DNA of 64,000 nucleotides from an uncultured Pelagibacteraceae bacterium (lineage in GTDB: Bacteria > Pseudomonadota > Alphaproteobacteria > Pelagibacterales > Pelagibacteraceae), in assembly GCA_902630065.1 (NCBI GenBank), contig CACOTF010000002.1, positions 52,169 to 116,168 on the forward strand, in the 5' to 3' direction. Of this stretch, positions 1 through 64,000 are shown piece by piece (the first letter of the stretch is position 1; the number at the start of each line of letters is the position of its first letter). A model generated the notes under the pieces. That model had not been told where the DNA came from, made no database searches, and saw nothing but the letters and a program-made list of their open reading frames with translations. The position numbers and the translations under genes are program-made.

Positions 1-1343
1 ATACAGATGCAAAATTCAGATTCGAAAGAGGCATTGATCCCCTTTCAATTGAAGAAGGATTAATAAAAGCTTCTGAACTAATAAAACAAATTTGTGGAGG
101 TGAAATAAGCAATTTAGATGTAAAAAAAATTGAAAATTATAAAAAAACAATAATAAATTTTGATCCATTTCTTTTTGAAAAAACGACTGGATTTAATGTT
201 GAAAATATAGAATTAATCAAAATACTAAAAAAGCTAGGTTTTAATGTATCTAAGAATAAAAAAATTTTAAAACTAGCAATACCTTCATGGAGACCTGATA
301 TAACTCAACCAATTGATATTGTTGAAGAAATAGTGAGAATAAAAGGTTATGAACATATTAATACTTCAGAACCTATTAAGACAAGATTAAAGCCAACACT
401 TAATTATTATCAGAAATTATTTCATTTTTTACAAAGATCTGTCGCATCTAAAGGTTATTTAGAAACCGTAACATGGTCATTTACTGACTCTAAAATTAAT
501 CAATTATTTAAAGAAAATGATGAAGAAATACTAATTGTAAATCCGATAAGTTCAGATCTAAATGTTTTAAGAAATTCTATTTTTCCAAATTTATTATTTT
601 ATTTGAAGAAAAATTTAGATAGAGGATTTAAAGACATTTCTTTATTTGAAATTGGTCCAGCCTTTAAAGGAAAAAATCCTGGAGATCAACTGACAGTGAT
701 AGGCGCCGTAAGATCTGGAAAGGTTTCAAGATTGTCTTGGAACGATAAAGAGAGAATTGTAGACACATTCGATGTAAAAAAAGATGTGATACAAAGTCTT
801 TGTGAAGCAGGGATTAATAAAAATGATATTATTATAGACGATAGAACTCCTTCTTACTATCATCCAGGAAAATCTGGAGGAGTGTACCAAAATAAAAACG
901 AAAAAAATGCTATAGCATATTTTGGTGAAATACATCCAAACATTATAAAAAAATTAGATATTAAAACCGAAGGTTTGGTAATATTTGAAATTTGTCTTGA
1001 TTATATAAGAGCGTCAAAACAAAAGATAAAAGACTCAAAATCTGAATATAAATTTTCTGATTTCCAAAAATCAGAGAGAGATTTTGCATTTATTCTCAAT
1101 AAAAATTTTAAATCTCAAGAATTAGTTAATATAATTAAATCTGTTGATAACAAATTAATAAAGTCAGTCAGAGTATTTGATGTATTTGAGGGAGAAAATA
1201 TACCAGAGGGAAAAAAATCTATAGCTGTTAATGTAACTATTCAGTCAGAAGAAAAAACATTAAATGAAAATGACCTGGACAATATTAATAAACTAATAAT
1301 CTCTTCAGTTGAATCAAGGTCTGGTGCAAAAATTAGATCCTAA
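1..1343 (+). CDS. pheT: Phenylalanyl-tRNA synthetase beta subunit, C-terminal part (5' truncated by window edge; open in frame from nt 3)
   Basis: Frame stays open from nt 3 ([20 protein letters not shown]...) into the 333-1343 ORF; B5/core and C-terminal anticodon-binding-like sequence ([26 protein letters not shown]...[30 protein letters not shown]). Confidence 0.93.
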
Positions 1344-1346
1344 AAA

Positions 1347-3155
1347 ATGGGTGATACAATAGACAACATTAGGAATTTTGCAATTATAGCTCATATAGAT
1401 CATGGCAAATCAACTATAGCTGACAGAATAATTCATAAATGTGGAGGTTTGAGTGATAGAGAAATGAAATCTCAAGTACTTGACTCTATGGATATAGAAA
1501 GAGAGAGAGGGATAACAATTAAAGCACAAACAGTTAAATTAAATTATAAAGCCAAAAATGGAAAAAATTATATTTTAAATATTATAGACACCCCAGGACA
1601 TGTAGATTTTAGTTATGAAGTTAGTAGAAGCCTATATGCATGCGAAGGTTCAATATTAATTGTAGATAGCACTCAAGGAGTAGAAGCTCAAACACTTGCA
1701 AATGTATACCAAGCACTTGATATAAATCATGAGATTATTCCAGTATTAAATAAAATTGATCTGCCAGCATCTGATCTTGAAAGAACAAATAATCAAATTG
1801 AAGATGTTATTGGCATAGATACATCTAATTCTGTTCCTTGCTCTGGAAAAACTGGACAAGGAATAGATGAAATTCTTGAGCAAATTATTAACTCTTTGCC
1901 TGGACCTAAAGGTGAAAAAAATAGCAAATTAAAATGTTTACTAGTTGATAGCTGGTATGACACGTATCTTGGAGTAGTTATATTAGTGAGAATTATAGAC
2001 GGAAAACTAAAAAAAAATATGAAAATAAAAATGATGTCTACAAACCAAGAATATATTGTAGAAAAGGTTGGCGTTTTTACACCTAAGGCAAAAGATGTCA
2101 ATGAACTTAACGCTGGAGAAATAGGTTTTATTACAACTGGTATTAAAATTTTATCAGAAACTAAAGTTGGAGACACTATATGCGATGCAGAAAATCCTCT
2201 CCAAGATGCATTACCAGGGTTTAAACCAAGTAAACCAGTAGTTTTTTGTGGTTTATTTCCTGTAGATAGCTCTGAATATCAAAAATTAAAAGATGGACTT
2301 GCTAAATTACAATTAAATGATGCAAGTTTTTCTTATGAAGCAGAATCATCATCTGCCTTAGGACTTGGTTTTAGATGTGGATTTTTAGGTTTATTACATC
2401 TTGAAATAATCACAGAAAGACTTGAGAGAGAATTTGATATTAATTTATTAACTACAACACCAGGCGTTGTTTACAAAGTTTACTTAAATAATGGTGAAAT
2501 TGTTGAACTTCAAAATCCCTCAAATTTACCAGATCCTACTTATATAAAATTTATTGAAGAACCATGGATTAAAGCTACAATTATCACTCCAGATCAGTAT
2601 TTGGGACCAATTATTAAGTTATGTCAAAATAAAAGAGGTGTACAAACTAATTTAAGTTATTCAGGAAATCGTGCAGTTATTAATTACGAGATACCTTTAA
2701 ATGAAGTCGTATTTGATTTTAATGACCGTCTTAAATCTATGACAAGCGGATATGCTAGTTTCGATTATGAAATTATTGATCACAAAGAAGGAGATCTAGT
2801 AAAAATGAATATACTTGTAAATTCAGAACCTGTTGATGCTCTTGCAATGATGATACATAAAGATTTTGCTCAAACTACAGGTAGAGAGGTCTGTGAAAAA
2901 TTAAAAGACTTAATTCCAAGACACAACTTTATGATACCAATCCAAGCAGCTATTGGTGGTAAAATTATTGCTAGAGAAACTATCAAAGGTTTTAAAAAAG
3001 ATGTATTAACAAAAATTCATGGAGGTGGAGCGACAGATAGAAAAAGAAAACTGCTCGAAAAACAGAAAAAAGGTAAAGCAAGAGCTAAACAATTTGGAAA
3101 AGTTGAAATACCTCAGGAGGCATTCATTGGCGTTTTAAGAATTAACAAAGAATGA
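1347..3155 (+). CDS. lepA: Elongation factor 4 (LepA GTPase)
   Basis: [30 protein letters not shown]-terminal [26 protein letters not shown]. Confidence 0.97.
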
Positions 3156-3940
3156 CAAAAGACATAATAATATTAATATTACTTTTAATAATTTTATTAC
3201 TAACATATTTTATAAATAAAAAAAAAATTAAAAGATTAATTTATAAAAACAAAATAAAAAAAATAAATCTATCTGAGCTAGACCAAATTTTCAACGAGAA
3301 ATTAATAAGTGAAAATTTAAAAGGTCCAAAAGAAGATGCTATTGTCAAAAGTTTTATTATTTCTCCACAAAATAAAGTTGTAGGAATAACTTCTGATTAT
3401 GAAGCATGGATAATCTCTGTATTAAGTAAAAAAAGTAATAATATATTTGAATTTGGTGTTGGTAGTGGAAAAACTACTTATCTAATGGCACTTAATTCAA
3501 ACAAAGATACTAAAATTACCTGCTTAACTCTTGGACCAGATCAGGTAAAAAATTTAGAAAAAGAAAGTACAGATAATAAGATTTCATTTAGAAATATCAT
3601 AAATGAGAGCATATACCAAAAATTTCTATTTTCAGGAACCGATGTTGAAAATAAAATTAACATTATTTTTGAGAATTCAATAAATTTTGATGAAAGCAAA
3701 CATCTAAATAAATTTGATTTAATATTTATAGATGGAGGACATACTTACTCAGTTGTAAAAAATGATACCGAAAAATCATTTAAAATGATTAATAAAAACG
3801 GAATTATTTTGTGGCATGATTACGTCCCTGGTAAACAATCTTCAAAAGATGTTGTAAATTACTTAAATGAAATTTCTAAAGAGAAAAATATCTTAAATAT
3901 AAGACATACATCGTTATGTGTATTTAGAAATAGCGATTAA
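3152..3940 (+). CDS. Membrane-anchored class I SAM-dependent methyltransferase-like protein
   Basis: N-terminal TM segment followed by [16 protein letters not shown] and [18 protein letters not shown]; start overlaps lepA stop. Confidence 0.6.
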
Positions 3941-3941
3941 A

Positions 3942-4031
3942 GGAGAGGTGGCCGAGTGGTTGAAGGCGCACGCTTGGAAAGCGTGTATAGGGGAAACTCT
4001 ATCATGGGTTCGAATCCCATTCTCTCCGCCA
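3942..4031 (+). tRNA. tRNA-Ser(GGA), CCA encoded
   Basis: ggagaggtggccgagtggttgaaggc...cttggaa anticodon loop, long variable arm, ggttcgaatcc T arm, ctctcc acceptor match, gcca end. Confidence 0.96.
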
Positions 4032-4195
4032 TATTTTTGTTAGAAAATTCATCTTTTTAACGGGTTTTACTGAAATAGAAAAAAAATCTAAAATACATCA
4101 AATAAATGTTGGTATTCAACACTTATTTAAGCTTTTGCACTTCTGCCATTTTATAATTTTTTGTAAAAATGTTATAAAAATTTCTTCCATATTAA

Positions 4196-6259
<2,064 letters not shown>

Positions 6260-7540
6260 ATGGATTTAAAACAATCTGTCAAAGCAGCATCATTAAATAA
6301 GTCTACTTATATCAATTTAAGATGGATTGGGATTTTAGGTCAATTTATAACTATAAACACAGTCAAATTTATTTTTGGCTTTGAGTTTAACTTTATTTTA
6401 TCTAATCTTATAATTTTTATTGGAGCTTTAAGTAACTTTTACTTAATATTTTTTTATAAAAAACCAATACTTTCAAACGTAACTTCTTTTAATTTTTTAA
6501 CTTTAGATATACTTCAATTGAGCGCTTTACTTTATTTATCCGGGGGTATTTTAAATCCATTTTCAATATTTCTTTTGATACCAAGTGTATTTGCTGCATC
6601 CAATTTAAATATTAAAACAAATATTGCTTTAATTTTAATTACTCTAGCATCAATCATAATTTTAACTTTTTATCACTATGAATTGCCAAAACCATTGGAT
6701 GAATACAGTATTAGTCAGTATTATTACTATGCAATTCCTCTAGCATTGATTGTTGCATTATTTTTTTTAAACTATTTTGCATTTATTTTCGGACAAGAAA
6801 CAAACCTTAGAAAAGATGCATTAGATAAAATTCAAGAGGTAATTTCCAAAGAACATGAACTTGTTTCACTTGGGGGGCAAGCCGCTGCTGCCGCTCATTC
6901 GTTTGGCACCCCTTTGTCTACAATTAAAATTATCTCTCACGATTTATTTGATCAATTTAAAGAAAATGATGATGTGAAAAAAGATCTCGAGTTATTAATT
7001 AGTCAAGTTAATAGGTGTAATGATATTTTAAAAAAACTAACATTAAACCCTACTATAGAGGATGATTTTATTAGTAAAAATAAAACACTTTACGATTACA
7101 TTAGTGAGATAGTTAACTCATTCAAGGAAATTTCTAATAAGAATTTCAATATTGATAAAGAGCAAGATTCTAACTCATTTGAAATACTTAAATCTGTTGA
7201 AATTGTTTATGGTTTAAGGAATTTTATTGGAAATGCTAATAAATTTTCAAACGAAAATATTTATATTGCTATCAAAAGTGATAGTCAAAAGACTGAAATT
7301 ACAATAGAGGACGATGGGCCTGGTATACCAAAAGATATACTTAATAAGATTGGAGAGCCCTATATTAAGACACTTAAACATAAAGATAATAAAAAAACTG
7401 GATTGGGTTTAGGGATTTTTATAGGCAAAACATTGTTAGAAAAAAATTCTGCCAGAATAACAATTAGAAATTCAGAAACTAGAGGTGGAGCTGAAGTAAA
7501 AATAGAGTGGGAAAATAAAAATTTAAAAAAATTAGTGTAA
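6260..7540 (+). CDS. RegB/PrrB-type redox-sensing histidine kinase
   Basis: Six-TM-like N-terminus, H-box [22 protein letters not shown]-box FIGNANKF, G-boxes IEDDGPGIP and [14 protein letters not shown]. Confidence 0.75.
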
Positions 7541-9322
7541 TTTTTTATTATTTTCAAACAAACCACTAAGCTGGCCAATCATTACATCACCTAACTCTTG
7601 AACGTCAGCAATTTTTATCGCTTTTTTGTAGTATCTCGAAACATCGTGGCCAATACCTATTGCAAGAATTTCGATATCACTTTTGCTTTCTATTGATTTT
7701 ACAGTTTGCTTTAAATGTTTTTCTAAAAAATCACCCGAATTAACAGATAATGTTGAGTCATCAACTGGTGCACCATCTGAAATAACCATAAGAATTTTTC
7801 TTTCTTCTTTTCTTTTCTTAAGTCTATTAAAAGCCCAAGTAATAGCTTCACCATCAATATTTTCTTTAAGTAAGCCCTCTTTTAGCATTAAGCCTAAATT
7901 TTTTTTTGATTGTCTCCAGTGAGTGTCAGCAGATTTATAAATTATATGTCTTAAATCATTTAAACGTCCCGGATTTTTTAATTTACCAAGTTTATTCCAC
8001 TTTTCTCTGCTCTTACCACCCTTCCAATTTTTTGTTGTGAAACCAAGAATTTCTACTTTGACTGAACATCTTTCTAGTGTTCTAGATAATATATCGGCAC
8101 AAAGAGCGGCAATAGTAATTGGCCTCCCTCTCATAGATCCAGAATTATCTATGAGTAAAGTCACAACTGTATCTTTAAACTCTAAATCTTTCTCTTTTTT
8201 AAAAGAAAGAGAATTATATGGATCAATTATTATTCTCGGCAATTTTGAACTATCTAATAAACCTTCTTCAAGATCAAACTCCCAAGCTCTATTTTGTTTT
8301 GCAAGTAACTGTCTTTGTAATTTATTTGCAAGTTTCGTAATTATGTCTTGGAAACTAGTTAGTTGTTGGTCTAAATTTTTTCTTAATTTTGAAATTTCTT
8401 CAGAACTTTCCAGTGTTTCTGCTTTTGCTGTCTCATCAAATTCTGAAGTATATATTTTATATTCTCTATTACTTATTCCTAAATTTTTTTTCTGGACAAT
8501 ATTTTCTATCTCATTATTTTCAGCATCATCATTTCCCAGCTGTTCATCAAGCCTAAATTCATTCATTTCGTCAGAACTATCAACACCTTCATTGATACTG
8601 TCTTCCTCTTCTCTTTCTTGAGACTCTCCACTGTCTGTTTTTTGATCATCTTTTGAATTATTTTTATCTTGCTCATCTTCTTTCTGTTCTTCCCTTTTGT
8701 TCTCCTCTTCCGACTCAAAGATTTCCATATTCTGGAGAATTTCCGATATTTTGGAATTATATATGTTTTGATTTTCTGCATTTTCTTTTAAAAAATTTAT
8801 GTGTCTATCTAAGGATTTTTCAAAATCATTTTTCCAGTATGATAAAATTTTTTTAGCACTTTCAGATAAACTTACATTCATTAGTTTATTAAGCATGTAA
8901 TATTCAAAAGCCTCAGAAACGTTTGATTCTTCTTTCTTTTTTATGTTTTCAGATTTTGCCAAACTGATCTTATTGTTATATTTGGTCATTAAATTTTTTG
9001 AAATTCCCTTCATCATTTGTGACCCTAAAAGTTCATATCTTATTTTTTCAGAAATCTTATAGAGTGTATGGCAAGTAGGTGTTTTTGGAATATTTTGTTC
9101 CAAAGTGGAATTATCAGAAAATTTTCTTTTTAATGCCTCCGAATCTGCTTCAGCTCTTAATTTAACAAAGTTTTCCTTATCTTTTAAATTATCAAATTTA
9201 GAAATATTAAATTCTTTTGAATTTTTTTTTTCTTTTAATGTATGTGTTTCACCTGAAATGGCTTTAATTGTTGAGTTTAAAGCTTGTTTAAATTGCTCTT
9301 TTATAAGATCATCTTTGTTCAT
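7532..9322 (-). CDS. cobT: CobT-like protein (cobaltochelatase CobT family, VWA domain)
   Basis: Acidic central region, C-terminal [33 protein letters not shown] and [12 protein letters not shown]; adjacent to cobS. Confidence 0.85.
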
Positions 9323-10296
9323 TAAACCTGAATATTTATCATCGACTCTGGCAATTCTTCACCAAAACATCTTTGATAGTATTCTGCGATTGTGTTCTTT
9401 TCGACATCATCACATTTATTTAAAAAAGTTACTCTGAATGCATAGCCTACGTCTTTAAATATTTCAGAATTTTCTGCCCAATGTAGTACTGTCCTTGGAC
9501 TCATAACAGTTGAAATGTCTCCAGCCATAAAGCCTTTTCTTGTTAATGTCGCAACTTTTATCATATTTGCAACTCTCTCTTTACCTTTATTATTATCTAG
9601 AGACTTGTTTTTTCCTAAAATAATTTCCATTTCTTTTTCCAAAGCTAAATAATTTAGTGTTGTAACAATGTTCCATCTATCCATTTGCCCCTGGTTTATT
9701 TGTTGTGTTCCGTGATAGAGGCCAGTTGTATCTCCTAAACCAACAGTATTTGAAGTTGCAAATAATCTAAAATATTTGTTTTGTTTAATGACCTTATTCT
9801 TATCTAATAAAGTAAAATTACCCTCAGCTTCTAAAACTCTTTGAATTACAAACATCACATCTGGTCTACCAGCATCATATTCATCAAATACTAAAGCTAC
9901 AGGATTTTGTATCGACCAAGGAAGTATTCCCTCCTTGAATTCTGTAACTTGTTTACCATCTTTAATTATAATTGAGTCTTTTCCAATTAAATCTATTCTA
10001 CTAACATGGCTATCTAAGTTAATTCTAATACATGGCCAGTTTAATCTAGCTGCAATTTGTTCTATGTGTGTGGATTTACCTGTTCCATGATAACCTTGCA
10101 CAAGAACTCTTTTGTTAAATGAAAATCCAGAGAGGATTGCTAAAGTTGTGTCTTTATCAAATTTATAAGTTTTATCTATATCTGGCACATAATCAGTTTT
10201 TTTTGAAAATGCGTCTACTTCCATATCAGAATCTATTCCGAATGTTTGTTTAATCGATAATTTGATATCTGGGGTCTGTTCAATATTTGTTGTCAA
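9322..10296 (-). CDS. cobS: CobS-like AAA+ ATPase (MoxR/CobS family)
   Basis: [96 protein letters not shown]. Confidence 0.9.
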
Positions 10297-10828
10297 TTTT
10301 GTCCTTATAAGTATTTTTCAATTGGGTATAAGCTAAAGTTATCACTTTGAGCTTATCTTCAAATTTTTTATTGCCAGCATTCATATCAGGGTGAAATTTT
10401 TTCACAAGTCTTTTGAATTTTTCTTGTATTTTGGCCCATTTTAAACCAACTCCAACACCCAAAATTTCAAAGGCTTTAAGATCATTACTATTAAACTTAA
10501 ACTTATTCATATGATTCAAGTTACTAAAATCTTTAAATTTTCCATTTTCATCTTTTAAAGTATTATTCCACAATATTTTGAAAAAATTATCCGAAGAACT
10601 AAAACTCTGGGTTGGCTTATGCCATGTAATGTCAGATTTTAAAAAGTTGATTACTTGTTCGTCGCTCATACCTGAAAAATAATTCCAGCTTTTATTAAAC
10701 TCTCTTACATGCTCAAGACAGAGAAGTCTATATTCTTTGCTGTTATCCTTTTCTTTTGGAGCTTTGTAAAGTCCCTCTTCGTTACAATTATTCCATTCAC
10801 AAATATTTTTCATATTATATAATATCAA
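10280..10828 (-). CDS. J-domain (DnaJ-like) protein
   Basis: C-terminal [11 protein letters not shown]...[41 protein letters not shown] with HPD motif. Confidence 0.8.
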
Positions 10829-10833
10829 GTTTA

Positions 10834-11094
10834 ATGGATATTAATCAACTTTCAAAAAAAATTGAAAATAAACTTTTGAAAGACAATTCCATAAAAGATG
10901 TAAAGATAATTGACAACACTTATAAGCATTTAAAACACAATTCCCATCAGGAAGGTAAATTTCATATTAAATTAGAAATAAATTCTGATATATTAAAAAA
11001 GACGGATAGAATTCAGTCTAATAAAGTAATTTACAAAATTTTAAGTGAAGAATTGAAAACTGATATTCATTCTTTACAAATAAGCTTTATTTAA
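10834..11094 (+). CDS. BolA family protein
   Basis: Start taken at the downstream ATG (MDINQLSKKIENKLL); HNSHQEGKFHIKLEINSD...RIQSNKVIYKILSEEL...IHSLQISF. Confidence 0.75.
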   Translation: MDINQLSKKIENKLLKDNSIKDVKIIDNTYKHLKHNSHQEGKFHIKLEINSDILKKTDRIQSNKVIYKILSEELKTDIHSLQISFI

Positions 11095-12189
11095 TTCTTT
11101 TAATAAAAACTTGTTCAATTCAACAGATTTGGCCTGATAACTTAGGTTTAACTTTCCAAAATTCCTTATTAATATTAAGTTTATACTATCTGATTTATTT
11201 TTTTTATCACTTTTCATAAAATTTAGAATTGATGTAATTTTCCTTTTATTAAAAAGATCTTTATATTTATTTTTAATTTCTATCTTTTTAATATGATTAT
11301 TTATTAATTCTGAATTTGAATATGAGATAATTTTTTTTTCTTTACTAAAATTTACAGCATTCATTAAACCAAATATGACAGCTTCTCCATGATTCAATTT
11401 TTTTGAATATCCGAGAGTAGCCTCATATGCATGGGCAAAAGTATGCCCAAGATTTAAAGATTTTCTTAAATTTTTTTCTTTTTCATCCTTTTCAATAATT
11501 TTTTTTTTTAATAAACAGCTATTTAAAATTGCGTTAATTATAAAATTACCTTTTAGGTTTAAAATCTTATTAAAATTTTTATCTAAAAAAACAAAATTTT
11601 TTTTGCTATCAATTAGACTACTTTTTAATATTTCAGCATATCCACATATAATTTCTCTTTTGGGTAGGGTATGTAGTAAATTAATATCTGAAATTACTAA
11701 ATCTGGTTGATAAAAACTTCCTACAAGATTTTTTCCAAATTTATTATTAATACCTGTTTTGCCGCCTATTGAGGAATCGACTTGAGCTAATAAAGTGGAT
11801 GGAATGTTTATAAATTTTATTCCTCTTTTAAATGTGCTGGCTGCATATCCAACCACATCTCCTGTAATTCCTCCACCAAATGAAATTATACAGTCTTCTC
11901 TATAAAAATTATTTTTAAATAAAACATTATGTATTTTATCGATACTTAGGTTACTTTTATTTTTCTCATTTGCACTAAAATTTAAAGTATAAATTTTTTG
12001 ATTTTTTAAATTTCCTAAGAGTAATCTTCTAAATTTTTTTGGTATCTTACTGTCAATTACGATTAAACATTTTGAAAATAATATTTTATTTTTTTTTAAA
12101 ATATTTCTTAATTTTGAAATTAGATTGGTACCAATATGAACTTCGTAATTTTTACTTTTAGTTTTAACTTTTATTATTTTTTGTTTCAT
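11074..12189 (-). CDS. aroB: 3-dehydroquinate synthase
   Basis: SFGGGITGDVVGYAASTFKRGIKFINIPSTLLAQVDSSIGGKTGIN; NLGHTFAHAYEATLGYSKKLNHGEAVIFG. Confidence 0.95.
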   Translation of the reverse strand: MKQKIIKVKTKSKNYEVHIGTNLISKLRNILKKNKILFSKCLIVIDSKIPKKFRRLLLGNLKNQKIYTLNFSANEKNKSNLSIDKIHNVLFKNNFYREDCIISFGGGITGDVVGYAASTFKRGIKFINIPSTLLAQVDSSIGGKTGINNKFGKNLVGSFYQPDLVISDINLLHTLPKREIICGYAEILKSSLIDSKKNFVFLDKNFNKILNLKGNFIINAILNSCLLKKKIIEKDEKEKNLRKSLNLGHTFAHAYEATLGYSKKLNHGEAVIFGLMNAVNFSKEKKIISYSNSELINNHIKKIEIKNKYKDLFNKRKITSILNFMKSDKKNKSDSINLILIRNFGKLNLSYQAKSVELNKFLLKELNKAYL

Positions 12190-12688
12190 ATTTTTTTATA
12201 ATTTTATTTGCTATTTCATTTTTATTTAACTGATCACAATTAATTGTAAAATCTGCCAAACTATATATTTTAGCTCTTTCATATATTAGTTTCTCTAGAT
12301 CTGTTTCACTTAATGTCATAGCCAGAGGTCTTTTTTTGCTACCGTTTATTCTTTTAATTATTATATCTTTTTTCCAATTCAACCAAAAACTAAAAGAACT
12401 TTTTTTACATTCTTTCCTAATATTAGTATTAATATATGCACCTCCACCTAGTGACAAAATTTGTTTCTCACCTTTTAAACATGATAATGTTATTTCTTCT
12501 TCACATTGACGGAAGTATTTTTCTCCCTTTTTTTTGAAAATTTCTGCAATTTTCATTTTTTCTTTTTCTTCAATTCTATTATCTATATCAATAAATTTAA
12601 GTTTGGTTTGTTTAGAAATTAATTTTCCTATTAAAGTCTTTCCTGAACCCATCATACCAACTAAAACTAGATTTTTATTTGATTCCAT
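12164..12688 (-). CDS. aroK: Shikimate kinase
   Basis: LVGMMGSGKTLIGKLI; FIDIDNRIEE; LSLGGGAY; KRPL. Confidence 0.93.
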   Translation of the reverse strand: MESNKNLVLVGMMGSGKTLIGKLISKQTKLKFIDIDNRIEEKEKMKIAEIFKKKGEKYFRQCEEEITLSCLKGEKQILSLGGGAYINTNIRKECKKSSFSFWLNWKKDIIIKRINGSKKRPLAMTLSETDLEKLIYERAKIYSLADFTINCDQLNKNEIANKIIKKYETKNNKS

Positions 12689-12784
12689 ATATTTCTAAGT
12701 TGAAAAAACACAAATATGTCTTATTTTGATTTTACAAAATTATATGCTTTTAAAACATTATACTACAAAGGAATATAACATAAT

Positions 12785-12925
12785 ATGAAATTTGCAATTA
12801 AAGCTGGAATTATTTTTTTTATATTAATTTTGTCCATTGTTGTTTTGAGTCAGATTGATTTTCCATCCCCCAACAAAAAAATTGAAGTGATTTTGCCTAA
12901 TGAAAATTTTAAAACAATTAAGTAA
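12785..12925 (+). CDS. Small single-TM protein (46 aa), unknown function
   Basis: ATG..TAA: MKFAIKAGIIFFILILSIVVLSQIDFPSPNKKIEVILPNENFKTIK; overlaps the start of the next ORF (possible coupling). Confidence 0.45.
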   Translation: MKFAIKAGIIFFILILSIVVLSQIDFPSPNKKIEVILPNENFKTIK

Positions 12926-14639
12926 AATAATTTTCAAAATAACCTTAATTTTATTTTTTTATAATTATTCTTTTGCAAATGAACCAATCGATATTTGGAA
13001 AATTGAAAAAAAGGACATTATTAACAAAGATAATTCTACTTCAAATATAAACGCAAGTAATAATGTAAACACTAACACAACATTATCAGTTCAATCTAGT
13101 TCTGAGATAGTAATAAATAAAGAAATTGAGTCATCCACTATAAAATTAGCTGGATTGTATGATCCTGCGCAGAATGGCCTAAAAATTGACATGTGGTCGA
13201 ACAGCGATGGTGAGTTAATTAAAAGTATATTAAATAAAAATTTAAATAGAAACTTATCTGAATTTTCAAAAAAAATATTAGACATAGCTTTACTAACAAA
13301 TTCATATATTCCAACAAATAATATTACTGAAGAGGAATTTTTAGAGTTTAAATTTAATCATTTAATAAACAAAAAAGATTTTGAATTAATCAAAGAATTT
13401 TTAATCAATAATTCTGAAGTTTTAAATAAAAATAAATTGATTAAATTTTATTCAGAATATTTTCTTTCAAACTCTGAAGTAAAAAAAGCATGTGAAATAT
13501 TTAATATTAGTGGAGCTATTACTGATAAATATTTAAATAATTTTAAAATTTATTGTTTAATTCTAGAAGATAAAAAAGAACAAGCTCAACTACTTTTCGA
13601 TTTGTCAAAAGAGTTGGATGAGATAGACACTTTTTTTGAAAATAAATTTAATATATTAATGGGTTACGCTAGCAAAGATGAAATAATTTCAGACGAAAAT
13701 ATTTTATATTTCCACCTATCTCATAAAACAAATAATGATTTTAATTATGAGCCAAAAATGGACTCACCTAAATATATCTGGAGTTATTTGTCGTCATCAA
13801 ATATTCTTAAAAATTCAAATTCCTTTGATATTGAAAATCCAGAAGATTTAAGGTTATTAGAAAGGGCAACCCACGAAAATGTATTTGATGAGAGAGAACT
13901 ACTAGATACATATAAAAAATTTCAATTTAACATAACACAACTATTAAATGCCAAAGATGCTTATAAGCTACTTCCAGATTATGAGGGTAGAGCTTTATTA
14001 TATCAAAGATTACTTTTATCTGTTGATGTCGAGCAAAGATTAAGTATGGCGTCTGAATTATATAAATCTTTCCAAAAAAAAAAGTTAGATAATGCGTTTG
14101 ATAATGAAATCAAAGTCATTTTAAAAAAAATAAAAAAAGATGATGTTCCATCAAATTTTACTACTTTTTATGACAATCATACCCAGAATAAGTTAACAAA
14201 AGAGAGAAAGATAAAATTTAATAATAAAAAAATACATCAGTCAAAATTATTAAATTATTTTTTAAATAAAACTAGTTTGCCTAAAGCTGAAAAGGAAACA
14301 AACGATATTCTAAAAAAAATTAAAAGAAACAAAAAATATGTTTTTTCTACAAAAGATATGATACTTATTGAATCTCTTAAATCAGATGGTGTAAAAATAG
14401 ATAAAAAATACGCAAACCTTTATGAATACAACTATCAATTTTCCTCTGATATAAAACAAATGCTATCGAATGGAGAGTTAGGCTTATTATTAATTAAAAT
14501 AGTAGATATTGTTGGTGAAAGTAACCTTGAAGATCTAGATATAAACACTGTGAATTTATTAGTTTCAACTATGAATGAGCTAAAAAATGTAGATTTAAGG
14601 AACGAAATTCTAATAGAAGTCTTGCCTTTAAAAGTCTAA
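12900..14639 (+). CDS. Conserved-type secreted/periplasmic protein of unknown function
   Basis: 579-aa ORF with N-terminal signal-like segment (KIIFKITLILFFYNYSFA); no domain recognised. Confidence 0.6.
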   Translation: MKILKQLSKIIFKITLILFFYNYSFANEPIDIWKIEKKDIINKDNSTSNINASNNVNTNTTLSVQSSSEIVINKEIESSTIKLAGLYDPAQNGLKIDMWSNSDGELIKSILNKNLNRNLSEFSKKILDIALLTNSYIPTNNITEEEFLEFKFNHLINKKDFELIKEFLINNSEVLNKNKLIKFYSEYFLSNSEVKKACEIFNISGAITDKYLNNFKIYCLILEDKKEQAQLLFDLSKELDEIDTFFENKFNILMGYASKDEIISDENILYFHLSHKTNNDFNYEPKMDSPKYIWSYLSSSNILKNSNSFDIENPEDLRLLERATHENVFDERELLDTYKKFQFNITQLLNAKDAYKLLPDYEGRALLYQRLLLSVDVEQRLSMASELYKSFQKKKLDNAFDNEIKVILKKIKKDDVPSNFTTFYDNHTQNKLTKERKIKFNNKKIHQSKLLNYFLNKTSLPKAEKETNDILKKIKRNKKYVFSTKDMILIESLKSDGVKIDKKYANLYEYNYQFSSDIKQMLSNGELGLLLIKIVDIVGESNLEDLDINTVNLLVSTMNELKNVDLRNEILIEVLPLKV

Positions 14640-14653
14640 ACAATAAATAAACT

Positions 14654-15175
14654 ATGTCAGTAAAAGAACTAATCACAGTCCCTGATGATATTCTTAGAAA
14701 AAAATCTGAGCCTTTAAATAAAGTTGATGTTAATGAAAAAAAACTCATAAAAGATTTATTTGAAACTATGTACCATCACAATGGTATAGGTTTGGCAGCT
14801 GTTCAAGTTGGTATCCTTAAAAGAGTAGTTGTTTTAGATGTCTCAAAAAATGAAAATGACAAAAAACCTTTATGCTTTATTAATCCACAAATAAAAACTT
14901 TAAGTGAAAAAATGTCTACATATGAGGAGGGTTGTTTATCAATACCTAATACCTTTATTGAGATAGAGAGACCAGAAATTTGCACTGTATCTTATATAGA
15001 TGAAAATGGTGATAAGAAAGAAATGGAATGCGATGGATTACTCTCAACATGTTTACAACATGAAATAAATCACCTAGATGGAAAATTAATAATTGATTAT
15101 TTATCTAAAATCAAAAAAGATTTAATAATAAAAAAATTGTCTAAACAAAAAACTTCTAATAGAGTTGTTGTTTAA
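14654..15175 (+). CDS. def: Peptide deformylase
   Basis: GIGLAAVQVG, EEGCLSIP, QHEINHLDG. Confidence 0.96.
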   Translation: MSVKELITVPDDILRKKSEPLNKVDVNEKKLIKDLFETMYHHNGIGLAAVQVGILKRVVVLDVSKNENDKKPLCFINPQIKTLSEKMSTYEEGCLSIPNTFIEIERPEICTVSYIDENGDKKEMECDGLLSTCLQHEINHLDGKLIIDYLSKIKKDLIIKKLSKQKTSNRVVV

Positions 15176-16090
15176 ATGTCAAATATTGTATTCATGGGCA
15201 CACCGCAGTTTGCTGTGCCTATCCTAAAAAAAATTAATCAAAAATATAAAATTAAATGTGTATTTACTCAGCCTCCAAGTAAATCAAATAGAGGTCAAAA
15301 GTTTACGAAATCATCAATTCATAAATGTGCAGAGGAACTTAATCTAGAAGTTAAAACTCCAAAAAAAATTGATGATGAATTTGAATATCTTAAAGAATTA
15401 AATTTAGATCTTGTAATTGTTGTTGCATACGGACAATTAATTTCAAAAAAAATTCTTGATTTGAGTAAAAAAGGTTTTTTGAATATTCATGCTTCATTAT
15501 TACCAAAATGGAGAGGTGCGGCACCAATCCAAAGATCGATTTTAAACAATGAAAAAAAAACTGGTATATCATTTATGAAAATTGATGAAAAATTAGATTC
15601 TGGACCAGTATGTAATAAATACTCAATAGATATTCTTGATCAAGATAACGCAGAAATTTTATCAGAAAAATTATCTTATTTGAGTACAGAAAAAATTTTA
15701 GAAAATGTACAAAAAGTTTTAGACGAAGAGGCAATATTTAAAGAGCAAGATCATGCAAAAGCTACATATGCAAAGAAAATTCAAAAAATAGAGGGAAAGA
15801 TAGATTGGAATAATAGTGCTCGTAAAATAATTGCTCAAATAAATGGATTATATCCAAAACCTGGTGCATGGTTTGAGCTTAACAACAAAAGACATAAAAT
15901 ATTAAAAGCCAAAATAAACAAGCAGTCAGCAAAAATCGGTGAAGTAATCGACGAACAAATGACAATAGCATGTGGTGAAAATTCAATAAATATTATTGAG
16001 ATACAAAAAGAGGGTAAGAACCCTCAATTAATTAAGGAATTTTTATTAGGGAATAAGGTTAGAAAAGGAACAATAATTACAAGTGAATAG
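15176..16090 (+). CDS. fmt: Methionyl-tRNA formyltransferase
   Basis: FMGTPQFAVPIL; NIHASLLPKWRGAAPIQRSILN; SGPV. Confidence 0.96.
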   Translation: MSNIVFMGTPQFAVPILKKINQKYKIKCVFTQPPSKSNRGQKFTKSSIHKCAEELNLEVKTPKKIDDEFEYLKELNLDLVIVVAYGQLISKKILDLSKKGFLNIHASLLPKWRGAAPIQRSILNNEKKTGISFMKIDEKLDSGPVCNKYSIDILDQDNAEILSEKLSYLSTEKILENVQKVLDEEAIFKEQDHAKATYAKKIQKIEGKIDWNNSARKIIAQINGLYPKPGAWFELNNKRHKILKAKINKQSAKIGEVIDEQMTIACGENSINIIEIQKEGKNPQLIKEFLLGNKVRKGTIITSE

Positions 16091-16823
16091 ATATCAGATT
16101 CTAATAGAATACGAAGGCACTTTATACAATGGTTGGCAAATTCAAAAAAAAGGTAAGTCAATTCAGGAAAATATTGAGATTGTCTTATCTAAACTATTAA
16201 AAGAAAAAATAAAAATTTATGGGTCTGGACGAACAGACTCAGGAGTTCATGCTAAAGAGCAATCAGCTCACTTTGATACTACAAACAAAATTATTCAAAA
16301 AGATAAACTATTGAATTCACTAAACTTCTTTTTAAATAAAAAAAAAATATCTATTTTAAAAATAATGAAAAAAAATAAACTTTTTCATTCAAGATATTCT
16401 GCAAAAGAAAGACGGTATACGTACTTAATTAGAAATGATGCTTCTCCTTCAGTTATCAATTTTAACAGAGAGTGGCATATTAAAAAAAAAATTGATGTTG
16501 AATTGATGAAAAAGGGAGCAAAAAAATTAATTGGAACTCATGATTTTTCAACTTTTAGAGCATCTAATTGTGCTGCAAAAAGTCCAGTAAGAACCATGAA
16601 AAAAGTAAAAATAACCAAAGTTAAAAATGTTATAAAAATTCAATTTGTCTCAAAATCATTTCTTAAGAGTCAAGTTAGATCCATGGTTGGTTCACTTAAA
16701 TACCTTGGTGAAAAAAAATGGAACTTAAAAAAATTTACCAGTATATTTAAATCAAAATCTAGAAAAAATTGTGCTCCTATTGCCCCTGCACATGGTTTAT
16801 ATCTTGAGAAAATTATTTATTAA
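16083..16823 (+). CDS. truA: tRNA pseudouridine synthase A
   Basis: YEGTLYNGWQIQ; GSGRTDSGVHAKEQSAHF; FLKSQVRSMVGSL. Confidence 0.95.
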   Translation: MNRYQILIEYEGTLYNGWQIQKKGKSIQENIEIVLSKLLKEKIKIYGSGRTDSGVHAKEQSAHFDTTNKIIQKDKLLNSLNFFLNKKKISILKIMKKNKLFHSRYSAKERRYTYLIRNDASPSVINFNREWHIKKKIDVELMKKGAKKLIGTHDFSTFRASNCAAKSPVRTMKKVKITKVKNVIKIQFVSKSFLKSQVRSMVGSLKYLGEKKWNLKKFTSIFKSKSRKNCAPIAPAHGLYLEKIIY

Positions 16824-17274
16824 ATTTCTTTTTTTTCTTTTTTATTCTCCATCTTGATCCCTCTCTAATTATGTAACCACAACAATTTTTGGAGCCACAC
16901 TTACAAGGAAAATCCTTATAGTTTTCATCAAAACTAAACCCATAATCATAAGTTAGTTCCTCATTTTTATTTATATCTTTAATAGAACTAATCCATAATT
17001 TTAAACCTTTGCCTTCAACTTCACAGTTGGGATCACAAGAGTGATTAATAAGTCTTGCAGTATTGTATGCAAAATCACCGTCTAAATCATATCTATTATT
17101 TAAGTTAAAAAGATAAATAGCTTTATCATTATCAAATTTTGGATTATTTTCAGTCTGTTTTTTTGTAATTATTTTACCTGTGTAGTAAATAATCTTAGTC
17201 CCTTTTTTTATATTTTTAGATGCAAACAGTCCCCTGTTATCAATATTTGATGATTTTTGTTTATATAGTTTCAT
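16813..17274 (-). CDS. SET-domain protein (putative lysine methyltransferase) with post-SET Cys cluster
   Basis: GLFASKNIKKGTKIIYYTGK; TARLINHSCDPNCEVE; NEELTYDYGF; CKCGSKNCCGYI. Confidence 0.88.
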   Translation of the reverse strand: MKLYKQKSSNIDNRGLFASKNIKKGTKIIYYTGKIITKKQTENNPKFDNDKAIYLFNLNNRYDLDGDFAYNTARLINHSCDPNCEVEGKGLKLWISSIKDINKNEELTYDYGFSFDENYKDFPCKCGSKNCCGYIIREGSRWRIKKKKKKFNK

Positions 17275-17276
17275 GA

Positions 17277-18206
17277 TTATGTATTTTCCGACTCGATTAA
17301 TGCATTTACATGATAATTAGCGCTTTCAGCAAGTGCTTTCAGGTCGTATCCACCTTCTAATAAAGATACCACTTTTCCATTAGTAAACTTATTAGTGGCT
17401 TTTAGTGTTCTTCTTGTTATTTCATAAAAATCTTTGGATGAAAGTTCAAATTGAGCTAATGGATCGTTTTTGTGAGCATCAAAGCCAGCAGAAAAGATTA
17501 GGAAATCAGGCTTATATTCAATTAACCTATCTAAAACTCTATCATAAGCATTAAAATACTCTTCAGAATTTGTACCAGCAGGAAGAGGTATATTAAGAGA
17601 ATTATTATACTTTCCCTTGTCTTTTTCTGTGCCACCACCTGGATAAAATGGATATTGATGTGTAGATATATAAAGTGAATTTTTGTTGTCATACATTACA
17701 TCATAATTTCCATTTCCCCAATGAACATCAAAATCTACACATGCAATTCTTTTATATTTATATTTTTTTATTAAATAATTAACTGCAACACCTGCATTAG
17801 AAATACAGCAAAAGCCCATTGATTTGTTTTTTTCAGCATGGTGTCCTGGTGGTCGTACTACACAAAATGCATTTTTATATTTTTTATTCTCAATTCCATC
17901 TATTGCACTTATAGCTGATCCTGCAGCTTGAAACACTGCATCCTTACTTCCAGGCGATACAACAGTATCACCATCTAAAAAATTTAAGCCACTTTTAGGA
18001 AATGAGTCTTTTAAATTATTAATATAATCTTCAGAATGAGTCATATTAAGAATATCATTAGGAACAAGATCTGGCTTATCCCAAATCAGTTCATTATTTT
18101 TTTTTAAAGTATCAATTATTGAAACTACTCTCTTCGGTTGTTCTGGATGACCATCACCTGTTATATGTTTTTCTGAAGATTCAGATGTTATAATTGCAGT
18201 TTTCAA
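17277..18206 (-). CDS. Class II-type histone deacetylase superfamily / acetylpolyamine amidohydrolase
   Basis: HPEQPKRVVSI; VVRPPGHHAEKNKSMGFCCISNAGVAVNYL; DFDVHWGNG; SAGFDAHKNDPL; LEGGYD. Confidence 0.92.
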   Translation of the reverse strand: MKTAIITSESSEKHITGDGHPEQPKRVVSIIDTLKKNNELIWDKPDLVPNDILNMTHSEDYINNLKDSFPKSGLNFLDGDTVVSPGSKDAVFQAAGSAISAIDGIENKKYKNAFCVVRPPGHHAEKNKSMGFCCISNAGVAVNYLIKKYKYKRIACVDFDVHWGNGNYDVMYDNKNSLYISTHQYPFYPGGGTEKDKGKYNNSLNIPLPAGTNSEEYFNAYDRVLDRLIEYKPDFLIFSAGFDAHKNDPLAQFELSSKDFYEITRRTLKATNKFTNGKVVSLLEGGYDLKALAESANYHVNALIESENT

Positions 18207-19345
18207 GCGAAATAATTATGTAAAATGTTCTTATAAATCTTAGTTAACTTTTTTAAATCTGAGATCGATGTTCTCTCATTAACCATATGAATAGTATTAT
18301 TTCTTAACCCAAGCTCAAGACGTGGTATCGAACCTAAAAATCTGCTGTCACTTGTGCCACCTCTACAATTTAATTTTGCATTGTTCCCTGTAACTTTTTT
18401 TACAACTTTTTTTACCATGTAAATTTCTTTATTTGGCTCTGTGTAAAATGCTTCTCCACTTACTTTATAATCTATTTTGGTTTTGCAATTTTCTTTTTTT
18501 GCAACTGCATTAATAATTCTACTAAGTTTTTTTTTCAAAGATGTCGATTTATAAGTTGAATTAAATCTAACATTAAATTTAGCACTTGCAGATTGCGGGA
18601 CTACATTTTCAGATATATTGTCCACATTCATTTTTGTAAATTCCAAATTTGATGGTGGCATATACTTTGTTCCTTTGTCTAGCTGAATACTTTTCAGTTT
18701 AGATATTATTTTAGCGAGAGCAGTACATGGATTTATATATGTCCCATAAAATGCGGAGTGTCCACTTTTTCCATATACTTTTACTGTCCCATTCATAGAA
18801 CCTCTTCTTCCAATCCTGATTTCGTCTCCAACTGATTTATTTGATGACGGTTCGCCTACTACCGAAAAATCAATTTTTTCTTTTTTTTTCTTTAAATATT
18901 TCATAACAGCTGGACAACCATAGCCTGTAGTTTCTTCATCAGCTGTAATTATTATTGATATAGAGCCTATAAATTTTTCGTTTCTAATAAAATCACTTAC
19001 AGCACTTATCCAACATGCTACACTACCCTTCATGTCCTGTGATCCTCTTCCAAACAAATATCCTTTTTTTACTACTGCTTTAAATGGTGGAATATCCCAA
19101 TTATTAAGGTTGGCAACAACATCTGTATGACCCAAATAATTAATGTTGGGTTTTGATTTACCAAATTTTGCATATAAATTTAATGCAGGTTTAGCACCTG
19201 TACCTTTTGATTTAATTATATAACATTTAAAACCTATTGATGAGAGTTTCCTTGAAAGGAAATTCATAATACCCTTATCTTCTGTTTTAATTGTTTGAAA
19301 TTTTATTAGCTCCTGAGCTAACTTTAATTCATTATAAGTTTTCAT
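18203..19345 (-). CDS. dapE: Succinyl-diaminopimelate desuccinylase
   Basis: YLGHTDVV; LFGRGSQDMKGSVACW; ADEETTGYG; GGTSDSRF; adjacent to dapD. Confidence 0.92.
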   Translation of the reverse strand: MKTYNELKLAQELIKFQTIKTEDKGIMNFLSRKLSSIGFKCYIIKSKGTGAKPALNLYAKFGKSKPNINYLGHTDVVANLNNWDIPPFKAVVKKGYLFGRGSQDMKGSVACWISAVSDFIRNEKFIGSISIIITADEETTGYGCPAVMKYLKKKKEKIDFSVVGEPSSNKSVGDEIRIGRRGSMNGTVKVYGKSGHSAFYGTYINPCTALAKIISKLKSIQLDKGTKYMPPSNLEFTKMNVDNISENVVPQSASAKFNVRFNSTYKSTSLKKKLSRIINAVAKKENCKTKIDYKVSGEAFYTEPNKEIYMVKKVVKKVTGNNAKLNCRGGTSDSRFLGSIPRLELGLRNNTIHMVNERTSISDLKKLTKIYKNILHNYFA

Positions 19346-19349
19346 TAGT

Positions 19350-20177
19350 TTATTCTCTTAAAAGATCGTTAACAGATGTCTTTGATCTAGTTTTTTCATC
19401 AACTTGTTTAATTATTACTGCACAATATAAAGATGGTGCTTGTGGATTGTTTTTATCTGGTAAGGATCCTGGAACTACCACAGAGTAAGGTGGAATTTTT
19501 CCATAAGTTATTTCACCAGTTTTTCTATTAACAATTTTTGTTGATTGCCCAATATACATTCCCATACTTAGAACAGAGCCTTCTCCAACTATTACACCTT
19601 CTACTACTTCTGACATTGCTCCTAAGAAAACATTATCTTCAATAATTGTTGGTAATGCTTGGGCCGGTTCTAATACTCCACCAACTCCAGTTCCGGCAGA
19701 GATATGACAATTTTTTCCAATCTGACAACAACTTCCTGCACGACTGAATGTATCCATCATAGTGCCTTCGTCTATGTACGCTCCAATATTTACATAACAT
19801 GGCATAAGAACAGCATTCTTTGCAACAAAGGAACCACGTCTTGCTGCTGTGTTGGGAACCATTCTGAACCCAGCTTTTTCAAAATCTTCATTCGTCCAGC
19901 CAGCAGTTTTACCTTTTAATAAGTGACTTTTATCTCTCCATGTTGAATATGGCCCCGCCATGATATCCATTCCATACATTCGAAAACTTAACATGATAGC
20001 TTTTTTTAGATGTTGATGAGTAACCCATTCACCATTGATCTTTTCAGCTACTCTTACTTTTCCACTGTCTAGATCATCAATAATTTGATTAACAGCATCC
20101 TTTAAAGATTTATCTGAATTTTGGTTTACTTGATCTTTATTTTCCCAAGCTTCATTTATAATTTTTTCAATACTCAT
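19350..20177 (-). CDS. dapD: 2,3,4,5-tetrahydropyridine-2,6-dicarboxylate N-succinyltransferase
   Basis: RRGSFVAKNAVLMPCYVNIGAYIDEGTMMDTFSRAGSCCQIGKNCHISAGTGVGGVLEPAQA. Confidence 0.96.
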   Translation of the reverse strand: MSIEKIINEAWENKDQVNQNSDKSLKDAVNQIIDDLDSGKVRVAEKINGEWVTHQHLKKAIMLSFRMYGMDIMAGPYSTWRDKSHLLKGKTAGWTNEDFEKAGFRMVPNTAARRGSFVAKNAVLMPCYVNIGAYIDEGTMMDTFSRAGSCCQIGKNCHISAGTGVGGVLEPAQALPTIIEDNVFLGAMSEVVEGVIVGEGSVLSMGMYIGQSTKIVNRKTGEITYGKIPPYSVVVPGSLPDKNNPQAPSLYCAVIIKQVDEKTRSKTSVNDLLRE

Positions 20178-20181
20178 AATT

Positions 20182-20853
20182 TTATGAGTTTTTTAATAAC
20201 CTTATTTCTTTTAAAAATAAAGAGAGATTTTCGATTTTATAGTCGATGTAATCTTTATCAGACTCTTTTTTACCCCAATATTCATTATTGATAAGCCAAG
20301 CTGTTATAGTTCCCCGCTCTTTACCTATTGATAAATTTTTAGCTATATCCTCAATATAAAGAGTTTCTTTTGGATTAATCTTAAATTTATCAACCATAAG
20401 ATCAAAAGCTTTGGCTTCAGGCTTTGGGTGATATTTTGCATCAACGATATCAAATATATCTTTAAATTGGTCTTCAATACCAAGAGTTTTAACTATATTT
20501 TTTACGTGCGCTCTACTTCCGTTTGTGAATACAAATTTATTTAAATTTATGTTTTCAAGCTCATTTTTTAAAACAAGATCTTTTTCCATAAATGAAAGAT
20601 CAATATCATGAACATACTCCAAGAATTCTTCCGGTGGTATATCATGATGTATCATCAATCCATTTAAACTTGTGTTGTATTTGTGAAAATAATCTCTTTG
20701 TAATTCTTTGGCTTTTACAAGATCTAAGTTGAGCTTATTTGAGATGTATTTTGTCATTCTCTTACTAACTTGGCCAAAAACTGCTTCTAAATCATCATAC
20801 AAAACACCATCACAGTCGAATAAAATATTCTTTATATTTTTTAGATTATTCAT
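20182..20853 (-). CDS. HAD-family hydrolase, pyrimidine 5'-nucleotidase-like (SDT1-type)
   Basis: ILFDCDGVLYDD; FVFTNGSRAHVKNIVKTLGIEDQF; TLYIEDIAKNL. Confidence 0.8.
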   Translation of the reverse strand: MNNLKNIKNILFDCDGVLYDDLEAVFGQVSKRMTKYISNKLNLDLVKAKELQRDYFHKYNTSLNGLMIHHDIPPEEFLEYVHDIDLSFMEKDLVLKNELENINLNKFVFTNGSRAHVKNIVKTLGIEDQFKDIFDIVDAKYHPKPEAKAFDLMVDKFKINPKETLYIEDIAKNLSIGKERGTITAWLINNEYWGKKESDKDYIDYKIENLSLFLKEIRLLKNS

Positions 20854-21713
20854 TTTCTTATTAATGTTCCTGCGCCCTTATCAGAAAATAACTCAAATAG
20901 TATTGAATGAGGTTTTCTGCCATCAACAATCACAACACCTCTAACACCATTAGATATTGCATCTAAACAAGTGTTTATTTTAGGAATCATTCCACCTGTT
21001 ATTACTTTTTTCTTTAACAATTCTACGGTTTTATCTGCATTAATTTCTGTCAAAAGTTTCCCATTTTCATCTAACACACCCTCCACATCTGTCATAAGCA
21101 ATAATCTTCTTGCCTTTAGCTTTTTTGCAATTGCTCCTGCTACTATGTCGGCATTTATATTATAAAGGCAATTACTTTCATCAAGTCCTAGTGGCGCAAT
21201 TATAGATATTTTTCCTTGCTTAATATTTTCCAAAATTTCATCTTCACTAATTTTTGTAGGAGTTCCAACAAATCCCAATTCTTCTCTTTCGGGTTTTACA
21301 TAAATTATATTATTTTTTTTTGGAGTTATTGAATTTCCTATGGCTTTAGATTTTTTTAATTTATCTATTATTTCATCATTTAGATCCAGAAGAGCCTCTT
21401 CTACTAGTTTAATTGTAAATTTATCAGTGACTCTTAGCCCATCAATAAATTTAGTAGTCAAATTATTTTGGTCTAATTTTTGTTTTATGTTTTTACCCCC
21501 ACCATGAATTACTACTACTGATAATTTAAGTTTATAAATTATTGAAAGATCTTCTATAAATTGGTTAAACAAAGTTTTATGTAAAAGAACAGATCCACCA
21601 CATTTAATTATTATAATTTCATTATTATATTTTTCGATATATTTGCTAACCTCTTCGGTAGAGGGACCATCATTTGGAAGAATTCTTCTTAATTCTTCTT
21701 GATCTTTAAACAT
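20850..21713 (-). CDS. argB: Acetylglutamate kinase
   Basis: IIIKCGGSVL; VVIHGGGKNIKQ; NINADIVAGAIAKKLKARRLLLMTDVEGVLD; GGMIPKI. Confidence 0.96.
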   Translation of the reverse strand: MFKDQEELRRILPNDGPSTEEVSKYIEKYNNEIIIIKCGGSVLLHKTLFNQFIEDLSIIYKLKLSVVVIHGGGKNIKQKLDQNNLTTKFIDGLRVTDKFTIKLVEEALLDLNDEIIDKLKKSKAIGNSITPKKNNIIYVKPEREELGFVGTPTKISEDEILENIKQGKISIIAPLGLDESNCLYNINADIVAGAIAKKLKARRLLLMTDVEGVLDENGKLLTEINADKTVELLKKKVITGGMIPKINTCLDAISNGVRGVVIVDGRKPHSILFELFSDKGAGTLIRK

Positions 21714-21714
21714 T

Positions 21715-23412
21715 TTAATCTTTGACTTTTAGATTTTTATTAATTATCCACTGCTGAATTATTGTTAGTATATTTGTGCAGGTCCAATAAAGAATCAGCC
21801 CCGAGGCAAATGGTGCTAAAATAAATGTTATAAATAGTGGAAACCATTTAAATAATTTTCTCTGCATTACTTGTGCTGGGTCATCACCAACAGCTTGAGG
21901 AGATAACTGCATCTGTAAAAACATAGACCCACCCATTAAAATTGGTAGCAATCCGATTCCTAAAAAATCTGGCACATTATAAGGAAGCAGTCCAAATAAG
22001 TTGAAAATTGTTACTGGATCTTTTGCCGCTAAATCTTTCCATATCCAAACAAAAGGAGCATGTCTCATAGCAATATCCAATAGCAAAAGTTTATAAAGGC
22101 TAAAGAAAATCGGAATTTGTAAGAGTATGGGAATACACGAGCTTGCGGGGTTCACGCCATTAGCTTTGTACATTTTCATGATTTCCTGTTGTAGCTTTTG
22201 CTTATCGTCTTTATATCTGTCTTTTAAAGCTTGCATAGGTTTTGCAAGATGTTTCATTTTACCCATGCTTTTCATTGAATATTGATTCAATGGAAAAAAA
22301 ACTAACCTTACTAAAAATGTTAATATAATTATTGCGTAGCCATAATTTCCAGTGAGTCTAAATAAATAGTCTAAAATGAACCAAAGAGGCTTTACTATAA
22401 AATATAGCACTCCATAATTTACTATTAAGTCTAGTTTTTCAATTTTAAGTTCATCTGTATATTGATCAATAAGTTCAATCTCTTTTGCACCAATTAAAGA
22501 ATTTATGTTGTGACTAACTGATGAATTAGGCCCTGCCTCATATCCACTTAGGTCTATGTAACTTGCTCTATATTTTTTTTTGTAATCTATATCTACCCTA
22601 AATTTCCGATCTTGAGGAGGCAAAATACTTGTCATCCAGTATTTATCACCAATAACCAAATATCCTGAATTAGCTTCTTTAGTAAATTTTTTTTCTTCCA
22701 CATCTTTATAATCAATTTCCTCTAATTCTCCATCGGCAAGAAGAGTGTAACCTTCATGAAGTATATAAAAATCTGTTAAATCTGATGGCAATGAATTTCT
22801 ATGCAAAATACTATAAGGATAAAATTTATAGGTTTTATCAGTATTATTTTTTATATTCTGTTCAACACTGAATAAGTATTTTTCATCAAGAGTTATCTTT
22901 CTCTCAAAAATAATACCTTGATTATTTTCGTAAATTAAGACAATTGGATTGTTAGGAGTTAATTTTGTCCCACTCTTAATTTTCCAAACAGTATTTGAAT
23001 TCGGAACTTCAGCATCACTATTTGTTGCCCAACCAGTATTAAAAAAATATCCATCATTAACGTTTGATGGGTTTAACAAGACAATTTTTTCTTCACTACC
23101 TAAAGTTTGGTTATAGTCTTTAAATACGAAATCATCAATTGCTCCACCATTACTTAAAGATATAGAGCCTTTGATAAATTTATTTTCAAATTCAATTCTT
23201 TTTGAGGAATTTATAGCCTCTGATCTTGTAATTTCTTTAACAATCTCTGTTTGCTCGATTTTTGGAGCTTCAGAATTTTTAACTATTTCTTTGTTAGTTT
23301 CTTGATTTTCTAATTGATTTACATTTTTAGCTGGTGGAGCAAAAAATAATCCATAGAGAATTATTACGGCAGCACTTAAACTAATAGCAGCGATTACATT
23401 GCGAGTATCCAC
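21715..23412 (-). CDS. yidC: Membrane protein insertase YidC
   Basis: Periplasmic domain plus NYGYAIIILTFLVRLVFFPLNQYSMKSMGKMKHL; NGVNPASSCIPILLQIPIFFSLYKLL. Confidence 0.96.
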   Translation of the reverse strand: MDTRNVIAAISLSAAVIILYGLFFAPPAKNVNQLENQETNKEIVKNSEAPKIEQTEIVKEITRSEAINSSKRIEFENKFIKGSISLSNGGAIDDFVFKDYNQTLGSEEKIVLLNPSNVNDGYFFNTGWATNSDAEVPNSNTVWKIKSGTKLTPNNPIVLIYENNQGIIFERKITLDEKYLFSVEQNIKNNTDKTYKFYPYSILHRNSLPSDLTDFYILHEGYTLLADGELEEIDYKDVEEKKFTKEANSGYLVIGDKYWMTSILPPQDRKFRVDIDYKKKYRASYIDLSGYEAGPNSSVSHNINSLIGAKEIELIDQYTDELKIEKLDLIVNYGVLYFIVKPLWFILDYLFRLTGNYGYAIIILTFLVRLVFFPLNQYSMKSMGKMKHLAKPMQALKDRYKDDKQKLQQEIMKMYKANGVNPASSCIPILLQIPIFFSLYKLLLLDIAMRHAPFVWIWKDLAAKDPVTIFNLFGLLPYNVPDFLGIGLLPILMGGSMFLQMQLSPQAVGDDPAQVMQRKLFKWFPLFITFILAPFASGLILYWTCTNILTIIQQWIINKNLKVKD

Positions 23413-23655
23413 TTAATTTCTACCTTTAATTTTTTCAACCGGGTCATGTCCACCTAAACCAAACCATGGGTTACATCTTAATATTCTTAATGTTGATTTA
23501 TAAGTAGCTTTGAAGATATTATATTTTTCAAAACACTCTAAGCAATAAGAGCTACACGATGGTTCGAATTTGCAAGAGTTGTAGAATAATGGGCTTAATA
23601 AAAATTTGTAAACTCTAATTAAAAAAATAAATGGATAATTTACAATTTTAATCAT
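23413..23655 (-). CDS. yidD: Membrane protein insertion efficiency factor YidD
   Basis: CKFEPSCSSYCLECFEKY...RILRCNPWFGLGGHDPV. Confidence 0.94.
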   Translation of the reverse strand: MIKIVNYPFIFLIRVYKFLLSPLFYNSCKFEPSCSSYCLECFEKYNIFKATYKSTLRILRCNPWFGLGGHDPVEKIKGRN

Positions 23656-23993
23656 CTTATTCTTTCAAAATCTTTAAAAATTTGAGTTTTTATATCCTGG
23701 TATTTTTCTTTAGATACATTATGTCTTGCAATAATCAAATATGAAAAATTCAAATTTATTTTAATTTGTTTATAGATATCATTCATAATATTTCTTAGTC
23801 TTCTTTTTATCTTGTTTCTAATAACTGCATTACCTATTTTCTTTTTTGTGACTATACTTAAATTAAGTTTATTTGTATCTTTATTAGAAAGTCTTTTAAA
23901 AAAAATTGTAGAGTATTTGTTTGAAACTTTTTTACCTGAAAGTAGAGATTTAAAATCCTCATTTTTTTTGAGACTTACTAAACTACTTTTCAT
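23652..23993 (-). CDS. rnpA: Ribonuclease P protein component
   Basis: KKIGNAVIRNKIKRRLRNI; between yidD and rpmH. Confidence 0.93.
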   Translation of the reverse strand: MKSSLVSLKKNEDFKSLLSGKKVSNKYSTIFFKRLSNKDTNKLNLSIVTKKKIGNAVIRNKIKRRLRNIMNDIYKQIKINLNFSYLIIARHNVSKEKYQDIKTQIFKDFERIR

Positions 23994-24127
23994 TACACAG
24001 GAGTGAGTTTTTTTCTACCTTTGCCTCTTCTTCTTTTAATTAGTTTTCTTCCACCTTTAGTCTTCATTTTAGATCTAAAACCATGTCTTCTTCTTTTTTT
24101 TTTACTAGGCTGATATGTACGTTTCAT
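23993..24127 (-). CDS. rpmH: 50S ribosomal protein L34
   Basis: 44 aa [44 protein letters not shown]. Confidence 0.97.
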
Positions 24128-24212
24128 TTTAAGGCTTCTTTTTTATTAAATTCCGGTAGTTATACAATTTAATGTATATAAGTACAGTTATTTTTAATAA
24201 GTTAAAGACATA

Positions 24213-24929
24213 ATGATTAACCAAAGTAAATTAAAAATTGTTCTTGGTCTAATATATCTTGCTATAGTAATTGCATTTTTACTACTATTTTTTAATTATT
24301 TTTCTCTTAAAGACTTTGCAACCTATGAACTTCTTAAAAGCAATAGAGATACCTTGAATGAATTAAAAAACTCAAACTTTATATTTACGAGTATCTTATT
24401 TTTATTATTTTGTATAATTTGGTGTTTACTACTTGGATTTGCTTCTCCTATTTATTTGCTAGGTGGATTTATTTTTGGCAAATGGATTGGTTCCATCTTA
24501 GTAATTTTAGGTTTATCTTTTGGATCAACAATTCTTTATCTTTTAGGGAACTATTTTTTTAAAAACTTGATTGAAGAAAAATTTTCATCAAAATATAAAA
24601 AATTAACATTGAAAATACATCAAAATGAATTTTTTTATTTTATAATATATAGACTTGTCGGAGGAATTCCTTTTTTTTTACAAAATTTAATACCGATATT
24701 ATTTAAAATTAAATTAAAAAATTATTTTTTTGGATCAATAATTGGTTTATCACCCCAACTTTTTGCTGGAGCATCACTCGGATCAGGATTAAATAATATT
24801 TTTGAAAATAATCTTACACCACCAAGTCTTTTTGAAATTATTTTGACTCCAGAAGTATATATTCCATTTATAGGTATAATTATCTTAATTGTATTAAGTT
24901 TTTCATTGAGAAAATATTTCTTTAAGTAA
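24213..24929 (+). CDS. TVP38/TMEM64 (DedA-like) family membrane protein
   Basis: PIYLLGGFIFGKWIGSILVILGLSFGSTILYLLGNYFFKNLIEEKF; RLVGGIPFFLQNLIPILFKIKLKNYFFGSIIGLSPQLF. Confidence 0.7.
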   Translation: MINQSKLKIVLGLIYLAIVIAFLLLFFNYFSLKDFATYELLKSNRDTLNELKNSNFIFTSILFLLFCIIWCLLLGFASPIYLLGGFIFGKWIGSILVILGLSFGSTILYLLGNYFFKNLIEEKFSSKYKKLTLKIHQNEFFYFIIYRLVGGIPFFLQNLIPILFKIKLKNYFFGSIIGLSPQLFAGASLGSGLNNIFENNLTPPSLFEIILTPEVYIPFIGIIILIVLSFSLRKYFFK

Positions 24930-24931
24930 TA

Positions 24932-25005
24932 TGGTGCCCTCACCCAGAATTGAACTGGAAATTCATCCTTACCATGGATGTGTTATACCATTTAACTATG
25001 AGGGC
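24932..25005 (-). tRNA. tRNA-Thr(GGT), CCA encoded
   Basis: Reverse strand gccctcatagttaaatggtataacacatccatggtaaggatgaatttccagttcaattctgggtgagggcacca; anticodon loop atGGTaa. Confidence 0.88.
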
Positions 25006-25102
25006 TTTTTTTAATTATAATTAGTGTATAAAATTGTTTTTTTCAAATAAATGCCTTAATTTTTTGAGAAAATCGGTTATATCTAAACAAGGTAAATGAT
25101 AT

Positions 25103-25300
25103 ATGGGTATACACTTTGATTATAAATCGACAAGAGGTGCTAAAGCTATGGAGAAGCAAGCTAAAAGAGAGAAAAAGCTTGCTGAAAGAAGAGCAAAAAA
25201 AATAGCTAAAAAAGGTGACCCCAAAACTCCAGAGGATAAAACAATACCAATAGATCAAGTAATAACTTTGGATCACCTTACCAATCCAGACAAGAAGTAA
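25103..25300 (+). CDS. Small charged protein of unknown function (65 aa)
   Basis: ORF MGIHFDYKSTRGAKAMEKQAKREKKLAERRAKK...; positioned upstream of dcd. Confidence 0.5.
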   Translation: MGIHFDYKSTRGAKAMEKQAKREKKLAERRAKKIAKKGDPKTPEDKTIPIDQVITLDHLTNPDKK

Positions 25301-25305
25301 TCAAA

Positions 25306-25407
25306 ATGGACAGGAAGAAGGATAAAAAAGCTAAACTCGAAGAAGCTTTGCGTAAAAACTTAAAAAAAAGAAAAATTTTTCAAAGAAAAAATAAAAAAAA
25401 TAAATAA
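25306..25407 (+). CDS. Very small Lys-rich ORF (33 aa)
   Basis: MDRKKDKKAKLEEALRKNLKKRKIFQRKNKKNK; stop abuts the dcd start. Confidence 0.35.
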   Translation: MDRKKDKKAKLEEALRKNLKKRKIFQRKNKKNK

Positions 25408-25962
25408 ATGTCAGTACAATCAGATAAGTGGATAATCAAAATGGCAAAAGATCATGCAATGATTTCACCATTTGAAGATAAACAAATAAGGGAAGGAAAA
25501 ATTTCATTTGGCGTTTCTTCTTACGGGTACGATGCGAGAGTATCTAATGAGTTTAAAATATTTACTAATGTTAACTCCGAAATTGTAGATCCAAAAAATT
25601 TTAAACCAACAAATTTTGTAACAAAAGAATCTGATGAATGTATTATTCCACCAAATTCTTTTGTTTTAGCAAGAACAGTCGAATATTTTAAAATTCCTAG
25701 TGATGTCTTAGTTATTTGTTTAGGTAAGTCTACTTATGCTAGATGTGGAATAATTGTTAACGTAACACCTTTAGAACCAGGATGGGAAGGTCATGTGACC
25801 CTTGAATTTTCTAACACAACTCCATTACCAGCCAAAATATATGCAAATGAAGGTGTGGCTCAATTTATTTTTTTAAAGGGGAATGAAAAACCCGATGTTT
25901 CATATGCCGACAGAAATGGAAAATATATGGGCCAAAAAGGAGTAACTCTCCCTAAATTATAA
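25408..25962 (+). CDS. dcd: dCTP deaminase
   Basis: [72 protein letters not shown]. Confidence 0.97.
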
Positions 25963-25963
25963 A

Positions 25964-27226
25964 ATGGATAAATTTAAAATCATTGGTCCTTCTAAGATCA
26001 GAGGAGAGGTATCAATTTCTGGAAGTAAAAATGCTGCTCTACCAATACTTGCTGCAACCTTACTCTTTGATAAAAATGTAACAATTAAAAACCTTCCACG
26101 GGTTAAAGATATTGATACAATGCTCAATTTACTAAAATCACTAGGAAGAAAAATTAGCTTTAAAAATAATAAAAAAATTGCGACAATCTCAAAAGGAAAA
26201 AAAAAAAATTTTTTTGCACCTTATTCTCTAGTTAAAACAATGAGAGCAGGAATTTTAGTTCTTGGTCCTTTATTGGCAAAAAATAAAAAAGCGAAAGTGA
26301 GTAGTCCAGGTGGTTGCAGTATAGGAGTAAGACCAATAGATATACATTTAAAAGCTATATCAAAGTTAGGTGTTAAAATACAAATTGAAAAAGGATATGT
26401 TAATGCAAAAGCTCAAGAAGGATTAGTTGGTTCAGATATAAAATTTTCAAAAATATCTGTCGGAGCGACCGAAAATTCGATTCTTGCTGCTTGTCTTGCA
26501 AAAGGAATAACAACAATAAAGAATTGCGCTATAGAGCCTGAGATCAAGGATCTGACAAATTTTCTCAACGCAGCTGGCGCAAAGATCAAATGGATTGGTA
26601 AAAGAACTTTAAAGATAGAGGGTGTTAAAACATTAAAAAGTATAACTTACTCAATCATGAATGATAGAATTGAAGCGGGCACTTTTTGTGTCGCCGCATG
26701 TTTAAATGGTGGAAACTTAAAAATTAAAAACTTTGAGCCAAAAATTATCAATACAGAGATAAATTTACTTAAGAAAATTGGCGCAAAGGTAAAAACCACA
26801 AAAAATACAATTCAAATTAAGGGACCAAAAAAAATTAGAAGTTTGGATTTTTTAAAAACTGGAGAATATCCAAACTTCCCCACTGATTTGCAAGCTCAAA
26901 TTATGGTATTATTAACTAGAGCAAATGGGAAAAGCACAATTGAAGAAAATATATTTGAAAACAGATTTATGCATGTTCCAGAGTTAAAAAGATTAGGTGC
27001 AAAAATAAATATTAAAGGTAACAAGGCAATTATTGAAGGAACTAATAATCTAGAGGGAGCTGAGTTAATGTCTAGTGATTTAAGGGCGTCAGTTGCTTTA
27101 GTTTTAGCAGCTTTTATTTCGAGAGGAATATCTATTATAAATAGAGTATATCATTTAGATAGAGGTTATGAAAAAATTGAAAATAAATTAAAAAAAATTG
27201 GGGTAAAAATTAAAAGAATATCTTAG
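25964..27226 (+). CDS. murA: UDP-N-acetylglucosamine 1-carboxyvinyltransferase
   Basis: SGSKNAALPILAATLL; KTMRAGILVLGPLLA; PGGCSIGVRPIDIHL; DLRASVALVLAAF. Confidence 0.97.
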   Translation: MDKFKIIGPSKIRGEVSISGSKNAALPILAATLLFDKNVTIKNLPRVKDIDTMLNLLKSLGRKISFKNNKKIATISKGKKKNFFAPYSLVKTMRAGILVLGPLLAKNKKAKVSSPGGCSIGVRPIDIHLKAISKLGVKIQIEKGYVNAKAQEGLVGSDIKFSKISVGATENSILAACLAKGITTIKNCAIEPEIKDLTNFLNAAGAKIKWIGKRTLKIEGVKTLKSITYSIMNDRIEAGTFCVAACLNGGNLKIKNFEPKIINTEINLLKKIGAKVKTTKNTIQIKGPKKIRSLDFLKTGEYPNFPTDLQAQIMVLLTRANGKSTIEENIFENRFMHVPELKRLGAKINIKGNKAIIEGTNNLEGAELMSSDLRASVALVLAAFISRGISIINRVYHLDRGYEKIENKLKKIGVKIKRIS

Positions 27227-27627
27227 TGAATAGTTTTTTAAAGAAGGTAATCGCTCAATCTCCAGATGACTTACAAATAATATCAGCAATATGTGCAGAA
27301 TCTAAAGTTAAAATTTCTGACATAAAGTATCTGCCTTCTACGAAAATTTTTTTACTTTCTGTTTTAAGAAAGGATAAAGAAACAGATAGTGGTAAACCTA
27401 TTAATAGTGTTATAAAATTTGAATTTATTGAAAGTTCCAAGTCTAAAAACATTAACCAATCCAAAGCAGATTTAACTTTAGAATTATTTGCAATTGATAT
27501 TTATAAAAAAAAAGAAAATTTTGAAATAGTTCTGTTATTTTCAAAAAATGGAATTATAACACTGTCCACAGAAGTTATTGATGTAACGTTAGAAGACCAA
27601 AAAATTGAAAATGATAAAAGTAATTAA
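27226..27627 (+). CDS. DUF2948-like protein
   Basis: SPDDLQIISAICAESKVKISDIKYLPSTKIFLLSVLR...; between murA and hisD as in many alphaproteobacteria. Confidence 0.6.
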   Translation: MNSFLKKVIAQSPDDLQIISAICAESKVKISDIKYLPSTKIFLLSVLRKDKETDSGKPINSVIKFEFIESSKSKNINQSKADLTLELFAIDIYKKKENFEIVLLFSKNGIITLSTEVIDVTLEDQKIENDKSN

Positions 27628-28873
27628 TTGTAAGAAAAAAAATTATAAAAGAGAATTAGTATCTTTTTTGGATAAAAGGAGGTCTGGAAAAGCAGTGGAT
27701 ACTTCGATAGTTCCAAAAATTTTAAAAGACATCAAAATTAATGGAAAAAAAGCACTTATAAAGTATGAGAAAAAATTTAGTAAAAATATAGAGATAGTTC
27801 CTTCAAAAGATAAAGTAAACAAAGCAATTAATACATTAGAACCTAAGATTAAAAAAAGTATCGATTTAGCCTATAATAGAATTTTTAAGTTTCATTCACT
27901 ACAAAAACCAAAAGACATTAAGTATGTAGATAATTATAAAAATAAACTTGAATATAAGTATGTACCACTACAGTCAGTAGGTATTTATGTACCAGCTAAT
28001 TTACCATCCACATTATTAATGAACGCAGTACCTGCAAAAATTTCAGGTGTAAAAAGAATTGTTTTGGCCAATCCAAAACTTAATGGAAAACTAAATCCTG
28101 CTGTTCTTTATGCGGCTAAAAAGGTTGGAATTAAGGAAATTTACTCAATGGGTGGTGCCCAAGCTATTGCAAGTTTAGCATATATTCAAAAAGTGAATAA
28201 AATTGTTGGACCCGGAAATATTTATGTTGCAAGAAGCAAGCGTGAAGTCTTTGGTGACGTTGGGACAGAAGGAATGGTTGCAGGGCCCAGTGAAATTTGT
28301 GTTTTAGCAGATGGTAAAACTGATCTAAATCAAGTTATAACATCTATGATTGGACAAGCAGAACATGATGTAAATTCTCAGTGTATTTTAATTACAAAAG
28401 ATAAAAAATTAGTGAATAAATTTAATGAAGAAATAAAAACAAGTATCAAAAAAGTTCAAAGAAAAAGAGTTGTGTTAAAAAGTTTAAAAAATAATGGATT
28501 AATCGTATTAGCCCAAAGTGATAAGCAAATAATAGAAGCAATTAATGAAGTTGCTCCAGAACACTTAGAAATTAATGTAGTTAATTATAAAAAGTATTTA
28601 GATCAAATTCACAATGCAGGAAGTATTATGATTGGAAAGTATTCTCCAATGGCTGTCTCAGATTATAATGTGGGAAATAATCACGTACTTCCTACGATGG
28701 GCTCTGCAAAATTTTCATCTGGACTAAATCTTAGTGAATTTTATAAAAAAATTAGCCATATAACTCTTACAAAAAAAGGTATTGAGAAATTAGGAGAATC
28801 CGCTACACATCTCGCTGAGTATGAAGAACTAGATAATCATGCTCAGAGTATTAAATCTAGAATGAGGAGTTAA
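27605..28873 (+). CDS. hisD: Histidinol dehydrogenase
   Basis: VGIYVPANLPSTLLMNAVPAKISGV; MGGAQAIASLAY; GPGNIYVARSKREVFGDVGTEGMVAGPSE; QAEHD. Confidence 0.96.
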   Translation: MKMIKVINCKKKNYKRELVSFLDKRRSGKAVDTSIVPKILKDIKINGKKALIKYEKKFSKNIEIVPSKDKVNKAINTLEPKIKKSIDLAYNRIFKFHSLQKPKDIKYVDNYKNKLEYKYVPLQSVGIYVPANLPSTLLMNAVPAKISGVKRIVLANPKLNGKLNPAVLYAAKKVGIKEIYSMGGAQAIASLAYIQKVNKIVGPGNIYVARSKREVFGDVGTEGMVAGPSEICVLADGKTDLNQVITSMIGQAEHDVNSQCILITKDKKLVNKFNEEIKTSIKKVQRKRVVLKSLKNNGLIVLAQSDKQIIEAINEVAPEHLEINVVNYKKYLDQIHNAGSIMIGKYSPMAVSDYNVGNNHVLPTMGSAKFSSGLNLSEFYKKISHITLTKKGIEKLGESATHLAEYEELDNHAQSIKSRMRS

Positions 28874-28876
28874 AGT

Positions 28877-29092
28877 TTGGCAAAAGAAGATATCTTGGTA
28901 TTTGAGGGGGTCGTTAAAGAATTGCTTCCAAATGCCCAAAGTAAAGTTTTGTTAGACAACGGGAAAACTTTAATTTGTACAGTTAGTGGAAAAATGCGAA
29001 AAATGAGAATTCGAATATTATCTCAAGACAGGGTCAAAGTCGAAGTAAGCCCATATGATTTAACAAGAGGCAGGATCTCATTTAGATATTAA
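28877..29092 (+). CDS. infA: Translation initiation factor IF-1 (TTG start)
   Basis: MAKEDILVFEGVVKELLPNAQSKVLLDNGKTLICTVSGKMRKMRIRILSQDRVKVEVSPYDLTRGRISFRY. Confidence 0.97.
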   Translation: MAKEDILVFEGVVKELLPNAQSKVLLDNGKTLICTVSGKMRKMRIRILSQDRVKVEVSPYDLTRGRISFRY

Positions 29093-29099
29093 TAATAAT

Positions 29100-29175
29100 G
29101 GCTTCGTAGCTCAGTTGGTAGAGCAGAGCCCTGAAAAGGCTTGTGTCGCTGGTTCGAGTCCCGCCGAAGCCACCA
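29100..29175 (+). tRNA. tRNA-Phe(GAA), CCA encoded
   Basis: ggcttcgtagctcagttggtagagc...ccTGAAAAgg anticodon loop, ggttcgagtcc T arm, cgaagccacca. Confidence 0.95.
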
Positions 29176-29255
29176 CTTCTCGGTGGTATACTTAAACAAT
29201 TATTGTATAAATTATCATCTTGCCATATCTGAAAAATTCTTATACTGAGACTGTT

Positions 29256-29285
29256 CTAAATAGATCTAAGTATAAATCTATTTAG
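29256..29285 (+). promoter_or_regulatory. Perfect 10-bp hairpin in the leader of the cold-shock gene
   Basis: CTAAATAGAT-ctaagtataa-ATCTATTTAG, about 33 nt upstream of the csp start codon. Confidence 0.5.
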
Positions 29286-29318
29286 AGACTAACTAACAAT
29301 AAGAAAGAGTAAAAAAGT

Positions 29319-29534
29319 ATGAGTAACATTTTAAAGGGAAAAGTTAAGTGGTTCAATGGAAAGAAAGGCTATGGTTTCATTGAAAGAGAAGACGGTGAAA
29401 AGGACTGTTTCGTACATGCATCAGCAGTACGTGAGGCTGGACTTCGATTCTTAAATGAGAATGATTCCGTTGAGTTCGAAATCGCTGAAGGCGATAAGGG
29501 ACCGAGCGCGGTAAATTTGAAAAAAACATCTTAA
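29319..29534 (+). CDS. Cold-shock domain protein (CspA family)
   Basis: [31 protein letters not shown]. Confidence 0.95.
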
Positions 29535-29700
29535 GTTTGCCATAACCTTTTTTGTTTAGGGGTATTTACCACTTAACGATAAGTATAAGTTTCAAGTATT
29601 TATCCCTACACAAAACTTGCATTCATACTAAAAAGTGCTACAAGGCTGCATGATTTATAAATTCAAAAAATCAAGATCGACACATAGATTGCATATCCAT

Positions 29701-29715
29701 GCAAGCTAAGCTTGC
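29701..29715. repeat. Perfect inverted repeat (6-bp arms, 3-nt spacer)
   Basis: GCAAGC-taa-GCTTGC in the csp/tRNA-His intergenic region. Confidence 0.5.
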
Positions 29716-29775
29716 TATTATTAAATATTTATAAATTTAAATTTTTCCACAATTAGTATAAAACAATAAATGGAT

Positions 29776-29851
29776 GCTCGGGTAGCTCAATTGGCAGAGC
29801 AACGGCTTGTGGAGCCGGAGGTTGGCGGATCGTGGCCGCCCCCGAGTACCA
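29776..29851 (+). tRNA. tRNA-His(GTG), CCA encoded, atypical T loop
   Basis: gctcggg...cccgagt acceptor, D arm gctcaattggcagagc, anticodon loop ttGTGga, T stem ggcgg/ccgcc with loop atcgtgg, acca end. Confidence 0.88.
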
Positions 29852-29879
29852 ACGACACAAAGCTTTTCAGGATGAAAAG

Positions 29880-31268
29880 ATGAATAAAGAAAATAAATTA
29901 CAGGCCTCTTTACCTAAGGGTTTCAAAGATAGATGGGGAGATGAGTTAGCTCTTAAAAATAAACTAGTAGATACTATAAAAGAAGTATTTATTAATTATA
30001 GTTTTGAGCAATTAGAAACTCCAGAATTTGAAAAAAGTGAAAACATAGGTTCATTTCTAGCTGAAGACGAAAGTAATCCTATGAGTGATGTATTTTCATT
30101 CGTAAATGAAAAAGAGTCTTTAACCTTAAGATATGATTTAAGTGCCCCACTTGCTCGTTTCTGTGCAGAGAATTTCAGAGATTTAGTTTTTCCATATAAA
30201 AGATTTGCTTATGGTAATGTTTTCAGGCAGGAAAAGGCAGATTCAGCGCGCTACCGTGCCTTTGGGCAACTGGATGCAGATATAATTGGTGATGCAAATC
30301 CATCTCAAGCTGATGCAGAAATATGTAATATAATTGGAGAATCTTTTAAAAAAATTGGTCTATCCAAAGACCAATTTACAATAAATGTTTCAAATAAAAA
30401 AATTCTACAAGGTTTAATTAATGAACTCAAAATTGAAGAAGGTAAACAATATAAAGTCCTCAAATCAATTGATAAGTTAGATAGATTAGGAAAAAAGGGA
30501 GTAGAAGAACTATTAAAACAGGGAAGAAAAGATCAGTCAGGAGCTTTCACTAAAGGGTGCGAACTATCAGATAATCAAGCATCTGAGTTAATTAATTTTC
30601 TTAATTTAAATGGAATTAATGATTTAAAGGCTAATCTAAAAAACCCGCTATCTTTAGAGGGAATAAATGAGTTAGAAGAATTATTTGAAATATTGTCATA
30701 TGGAAAAAATCAAGACTCTGTAAAAATTGATGTTACTAAAATAAGAGGGCTTAGTTATTACACGGGATACTTAGTTGAAACTAACCTTAATTTCAAAGTT
30801 ACAAATGCAAAAGGAAAAGAAATAAGTATTGGAAGTGTGGCATCGGGTGGCCGTTATGATAATTTGATCGCAAGGTTCAAAGGTGCAGACTACAAAGGCA
30901 CTGGTATGTCCATTGGAATAGATAGACTTTTGTATGCTGTAAACCAACTAGATCAGATCAAAGTAAATAAAAATAAACCAGTTTTAGTTTGTATTTTAGA
31001 TAAAAACTTTATTCAAAAATATTATGAAATAGTTAATGAACTTAGAGCAAATAATATCGCATCTGAAATATATCTAGACCAAAACAAAAATCTAAAAAAA
31101 CAACTCCAATACGCAGATAGAAAGAAATTAAATCTTGCAATTATTTGTGGAGAAAATGAATTTAAAGACGAAAAACTAACTATCAAAAAACTAAACTCAT
31201 CTAAAGAAAATGATCAACTAGTGATTAATAGAAAAGATCTTGTTAATGAAATCTCAAAATTACAATAA
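29880..31268 (+). CDS. hisS: Histidyl-tRNA synthetase (start reassigned downstream of tRNA-His)
   Basis: LPKGFKDRWGDEL; LRYDLSAPLARF; RYRAFGQLDADIIGD; GRYDNLI; ATG at 29880 clears the tRNA. Confidence 0.93.
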   Translation: MNKENKLQASLPKGFKDRWGDELALKNKLVDTIKEVFINYSFEQLETPEFEKSENIGSFLAEDESNPMSDVFSFVNEKESLTLRYDLSAPLARFCAENFRDLVFPYKRFAYGNVFRQEKADSARYRAFGQLDADIIGDANPSQADAEICNIIGESFKKIGLSKDQFTINVSNKKILQGLINELKIEEGKQYKVLKSIDKLDRLGKKGVEELLKQGRKDQSGAFTKGCELSDNQASELINFLNLNGINDLKANLKNPLSLEGINELEELFEILSYGKNQDSVKIDVTKIRGLSYYTGYLVETNLNFKVTNAKGKEISIGSVASGGRYDNLIARFKGADYKGTGMSIGIDRLLYAVNQLDQIKVNKNKPVLVCILDKNFIQKYYEIVNELRANNIASEIYLDQNKNLKKQLQYADRKKLNLAIICGENEFKDEKLTIKKLNSSKENDQLVINRKDLVNEISKLQ

Positions 31269-32301
31269 TATTATTAAAACCTTAAAAACAAAAGGTTTTA
31301 AGAAAATAGAACTAGATCCAATTTTAGAGTCTAAATTTATATTACAAAGATCAGGAGAAAATTTTAGAAAATATTTATTTTCCTTCTATAACTCAGATGC
31401 ACAAGAGCTTACATTAATACCCGACCTATCGATCTCTAGTATTTTAAGTTATGCAAAAAGCAAAAAAAATTCTAAAGAAAAAGTTTTTTATACAGGAAGT
31501 GCATTCAGAAAATCCTATAATAAAAATAAAGTTGTAATCAGGCAATTGGGATTAGAGATTTTCTCATCTCGCAATGAAAATAAAGATGATAAAGAAATAA
31601 TTGATACATCGATAACTATTCTTAAAAAAGCAGGTATAAAAAATGCAAAAGTTAAAATAGGTAATTTTAAATTATTTGAGTTACTAATCCAAAAACTCTC
31701 AATACCTGGAAGATGGAAAAAAAGATTAATCAAATTTTACTGGAATAGTAAATACTTTTCAGAATTACTTAAGAGACTTGAAAGCAACTTAGATATAGAC
31801 CCATTTGTAGTTGCAGGAGACCATAAAACCTATCTTAAAATGAAAAAAGAAAACCCTAATAAAATAATAGCTGGGAGAAGTTATAGAGAAATCCTTGATA
31901 GGTATGAGAAAAAAATTAATGATCCCCGCATTACTAAAACAGGAAAAAAAAGTTGTAAAATAATCAAAGAATTTTTAAAGATTAAATGTCCACTTAAAAA
32001 TGCACCAGAAAAATTAAATAAATTTTACAAAAAATATAATTTGAATATTTCCGTTGGTAAAGAATTCTTTCCAATAACAAATTTTAAACAAAACAATTTA
32101 AAGTTTGAATTCTCTACAAGCAATGGAAGAGGTAGGGAAATTGAGTATTACACTTCATTTATTTTTTCAATTGATATTAAAATAAAAAATACACAAAAGA
32201 CTTTAATATCAGGTGGAAGATATAATGATTTAACATCAAAAAATCTTGGTTTACGAAAAATACCAGCTGTTGGAGCGGCAATTAATTTAGAGAGAATATG
32301 A
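31240..32301 (+). CDS. hisZ: HisZ-like ATP phosphoribosyltransferase regulatory subunit
   Basis: Class II HRS-like core without anticodon domain; FYTGSAFRKS...IRQLGLEIF; ISGGRYNDLTSK; close to hisG short form. Confidence 0.85.
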   Translation: MLMKSQNYNNIIKTLKTKGFKKIELDPILESKFILQRSGENFRKYLFSFYNSDAQELTLIPDLSISSILSYAKSKKNSKEKVFYTGSAFRKSYNKNKVVIRQLGLEIFSSRNENKDDKEIIDTSITILKKAGIKNAKVKIGNFKLFELLIQKLSIPGRWKKRLIKFYWNSKYFSELLKRLESNLDIDPFVVAGDHKTYLKMKKENPNKIIAGRSYREILDRYEKKINDPRITKTGKKSCKIIKEFLKIKCPLKNAPEKLNKFYKKYNLNISVGKEFFPITNFKQNNLKFEFSTSNGRGREIEYYTSFIFSIDIKIKNTQKTLISGGRYNDLTSKNLGLRKIPAVGAAINLERI

Positions 32302-33143
32302 TAATTTGGCTAGCTTCATATCCTAAAAGTGGAAATACTTGGTTAAGATCTTTGATATCAAGTTATTACTTTTCTACTAATGGGACTTTTGATTTTAATT
32401 TATTAAACTACATCGACCAATTTCCTGCTCCGAAATATTTTAAGGATGTAAAAGATAATATTATAAATCCTGAAGATTTTTCAAAATATTGGTTAAATAA
32501 ACAATCAGAAATTAATAAAGACAAAAAGTTAAGATTTTTTAAAACACACGCAGCTATGTGTAAAATTAATAATAATCCATTTACAGACAATAAAAATACC
32601 TTGGGTGCAATTTATATTTTAAGAGATCCGAGAAATTTGATAACATCACTATCAAATCATTATCAGCTCAATCTTAATGAATCCTTGAATTTTATGATTG
32701 AGGAGAAAAAAGCGCTTGTTGACAGAGTAGATAATAAATTTAAAGCATTTGTACCAATATTTTCTTGGCGATTTCACTTAAAATCTTGGATTCAAAACAA
32801 ATCTTTTAAGATATTAGTAATAAGATATGAAGATTTAACTAATGAAACTTATTATACTTTTAAAAAAGTAATAGGTTTCATTGATAATTTAGCAAATAAT
32901 AAAAACAAATTTGATAAAGAAAAAGCAAAAAAAACTATCGTAAGCTGCAACTTTGAAAACCTTCAAAATCTTGAAAAAAATAAAGGATTTTCAGAAGCAT
33001 TAACTAAAAAAAATTCTAAAGAGAAAATAAAATTTTTTAATTTAGGAAAAGATAATGATTACAAAAAATTACTTAATGAGAATTTAATAAATAAAATGAA
33101 TAATTTATTTCAAGAGGAATTGATAAAATATAATTATGAGTAA
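32298..33143 (+). CDS. Sulfotransferase family protein
   Basis: IIWLASYPKSGNTWLRSLISSYY (5'-PSB-like loop), AIYILRDPRNLITSLSNHY (3'-PB-like), LVIRYEDLTNETYYTFKKVIGFI. Confidence 0.88.
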   Translation: MIIWLASYPKSGNTWLRSLISSYYFSTNGTFDFNLLNYIDQFPAPKYFKDVKDNIINPEDFSKYWLNKQSEINKDKKLRFFKTHAAMCKINNNPFTDNKNTLGAIYILRDPRNLITSLSNHYQLNLNESLNFMIEEKKALVDRVDNKFKAFVPIFSWRFHLKSWIQNKSFKILVIRYEDLTNETYYTFKKVIGFIDNLANNKNKFDKEKAKKTIVSCNFENLQNLEKNKGFSEALTKKNSKEKIKFFNLGKDNDYKKLLNENLINKMNNLFQEELIKYNYE

Positions 33144-33825
33144 TGAAACTATAAAAATCGGAATACCCAGTAAAGGACGTTTAAAATCTGGAGTTCTTGA
33201 TATTTTTAAAAAGAAAAAATTAAAAATTTTCTCAGAGAGAGGTGAAAGAGAATTAATTGGTAAAGTTAAAGGAAGACCTGACATTTCAATTTTATATTTA
33301 CATGCAAGAGAAGCTTTAGAACAATTATCAATTGGAAATTTAGAAATTGCGATCAGTGGGTTGGATCTTTTAAAAGAATCTGAAGTAAATATTCAAAAAA
33401 ATATTAAATTAGAAAAGAAACTTAATTTTGGTCATGCCTCATTAGTTCTGGCCTGTGCAAATGATTTTATCGATTTGTTTACAACATTGGATTTAGATGA
33501 AGTTGCAGATGAATATAAAAAAAAGAATAAATCTTTATTAAAAATTGGCACTAAATATCCAAATCTTACAAGAGAATTTCTATATTCAAGAGGTGTAACT
33601 AACTTTACAACAACAAAGTCATTAGGCAGCACAGAACTGATGATTGCCATGAACACTGCTCAAGTTATATCTGACATAACAAGTACAGGGACAACACTTA
33701 AACAAAATAATCTTAAAATACTATCTGATGGAGAGATATTAAAATCTCAAGCATGCATTTTTAGTTCAAGAAAAAATTTAAAGAAAAAAGGAGTAAAGAA
33801 ACTAATTAATTTATTGATCAAGTAA
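33136..33825 (+). CDS. hisG: ATP phosphoribosyltransferase, short form
   Basis: IGIPSKGRLKSGVLDIFKKKKL; DISILYLHAREALEQLSIGNLEIAISGLDLL; DITSTGTTLKQNNLKIL. Confidence 0.93.
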   Translation: MSNETIKIGIPSKGRLKSGVLDIFKKKKLKIFSERGERELIGKVKGRPDISILYLHAREALEQLSIGNLEIAISGLDLLKESEVNIQKNIKLEKKLNFGHASLVLACANDFIDLFTTLDLDEVADEYKKKNKSLLKIGTKYPNLTREFLYSRGVTNFTTTKSLGSTELMIAMNTAQVISDITSTGTTLKQNNLKILSDGEILKSQACIFSSRKNLKKKGVKKLINLLIK

Positions 33826-34326
33826 ATTAGATGCCACTCTTACATATCTACCAGTACTAGCATTTTCAGCTCTATTTAATTTAAATTTTTTATTTATAAT
33901 TCTTTGTGTTTCCATTTTAGTATGTCCTGATTTTAAAAGTTGTTTCGCAGTTTTAACTTTTTCATTAAATTCTTTTTTTTGGTTAATAGTAACTTCGTGA
34001 TCTTCTCCAAATCTTACTCCAACACTTCCTAAATTTGGATTTCTATTATTGCCAATCATATCTTTAGATTTTTTTAATTTAAGTTTTTCTGATAATTCTA
34101 ATCTATCTTTTAAAGCTAAATCTGCCTCAGATTTTGTTGTGTAATACTGAACCCCTTGAAATTTTTTAGGTATGTTAGAATTTTCGTTTGGTTTTGGTTT
34201 ATAGAAAACAATTTTATATTTTGCATCTTTAGGTGCTTTCTTTCTTCTTGGGTCGTCAGCAAAATCATAAACTGATACTTCCCTGATTTGATTAAGTATT
34301 TTTCTTTTTTTCAGTTTTTTTGCCAT
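33811..34326 (-). CDS. Lys-rich hypothetical protein (171 aa)
   Basis: ORF only; basic, ends overlapping hisG tail; no domain recognised. Confidence 0.5.
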   Translation of the reverse strand: MAKKLKKRKILNQIREVSVYDFADDPRRKKAPKDAKYKIVFYKPKPNENSNIPKKFQGVQYYTTKSEADLALKDRLELSEKLKLKKSKDMIGNNRNPNLGSVGVRFGEDHEVTINQKKEFNEKVKTAKQLLKSGHTKMETQRIINKKFKLNRAENASTGRYVRVASNLLDQ

Positions 34327-34805
34327 AAAGATTTAAATATTTTTATTTTTTCAGTAGTTATATTTTTAAATACCCAAACTTTTCTTTTATAAATTATTTG
34401 TTCAAATTCAATTTTTGATTTACTTAAACACTCAGTAAAAAATAATCCTTTCTTTTTTCTACCTTCAGCTCTTTTATCATAATTTTTTAATGGTTCATTG
34501 GCTCTCTTTAAAAGCATACTTACATATTCTTTACTTCCAATATTTGTCAGTTTTGCAAATTGCCCAGTACTTGTGTGACCTTTTTCAAGAGAGGCATCAT
34601 TTTTATGTTCGTAATTTCCTTTACCTATAAAATTATTCTCTTTTATTTGTTTAAGCTCATTTATAGTTTTTGCTTTAAAAATATTCTCGGTAGAAGTTTG
34701 TTTCCAGCACCATAATTGTTCAGTTGAATTAAAATAAAAGCTATCTTCTGTATATCCTTTATAGTTACCATCTGTACGTCTTTGATATAAGATTTTATTT
34801 TTCAT
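34311..34805 (-). CDS. Hypothetical protein (164 aa)
   Basis: ORF overlapping both neighbours on the same strand; no domain recognised. Confidence 0.5.
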   Translation of the reverse strand: MKNKILYQRRTDGNYKGYTEDSFYFNSTEQLWCWKQTSTENIFKAKTINELKQIKENNFIGKGNYEHKNDASLEKGHTSTGQFAKLTNIGSKEYVSMLLKRANEPLKNYDKRAEGRKKKGLFFTECLSKSKIEFEQIIYKRKVWVFKNITTEKIKIFKSLWQKN

Positions 34806-34998
34806 ACTTTTTTTTTATAGTTTCAGTAGGATCATTTTTTATTTTAAAACCATTTTTCTTTAATACTTTAATTAAATTTTCATGAATTTCATCTCTAGAA
34901 GAATTTTTGTCTCCTATTTTTTCAAAGAATAAAAGTTTTTTACCTTTCCTTTTTTTTCTTAATAAAAAGTCTCTTATATTTTGAATTATTATTTTCAT
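34795..34998 (-). CDS. Small hypothetical protein (67 aa)
   Basis: ORF preceded by AAAGGAGAAAATATG Shine-Dalgarno-like sequence. Confidence 0.45.
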   Translation of the reverse strand: MKIIIQNIRDFLLRKKRKGKKLLFFEKIGDKNSSRDEIHENLIKVLKKNGFKIKNDPTETIKKKYEK

Positions 34999-35095
34999 AT
35001 TTTCTCCTTTTGTTTGTAAATTTAGAGAAAGTCATGAAGCTTTTAGTAAAAATTGGATCATTTTTACTTAATTGTTTAAGTGTTATTTTTGCCAT
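34940..35095 (-). CDS. Small hypothetical protein (51 aa, not in the supplied track)
   Basis: MAKITLKQLSKNDPIFTKSFMTFSKFTNKRRKYENNNSKYKRLFIKKKKER; preceded by AAAGGAGAAAACATG; overlaps the 67-aa ORF. Confidence 0.4.
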   Translation of the reverse strand: MAKITLKQLSKNDPIFTKSFMTFSKFTNKRRKYENNNSKYKRLFIKKKKER

Positions 35096-35155
35096 GTTTT
35101 CTCCTTTAGCGTTGTGTTTAAAGTCCCAGCAAGTAGAGTAATTTCTAAATCAGGA

Positions 35156-35620
35156 CTATTTTTCTTTTATATAATAGGGCCTATAAAAAGTACAGAATTC
35201 TTTTGCATAATTCATGCTAGGAGTTATTCCAAGGTCTGTATCTCTCCAAGGACTTTCATCATACAAATCAAATATTCTTATTTCTGGATCGTCAATTCTA
35301 GTGCCACCTCCGAACCAGTATTCTAAAATATTTGCAAAATAAATATTGTGGCCATCAACCATTTCACATTTAGATGCTAAATCAATAAAAGCCCAGACTT
35401 TAGAAATTTCTTTGAATTCATCTTTCTCTGGATCATACTCCCATATAATATGACCGCGTACAAATTGCTCTATATAAATAAATTTACCATTATCTAATTT
35501 ATAAATTTTTTCTATTTCTGCATCTTTATATGGGAGTTTTGTTACTTCTAATATTGCAAATGAGGATTTTGTTAATAGAGAAAAAAATAATACAAAAGTT
35601 GTTAATTTAATTTTTTGCAT
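35156..35620 (-). CDS. Hypothetical secreted protein
   Basis: Signal-peptide-like N-terminus MQKIKLTTFVLFFSLLTKSSFA. Confidence 0.5.
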   Translation of the reverse strand: MQKIKLTTFVLFFSLLTKSSFAILEVTKLPYKDAEIEKIYKLDNGKFIYIEQFVRGHIIWEYDPEKDEFKEISKVWAFIDLASKCEMVDGHNIYFANILEYWFGGGTRIDDPEIRIFDLYDESPWRDTDLGITPSMNYAKEFCTFYRPYYIKEK

Positions 35621-35825
35621 TAAGTTTTTTTATAGTTTTATATTGTAAATAAATAATCCAAAGCAGAATGATTACGAATACAGGATATCCAATTACAAAA
35701 ATAAGAATATTGACAAACTCATAAGTAGTACCAGTCACTTTTGCTAACCAAACAAGAATATCTACACATTGGTAAAAAAGATAATCAATCACTATTAGGA
35801 TTAAACAATAGAATAAAGTGATCAA
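35607..35825 (-). CDS. Small two-TM membrane protein
   Basis: Two hydrophobic segments in 72 aa. Confidence 0.4.
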   Translation of the reverse strand: MITLFYCLILIVIDYLFYQCVDILVWLAKVTGTTYEFVNILIFVIGYPVFVIILLWIIYLQYKTIKKLNAKN

Positions 35826-36009
35826 GAGGGCACAAATTTGTTTAAATTGTGAGATAGATTAATTTTGATATTAATTTAAAGATAATAAATTAATAAGATA
35901 ATAAGATTTTATAAATATTACTTTTTTACTTTAATCTCTATATCTCTTATTTTTTTACAATTTTACCATTTATTGTTCCAAAAAAGAAATGTGGTATTTT
36001 AAATAGAAA

Positions 36010-38610
36010 ATGACAAATTTTTCTGAAACTGAATTAATCCCATTCGCACTTAGGATAATTAAAAATCATAATGATGGGATTAATACAAAAAATCTAATTG
36101 CAAGTTTAAGGCATGATATGCAGCCAAATGGTGAAGATTTGGAAATATTAAAAAATAGGTCTGATGATAAATTTAGTCAAAAAGTTAGAAATCTTAAATC
36201 ACATAGGACTTTAGAAAATGAAGGCTATGCAGATTTTATTGTAGATAAATTTTATATTTCTCAAGCTGGTTTAGATTTCTTAAGTGATTTAAATGAAAAT
36301 GATTTCTTTTCAATATTGAAAAAACAAAAGACTATATTGCCAAGAGAAGAAATATTAGATTTGAAAATAAGTTTGAATTTGGAATTATCTGCAAGAACTA
36401 TAAATAATCTTATTAAAAATGAAATTTTTACTATTAGAGATCTATTAGAATGGGATGAAAAAAAACTTATATCTATACCTGGTTTTGGAAGAAAAAGTTT
36501 AAATGAAATTAATAATTTTTTAGATTATTACAAATTAAAATTTATAGAAAAAAATAATGATGACAATTTAGACATTTACATTAAAGAAAAAAAATTTTTA
36601 GATTTGGAAACTATTTCTATAAATATTTTAACAGAATGGCCTCTATCAGTAAGAACATTTAATGCTTTAAAACAAGAAAATATAATTTTTCTTGGAGATT
36701 TATTGTCTTACAATGAAAATTCTTTACTTAAACTAAAAAATTTTGGCATAAAATCATTAAAAGAAATTCATGAATTATTCCAAAGATTTAACATCGATAA
36801 GGATATATATAATTATGATTTATCTAATTGGGAAAATTTAAGATATCAATTAATAATCAATCAAAAAAAACATAAAATAAATCAAAACAAAAAAAATTTA
36901 ACTGGACTAAATAAATCTATCTTTAAAGACTTTGAAAAATTCAAAGAAAAATTTTATGAAACTGAAAAATTAATAATAAATAAAAATATTGAGCCAACTG
37001 AATTAGAAAAACTAATTTTAGATGACATCGAATTAATTATTTCCCTGCTAACTGATAGAATGGTTATATTTTTTACTGGTAGATATGGTTACAAAGAAAA
37101 TTATAAAACTCTTGATGAGTTGGGGAAAAAATTTAGTGTAACTAGAGAAAGAGTTAGACAGCTTGAGAAAAATTTAAATTTTTCATTGGTAAAACTTGGA
37201 AAAATTGAAAAAAAATCATTAGTTAAGTTTTTTGATAAATATGAGTATGTAAGTTTTCATAAGCTTTTTCCAACATTGGATAAAAACTTTACTGATACCG
37301 CTCGAGGCACAACTGAAATTACTAGAGATAAATTGGTAATATTTATGGAATATTTTTGTGGAGTTGATCAAGAATATTTTAAAACACCCGAAAGAGAACT
37401 TTGGCACTTCGATATAGAAAAACTCTCTGAAATTTTTACAGTTATTCCAAGCGGAATATCTAAAGATAATTTTGTTGAAGTAGTAAAAGAAAATTTTGGA
37501 TACAACAGTTTCGTTTCTAAATCTGCAATTGAATTTATGATTAAAAAAAAACTTATAAAAATACATGAAGAAAAAATTTATCCATTAAAAATGAGAAAAA
37601 ATTTAGAGGTAACTCATATTTTAGTCTCTTATCCCAAAGGATTGCATTGGAGAAAAATTGCAGAAATAGGAAATAAATCATTTACATCAAATAATTGGGA
37701 TTTAAGCAGAATTGTTGGCGACTCATCATTAAATATGATTTCAAATCAAAATATTTATTTATGTGAGAGGGGAACATATAAGCTGTTTAGAAGATGTCCT
37801 GAAATTAAAAATAAAGACGAAATTATAAATTTTTTTATCAAATATCTTAAAGAGAATAATGCTGAACAATCTCCAATGGAACCTGTTTTTAAAGAAATAA
37901 TTAAATTAACCCAATTTAAAGATTTAAATTTTTATGACGCAAGAGCAATTATAAAAAAATTTGGCAACGAAGAAGGATTGTTTCATAAAGGTACCTCAGG
38001 AACAAATACAGTTAGTTTAAATAAAAAAATCAAATTGGTGTCACTTAAAGATAAAATAAGAGAGATTATCTCTAGCACATCAGAAGAGGTAAACCTTAAA
38101 GATATTATAAATAAATTACAGAAAACTAATGAAGATATACCTGTCGATCTTCATTTAGGTGACCTTGTTGACAATATGGAAATATTTAGAATTAGCCCTG
38201 GAACATTTTTAAATTTTGAAGATGGACTAAAACTCTGTGACAAAGATGATGTAAATTTTGTTTTAGATAAATTATTAGATAAATATGAGTTTATAACTAA
38301 TGGTTTTATGAGAGAAAAAATTAATGATGAATTAGGATTTAATTTATCCAATTTCTATTATGACACTCTTTCAAGAATATTAGCAAAAGAAAATAACTGG
38401 TTTTATGGTTCAAATTACTTAAGTAAAAAAAAAGAAAAAGTAATAAGTGTGCAAGAGTATATAAAACAACAATATGATGATAATTTAAGTAAAAATGAGA
38501 ATTATGAAAATATCACAAAAAAAATAGGTATTTCAAAAATGTATTTTGATAATATAGTGTATCAATCAATAAATAATTTTAACACTGATTGGATACACAA
38601 AGATGAATAA
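36010..38610 (+). CDS. Multi-domain DNA-binding/regulatory protein: N-terminal winged-helix-like domain, two alpha-CTD-like HhH domains, sigma-70 region-4-like HTH, C-terminal winged-helix (HARE-HTH-like) modules
   Basis: FSQKVRNLKSHRTLENEGYADF...FYISQAGLDFL; LELSARTINNLIKNEIFTIRDLLEWDEKKLISIPGFGRKSLNEI and LSVRTFNALKQENIIFLGDLLSYNENSLLKLKNFGIKSLKEI; TLDELGKKFSVTRERVRQLEKN; VTHILVSYPKGLHWRKIAEIGNKSF. Confidence 0.65.
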   Translation: MTNFSETELIPFALRIIKNHNDGINTKNLIASLRHDMQPNGEDLEILKNRSDDKFSQKVRNLKSHRTLENEGYADFIVDKFYISQAGLDFLSDLNENDFFSILKKQKTILPREEILDLKISLNLELSARTINNLIKNEIFTIRDLLEWDEKKLISIPGFGRKSLNEINNFLDYYKLKFIEKNNDDNLDIYIKEKKFLDLETISINILTEWPLSVRTFNALKQENIIFLGDLLSYNENSLLKLKNFGIKSLKEIHELFQRFNIDKDIYNYDLSNWENLRYQLIINQKKHKINQNKKNLTGLNKSIFKDFEKFKEKFYETEKLIINKNIEPTELEKLILDDIELIISLLTDRMVIFFTGRYGYKENYKTLDELGKKFSVTRERVRQLEKNLNFSLVKLGKIEKKSLVKFFDKYEYVSFHKLFPTLDKNFTDTARGTTEITRDKLVIFMEYFCGVDQEYFKTPERELWHFDIEKLSEIFTVIPSGISKDNFVEVVKENFGYNSFVSKSAIEFMIKKKLIKIHEEKIYPLKMRKNLEVTHILVSYPKGLHWRKIAEIGNKSFTSNNWDLSRIVGDSSLNMISNQNIYLCERGTYKLFRRCPEIKNKDEIINFFIKYLKENNAEQSPMEPVFKEIIKLTQFKDLNFYDARAIIKKFGNEEGLFHKGTSGTNTVSLNKKIKLVSLKDKIREIISSTSEEVNLKDIINKLQKTNEDIPVDLHLGDLVDNMEIFRISPGTFLNFEDGLKLCDKDDVNFVLDKLLDKYEFITNGFMREKINDELGFNLSNFYYDTLSRILAKENNWFYGSNYLSKKKEKVISVQEYIKQQYDDNLSKNENYENITKKIGISKMYFDNIVYQSINNFNTDWIHKDE

Positions 38611-40144
38611 AGATAGTGTAGATATAAGACCTACAGTAGGTTATTTATCAATTCTCCCTTCGATCTCATATAAACCTTGGTATGCAATAGCGGAGTTTGT
38701 TGATAATTCCCTTCAAAGTTACCTTGATAAAAAAAGCAAGCTAAAAAAAATTCACTCTAGTAATTGGAAATTAAGAATTGGAATTTACATAACTGCTTAT
38801 AAAATAAAAATAATAGACAATGCTGGAGGTATTGCAGAAAAGGATTACTCAAGAGCATTTAGAGCTGCTGCAAGACCTGAAAAAAGAGATGGATTATCAG
38901 AATTTGGAATGGGTATGAAAACAGCAGCTTGCTGGTTTTCTCCTGTATGGGAAGTTAAAAGCAAAGCAATCGGAGAGAGAGTCCAAAAAACTGTAAAATT
39001 TGATATTGAAAAGATCGTTAAAGATGACATTGAAGAACTTGATATAACTGAAGTTTCATCACCAATAAACCATCATGGAACCGAGATTAATTTATATAAA
39101 CTTAGGAGAGGATATAGCGGTTTTAAAAAAAAAATTAAAGAACATTTAGCGTCAATGTATCGATTATATATAAAAAAAAATGAGATAGAAATAAGAGTAA
39201 ATGATGAAAAGCTAGAGTATAGCTTGCCTCCAATTTTAAATGCACCTTACTTTCATGAAGTTGGAGTTGTTAAAAATAATAAAAAATTAAAATGGATTAA
39301 AGATATCAACTTTAAGTATGGAGAATCCAAAAATGTTACTGGTTATGTAGGAATTTTTGATGAGGGTAGATTGGGTTTTGCAAAAACTAAGTATGCAGGT
39401 TTTTCATTATTTAGAAGAAACAGATTGATAGTAGGAGTAGGTGAGGATGAAGGCTATAGACCGTCTGAGATATTTGGAAACAAACAAAGCCATAGACATC
39501 AAAGAATTTTTGGAGAATTACATTTAAATGATCAAGAAGTTTCACATACAAAAGATAGTTTTTTATGGGATGATAAAGAATTGATGGAATTTATTGATAA
39601 ACTAAAAAAAAATACTCAAAAGGGCCCACTCAATATTTATGATCAAGCAAATAATTTCAGACTTGACAGAAGATCTAGAGATATAAAAATTCAAACTTCA
39701 GAAGGTTTGGATGGAGCTATTAAATTAGCACCAACTGCATTAAAAATTCTTCAGAACAACACTATACCAAAGCAAATCCAAACACTTAAAGAAAAACCTA
39801 AACCAAAAGATAAAGAAGTAAGACGAAAACAATTAAAATTTGAAGGTTTTATTTGGAATTTTGAAATAGTCTTAAATTACGATAAAAATGAAAGAGACTG
39901 GATTCAAGTCTATGAAAAAGGAAATAAAACAAAAGATATAACAATTATTGTAGCTATGGGAATGGGCTTTACTCAACAATACTTTGGTACCAAGCCAGAG
40001 GAAGTTGAAGGGATGTTAGCATTAATTGAATATATAGCCCTTGCTGAAATTGTTGAAAAAGATAGAGGCACATCAAAAGCCCATGCAATAAGATTGTCTT
40101 TAAATGAAATAATTAGACAACTGCCTCCAGATTTAGGTTATTAA
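38603..40144 (+). CDS. MORC-like GHKL (Hsp90/MutL-type) ATPase
   Basis: AIAEFVDNSLQSYL, IIDNAGGIAEKD, RDGLSEFGMGMKTAACWFSPVWEV; start overlaps previous ORF. Confidence 0.88.
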   Translation: MNKDSVDIRPTVGYLSILPSISYKPWYAIAEFVDNSLQSYLDKKSKLKKIHSSNWKLRIGIYITAYKIKIIDNAGGIAEKDYSRAFRAAARPEKRDGLSEFGMGMKTAACWFSPVWEVKSKAIGERVQKTVKFDIEKIVKDDIEELDITEVSSPINHHGTEINLYKLRRGYSGFKKKIKEHLASMYRLYIKKNEIEIRVNDEKLEYSLPPILNAPYFHEVGVVKNNKKLKWIKDINFKYGESKNVTGYVGIFDEGRLGFAKTKYAGFSLFRRNRLIVGVGEDEGYRPSEIFGNKQSHRHQRIFGELHLNDQEVSHTKDSFLWDDKELMEFIDKLKKNTQKGPLNIYDQANNFRLDRRSRDIKIQTSEGLDGAIKLAPTALKILQNNTIPKQIQTLKEKPKPKDKEVRRKQLKFEGFIWNFEIVLNYDKNERDWIQVYEKGNKTKDITIIVAMGMGFTQQYFGTKPEEVEGMLALIEYIALAEIVEKDRGTSKAHAIRLSLNEIIRQLPPDLGY

Positions 40145-40145
40145 A

Positions 40146-42683
40146 ATGCAAGAAACAACAGTTTCAATTGACACTAATAATTTTAAAAAATGGGATCCAA
40201 ATCAAGAAGGACAAAGATTTAAAGATTTTTTAAATTTTAAAAAAAAAGATGATGAGTCTTTAGACGAAAATCAGATTTCAGATCAGTCTTCACAAATTCT
40301 TTCATTATGTATGGAACCAACTTTAAATTTAGAAAAATTTCGATCAACAGGTCTTGTTATAGGACAAGTGCAAAGTGGTAAAACTCTATCAATGACTGCT
40401 GTTTCAGCGATGGCGCAAGATAATGGTTTTGGAATTGTTATTGTTATGTCAGGTTCAGTTTCTCCACTTTCAAACCAAACAGCCAGTAGATTAGTTAAGG
40501 ATTTAAAAGGTAGAAAAATAAAAAAAATAATTAATAATCCAAAAAATAACTGGAGCGTGGAGGATACTCAAAAAGTAAATCGATTTATCACAACTTTCAA
40601 TAATCCTTCGATTTCAAAAGAAAGACAAGATACACTTTTGATAGTAACACACAAAAATCCAGCAAAGATAAGAGATTTAACTAAAATTTTTTCAGATCAA
40701 TATAATAATATAAAAAATATTCCTATATTAATAATTGACGATGAGTGTGACCACCATTCGTTAAATGGTAAAGACTATTTGAATGCTGTTGAAAGGCTGA
40801 CTGATAGACAGCGTGAAAGGTACGATGAAATCTACAGAATAAATTTAGGTGACACATGGGATAAACTTAGTGACGAATTTGGAATTGGGATTGATAAATT
40901 AAAACAAATAAATAATTTTACAGGTAATAATGAACCAAAAACAGGAAGTTGGATATTAATAGAAGAAATTGAGACAAAAACTTTTTCTGAAATAGAAAAT
41001 TTAAGAAATACATTTAATTTACATACATATCTTGGTTATACAGCCACACCTCAAGCACTTACTGTTATTGATCAAGTAAACAAATTAAAACCTGATTTTG
41101 TTCATATTTTACCTCCTGGTAATAATTATACAGGTTTAGAAGTATTTTTTCCTCAATCTCAAGACAAGTTTTCACACGAAAATAGCATATATATAAATGA
41201 TCTTGAGGAAAATATTAATGAAATAATTTCAGATAATTATAAACCTGAAAGCTTTACAACAGCATTGCATATTTTTCTTATTGGTGTTGCCGTAGGTATA
41301 ATAAATGGCGAAGATAAAGAAATTAATAAGAATAGATCTATGATAATTCATCCACACAATGAAACAGATGCACATGCAAGATTTGTTAAATATACTAGTG
41401 GGGTAATAGATGAAATTAAAAATGGACTCTCACTTAATCCCTTAGATAACGCCTACAAGTCAATAGTTGATCAATTAAAGAAGTCATATGAAACTCTAAA
41501 GACTAAAAACTCACCAAAAAACATTCCAAAATTTGATGATGATCTTCTTAAAAATATTGAGTATGCGGCGAATGATACTCTATTAGTAGAATTTAACGCT
41601 AGAGAAGGTAAGATCGAAGAAGTTGATTGGGACAATGAATATGCAGTAATCCTTGTAGGCGGTGTCGGTTTAGAAAGAGGGTATACAGTTAAAGGATTAA
41701 CAGTATCTTACTTATCTAGAAGTGCTGGAGGACGACAAAAAGATACTCTGCTTCAAAGAGCCAGATTTTTTGGATATCACCAAAAATATAAAGATTTTGT
41801 GCAAATTTATTTAACAAAAAACATGCAACAGAATTATCAGACCATATCTCAATCTAATAAAAATTTATTCAACTCAATTGAGAATTTCAAAAAAAATAAC
41901 CCAAATGCAAGTTTTAAAGATTGGGTTCCGGAATATATAGCAACAAATACAGCAAATCTAAACCTAACGAGAAAGGGCGTTAAAAGAAGAAACACAATTA
42001 TTAATTATAATTCCAATAATCCTCTTATAAATAGATGTAATCATCTTTTAAGTGATAATGAGTTAAAAAATAATCAAGATATTTACAAAAATTTGTTTCA
42101 CAAAAACATCGACAATCTTGTTCATTTAAAAAACTTCAAGAATTTAAAACCTGAGTATAAAGAATGGGCTTCAAGAAGAAACATTTATTTATCAACGCAA
42201 ATGAATATGAAAGATCTTTATAATTTAATTTCTCAATTAAAATTTCATAGTTCAGAATATAAAGAATTTTTAACCAGTAAAACAAATTTTGAGTTATATG
42301 CTAAAAGTGAGGACGAAAATATTAGTAAAAGAATATGTCCTATATTTTTTATGAATTACAAAAGCGAAAATGAAAAAGATCTCAAAAGAGGTAATTTACC
42401 AAACAGTTTTAAAATTAATCCACATGCTGGAAAAAATACAAATTATGAAAGGTATGATCAACGAACATACAATTTATTTCCTGGCGATAGGTCTATTCAT
42501 CATGATTTTCTAACTGGCGAAGTATTACCAAGTGATGAGAAAAATATAGGAAAAACTTATGCCTCAATTCAAGTTTATAATTTTGACGAGGTAAATTGTA
42601 AAGGTAAAGTAACAAAAAATGTCCCTTATTTTAATATTTATCCAGCTTCTGATCTATGGGTGGATATAACCAGAGTTGAATAA
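40146..42683 (+). CDS. Z1-domain superfamily II helicase/endonuclease-associated protein
   Basis: VIGQVQSGKTLSMTAVSAMAQDNGF (Z1 Walker A), ILIIDDECDHHSLN, GYTATPQA, VGGVGLERGYTVKGLTVSYLSRSAGGRQKDTLLQRARFFGY. Confidence 0.9.
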   Translation: MQETTVSIDTNNFKKWDPNQEGQRFKDFLNFKKKDDESLDENQISDQSSQILSLCMEPTLNLEKFRSTGLVIGQVQSGKTLSMTAVSAMAQDNGFGIVIVMSGSVSPLSNQTASRLVKDLKGRKIKKIINNPKNNWSVEDTQKVNRFITTFNNPSISKERQDTLLIVTHKNPAKIRDLTKIFSDQYNNIKNIPILIIDDECDHHSLNGKDYLNAVERLTDRQRERYDEIYRINLGDTWDKLSDEFGIGIDKLKQINNFTGNNEPKTGSWILIEEIETKTFSEIENLRNTFNLHTYLGYTATPQALTVIDQVNKLKPDFVHILPPGNNYTGLEVFFPQSQDKFSHENSIYINDLEENINEIISDNYKPESFTTALHIFLIGVAVGIINGEDKEINKNRSMIIHPHNETDAHARFVKYTSGVIDEIKNGLSLNPLDNAYKSIVDQLKKSYETLKTKNSPKNIPKFDDDLLKNIEYAANDTLLVEFNAREGKIEEVDWDNEYAVILVGGVGLERGYTVKGLTVSYLSRSAGGRQKDTLLQRARFFGYHQKYKDFVQIYLTKNMQQNYQTISQSNKNLFNSIENFKKNNPNASFKDWVPEYIATNTANLNLTRKGVKRRNTIINYNSNNPLINRCNHLLSDNELKNNQDIYKNLFHKNIDNLVHLKNFKNLKPEYKEWASRRNIYLSTQMNMKDLYNLISQLKFHSSEYKEFLTSKTNFELYAKSEDENISKRICPIFFMNYKSENEKDLKRGNLPNSFKINPHAGKNTNYERYDQRTYNLFPGDRSIHHDFLTGEVLPSDEKNIGKTYASIQVYNFDEVNCKGKVTKNVPYFNIYPASDLWVDITRVE

Positions 42684-43643
42684 ATGTATTACAAATTATT
42701 TAAAGAGTTATCTTCACCAAATACTAATAATGAAAATGAGTTTAAATCATCATTAATTCCAAAGACAAGTCATAGAGTTGCAAAAAATTCAAAGGGTTTA
42801 CCATCAATTCTTATAAATACAATGAAGGATGATAGTTTAGTAAGTAATTATAAGGGAGCAAATATATTATTAAGATTTAAAGAAAATTGTAAAATTCACG
42901 AGGAAAATAAATCAAGTATATTTACAATTTTATCTTGTAGATCAGATGATGACTTAACAATTAAAATGTTTTTGGATATTTGTGAAACTACAATTTCACA
43001 ATTAAATAATGAGCCTAGCGCTAAAGAAATCAAAGAGATTACAAATACAATTATTGATCTTTTTAGAGAATTATCAGATAAAAAAAGAAGTATTATTGGA
43101 TTGTGGGGAGAACTTTTTATTATTTATTCTAGTTCAAACATTGAAAAAGCGTTGCAAGCTTGGCACGAAAACCCAACTGACAAATATGATTTTTATGACA
43201 ATAATGAAGCATTAGAGGTAAAATGTACTACTAGTACCGATAGAATTCATAAATTTAATCATGACCAATTATTAAGTGAGATTGATAAACATTACATTGC
43301 ATCGATTATGGTTTCAGAAAACACAATCGATGGATTAAGTGTTGTTGATTTATTTGAAAATATCAAAAAAAAAAAATTAGCAGTTAATCTTTTAAACAAA
43401 CTTCAGAAAAATTTTTATAGAGTTATTGGTTCTAATCCTAAAGATGATATTAATGAATTTAAATTTGATATTCAGTATTCTAAGAAAAATATAATGTATT
43501 TTCACTTACATGACGTAACATCTTTAATCAATAATGATGATGCTATTACTGAAATTTCATACAAAGTGGATTTATCAAGAAAAAATTGTGTGGACAAATT
43601 AAGTGAAAATAAATTTACTTCTTGCTTGTATTTTCCAAATTAA
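42684..43643 (+). CDS. DUF4420-type PD-(D/E)XK motif protein
   Basis: IIGLWGELFIIY...ALQAWHENPTDKYDFYDNNEALEVKCTTSTDRIHKFNHDQL. Confidence 0.85.
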   Translation: MYYKLFKELSSPNTNNENEFKSSLIPKTSHRVAKNSKGLPSILINTMKDDSLVSNYKGANILLRFKENCKIHEENKSSIFTILSCRSDDDLTIKMFLDICETTISQLNNEPSAKEIKEITNTIIDLFRELSDKKRSIIGLWGELFIIYSSSNIEKALQAWHENPTDKYDFYDNNEALEVKCTTSTDRIHKFNHDQLLSEIDKHYIASIMVSENTIDGLSVVDLFENIKKKKLAVNLLNKLQKNFYRVIGSNPKDDINEFKFDIQYSKKNIMYFHLHDVTSLINNDDAITEISYKVDLSRKNCVDKLSENKFTSCLYFPN

Positions 43644-44889
43644 ATAAATTTTTTGCTATTTTAGAAATTACACCAACATTAACAGCATTCCCTATTGTAT
43701 TATAAAAATTCTCATCTCCTTCTGGGTAACTTTTTATTCCTTTAAAACCTTGAATATTTAAACATTCTTCGTGAGATAAATATCTATTTTTCCATGGTAA
43801 ATACGGAACTTGGCATACTGATGATGAAATTAAAGTTGGTGAATTTTTATTTCTTCTTATTCTTACTCCAGATGCTCTGAATGTTACAATCTTCTTTCTT
43901 AAGCTAAATCCATCTCCTTGGCAATTCCATTCTAATTTTTGATAAGCCTCAAATTCCAATTTAATTATCTCAGGTAAAATTTTATCAACCCAAGATTTAT
44001 TTATTTTATAAAATTCTCTACTTCTCTTAATCATTTTTATTTTCCAGTCAGGAAATTTTTTTGTTTTTACTCTTGCATATTTTGGAATTAATTCAAAAAT
44101 CTCTGTCTTTTTCTTATTTAATTTTACCCCAAAAGATCCTTTTGAATTTCTCAAAGCCTTAATTTTAGATGAAAAGGGAGTTTCATTTTCATACGGATAT
44201 GTTGCACCAAATTCCATGGCCCATAAGGGATTTGGTAGATATGTCTTCTTTGGTATTTTTTTTAAAAAGTATTTCCAGACATTTAAAATATTTTGTTTTT
44301 TTTCAGTCAATCTTTTATTTTTCTTTGGTTTTGATACCAAAAATTTTTTTAAGTTTGGTTTAGTTTTATATTTTTTTGGCCACTCAAAACTATCAAGCTT
44401 ATTTTGCTTTGCAACAATGTAAAGTCTATCTCTTGTCTGTGGAATTTTAAAATCAACTGGAGATAATATTTTTTGATCTACATCATAATTTAAATTTTCT
44501 ATTTGTTTTTTCATAAAATTCCAAGTTTCTCCATTATTATGATTAAGTAAGTTTGGAACATTTTCTAGAAATAAATATTTAGGTTTGTGATATTTAATTA
44601 TTTTAATTAATTGAAAAAACATTTTACCAGCAACTTTATGACTAAATCCATTTGCATACCCTGCTTTTGAAAATGGCTGACAAGGAAATCCTGCACACAA
44701 TATGTCATGTTTAGGAACATTTTTTGGTTTAATTTTTGTAATATCTCCTTCTGGATTTATCTTAAAATTTTCTTCATAATGACGTCGTAAATACTTCTCT
44801 ATTTCACATGCAAAAACACATTCGTGACCTAAATCGCTTAAAGCAAGGTGAAATCCCCCCAATCCTGCAAATAAATCTATAAATTTCAT
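43615..44889 (-). CDS. DNA (cytosine-5)-methyltransferase
   Basis: FIDLFAGLGGFHLALSDLGHECVFACEIE (motif I), ILCAGFPCQPFSKAGYANGF (motif IV PCQ), FLENVPNLL (motif VI), IQGFKGIKSYPE and IGNAVNVGV (motifs IX/X). Confidence 0.95.
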   Translation of the reverse strand: MKFIDLFAGLGGFHLALSDLGHECVFACEIEKYLRRHYEENFKINPEGDITKIKPKNVPKHDILCAGFPCQPFSKAGYANGFSHKVAGKMFFQLIKIIKYHKPKYLFLENVPNLLNHNNGETWNFMKKQIENLNYDVDQKILSPVDFKIPQTRDRLYIVAKQNKLDSFEWPKKYKTKPNLKKFLVSKPKKNKRLTEKKQNILNVWKYFLKKIPKKTYLPNPLWAMEFGATYPYENETPFSSKIKALRNSKGSFGVKLNKKKTEIFELIPKYARVKTKKFPDWKIKMIKRSREFYKINKSWVDKILPEIIKLEFEAYQKLEWNCQGDGFSLRKKIVTFRASGVRIRRNKNSPTLISSSVCQVPYLPWKNRYLSHEECLNIQGFKGIKSYPEGDENFYNTIGNAVNVGVISKIAKNLFNLENTSKK

Positions 44890-44960
44890 AAGAATCGTAA
44901 AAGCTTATATTATAAGATTTTATTAGAAATGGTTTTAAAAAATTAAGGTTATTAAATAAA

Positions 44961-45080
44961 TATGGATGAAAAATCTGAAATTTCAGAAAAAGTTTTTAAT
45001 TCAGAAAAATTAATTGAAAAATGGGAAAAAATAAAAGCCCTTGAAGTAAAGAAGATGTCTAAGACGCAAGATGTGGTGTA
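44961..45080 (+). CDS. Very small charged ORF (39 aa), doubtful
   Basis: MDEKSEISEKVFNSEKLIEKWEKIKALEVKKMSKTQDVV. Confidence 0.25.
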
Positions 45081-45153
45081 AGAGGTATTATTACCAAAAA
45101 GTAGAAATACTAAAATTATTGATTTAATCAATTGTCTCAAATATTAAAGACAT

Positions 45154-45837
45154 ATGAAGTGGAACAGAAAATTTAATTATCCAACATCTACAAGAGCTCT
45201 TTATAATGGTAAACGTCTATATGATGTTAATAATGAAAAATTACCATCCGTCACAACAATACTCGCTGCCACAAAGCCACAAGAAGAAATAGATTCTTTA
45301 AATAGATGGCGTGAAAAAGTAGGCCACAAACAAGCAGATATAATTTCAAGAGAAGCCACTGAGCGTGGTTCTAGCATGCACGATTACATTGAAAAATTCT
45401 TGTTAGGAAAACTTAATCTTGATTTATTAGGAGATAACACAAGAGAAAGAATGATGGCAGATCAGATTATTGAGAATGGTTTGAGAAATAGACTTCAAGA
45501 AATATGGGGCTGCGAATCAACTTTATATTATCCTGGAAAATACGCTGGTGCTGCAGATTGTATTGGTGTTTATGAAAATTATCAAAGTCTTATTGATTTC
45601 AAACAATCGAATAAACCACGAAAACATGAATGGAATACTACATATTATATGCAACTGGGTGCTTATTCACTTGCTCATAACACTGTATATGGAACCCATA
45701 TAAATCAAGGAGTTATATTAGTTTGTACAAAAGATAATACTTTTCAAAGATTTGTAATTTATGGTGATGAGCTTAAAGAATATCAAATTAAGTTTTTGGA
45801 AAGAGTAGAACAATATTATTCACAAAAAAAAATTTAA
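45154..45837 (+). CDS. PD-(D/E)XK exonuclease, MGME1/phage exonuclease-like
   Basis: LPSVTTILAATKPQE...RGSSMHDYIEKFL...AGAADCIGVYENYQSLIDFKQSNKPR...YYMQLGAYSLAHN (D-x(n)-DFKQ plus QLGAY motif). Confidence 0.75.
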   Translation: MKWNRKFNYPTSTRALYNGKRLYDVNNEKLPSVTTILAATKPQEEIDSLNRWREKVGHKQADIISREATERGSSMHDYIEKFLLGKLNLDLLGDNTRERMMADQIIENGLRNRLQEIWGCESTLYYPGKYAGAADCIGVYENYQSLIDFKQSNKPRKHEWNTTYYMQLGAYSLAHNTVYGTHINQGVILVCTKDNTFQRFVIYGDELKEYQIKFLERVEQYYSQKKI

Positions 45838-45893
45838 ATTTTTTATTGACTTTAAAAATTACGTAATATATATTTAAACTACTAAATAAATTA

Positions 45894-46000
45894 GTACTTG
45901 TTTAGATCTAGTGAAATTTAGTCCTTTCTTTTCATTCAATCTAAACAACCTAGTTTATTTTAAACGAAGGTACTAGTTTAGATCCTGAGTTATCCTTTCT
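45894..46000. repeat. Pair of imperfect direct repeats in intergenic DNA
   Basis: 45894-45930 GTACTTGTTTAGATCTAGTGAAATTTAGTCCTTTCTT and 45970-46000 GTACTAGTTTAGATCCTGAGTTATCCTTTCT. Confidence 0.45.
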
Positions 46001-46057
46001 ACTCGCTTTCTAAGCTCATATTTAAACTAGTCCTCGTTAACAAAAAAAGAGGAAAAG

Positions 46058-46951
46058 ATGTTTGAATATTTAATAATTGGTGGTTTAGCTGTTGTAGTGA
46101 TCTTTGCTTTTTTGATTTATCAAAAAATAGGCTCAAAAAACAAGGAAAATACTGATGAAATTGGTCTTAGCGATATCAAAGAGAGACTAGGGAATATTGA
46201 AAATGCCCAACAAGCCATCGAGAAATTAAACGAAAAAATCATAGATTTTGAAAATATTTTCAACAATAAGACTAAAAGAGGAAAGCTTGGAGAGGAGTAT
46301 TTAGAAGAAATTGTCAAAGATACATTGGTTGCAAAACACTATTCATTTCAACACACCTTATCAAATAATAAACGAGTAGATTGTCTATTAACTTTCGGTA
46401 CAACAAATGAAAATATTTGTATCGACTCAAAGTTTGTTTGGGATAATTATGAAAAATATTTTAAAGAAACTGATGAGGATAAAAAAACTCAATATCTTAA
46501 AGAATTTGAAAAAGATTTAAATAATCATATTAAAGCAATATCAGAAAAATACATTGTTACAGGAGAAACTGCTCAATTAGCAATTATGTTTATAGGTTCT
46601 GAGGGAGTTTTTAGAGCTATTGAGGACATATCTCTGGATTTTATTAAGGAAGCACGTAAGAAAAATGTGATCATTGCTTCACCAAATACACTATGGGCTT
46701 TCTTGAGAACTTACAAATTACTCATTCAAAACAGAGAAATGTATGAGCAAACTCATGTTATCCAAAAAGAAGTTTCAGAATTATCAAAAGTTATTGATGC
46801 TTTTGAAAAAGGTTTTAAAGATTTAGAAAATAGACACAATAAAAATTCTGAAACAATCCAGGATTTAAAAACTTCGGTAAGTAAAATTACAAATACTTCA
46901 CAGAAAATACAAAACCTAGACTTAGAAAATAAAAAAACAGGAGAAGAGTAA
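46058..46951 (+). CDS. rmuC: RmuC-family DNA recombination protein
   Basis: N-terminal TM, KRGKLGEEYLEEIVKDTL, KRVDCLLTFG...ICIDSKFVWDNYEKYF, LWAFLRTYKLLIQ. Confidence 0.85.
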   Translation: MFEYLIIGGLAVVVIFAFLIYQKIGSKNKENTDEIGLSDIKERLGNIENAQQAIEKLNEKIIDFENIFNNKTKRGKLGEEYLEEIVKDTLVAKHYSFQHTLSNNKRVDCLLTFGTTNENICIDSKFVWDNYEKYFKETDEDKKTQYLKEFEKDLNNHIKAISEKYIVTGETAQLAIMFIGSEGVFRAIEDISLDFIKEARKKNVIIASPNTLWAFLRTYKLLIQNREMYEQTHVIQKEVSELSKVIDAFEKGFKDLENRHNKNSETIQDLKTSVSKITNTSQKIQNLDLENKKTGEE

Positions 46952-46953
46952 TA

Positions 46954-48393
46954 ATGGATTATGTAATATGGGATGTAGAGACAGATAGTGCTGATACTAA
47001 TTATGCAACTATAATTGAAATTGGTGCATTGCTTTTAGATGAAAATTTCAGAGAAAAAGAGAGGTTTAGTGCGCGATGTAGAATCCCTCAAGATCGTGTT
47101 CCTTCCGCAACAGCTTTATGTGTTAACCGTTCAAGTATTGATCTACTAACAAAACAAAATCTTAGTCATTATCAGATGCTTAATCAAATTGAAGCTAAAT
47201 TCAAGGAATGGTCTCCTGCAACTTTCCTAGGTTACAGTTCAATTAATTTCGACGATGAAGTGATAAGGAAAGAATTTTTTAAAACTTTAAGAGAACCTTA
47301 CATTACAAATACAAAAGGAAATGTTAGACATGATGCTTTAAATATTGTTAGAGCTGCTTTTGCAGTTAATCCAGAAGTTTTAAATACTGAATTAAATCAT
47401 AAAGGAAATATTTCAATGAAATTAGAGTCTCTTGGAAGAATGAATGGATATGATACAGAAGCAGCACACTCAGCTTTATTTGACAGTGAACTTTGTGGGA
47501 AAATACTTTCAGAGATAAAAAAAAAGCAACCTAATCTTTGGGACGACTATTTAAGAACGAGTAGCAAGCAATCTGTTGAAGAAATAATTAAAAACGAAAC
47601 AATTTTAACAATCAATGAATATTTTTATTCAAGGAGTCGTTTGTATTTAATTGCACCACTTCATCCAAGCAATTGCATACATCCAGTTTATAAATGGGGC
47701 CAGGGTGTAGACATTAGAATAGACGTGGAACCATTATTTAAACTTTCTTATCAAGAACTTAAAAAAGAAATGCAAAAGACGCCAAAATTTTTGCGTACGA
47801 TCCGGTCTAACAAAGCACCAATTATAATTGATGCAAGTTATGGAATGAAAGTTGAACCTTATAGTGCAATTGGTCCTGAATTATTAAGAAAGAGGGCGGA
47901 AATGGTAAAATCAAATGCTAAGTTTGCTCAAGATGTCTGTAATATTTTAAAAGAAAATGCAGAGGAAAAAATGCAAACATCATCTCAAGAAGACGTAGAA
48001 TTTGAAGAGAGCATCTACAATGGATTTGCAACTAATAATGATAAATTTTTATTTCCAAAATTTCATGCAGCAGATTGGAAAGAAAAATTCTCAATGTTGG
48101 AGAAATTTGAAGATCAAAGAATGAAATATTTTGGTGAAAAATTAATATTTAATGAAGCCCCAGAAATTCTTCCTGAGACCACTCAAAAAAGAATAAAAAA
48201 ACAAATTAAAGATAGATTATTTTCTATGAATAAAGAGAAATGGCTTACACTTCCTGCAGCAGAAAATGAAATTGATAATTTGAGAGAAAATAAGCAACTA
48301 TTTTCATTCAAATCGGAAGAGGAAAAACTAAATTTTTTAGACGATATAGATAAATACTATAAATTTTTAAGAGATAAATATGAGAGCGCTTAA
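46954..48393 (+). CDS. sbcB: Exodeoxyribonuclease I (DEDD superfamily)
   Basis: VIWDVETDSADTNYATIIEIGALLLDENF; GYSSINFDDEVIRKEFF; AAHSALFDSELCGKIL; KSNAKFA. Confidence 0.88.
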   Translation: MDYVIWDVETDSADTNYATIIEIGALLLDENFREKERFSARCRIPQDRVPSATALCVNRSSIDLLTKQNLSHYQMLNQIEAKFKEWSPATFLGYSSINFDDEVIRKEFFKTLREPYITNTKGNVRHDALNIVRAAFAVNPEVLNTELNHKGNISMKLESLGRMNGYDTEAAHSALFDSELCGKILSEIKKKQPNLWDDYLRTSSKQSVEEIIKNETILTINEYFYSRSRLYLIAPLHPSNCIHPVYKWGQGVDIRIDVEPLFKLSYQELKKEMQKTPKFLRTIRSNKAPIIIDASYGMKVEPYSAIGPELLRKRAEMVKSNAKFAQDVCNILKENAEEKMQTSSQEDVEFEESIYNGFATNNDKFLFPKFHAADWKEKFSMLEKFEDQRMKYFGEKLIFNEAPEILPETTQKRIKKQIKDRLFSMNKEKWLTLPAAENEIDNLRENKQLFSFKSEEEKLNFLDDIDKYYKFLRDKYESA

Positions 48394-48395
48394 AT

Positions 48396-48830
48396 ATGAT
48401 TAAAAAGATTTTTAAATTATTCAAAAAGAAAACAAAATTTAAAAAAAAGATTGAGAAAGGTAATAAGGCAGAAGTAATCAATTTTATTAATAAGTCTAAA
48501 AAAAATAACAAAATTCAAACAAATGCTGATGAAGCAAGGAAAATGGATAATCTTGCTAAAGAATTAGTAGAAAACTACTTGAGAGCATCTAGAAAAAGTT
48601 TTTTGGATATGGGATACTGTTTTTATTTATTTTTATTTAGGGTTTTGCAAAGAATGATTTTTCAATTCAGTTACCCAGTTTACAGACATTATCTAAAAGC
48701 AACATGTAAAGAAATTTTAAACAACCATAAAGAATGGCTTCATGAGTTTAAAGAATGGAATAAGGCACCTACAGAGGGCAATCTAATTGGAGAGAAAAAA
48801 AAAGATAGTGACAACGATACTTTACACTAA
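48396..48830 (+). CDS. Hypothetical protein (144 aa)
   Basis: ORF in the sbcB-LRR gene string; no domain recognised. Confidence 0.45.
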   Translation: MIKKIFKLFKKKTKFKKKIEKGNKAEVINFINKSKKNNKIQTNADEARKMDNLAKELVENYLRASRKSFLDMGYCFYLFLFRVLQRMIFQFSYPVYRHYLKATCKEILNNHKEWLHEFKEWNKAPTEGNLIGEKKKDSDNDTLH

Positions 48831-48833
48831 AAT

Positions 48834-51800
48834 ATGAAAAAAAATAAAGATCCATATCCTATTACAGATGTTTACCATGTCACAGATACTTTAGTAGATG
48901 GTGCTACTGTAGTTGTAACTGATCTTTGCGATAACCTTTCAAATCATATTGATACTTACTGTGAGGATATTTTAAGCGATATAAAAAAAAAGAATTCAAA
49001 AAAATTTAATTCCATTTCAGTTTCAAATGGTGCAGATGGTGCATATCCTGTTTGGATAGGAGTTGATAAAAATAATAAAGTTAGAAAAATATTTGCCGAA
49101 ACATCTGGTGGAAGTTTTACATTGGGTGAAAAACACAAAACCCTTGTGTCTTGGAGTTGGAACAAAGAAGATATGAATGATCAATTTTTCACTAAAAGAA
49201 AGATTGATAAAAAAATTAAAAGAGAAAAACTTTTTGATATGAAAGTAACTTCAGGTGCAATAGCAGTTGCTGATCACGGTGGAAATTTTAGATTTGAACA
49301 TCATGAAATTTTAAAGGAGTCTTTAGATGATAAATATTTTAAAAAAGAAAACATTTTTCAAAATAATTATCCAATTGGATTATTTAAATTTAAATATGGT
49401 GCTGAAGCTAAATCAGAATCTTCATCATTTGCAACTTCCTCTATGCATGATGATAAGGTTGTTCATTTAGATGAATACAGAAATAGAACTTATGTTGAGT
49501 TTCTAAGCAACCTATTAGATGATACTTGTTACCCTACTAAATATATTTTTGAAGAATACCTAGAAGAAGCATTAGGATATAGAGATATTGTCAAATTAAA
49601 AGTTAATGATAAAAAAATTTCAGCAAATTATTTATCTGATAGGCTTCCAAAGGCATTACAAATTTTAAGAAAACAAACAAAAATATTATTTAAAGACAAT
49701 TTTAAAGAAGTTTACGAAATAAGAAAAAATCAATTTGAAAATCTAATATTTACAATAATAAGAGACATAGAACCTCAAGAACTAGACCTACCAAGTTTTG
49801 GAAAGAAAAAGACAAAAAAAAACGAAAAAAAGGTTGAGAACAAACTAACAGTCGAAACAGGCGGTCTACCTTATATTCAAGAAACTTTTTACGATGGTTA
49901 TAAACTTAAAGAAGAACCAACTCTAGAACACTCAGTTACAATTCCAATTAAAAACGGAAACTACCCCTGCTATGTACATACATATCCAGATAAAAGTGAT
50001 GATGAATATGATTTTAATTATGTAAAAATTGTGGTCGAGGGAATTGAAGGTTGTTATTTAAGCAGAGATCAAAAAGGAAAATTAGTTTTTAATAAAAGAC
50101 AAAAAGAGAGCTCTCTAATTAAAGAACATATAAAAAATAAATCTAAAACTATATCATTAGATCAAATTGTACTTAGAAATTCAGAAAATTTAGACGAATT
50201 AAGCAGGATTGATTTTGTAGAAGAATTAGAATTGCATGGATTAAAAAATATTAAAAATTGGAGCGGTCTATCTAAGTTAAAAAATCTCAAAACATTGAAA
50301 TTAGTTTCATGTGAAATTCAAAGTGACCAAAGTGAAAATTTTTTTAAAAATCTTTACTCTTTAAAAAATTTAATAAAATTTTCAATTGATGATAGCTGTT
50401 CTTTATCATTACCTAAAAAGAAATTATCTAATAATTTATATTTTAAGAAACTAAAATTATTTGAAATTGATTTCAGAAAAGATTGGAAAAAAAACACTAG
50501 CGAAACTAAACCAGACCATCAAGGTTATGGTAATGAAAATTTATATTTTTTAAATTTTTATCTCTTAAATATTTCTAATTTTCCAAATTTTGAAAAATTT
50601 AAAAGTTTAGAAAGAATAAACCTTTATAATATTTTTGATGAATATGAGCCAAATGGTAATTTATTTGGTTATAGATATGGATTAAGTACATTTGAAAAAA
50701 TCGGTAAACTTATTAAGAATTCAAAAAATTTAAGAGAAGTTTGGCTACACGGCTTCAAATTTCAAGGTGATATTAGCTTATATTCAAATACTGTATCCAC
50801 ATGTTTAAATGCATTAACTACAAAAAAAAATATATTAATTAATGGAAAAAAAATACAAGAAACTAAAAGTAATTTTAAAGATATAAATTCAATAGAACTT
50901 ATAAGTAGAATTGAAGAGTATCATGAGACCAAGATAATTTCTTTTGAAAAAAATAAACTTACACTTAGTTATTTTTCAATTTTATCAGATGAGAATAAAG
51001 ATTTCCAAAAAAAAATATTTAAACAAAAACCTGAAGAAATAATTATAAATCCAACCTATCAATTTGTTAGAAGTGAAATGATGTATGGAGATACATTTAA
51101 ACCATTTAAAAAACATATTTCTCAAAACAAAAATTTAAAAAGGCTATTTTTTAAATTTGATAACAAAATTGTAGATGATTATTGGGGAGATCTTGCTGGG
51201 TCTTGGTCTGAATGGGAGTGCAGAAATTTTTGTCAGTATATAAACGACCTATTAATACTTAATAAAAATTTAAAAATTTTCATAGATATTCCTAATCTTA
51301 ATGAGGAATTGAAAGATCTTGAAAATATCTCAAAATATATTTTGTTGTTTGAGTATTCTAAAATTTTAAGTGAGAAAAAAGAGACACGTAACAGATTAAT
51401 ATTTAAGCAATTACTTAATAAAGAAGTTAAGCAAATAATTGATAAATACTTATTAGAAGTAGTGGATACTTTAGTTGTAATTGAGGATAATTATGGATGG
51501 AACGACTCTACCAGCGTAAGAAATATTGAATTTTTAGATAGGTTTCAGTTTGAAGACGCTAGCCCATTTAAAATTAACATAAATACTAAGTCAATTAATC
51601 TTAGTTATGATGGAGAAAAGCCTTATGAAAAAGAAAGTAGATTTTTACAAGAAATGTTTGAGGATGATTTCTGGACTTATTCAGAAGAAAAATTTTATCA
51701 CTTTCTAAACGACAAAATTGAGGGAAACAGTTCTGACAAACCAATAATTTTAGTTAAACAAAAATATCTAGATAAATTAAAAACAACAATTTTTAAAAAT

Positions 51801-53123
51801 ATTAAACACTACTTTTATTTTGCAAAAGCCGATTATCGCTTTGATGATTATGACAACGTTCTTTACAAAAAATTTTGGAAAGAAAAAGAAATATTTACAC
51901 TACCTCAATCTATAAATTTTAAAAATTTGGAAACATTAAATATTATAGGTGGAAGAGATGTAAATTTAAAAAAACTATCTCAAGAAATAGATTTTACAAA
52001 GATTAAACAAATAATCTTAGAATCCTGTGTGGGGTCGGTTAGAGACTTTCCATATTGCCCCAATTTAAAGACTTTAATTATTACTGATAGATATTGTGCA
52101 AAAGCTAAAAATTATTCTAATTTTAAAAATTTACCTTCTTTAGAACATTTAGAATTCAAAAGCCTATTCAATTATAATGATAGTAGCTCAAGATGGTGTA
52201 CCACAGAGTTTGATTTTACAGATATTTACAAATTATCGAAATTGAAATTCTTAAAATTAAACCTATTAAATCCCGAATATTTACCACCCTTAAAAACTCT
52301 AAAAAATCTAGAAGATCTAAATTTATCTTTTAAAATCATCACTGGTGACATGGGATCCTATGACGGAATAATTAATGACAATATAAGAGATAAAGATTTT
52401 GATTTTTTAAAAAATTTAAATAATTTAAAATCAATAAGTATTGAATTACCTTTAGATCATTCGAGTGTAAAAGGTGAGCAATTAATTTCCTATATTAATT
52501 CAAATATTGAAGTTTTGGACTTGGAAGCTCAATACGATGATGCTGAAATACAACTAGCCTATCAAACTATAAATAAAATTATTAAAAGATTTAAAAATCT
52601 TAAAAAAATAAAATTAAAACTTAGCAGAAATAATAACTTCGAGTCTAATGATAAAGAAAAAATAATATATTTTAGAAAAACAGGAGAAAGATGGAAAGAA
52701 GGAAATAGCCCAAGACCGTTTATATTGGATTTTAATAATTTCTGTAAATTGAAATATTTAACAGATATTACCTTTAGTCAATTGTACAGAGATGAGATGG
52801 GATTTAAAATTAAAAACCCAAGATCAATAACAAAAATGAAAAATATTAAAAAAATAAATATAAAAAAAGAAAAATTTAAAACAGAAGACCTGCAATATAT
52901 AAGATCTATCACTTTAAATCCTAGAGATAATTTTTTAAAAGAATGTCAGAAAAAAGATAAATCAATTAAAAGTGAATATGATTTAAATGAAAAAGATAAG
53001 AAAAAATATGATAAGTTAAATAGAGAAATTAAATTTGATGGTTCAGATTGGAACTGGTCAGGTGATACAATTGACGAAATATTAAAAGGAAGAAAAAAGA
53101 AAAAAAGTGAAACAGCAAATTAA
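48834..53123 (+). CDS. Giant leucine-rich-repeat protein (1429 aa) with a possible DUF4241-like N-terminal domain
   Basis: Irregular LRR-like stretches (ELHGLKNIKNWSGLSKLKNLKTLKLVSCEIQ; LEHLEFKSL; LKFLKLNLLNPEYLPPLKTLKNLEDLNLSF); N-terminus ADGAYPVWIGVDKNNKVRKIFAET...LFDMKVTSGAIAVAD. Confidence 0.65.
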   Translation: MKKNKDPYPITDVYHVTDTLVDGATVVVTDLCDNLSNHIDTYCEDILSDIKKKNSKKFNSISVSNGADGAYPVWIGVDKNNKVRKIFAETSGGSFTLGEKHKTLVSWSWNKEDMNDQFFTKRKIDKKIKREKLFDMKVTSGAIAVADHGGNFRFEHHEILKESLDDKYFKKENIFQNNYPIGLFKFKYGAEAKSESSSFATSSMHDDKVVHLDEYRNRTYVEFLSNLLDDTCYPTKYIFEEYLEEALGYRDIVKLKVNDKKISANYLSDRLPKALQILRKQTKILFKDNFKEVYEIRKNQFENLIFTIIRDIEPQELDLPSFGKKKTKKNEKKVENKLTVETGGLPYIQETFYDGYKLKEEPTLEHSVTIPIKNGNYPCYVHTYPDKSDDEYDFNYVKIVVEGIEGCYLSRDQKGKLVFNKRQKESSLIKEHIKNKSKTISLDQIVLRNSENLDELSRIDFVEELELHGLKNIKNWSGLSKLKNLKTLKLVSCEIQSDQSENFFKNLYSLKNLIKFSIDDSCSLSLPKKKLSNNLYFKKLKLFEIDFRKDWKKNTSETKPDHQGYGNENLYFLNFYLLNISNFPNFEKFKSLERINLYNIFDEYEPNGNLFGYRYGLSTFEKIGKLIKNSKNLREVWLHGFKFQGDISLYSNTVSTCLNALTTKKNILINGKKIQETKSNFKDINSIELISRIEEYHETKIISFEKNKLTLSYFSILSDENKDFQKKIFKQKPEEIIINPTYQFVRSEMMYGDTFKPFKKHISQNKNLKRLFFKFDNKIVDDYWGDLAGSWSEWECRNFCQYINDLLILNKNLKIFIDIPNLNEELKDLENISKYILLFEYSKILSEKKETRNRLIFKQLLNKEVKQIIDKYLLEVVDTLVVIEDNYGWNDSTSVRNIEFLDRFQFEDASPFKININTKSINLSYDGEKPYEKESRFLQEMFEDDFWTYSEEKFYHFLNDKIEGNSSDKPIILVKQKYLDKLKTTIFKNIKHYFYFAKADYRFDDYDNVLYKKFWKEKEIFTLPQSINFKNLETLNIIGGRDVNLKKLSQEIDFTKIKQIILESCVGSVRDFPYCPNLKTLIITDRYCAKAKNYSNFKNLPSLEHLEFKSLFNYNDSSSRWCTTEFDFTDIYKLSKLKFLKLNLLNPEYLPPLKTLKNLEDLNLSFKIITGDMGSYDGIINDNIRDKDFDFLKNLNNLKSISIELPLDHSSVKGEQLISYINSNIEVLDLEAQYDDAEIQLAYQTINKIIKRFKNLKKIKLKLSRNNNFESNDKEKIIYFRKTGERWKEGNSPRPFILDFNNFCKLKYLTDITFSQLYRDEMGFKIKNPRSITKMKNIKKINIKKEKFKTEDLQYIRSITLNPRDNFLKECQKKDKSIKSEYDLNEKDKKKYDKLNREIKFDGSDWNWSGDTIDEILKGRKKKKSETAN

Positions 53124-54231
53124 GTGTCCACATTGTAATAAATTTTTTCCTCTTGAAGAAAGTTTAAAACAAGAAACTGAAGAACTGAGAAAGAAACTAA
53201 GAGCAGAAGAAAAAGAAAAATCTAAGGAAAGGGAAAAAGAATTTGAGGGCAAACTTAATCTTAAACTTGAAAAACAACAGGCAGAGCATGAAAAACAGCT
53301 CAAAAAAATAAAATTAGAGGAAGAGAAAAAGATAAAAGACGAAGCAAAAAAACAGGCAGAACAAGATATAAAAAAAATTAAAAAGGAAGCTGAAGATAAA
53401 GCTAAAGAAGCAAAATTAGAGGTAGAGAGAAAAGCTCAAAAAGATAATGCTGCTCTAAAAGAAAAACTTCTTAAGCAGGAATTAGCTCACCAAAAAGATA
53501 TTGAGAGACTAAGAACTAAAGCAGAAGAAGCAGCACGTGCTGCTAGCCAATCGCCTGTTGAGAGAAAAGGCGAGGTTCAAGAAGATTTATTAGAGGATTA
53601 TTTAAAGAAAGAATTTCCTTATGATAATTTTGAACCTGTAAAAAAAGGAAAAAGGGGAGCAGATGTAATTCAATTTGTTCAAAATAAAAATAATGACACC
53701 GTTGGTAAAATACTACACGAGAGTAAAGATGTCTTAAACTTTGATGAAAAGTGGGTCAGTAAATTATTAGATGATATGACTAACGAGAATGCAACAATTG
53801 GCGTTATTTATACTAAGGCTATGCCAAAAAAATCAAATGGTTTAGTTGACGAAAGAGAAGGAGGAAGAATTCTTATTTGTGCAGAACTTCCAATAATTAG
53901 GCAGATGGTTTCCATTCATAGAAAACTAATAGAACAAATACAGCAAAATAAACTTAGTAAAGGGGATGCAAGCTCAAAGTTACAAAACCTTTATAATTAT
54001 TTAAACGGAAACGAATTTAAACTTCAATATAGAAAAACAATGAATGGACTTCGTAAAGAAGGATTGCAGATAGATAAAGACGAAAGATCATACACAACTC
54101 AAATAAAGACTAGAAAATTGAATTTTGAGGATAATAAAAAAAATATAAATTCAATCATCACTTCAATTCTATCTAATAGTGAATTGTCAGATGATTTATT
54201 AGATGGCGGAGATGATCCGATGTTGGAATAG
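53107..54231 (+). CDS. DUF2130 family protein (zinc-ribbon-like N-terminus, coiled coil, nuclease-like C-terminus)
   Basis: IKCPHCNKFFPLEESL; long coiled coil; ERKGEVQEDLLEDYLKKEFPYDNFEPVKKGKRGADVIQFV...GKILHESKDVLNFDEKWVSKLLDDM. Confidence 0.82.
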   Translation: MKQQIKCPHCNKFFPLEESLKQETEELRKKLRAEEKEKSKEREKEFEGKLNLKLEKQQAEHEKQLKKIKLEEEKKIKDEAKKQAEQDIKKIKKEAEDKAKEAKLEVERKAQKDNAALKEKLLKQELAHQKDIERLRTKAEEAARAASQSPVERKGEVQEDLLEDYLKKEFPYDNFEPVKKGKRGADVIQFVQNKNNDTVGKILHESKDVLNFDEKWVSKLLDDMTNENATIGVIYTKAMPKKSNGLVDEREGGRILICAELPIIRQMVSIHRKLIEQIQQNKLSKGDASSKLQNLYNYLNGNEFKLQYRKTMNGLRKEGLQIDKDERSYTTQIKTRKLNFEDNKKNINSIITSILSNSELSDDLLDGGDDPMLE

Positions 54232-54242
54232 TCTCTGTATAG

Positions 54243-55928
54243 ATGTTATCAGTTTCAGGGAGAGATTGGCAAGAAACAAAAATTGATGATAGAAAAGTCG
54301 AAAAATATTCACAAAAATACAATCTATCAAACTTTACCTCCAAATTATTAATCAATAATAATTTTGATGAAGATGAAATCTATTATTTAAATCAGAAACC
54401 AGGAATTGATTATACATATAAAAATCTTAAAGATTTTAAATTAGCAGCAACATTAATTGATGAGCATATAGAACAAAATAAAAAAATACTTTTATTCGGT
54501 GACTACGATGTTGATGGAGGATGCTCAGTTGCACTACTTGCAAAATACTTGAAATTTAAAGGTGCAGATTTTAATTATTATATTCCAGATCGAATTAAAG
54601 ATGGTTATGGACCTAATTTAACTTTAATGAGAAAATTCTCAAAAGAAAAAATAAATTTAATTATCTTTGTAGATTGTGGGACAAATTCATTTGATGAAAT
54701 AAATTTTTTAAATTCAAATGATATTAAATCAATTATTATAGATCATCATAAAATTGACAATTTCAAAGTAAATCCATCAGTGTTTATAAATCCTTTGAAA
54801 AGTTCAGATTATAAAAATTATAACTTTTTTTGTTCAACAAATTTGGTTTTTTTTCTTTTAAGATTCATTCTTTTCAAGAATAGAGAAAATAAAAAATTTA
54901 ATTTAACTAAATATTTAATATATGCAGCTTTGGGGACAATTTGTGATGTCATGCCGTTAAGAGGATTAAATAGATATTTAAGTATTGAAGCAATAAACAG
55001 TTTTAACTTAAATGAAGATAATGCATTTTCTCATATTCTAAAATTTAATAAAATTAATAGAAAATTAACAATCGATGACCTTGGTTACTTTATAGGGCCT
55101 GTGCTAAATTCAGGTGGTAGATTAGGGAAATCAAAATTAGCAACAAAATTACTTATATCTGAAGATAAAAAAGAGATTGAAAAAATATCTAAGGAATTAC
55201 TTTATACAAATGAAAAACGTAAAATTATCGAAGAAAGAACGCTTGAAAAAATAGAAGGAAACATTGGTTTAAACAAAAATTATATTTTTCATATTGAAGA
55301 ACATATAAGTGAGGGAATTTTAGGTATTATAGCAGCAAGACTTGCTGAAAAATATAATAAGCCAGTTATTTTAGCTACATACTCAGGAAATGTTATAAAA
55401 GGGTCAGCAAGATCGGTTGAGGAGATAGACATTGGGAAAATTTTATTAAATTTAAAACAAAAAAATATTTTAATTAAAGGAGGAGGTCATGCAATGGCGG
55501 GAGGATTTTCCTTATTAAAAAAAAATATAAAAAAAGTAGACGAATATCTTCAAAAACAAATCAAAATAAATAAAAATAACAATATTAATAAATATCTATC
55601 AAAACATTCTTTTAGTTTATTAAACAATTCATTACTTATTGATTTAAGAAAAATTGCTCCATTTGGAAGCAAAAATCCGTATCCAATACTTTTATTTAAT
55701 AAGATCAAAATAATAAAAACTAAAATTATCAATAAAAAACATATTTTTTTTGTTGCTAAATCAGGCATTAAATCCTGCGAAGGCATGGCATTTAACTCAG
55801 TCGACAGTGAAATAGGGAATATACTTTTGTATTATAAAAGAGAAATATCAATAATTTCAGAACTAAGAGAAAGCACGTATAAAAATAAATCAAAATTGCA
55901 ACTTATTTTGAAAGATATAATTAATTAA
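54243..55928 (+). CDS. recJ: Single-stranded-DNA-specific exonuclease RecJ
   Basis: ILLFGDYDVDGGCSVALLAKYL; DCGTNSFDEI; IIIDHHKI; GGGHAMAGGFSL. Confidence 0.93.
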   Translation: MLSVSGRDWQETKIDDRKVEKYSQKYNLSNFTSKLLINNNFDEDEIYYLNQKPGIDYTYKNLKDFKLAATLIDEHIEQNKKILLFGDYDVDGGCSVALLAKYLKFKGADFNYYIPDRIKDGYGPNLTLMRKFSKEKINLIIFVDCGTNSFDEINFLNSNDIKSIIIDHHKIDNFKVNPSVFINPLKSSDYKNYNFFCSTNLVFFLLRFILFKNRENKKFNLTKYLIYAALGTICDVMPLRGLNRYLSIEAINSFNLNEDNAFSHILKFNKINRKLTIDDLGYFIGPVLNSGGRLGKSKLATKLLISEDKKEIEKISKELLYTNEKRKIIEERTLEKIEGNIGLNKNYIFHIEEHISEGILGIIAARLAEKYNKPVILATYSGNVIKGSARSVEEIDIGKILLNLKQKNILIKGGGHAMAGGFSLLKKNIKKVDEYLQKQIKINKNNNINKYLSKHSFSLLNNSLLIDLRKIAPFGSKNPYPILLFNKIKIIKTKIINKKHIFFVAKSGIKSCEGMAFNSVDSEIGNILLYYKREISIISELRESTYKNKSKLQLILKDIIN

Positions 55929-55993
55929 TTTAAATTGTGGAAAAATTAAATTTTAACAATTGAATTAATAACAGAATCATCTATATCAACTTA

Positions 55994-56343
55994 ATGGCAA
56001 CAATAAAAGTAACAGATGAAAGGTTTGAAGAAGAAGTTTTAAAGAACGATAAGCCAGTTCTTGTTGACTTCTGGGCCCGCCCTTAGGGGGCGTGCTCTAA
56101 AAATCTGAATGGTGTGGGCCTTGTAAAATGGTGGGGCCGATCTTAGAAGAAATTTCTGAAGAGATGGCAAATGATATTGTCATTGCAAAACATGATATTG
56201 ACTCTGAGCCGAATATGCCAACTAAGTACGGTGTGCGTGGAATTCCTACAATGCTTTTATTTAAAGGTGGCGAGCTAAAAGCAACGAAAGTTGGAGCTAC
56301 ACCTAAGAGCGATATTGTTGCTTTCATAAAAGAAAATATTTAA
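55994..56343 (+). pseudogene. trxA: Thioredoxin with the reading frame interrupted by a 29-nt insert directly before WCGPC (may be functional if bypassed or spliced)
   Basis: Frame 1: [30 protein letters not shown]; downstream frame from 56107: EWCGPCKMVGPILEEISEEMANDIVIAKHDIDSEPNMPTKYGVRGIPTMLLFKGGELKATKVGATPKSDIVAFIKENI; removing 56078-56106 fuses the two frames exactly. Confidence 0.9.
56078..56106 (+). other. 29-nt GC-rich hairpin insert inside trxA
   Basis: CGCCC-ttagg-GGGCG stem-loop plus tail tgctctaaaaatct; contains stops in all three frames (TAG 56084, TAA 56098, TGA 56106). Confidence 0.85.
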
Positions 56344-57605
56344 TTTAAATTTAATACTTCTCCAATTAGATAAAGAGATCCAACTATAAGAGTTATTGAA
56401 TTTTCACTTTTTGCATTTGATTTGATTGCATCTTGAATATTATTTGAGAGATTTAAAGTAAATTTTAGATTAATTATCTTTTTTTTAAACTCCTCTTTTG
56501 AAATTGCTCCTTCTTGATTGGGAATATCAATAAGACTGACTGAATTAACTAAACCTTCAAATGACTTCATAAATTCTTCATGTTCCTTATCTTTCATCAT
56601 AGCCACAATAAGATTAACTTTTTGATTTTGGTTTTTTATCCAATTAGCAATAACATAAGAACTCGAAATATTATGACCTCCATCAATCACTAGTCTATTA
56701 TTGCCTGCTATATCGTTTAGTTTTCCTGATTTGATTTCTTGTAACCTTCCTTTTAGATCAATGTTCTGAATTCCTAATTTGATATCTTGATCTTTCACAT
56801 TGAATATTTTTCTCGATGCTGCAATTGATGTACTGATGTTATAAAGCTGATGATCTCCTAAAATATTTGGTTCTGGAAGTATTAGTTCACCAAGTTCATC
56901 TTGATATTGTATAAAGCTATTTTCTGATTTTGAAATATTAAAATTCTTTCCAAAATAATATTTATTTGATGTATTTTGATCTAAAGATGCTTCAATTTTT
57001 TCTCTTATCCCCTCAGTTATTTGCTTATTAATAAATATATTTGAATTTAAAAGTTTAGTAGTTTTTTCATGTATAACCCCATCGATACTTTTATTATCTA
57101 ACCAATGAAAATGATCGTTATGTATTACACCTAATAATGTCATTAAATTGTCTTTAAAAACATTGGTGCTGTCGTATTGGTGAAAGAGTCCCGCTTCGAT
57201 TATATGAACGTTATCTTTATAATTCTCTGCATATTTTAAAAAGGCACATGTTAGTAGTTCAAACACAGTTGCATTATCTTCGCCTAAAACTTTTTCTATA
57301 TCTAATAATAATTCAAAAAGGTTTTCTTCATCAATTTCATTATCATTGAATACGAAGCGTTCGGTATAAGATTGAAGGTGAGGTGAGGTATACATATTGC
57401 ATCTTAATCCAGCCTGGTTTAGAATAGATTTTAGACTGTAAGACATGCTTGCTTTAGCATTTGTACCTACTACAGTTACTATATTTCTTAGTTTATCCTG
57501 AGGATTTCCAAGTTTTTTTAAAAGATTAAATGTTCGACCTAAGGAAAGGTCTAATTTCTTTTTATGATGCTTCTCTAGTTTGGATACTAATTTCTGAAGT
57601 TTCAT
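56340..57605 (-). CDS. folC: Folylpolyglutamate synthase / dihydrofolate synthase
   Basis: VTVVGTNAKASMSYSLKSIL; YTSPHLQSYTERF; VIDGGHNISS. Confidence 0.9.
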   Translation of the reverse strand: MKLQKLVSKLEKHHKKKLDLSLGRTFNLLKKLGNPQDKLRNIVTVVGTNAKASMSYSLKSILNQAGLRCNMYTSPHLQSYTERFVFNDNEIDEENLFELLLDIEKVLGEDNATVFELLTCAFLKYAENYKDNVHIIEAGLFHQYDSTNVFKDNLMTLLGVIHNDHFHWLDNKSIDGVIHEKTTKLLNSNIFINKQITEGIREKIEASLDQNTSNKYYFGKNFNISKSENSFIQYQDELGELILPEPNILGDHQLYNISTSIAASRKIFNVKDQDIKLGIQNIDLKGRLQEIKSGKLNDIAGNNRLVIDGGHNISSSYVIANWIKNQNQKVNLIVAMMKDKEHEEFMKSFEGLVNSVSLIDIPNQEGAISKEEFKKKIINLKFTLNLSNNIQDAIKSNAKSENSITLIVGSLYLIGEVLNLN

Positions 57606-58497
57606 TGGGCTGCTCTGAATTTACTCCAGAATCTTTTTTAAGCAATATATTAAGAATATTTGAAATTTTTTCGTTAATATCTTTTCTATGATATACACCA
57701 TCACACATTCCAGTTTCTAAAAGCCTTTGAGAACTTTGAAAATTTTCTGGAAGTGTCTCGCGTGTTTGATTTGCTACAATTGCTTTTCCAGCAAAACCGA
57801 CTAAAGAGGGTTCTGCAAAAGTAATATCAGCAATTGATGGTCCAGCGAAACTAGCAGTTATACCTCCATAACACTTATTGGTATAAACGTTTATGTAGGG
57901 CATTCCTGATTTTTTAAACGTTGCTGCTGCTAGAACTGTTTTACTCATATAGTGTAAAGCAATTAAATTTTGTTGCAAAGCTTGACCACCACCCTCACAC
58001 CAACCTATCACAGGTGTAGCGTCATCAATCCCCTTTTGAAATGCGTAAACAATTGCTTCTCCAGCTGCAGCGTTTATCGAACCTCCACTAAACCTTGAGT
58101 CTATTGCAAATGATGTAATTTTAATTCCGTCTCTTATTCCTTGAGCTACCATAACTGCACAATGGTGACCAGTTACTTTTCTACCTCTTGCTAGCTTCTC
58201 TTCATAACCTGGAAAATCTAAAGGATTATCATTTGGTTTAGGGGTATTAATAATTTCATAATTACCCTTTGAATAAAAATGAGCAAACCTTTCTTTAGGC
58301 GTAAAAGGATAATGTTTACTACAATCAGGACAAGTATTAAGAGTTTCAGAATTAAAAATAGTTGATCGTAATACCGGTCCCTTACAACAAGATATCCATG
58401 GTGACTCAAGTTGCTCTTTCTTTGTTGGAAATTTCTTTTTTAAATTTTTCTTTATCTTTTCACCAATACTGAGGGCTTTTGTTATCCAATTATTCAC
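57562..58497 (-). CDS. accD: Acetyl-CoA carboxylase carboxyltransferase subunit beta
   Basis: PWISCCKGPVLRSTIFNSETLNTCPDCSKHYPFTPKERF; VIGWCEGGGQALQQNLIALHYMSKT. Confidence 0.82.
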   Translation of the reverse strand: MNNWITKALSIGEKIKKNLKKKFPTKKEQLESPWISCCKGPVLRSTIFNSETLNTCPDCSKHYPFTPKERFAHFYSKGNYEIINTPKPNDNPLDFPGYEEKLARGRKVTGHHCAVMVAQGIRDGIKITSFAIDSRFSGGSINAAAGEAIVYAFQKGIDDATPVIGWCEGGGQALQQNLIALHYMSKTVLAAATFKKSGMPYINVYTNKCYGGITASFAGPSIADITFAEPSLVGFAGKAIVANQTRETLPENFQSSQRLLETGMCDGVYHRKDINEKISNILNILLKKDSGVNSEQPNETSEISIQTREAS

Positions 58498-59301
58498 TTA
58501 GTTTAATTCCTTTGTAAAACTTTTAATGTATTTGCCTAAATTTAATGGCAAATCTTTGTCAGTTAAATTGTCTTGTATATACTTTACAAAAGCACTTCCG
58601 ACAATAACTCCTTGGCAACCAGTTTTAGCTATTTTTATAGCATCCTCAGGTGATTTTATCCCAAATCCTGAACAGATTGGTATTTTCGTTAAATTTTGAA
58701 TTCTTTTTACAAAACTTTCTACATCTGTTTGGTTGGCTGATTTTACCCCGGTCACACCAGAAACATTTACCTGATAAAGAAATCCACTTGATAATTTTAC
58801 TATATCTTGAAGTCTATTATCATCAGTTGTTGGAGCAACCAATTTGATTAATGATAGACCTGTTTTATTTAATTCTTCTCTTAAAATATTTTCCTCTTTT
58901 AATTCATGTGGAGCATCAACAACTAAACAAGCATCAGCACCAGCTTTATTAATATCACTTACAAATTTTGTAATTGGATACTTATATAAATTAGCAATAT
59001 AACCCATCATTACAATTCCAACATCATTGTTATAATTTCTAATTTCTGAAACTAATTTAATAATATCTTTTATAGTATCTCCATTTTCTAAAACTTTATC
59101 ATGGGCTTTTTTTATTACAGGGCCTTCAGCTGAGGCTTCACTTGTTGGATAGCCACATTCAATTATTGAAACACCATTGTCTATCGCTTCTTTAATTAAT
59201 TCGAGACAGGTTTTGTAATCAGGATAACATCCTACAAAATATGAAACTAATTTTGTTTTTGGATTAGACGACTCAAATATTTTTTTAAGCCTTTCACTCA
59301 A
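58498..59301 (-). CDS. trpA: Tryptophan synthase alpha chain
   Basis: IECGYPTSEASAEGPVIKKAH; GADACLVVDAPHE; GFLYQVNVSGVTGVK; GFGIKSPEDA. Confidence 0.93.
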   Translation of the reverse strand: MSERLKKIFESSNPKTKLVSYFVGCYPDYKTCLELIKEAIDNGVSIIECGYPTSEASAEGPVIKKAHDKVLENGDTIKDIIKLVSEIRNYNNDVGIVMMGYIANLYKYPITKFVSDINKAGADACLVVDAPHELKEENILREELNKTGLSLIKLVAPTTDDNRLQDIVKLSSGFLYQVNVSGVTGVKSANQTDVESFVKRIQNLTKIPICSGFGIKSPEDAIKIAKTGCQGVIVGSAFVKYIQDNLTDKDLPLNLGKYIKSFTKELN

Positions 59302-60487
59302 AATCTTTACCTATGTGTTCTTGAATTGTGTCTAAGTCTTTTTCTCCTCTACCGCAAAGACTTAGACATATGATATAATCCTTAGGCTTATCTTTTGCTT
59401 GACGAAAAATTATTTCTGCCGCTGCCGCCATTGGTTCCAATGCGCTACATATGCCTTCTGTTTGAGCAATTATTTTATAAGCTTCAAGCATTTCTTTGTC
59501 TGTAGCAGAAGAGTATTTAACAGCACCTTGATCTTTTAAGTAACTGTGAAGAGGCCCGACAGAAAAATATGTAATTCCAGCTCCTAAACTCATACCCCCT
59601 AATGACTTTGCACCATCATCAGTTTGTAACATGTAAGTCTTCATTCCTTGCATAATTCCAGGAGTACCATTTGTTAATGCTGCAGTTTCATGAGCTTCAA
59701 CACCAATTTTTGTAACACTGGGTTCATCTAAAAATTCATAAATTGCACCTGCAAAATTTGAGCCCCCACCGACACATCCACATATCATATCAGGTATTTT
59801 TCCTTCTTGAGACATAGATTGTTCTCTTATTTCTCTTCCAATTATACTTTGAGCAAAAGCAACAATTTTAGGAAATGGTGAACTTGAAACTACTGAACCA
59901 CAAATATATGCATACTCAGGATTTGTAGTCCAAGTTTTAATTGCATCTGTGATTGCTTCTTTTAATGTTCCTGGAACAGTTTTAAGTTTTGCACCATAGT
60001 GTTTTGCTTTGATAATATTCTGGTTTACTCTGGCTACATCTATATCTCCCATCACACCTACTAATGGCATATTAAATTTAGCAGCTACTGCTGCTGTAGC
60101 GCTGTAATGTTGTCCAGCCCCAGACTCACAAATTAAATGTGATTTACCCATTCTCTTAGCAAGTAATATTTGAAATAATGAATTTGTAATTTTATGTGAA
60201 CCAGTATGATTTAAATGTTCTTGTTTAAATAAAATTTTAGCTCCTCCTAATTTTTTTGTGAGATTCTCTGCAAAATATAAAGGGGATGGTCTGCCTATAT
60301 AATGTTTACAATAGTATGCAAACTCATCTAAAAAATCTTTATCTTTTATTGCATCTTCAAATCCATCGTTTAATTCGTGCAAAGCAGGCATTAACGTTTC
60401 ACCTACTGCCATACCTCCCATAGCTTTTTCTCCTTCGCCGTAGTAACCTAAATCGTCTGGACCTGTTTTAAGTGAATTCTTCTTCAT
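59294..60487 (-). CDS. trpB: Tryptophan synthase beta chain
   Basis: GRPSPLYFAENLTKKLGGAKILFKQEHLNHTGSHKITNSL; CGCVGGGSNFAGAIY. Confidence 0.97.
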   Translation of the reverse strand: MKKNSLKTGPDDLGYYGEGEKAMGGMAVGETLMPALHELNDGFEDAIKDKDFLDEFAYYCKHYIGRPSPLYFAENLTKKLGGAKILFKQEHLNHTGSHKITNSLFQILLAKRMGKSHLICESGAGQHYSATAAVAAKFNMPLVGVMGDIDVARVNQNIIKAKHYGAKLKTVPGTLKEAITDAIKTWTTNPEYAYICGSVVSSSPFPKIVAFAQSIIGREIREQSMSQEGKIPDMICGCVGGGSNFAGAIYEFLDEPSVTKIGVEAHETAALTNGTPGIMQGMKTYMLQTDDGAKSLGGMSLGAGITYFSVGPLHSYLKDQGAVKYSSATDKEMLEAYKIIAQTEGICSALEPMAAAAEIIFRQAKDKPKDYIICLSLCGRGEKDLDTIQEHIGKDFE

Positions 60488-61113
60488 ATTAAATTTTTTA
60501 TATTATGTACTGTATTTAAAAGCTTATCAATTTTTTTTATGTCTTTTTTTCCATTTTCGTCTTCTAACGCTCCACTAAGATCAATCATAAAGTTTTTATT
60601 TTTAAAATTTGGAATATCATCAATTTGGATATTTCCTGCAATCATTTTATTTAATTCATCAGGCACTTCATTAAGTAAATTATGATCAAAACTTTCAGAT
60701 TTATGGTAACCTTTTGAGTCAAATAAAATCACATCTGATATATCTGAATATTCTTTATATTTTAATACATCATCTTTAATAGAAACGGTAATTGCAGTTA
60801 TTATTTTTATTTTATATTTTGATTTAATTTCTTCAGTTCTTTTAGGATCTACATCGTAAAGCTGATAATAGTCAAAATTTAAATCTTTAATCTTTTCTAA
60901 AATTTCATCGTTTGGGTTTACAAGCACAGAGACAAAACTTACATTTTTCCTATCAACGTTAATCAAATCTTTTAATTTTTCATATTCAACAAATCTTCTA
61001 CTTTTTTCATAATTCGTTATAAAACCAATCATAGAAGGTTTGTGTCTATGATCTAAAATACAGTTTAATGTTTTAGGATCAGAAACCCCACAAATTTTCA
61101 AACCTTTGATCAT
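60484..61113 (-). CDS. trpF: Phosphoribosylanthranilate isomerase (divergent)
   Basis: LKICGVSDPKTLNCIL; MIGFITNY; FVSVLVNPNDEILEKI; DYYQLYD; adjacent to trpB. Confidence 0.85.
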   Translation of the reverse strand: MIKGLKICGVSDPKTLNCILDHRHKPSMIGFITNYEKSRRFVEYEKLKDLINVDRKNVSFVSVLVNPNDEILEKIKDLNFDYYQLYDVDPKRTEEIKSKYKIKIITAITVSIKDDVLKYKEYSDISDVILFDSKGYHKSESFDHNLLNEVPDELNKMIAGNIQIDDIPNFKNKNFMIDLSGALEDENGKKDIKKIDKLLNTVHNIKNLI

Positions 61114-61793
61114 TAATTTAAGTGATCAATTAATGTTTGAACATTTTTTTTGATATTGCCTTTAGTAATATCTCTTCCTATTACTAACCAATCTGCACCA
61201 TTTCTATAAGCTTGCTTAGGAGTTAAGGTTCTTTTTTGATCATTTATGTTTGAACTAAATCTTATTCCAGGAGTTATTATTTCTTTTTTAAATACTTTTT
61301 TAACTATTTTAGCTTCTTGAGCGCTACATACGATAGCATCTAATTTTGCTTTATTAGCCAATCTAGCCTGACTAAGAACTAATTTTTTTACATCTTTATT
61401 AAATCCAATTTCTTTTACAGCTTTATTATCTAATGAAGTCAATATTGTAACTCCAACCAGTTTTGTTTTACCCGAAGCTTTTTTTGCCGCCTTCAGGGCT
61501 TCAAAACCTGAACTAATATGTATTGTTAGGTAATTAAATTTTAAATCACTCACAGCCTTAATTGCTGAAGAGCAAGTTTTTGGTATATCAGCAAATTTAT
61601 AATCTCCAAATAAAATTTTATTTTTTAAAGTCGAAATAAATTTTCTACCATTTTTTGAATTTATAAATTCTAGTCCAAATTTATAACCTATATTTAAATT
61701 AGTATTTTTGGTCTCCTTAAAAATCTTTTTAACATTTTTTAAACTCGTTGTGTCACATGCTATAAATATTTTGAAATTTTTATTCACTTTCAT
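61113..61793 (-). CDS. pyrF: Orotidine 5'-phosphate decarboxylase (start reassigned to MKVNKNF)
   Basis: FGDYKFADIPKTCSSAIKAV; LVGVTILTSL; ITPGIRFS; GADWLVIGRDITKG. Confidence 0.92.
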   Translation of the reverse strand: MKVNKNFKIFIACDTTSLKNVKKIFKETKNTNLNIGYKFGLEFINSKNGRKFISTLKNKILFGDYKFADIPKTCSSAIKAVSDLKFNYLTIHISSGFEALKAAKKASGKTKLVGVTILTSLDNKAVKEIGFNKDVKKLVLSQARLANKAKLDAIVCSAQEAKIVKKVFKKEIITPGIRFSSNINDQKRTLTPKQAYRNGADWLVIGRDITKGNIKKNVQTLIDHLN

Positions 61794-62085
61794 TAACTTT
61801 TTTTTTCCATTCTTTTGATGGCCCAAAACGAATAACTTTTTTTTCTTTAATATACAACTTTTCTCCAGTTTTAGGATTTCTCCTAAAACCTGCTTTCTGT
61901 ATTTTTGGATCTAGAGTGAATACATTTCTTAATTCAATTCTAGTACCTCTTTTTAAAGAATTTTTTATTTCATCTATTGTGATGTTTATAAGTTTTTCGA
62001 GATCTTTTCGAATAAATCCAGGATAAGAATTGGCTAATTTTTGAATAATTTGAGATTTAGTTGATGATTTTTTGTTATTACTCAG
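61780..62085 (-). CDS. ihfB: Integration host factor beta-like HU/IHF protein; no ATG/GTG/TTG start available (putative CTG start)
   Basis: Missing from ORF track; (L)SNNKKSSTKSQIIQKLANSYPGFIRKDLEKLINITIDEIKNSLKRGTRIELRNVFTLDPKIQKAGFRRNPKTGEKLYIKEKKVIRFGPSKEWKKKVNESE. Confidence 0.85.
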   Translation of the reverse strand: MSNNKKSSTKSQIIQKLANSYPGFIRKDLEKLINITIDEIKNSLKRGTRIELRNVFTLDPKIQKAGFRRNPKTGEKLYIKEKKVIRFGPSKEWKKKVNESE

Positions 62086-63805
62086 TTTCTTTTTTCTTTT
62101 TTTTTATGGTTTCTGATAATGAAGCAAATGGCAAAGATTTTCCAGAACTACTATCTCCATATTTTTCTAAAGCATCAGCATTTTGTTTTTCTTCTAGCAA
62201 TCTTATTGATAATGAGATCCTCCTCTTTTCTTTTTTTTCTAATAAAGAGTCTACGCGATCGCCAACAACCCACCTACCTGGTCGCTGATCTGATGGAGAG
62301 CTTGCCAGTTGATTTTTTTTGATGAACACTTCTATTTCTGAACCTTCGGGTTTAACTGTTATACCTTTTGTGTCTGTGTTAGTTACTTTTGAAGTTAAAA
62401 TATCACCAATTTTGTATTTATCAAAAAATTTAAATGGATCTTCAGATATAGCTTCTCTTAAACTTACCTGAATTTTTTGACCCTCAACATCACATTCTAT
62501 CAATTTAAGCTTCTCAAATTTATCACCAATTTTATATAATTTTAATTGATCTTCTGGTGTTTTTAGAAAATCTAAATTATTACAATGTAAAAAAGCCTCC
62601 AAATCATAATTATTGATTTTTATAAAAAGTGCATAATCATTTTTTCCAATAACTGATCCACTAACCAAATCTCCAACTGAAAAATCAGAATTAAATTTTT
62701 CCCATGGGTTTTCTGTAGTTAGTTTGTGGCTAACAGCAATTCTTCTTTTGTCCTGATCGATTTCTACTATTCTTACTTTAATTTTATCTTTGACCTTGGC
62801 AAATGTTTTTGGATTTATATTTTTCTTTGTGTAAGACAATTCACTTGAGTGACACAAAGCACTAAGCCCAGATTTTAATTCTACAAATAATCCATAATCT
62901 AAAACTTTTTGTATAATCGCATCGTAGTCTTTTCCAACTTCAAATTCTTGAATACTGTCAAAAGGGTCTGGACTCAAAGCTTTAATACTCGTTGAAATCT
63001 GATTCTTCTGAGAATCTATCCCAATAATTTTTAGTCTATAGGTCTTACCTATTTCCAGGACCTCATCTGGTGAATTAATTCTAGAAAAACTTAGTTCTTG
63101 TAAATGACAAAGTGAATCGAACGCTCCTCCATCACATTCAAAAAAGGCACCAAATGAAGCAATATTTTTACAAACACAATCTTCCAATATATCTCCAACC
63201 TTATATTTTGATAAAACTTCTTTTTTGTCCTTGGAATTAGCTTCAGCTTCGACAGCTCTTCTTGATGTGCAAAGGTTGCCTCTTATTTCGTCACACTTAA
63301 TAATTTTAGCCGTTAGTTCTTTATTCATTAGGTGTCCAATATCCTTAAGTGGGCGCATTGATAATTGACTCCCTGGCATGAAGGTCGGTATTTGCGTCTC
63401 CTTTTCTTTGAAAATTACTCCACCCTTAACTTTGCCAGTAATTTCTCCTTTTATAGTTAAATCATCTTCAAAAGCTTTTTTTAGTTTTAAGAACCCTTTT
63501 TGCTTATGTGCTTTTTCAAAGCTTACTATTATTTCTCCTGATTTAGTCTCTAAATTCTCCAATAATACGTCTATCTTCTGGTTCAATTTAAGCATATCTG
63601 TCATGCCTAACGTTTTAAATTCATTAATATCTATCATTGCTTCAGATTTCATTCCAAGATGAACCCAGCAATACTTGTCGGTAATTTTTGTTATTTCAGC
63701 TTCAACAATTGAACCTTCCTCAACTTTCCTTTTCTCTGTTTCGGAATTAAGCAGATCTTGAAAAGATTTATTTTGTGGAGTGTCTAAATTTTTGTAAACT
63801 TCCAT
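62078..63805 (-). CDS. rpsA: 30S ribosomal protein S1
   Basis: Repeated S1 domains (GSIVEAEITKITDKYCWVHLGMKSEAMI; VGDILEDCVCKNIASFGAFFECDGGAFDSLCHLQELS; KDYDAIIQKVLDYGLFVELKSGLSALCHSSELS). Confidence 0.96.
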   Translation of the reverse strand: MEVYKNLDTPQNKSFQDLLNSETEKRKVEEGSIVEAEITKITDKYCWVHLGMKSEAMIDINEFKTLGMTDMLKLNQKIDVLLENLETKSGEIIVSFEKAHKQKGFLKLKKAFEDDLTIKGEITGKVKGGVIFKEKETQIPTFMPGSQLSMRPLKDIGHLMNKELTAKIIKCDEIRGNLCTSRRAVEAEANSKDKKEVLSKYKVGDILEDCVCKNIASFGAFFECDGGAFDSLCHLQELSFSRINSPDEVLEIGKTYRLKIIGIDSQKNQISTSIKALSPDPFDSIQEFEVGKDYDAIIQKVLDYGLFVELKSGLSALCHSSELSYTKKNINPKTFAKVKDKIKVRIVEIDQDKRRIAVSHKLTTENPWEKFNSDFSVGDLVSGSVIGKNDYALFIKINNYDLEAFLHCNNLDFLKTPEDQLKLYKIGDKFEKLKLIECDVEGQKIQVSLREAISEDPFKFFDKYKIGDILTSKVTNTDTKGITVKPEGSEIEVFIKKNQLASSPSDQRPGRWVVGDRVDSLLEKKEKRRISLSIRLLEEKQNADALEKYGDSSSGKSLPFASLSETIKKKKKETE

Positions 63806-64000
63806 ATTTTTTTTGAATCGATTTTTTTACTAATCTAACTAGTTTATCCTCCATTTGCTTTAAGCTTAAATTAGTGGTGTCGACTAATACAGCATTTTTT
63901 GCCATAATCAAGGGGCTTATTCTTCTATTTTTATCGTCATAATCCCTTTGAATCAGAGCTTTTTTGACCTCTTTTAAAGTTATTTTTTTTTTTAAAGATT
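63768..64000 (-). CDS. cmk: Cytidylate kinase, C-terminal part (truncated by window edge)
   Basis: Reverse strand ...LIQRDYDDKNRRISPLIMAKNAVLVDTTNLSLKQMEDKLVRLVKKSIQKKYGSLQKFRHSTK*; upstream of rpsA. Confidence 0.85.
   Translation of the reverse strand, partial: SLKKKITLKEVKKALIQRDYDDKNRRISPLIMAKNAVLVDTTNLSLKQMEDKLVRLVKKSIQKKYGSLQKFRHSTK

Follow-up and report, generated by a model that had tools for sequence, protein, structure and literature searches.

The DNA window analysed here, a stretch of 64,000 nucleotides from an uncultured bacterium of the Pelagibacteraceae (Pelagibacterales, SAR11), carries at positions 36010..38610 on the plus strand an open reading frame with an ATG start for an 866-aa transcription-apparatus-like protein, to which we gave the working name TAM. 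As an earlier note on this DNA had described, the gene overlaps by 8 nt the start (38603) of the next gene, and it opens an operon whose other members encode a MORC-type GHKL ATPase (38603..40144, +; motifs EFVDNS, DNAGGI, and GMGMK; HATPase_c_3, 7e-14), a Z1 superfamily II helicase (40146..42683, +; Walker A GQVQSGKT, IIDDE, and DTLLQRARFFG; Z1, 2e-38), and a DUF4420 PD-(D/E)XK nuclease (42684..43643, +; LEVK; DUF4420, 3e-26). The Z1 gene lies 1 nt after MORC, and the DUF4420 gene starts directly after Z1. The identities that the note had assigned to these three genes were borne out by the Pfam matches and the catalytic motifs. One strict pattern for the MORC S5 motif, GxhhpxxRhl, gave no match, and the gene may encode a MORC or a paraMORC. 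A C5-cytosine DNA methyltransferase (43615..44889, minus strand; DNA_methylase in Pfam, with an HhaI-like N-terminal half) is encoded convergently and overlaps the DUF4420 gene by 29 nt. Past the methyltransferase, a run of DNA-exonuclease-type genes at 45154-55928 includes PD-(D/E)XK (weak), RmuC, exonuclease X-T C-terminal, DUF2130, and RecJ matches, as well as weak leucine-rich repeats in a protein of 1429 aa.

TAM combines domains of restriction and transcription proteins and has no enzymatic domain. It begins with a winged helix of restriction-enzyme type (residues 1-95, 36010..36294, +; H-H-H-H-E-E-H in the structure model), which had been proposed from the sequence and is weakly Mrr_N-like. 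Over aa 6-93 this segment of ~95 aa is 45.6% identical to a phage HNH-endonuclease protein that adjoins an adenine methyltransferase and has a weak Mrr_N match of its own (0.0026); its further relatives are plasmid genes. Two domains of the type found at the C-terminus of the RNA polymerase alpha subunit (alpha-CTD) follow at aa 118-176 (36361..36537, +) and aa 203-262 (36616..36795, +). Pfam matched RNA_pol_A_CTD in two stretches (98.9 bits, E 1.3e-28), an rpoA-derived profile made here placed the domains at aa 122-176 and 207-263, and PF03118 run over the organism's own genome gave three matches above its cut-off, namely the host rpoA and the two TAM copies. Both copies are alpha-CTDs as defined by an HhH fold with the 265 DNA determinant, and both keep R265, N268, G296, K298, and S299. 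A sigma-70 region 4.1/4.2-like domain (aa 333-395, 37006..37194, +) retains an intact recognition helix, TRERVRQ, and scored 26.1 bits against a curated Sigma70_r4 cut-off of 24.1 (E 6.2e-6). The earlier note had recognized all three of these domains and had staked its parsing on their recovery in profile searches, a test that the parsing withstood.

The remainder of the protein is a C-terminal tandem winged-helix array (aa about 469-855, 37414..38574, +) common to all SAR11 relatives. Modelled separately (mean pLDDT 70), the C-terminus forms tandem winged helices, with those of SelB as the best solved match (E 3.5e-4); a profile search of the array against PDB sequences found nothing. The winged-helix part of the note's proposal for this region therefore stood, and the HARE-HTH part did not, as none of six family members scanned matched HARE-HTH in Pfam even at E 1. 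The full-length AlphaFold model was poor (pLDDT 52) and too weak for fold claims beyond the small domains, for which it matched the sigma region to the sigma-A region 4 fold (TM about 0.6-0.7) and an alpha-CTD to that of Caulobacter bound to AT-rich DNA (TM 0.66, 44% identity).

We then compared the surfaces that these domains have kept and lost. Among 10 alpha-CTD copies from 6 relatives, the DNA-contact positions (R265, N268, G296, K298, and S299) were 88% identical; R265, N268, and G296 were invariant, and K298 and S299 were each present in 7 of 10. The positions of the sigma-contact (261) and CRP-contact (287) determinants were 17% identical against a background of 37%; the Fisher value for this difference, 4e-15, is descriptive at most because its cells are not independent. 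The RERxRQ motif of sigma region 4 was kept in all eight sequences compared. In RNA polymerase, R265 of the alpha-CTD inserts into the minor groove, and R584, E585, and R588 of E. coli sigma region 4 touch the -35 element. Given these roles and the conservation of the corresponding residues, DNA binding is most likely the activity that TAM has retained. Neither Sigma70_r2 nor Sigma70_r3 matched TAM or its relatives in Pfam. TAM is thus not a sigma-70 factor as defined by region 2, which provides core binding and -10 recognition, and transcription initiation would not be its job.

The same pattern bears on the idea that TAM is a guard or decoy whose alpha-CTDs and sigma region 4 imitate polymerase surfaces attacked by phages, so that the attack switches on the MORC-Z1 nuclease. 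The targets themselves are established for phage T4, in which Alt and ModA modify alpha Arg265 and AsiA binds sigma region 4 (PMC2988021). In TAM and its relatives, R265 is present in all 10 alpha-CTDs compared, the region 4.1-4.2 fold is kept, and the protein is incapable of sigma-factor activity, all as expected of bait. However, selection for mimicry should have preserved the other alpha surfaces, and these have drifted; the TAM alpha-CTDs are no closer to the host rpoA than to other alphaproteobacterial rpoA (about 36 vs 36-40 bits). The methyltransferase partner, moreover, points to discrimination between self and non-self DNA, and we regard the decoy explanation as very improbable.

Comparison with described systems located the operon near several of them. 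The note knew of no such component as a regular member of Z1 systems, a view that needs correction, since the A component of the anti-phage MZA system (MzaABCDE), in which a MutL/MORC-like ATPase, Z1, and DUF4420 are combined, also has a sigma-70 region 4. TAM nevertheless remains distinct, as MzaA (NF041931) is a whole sigma-70, whereas TAM shares only region 4 with it and adds two alpha-CTDs and the winged-helix array. Positions 237-717 of the NF041931 model matched one chromosomal reading frame of some 700 aa, which is evidently rpoD, with 420-426 bits, compared to 35 bits for TAM against a cut-off of 800, and TAM was rejected as an MzaA. The operon was likewise rejected as an MZA system: the B, C, and D profiles matched far below their curated cut-offs (14.7 vs 850, 93.7 vs 1500, and 16.6 vs 420 bits), and the neighbouring genes scanned included no AIPR gene (MzaE). 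The MORC gene, the SFII helicase with a DThhQxuRhFG motif, and the RE-fold nuclease of the window correspond to the third MORC operon type of Iyer et al. (2008; PMC2292703), which often includes a cytosine methylase; Candidatus Pelagibacter is among the species given for its neighbourhood figure. The text of that study mentions no sigma or RNA polymerase alpha component, whereas the window operon has TAM. The type II systems of Miller et al. (2022; PMC9523054) share the core of Z1, PD-(D/E)XK nuclease, and cytosine methyltransferase and associate with MORC and "a putative transcriptional regulator", the domains of which are not described in the text, but they include AIPR.

Domains of the transcription-initiation type occur in other defence proteins as well. 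In PglW of type 2 BREX, an alpha-CTD-like domain is followed by winged helices, a part that has been read as nucleic-acid-binding (PMC12839542), and its profile gave a weak match (25-38 bits); PglW, however, is a kinase with nuclease and STAND-like parts, whereas TAM has two alpha-CTDs and sigma region 4. Sigma-like HTHs are present in BrxL (PMC12839542) and in a DndH variant (PMC10853773). An enterobacterial "sigma factor-like helix-turn-helix DNA-binding protein" of 816 aa shares homology with TAM in sigma region 4 and in the C-terminal array (23% identity, E 2e-17) but has no alpha-CTD by Pfam and lies behind an Mrr-nuclease/SF2 helicase gene rather than with MORC-Z1. No protein joining two alpha-CTDs to sigma region 4 was found in the literature searched (Gao et al., 2020, and Aravind and Iyer, 2012, lay outside the search).

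The C-terminal array was found in 7 of 399 same-genus genomes and in the query alone among 399 phylum-wide genomes. In six of the seven same-genus carriers, the TAM-type gene lies directly upstream of MORC-Z1 genes, and in the seventh it lies beside an SNF2/NOV_C set; the co-occurrence with MORC/Z1 genes on which the earlier note had made its reading depend is thus observed. The N-terminal architecture varies among these loci: a winged helix with two alpha-CTDs in the window, in the near-identical locus L067, and in L070; a winged helix with one alpha-CTD in L068; and no N-terminal winged helix in L069 (two alpha-CTDs) and L082 (one). The adjoining effector genes also differ, being MORC-Z1-DUF4420 in the window, L067, L068, and L070, another MORC-Z1 pair accompanied by an MTaX1 protein in L069 and L082, and a ParB-like/SNF2/NOV_C set with an N6/N4 methylase in L071. 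The 8-nt overlap of the TAM-type gene with the next gene is the same in L068 and L070, where a 121-123-aa gene (L068:6263-6628 and L070:11421-11792) stands between the TAM-type gene and MORC; the L068 copy of this small gene is 32% identical to part of the L082 MTaX1 protein. A NERD plus UvrD-like helicase gene recurs beside SAR11 restriction loci with and without a TAM-type gene nearby (L071:6573-8468, which is PADLOC C3a187, L082:248-2122, and L053:13171-15048).

The MORC and Z1 trees of carriers and non-carriers contain at least two separate changes of carrier state, forced by well-supported branches. Three same-genus MORC-Z1 loci with a visible upstream region (L051, L052, and L053) lack a TAM-type gene, indicating that the MORC-Z1 effectors can do without TAM. 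L050 and L054 were left out of this count, since each contig stops short of the MORC start or close to it. Just upstream of the TAM-type gene in L069, the reading frame at 8966-9082 is a MORC 5' remnant (69% over 35 aa to the L051 MORC), and its position suggests that the TAM-type gene may have been inserted there at a MORC start.

More distant kin accompany other machinery. In the complete SAR11 genome G012, dndB, C, D, and E are followed by a gene for a 641-aa protein with two alpha-CTDs and sigma region 4 (L062:7724-14559), an arrangement seen in 1 of 250 genus genomes; because its homology rests mostly on the alpha-CTD and sigma domains, this protein could be a parallel assembly. In Lelliottia and E. 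coli, the 816-aa sigma region 4 and winged-helix relative follows the Mrr-nuclease/SF2-helicase gene. The E. coli two-gene unit (L092:6771-11451; helicase of about 742 aa, genes 1 bp apart) is a candidate uncharacterised defence pair, and the 816-aa gene is present in 83 of 5,426 E. coli genomes, nearly full length in 73 and IS-broken in some copies. An AAA_13 (PDC-S06) neighbour on IncHI plasmids was considered as an effector link and discarded; there, IS1 occupies the place of the chromosomal Mrr-helicase gene. A search for other alpha-CTD/sigma region 4 fusions on plasmids returned rpoA and rpoD themselves, and two protein/profile scans of viral collections found no TAM relatives; one phage has a counterpart of the N-terminal winged helix alone. 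Three SAR11 frames with an alpha-CTD (L021, L022, and L023) are about 500 aa long vs the usual 342-353 aa of rpoA frames and may represent either rpoA frames with an extension or another fusion.

Compared with the effectors, the methyltransferase is a more constant companion. The window-type C5-methyltransferase occurs in 5 of 399 same-genus genomes, all five of which carry the TAM family (p 2.6e-10, or 1.5e-8 with two near-identical genomes collapsed). Across both effector classes it is 71-76% identical, whereas the MORC and Z1 proteins of L069 and L082 are only 36-37% and 30-31% identical to those of the window. TAM and the methyltransferase are therefore linked to each other more closely than either is to any one type of motor and nuclease. 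The pairing is not absolute, as L068 and L071 carry other methyltransferases, and the adjacency of the genes could by itself account for some of it.

These associations also weigh on the possibility that TAM reads modified DNA as a type IV-like sensor, using its winged helices, with the polymerase-type domains adding only non-specific affinity. The relationship of its winged helix to restriction-enzyme N-termini fits such a role, as does the position of its kin beside dnd phosphorothioation genes and an Mrr-type nuclease-helicase. However, neither HARE-HTH nor any other known modified-base reader was recovered, and the SAR11 carriers' own methyltransferase argues for sparing methylated DNA rather than attacking it, which makes this role quite improbable.

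A further alternative is that TAM, as a large counterpart of the C proteins, regulates transcription of the restriction operon: it would bind promoter DNA or RNA polymerase and thereby time the expression of nuclease vs methyltransferase. In its favour, the TAM-type gene is the first in the SAR11 MORC-Z1 operons, both the alpha-CTD and sigma region 4 belong to the modules that contact promoters, and the annotation of the enterobacterial relatives as sigma factor-like DNA-binding proteins comes with GO terms for transcription initiation. On the other hand, the enterobacterial relative is the second gene, after the helicase, and the dnd-linked protein is encoded last, after dndE. No conserved operator or block was obvious in six regions upstream of TAM-type genes, promoter-like sites there were no more frequent than expected by chance, and Rfam gave no match. 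Because the gene is not always in the leading position and its upstream regions share no obvious block, the autonomous regulator that the earlier note had offered as one option fits less well than its other option, a sensor of DNA that directs the ATPase, helicase, and nuclease. The loss of the sigma- and CRP-contact surfaces from the alpha-CTDs also speaks against regulation, and a winged-helix array with three polymerase-type domains is much for a controller; we consider the regulator unlikely. Small unannotated genes recur upstream of TAM-type genes (window 33811-34805, L070:4267-5195, and L068:835-1630) within otherwise different wider flanks; one of them carries the motif EQLWCWKQTS or ELWCWKQTS, and those of the window had no Pfam match.

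We tentatively favour, at somewhat less than even confidence, the explanation that TAM is the DNA-recognition (targeting) subunit, exchangeable between systems, of a restriction complex against which methylation protects, rather than a regulator of the operon. TAM would bind DNA through its two alpha-CTDs (minor groove of A/T-rich, UP-element-like DNA), its sigma region 4 HTH (-35-like DNA), and its winged helices. On the bound DNA it would recruit or license its co-translated partners, the MORC ATPase, the Z1 helicase, and the DUF4420 nuclease. The partner C5-methyltransferase would mark host DNA, which would thereby be spared. Complex formation, the sequence bound, and methylation as the self signal are the parts of this scheme that we infer. 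A targeting subunit is the simplest explanation because TAM keeps its DNA surfaces, lacks the initiation parts, is coupled in translation to different engines, and is paired with one methyltransferase. It is further favoured by the occurrence of TAM kin with two MORC-Z1 classes, with the SNF2/NOV_C set, and, distantly, with dndBCDE and the Mrr-helicase, and by the reading of the corresponding PglW part as nucleic-acid-binding (PMC12839542). Against this explanation, the C-terminal half stays conserved whichever effectors accompany it, and it thus singles out no effector-docking surface in TAM.

In a more specific and rather unlikely version, promoter architecture (UP-element plus -35-like DNA), read with pieces of RNA polymerase, would decide which targets the restriction system picks, or a strike of phage anti-polymerase proteins on those pieces would trigger it; TAM would then be a portable "polymerase mimic" cassette for unrelated effector machines. 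Domains of the transcription-initiation type are also part of MZA, the BREX proteins PglW and BrxL, and the DndH variant, where they call for an explanation. In the TAM family, a single protein unites the two kinds of promoter-contact domain and has none of the sigma parts that initiate transcription; the DNA residues are kept and the effectors exchanged, and this combination makes it testable whether a restriction complex reads promoters or uses polymerase pieces as bait. To our knowledge, target recognition by MORC-Z1 systems has not been described, and TAM is a candidate targeting subunit for them.
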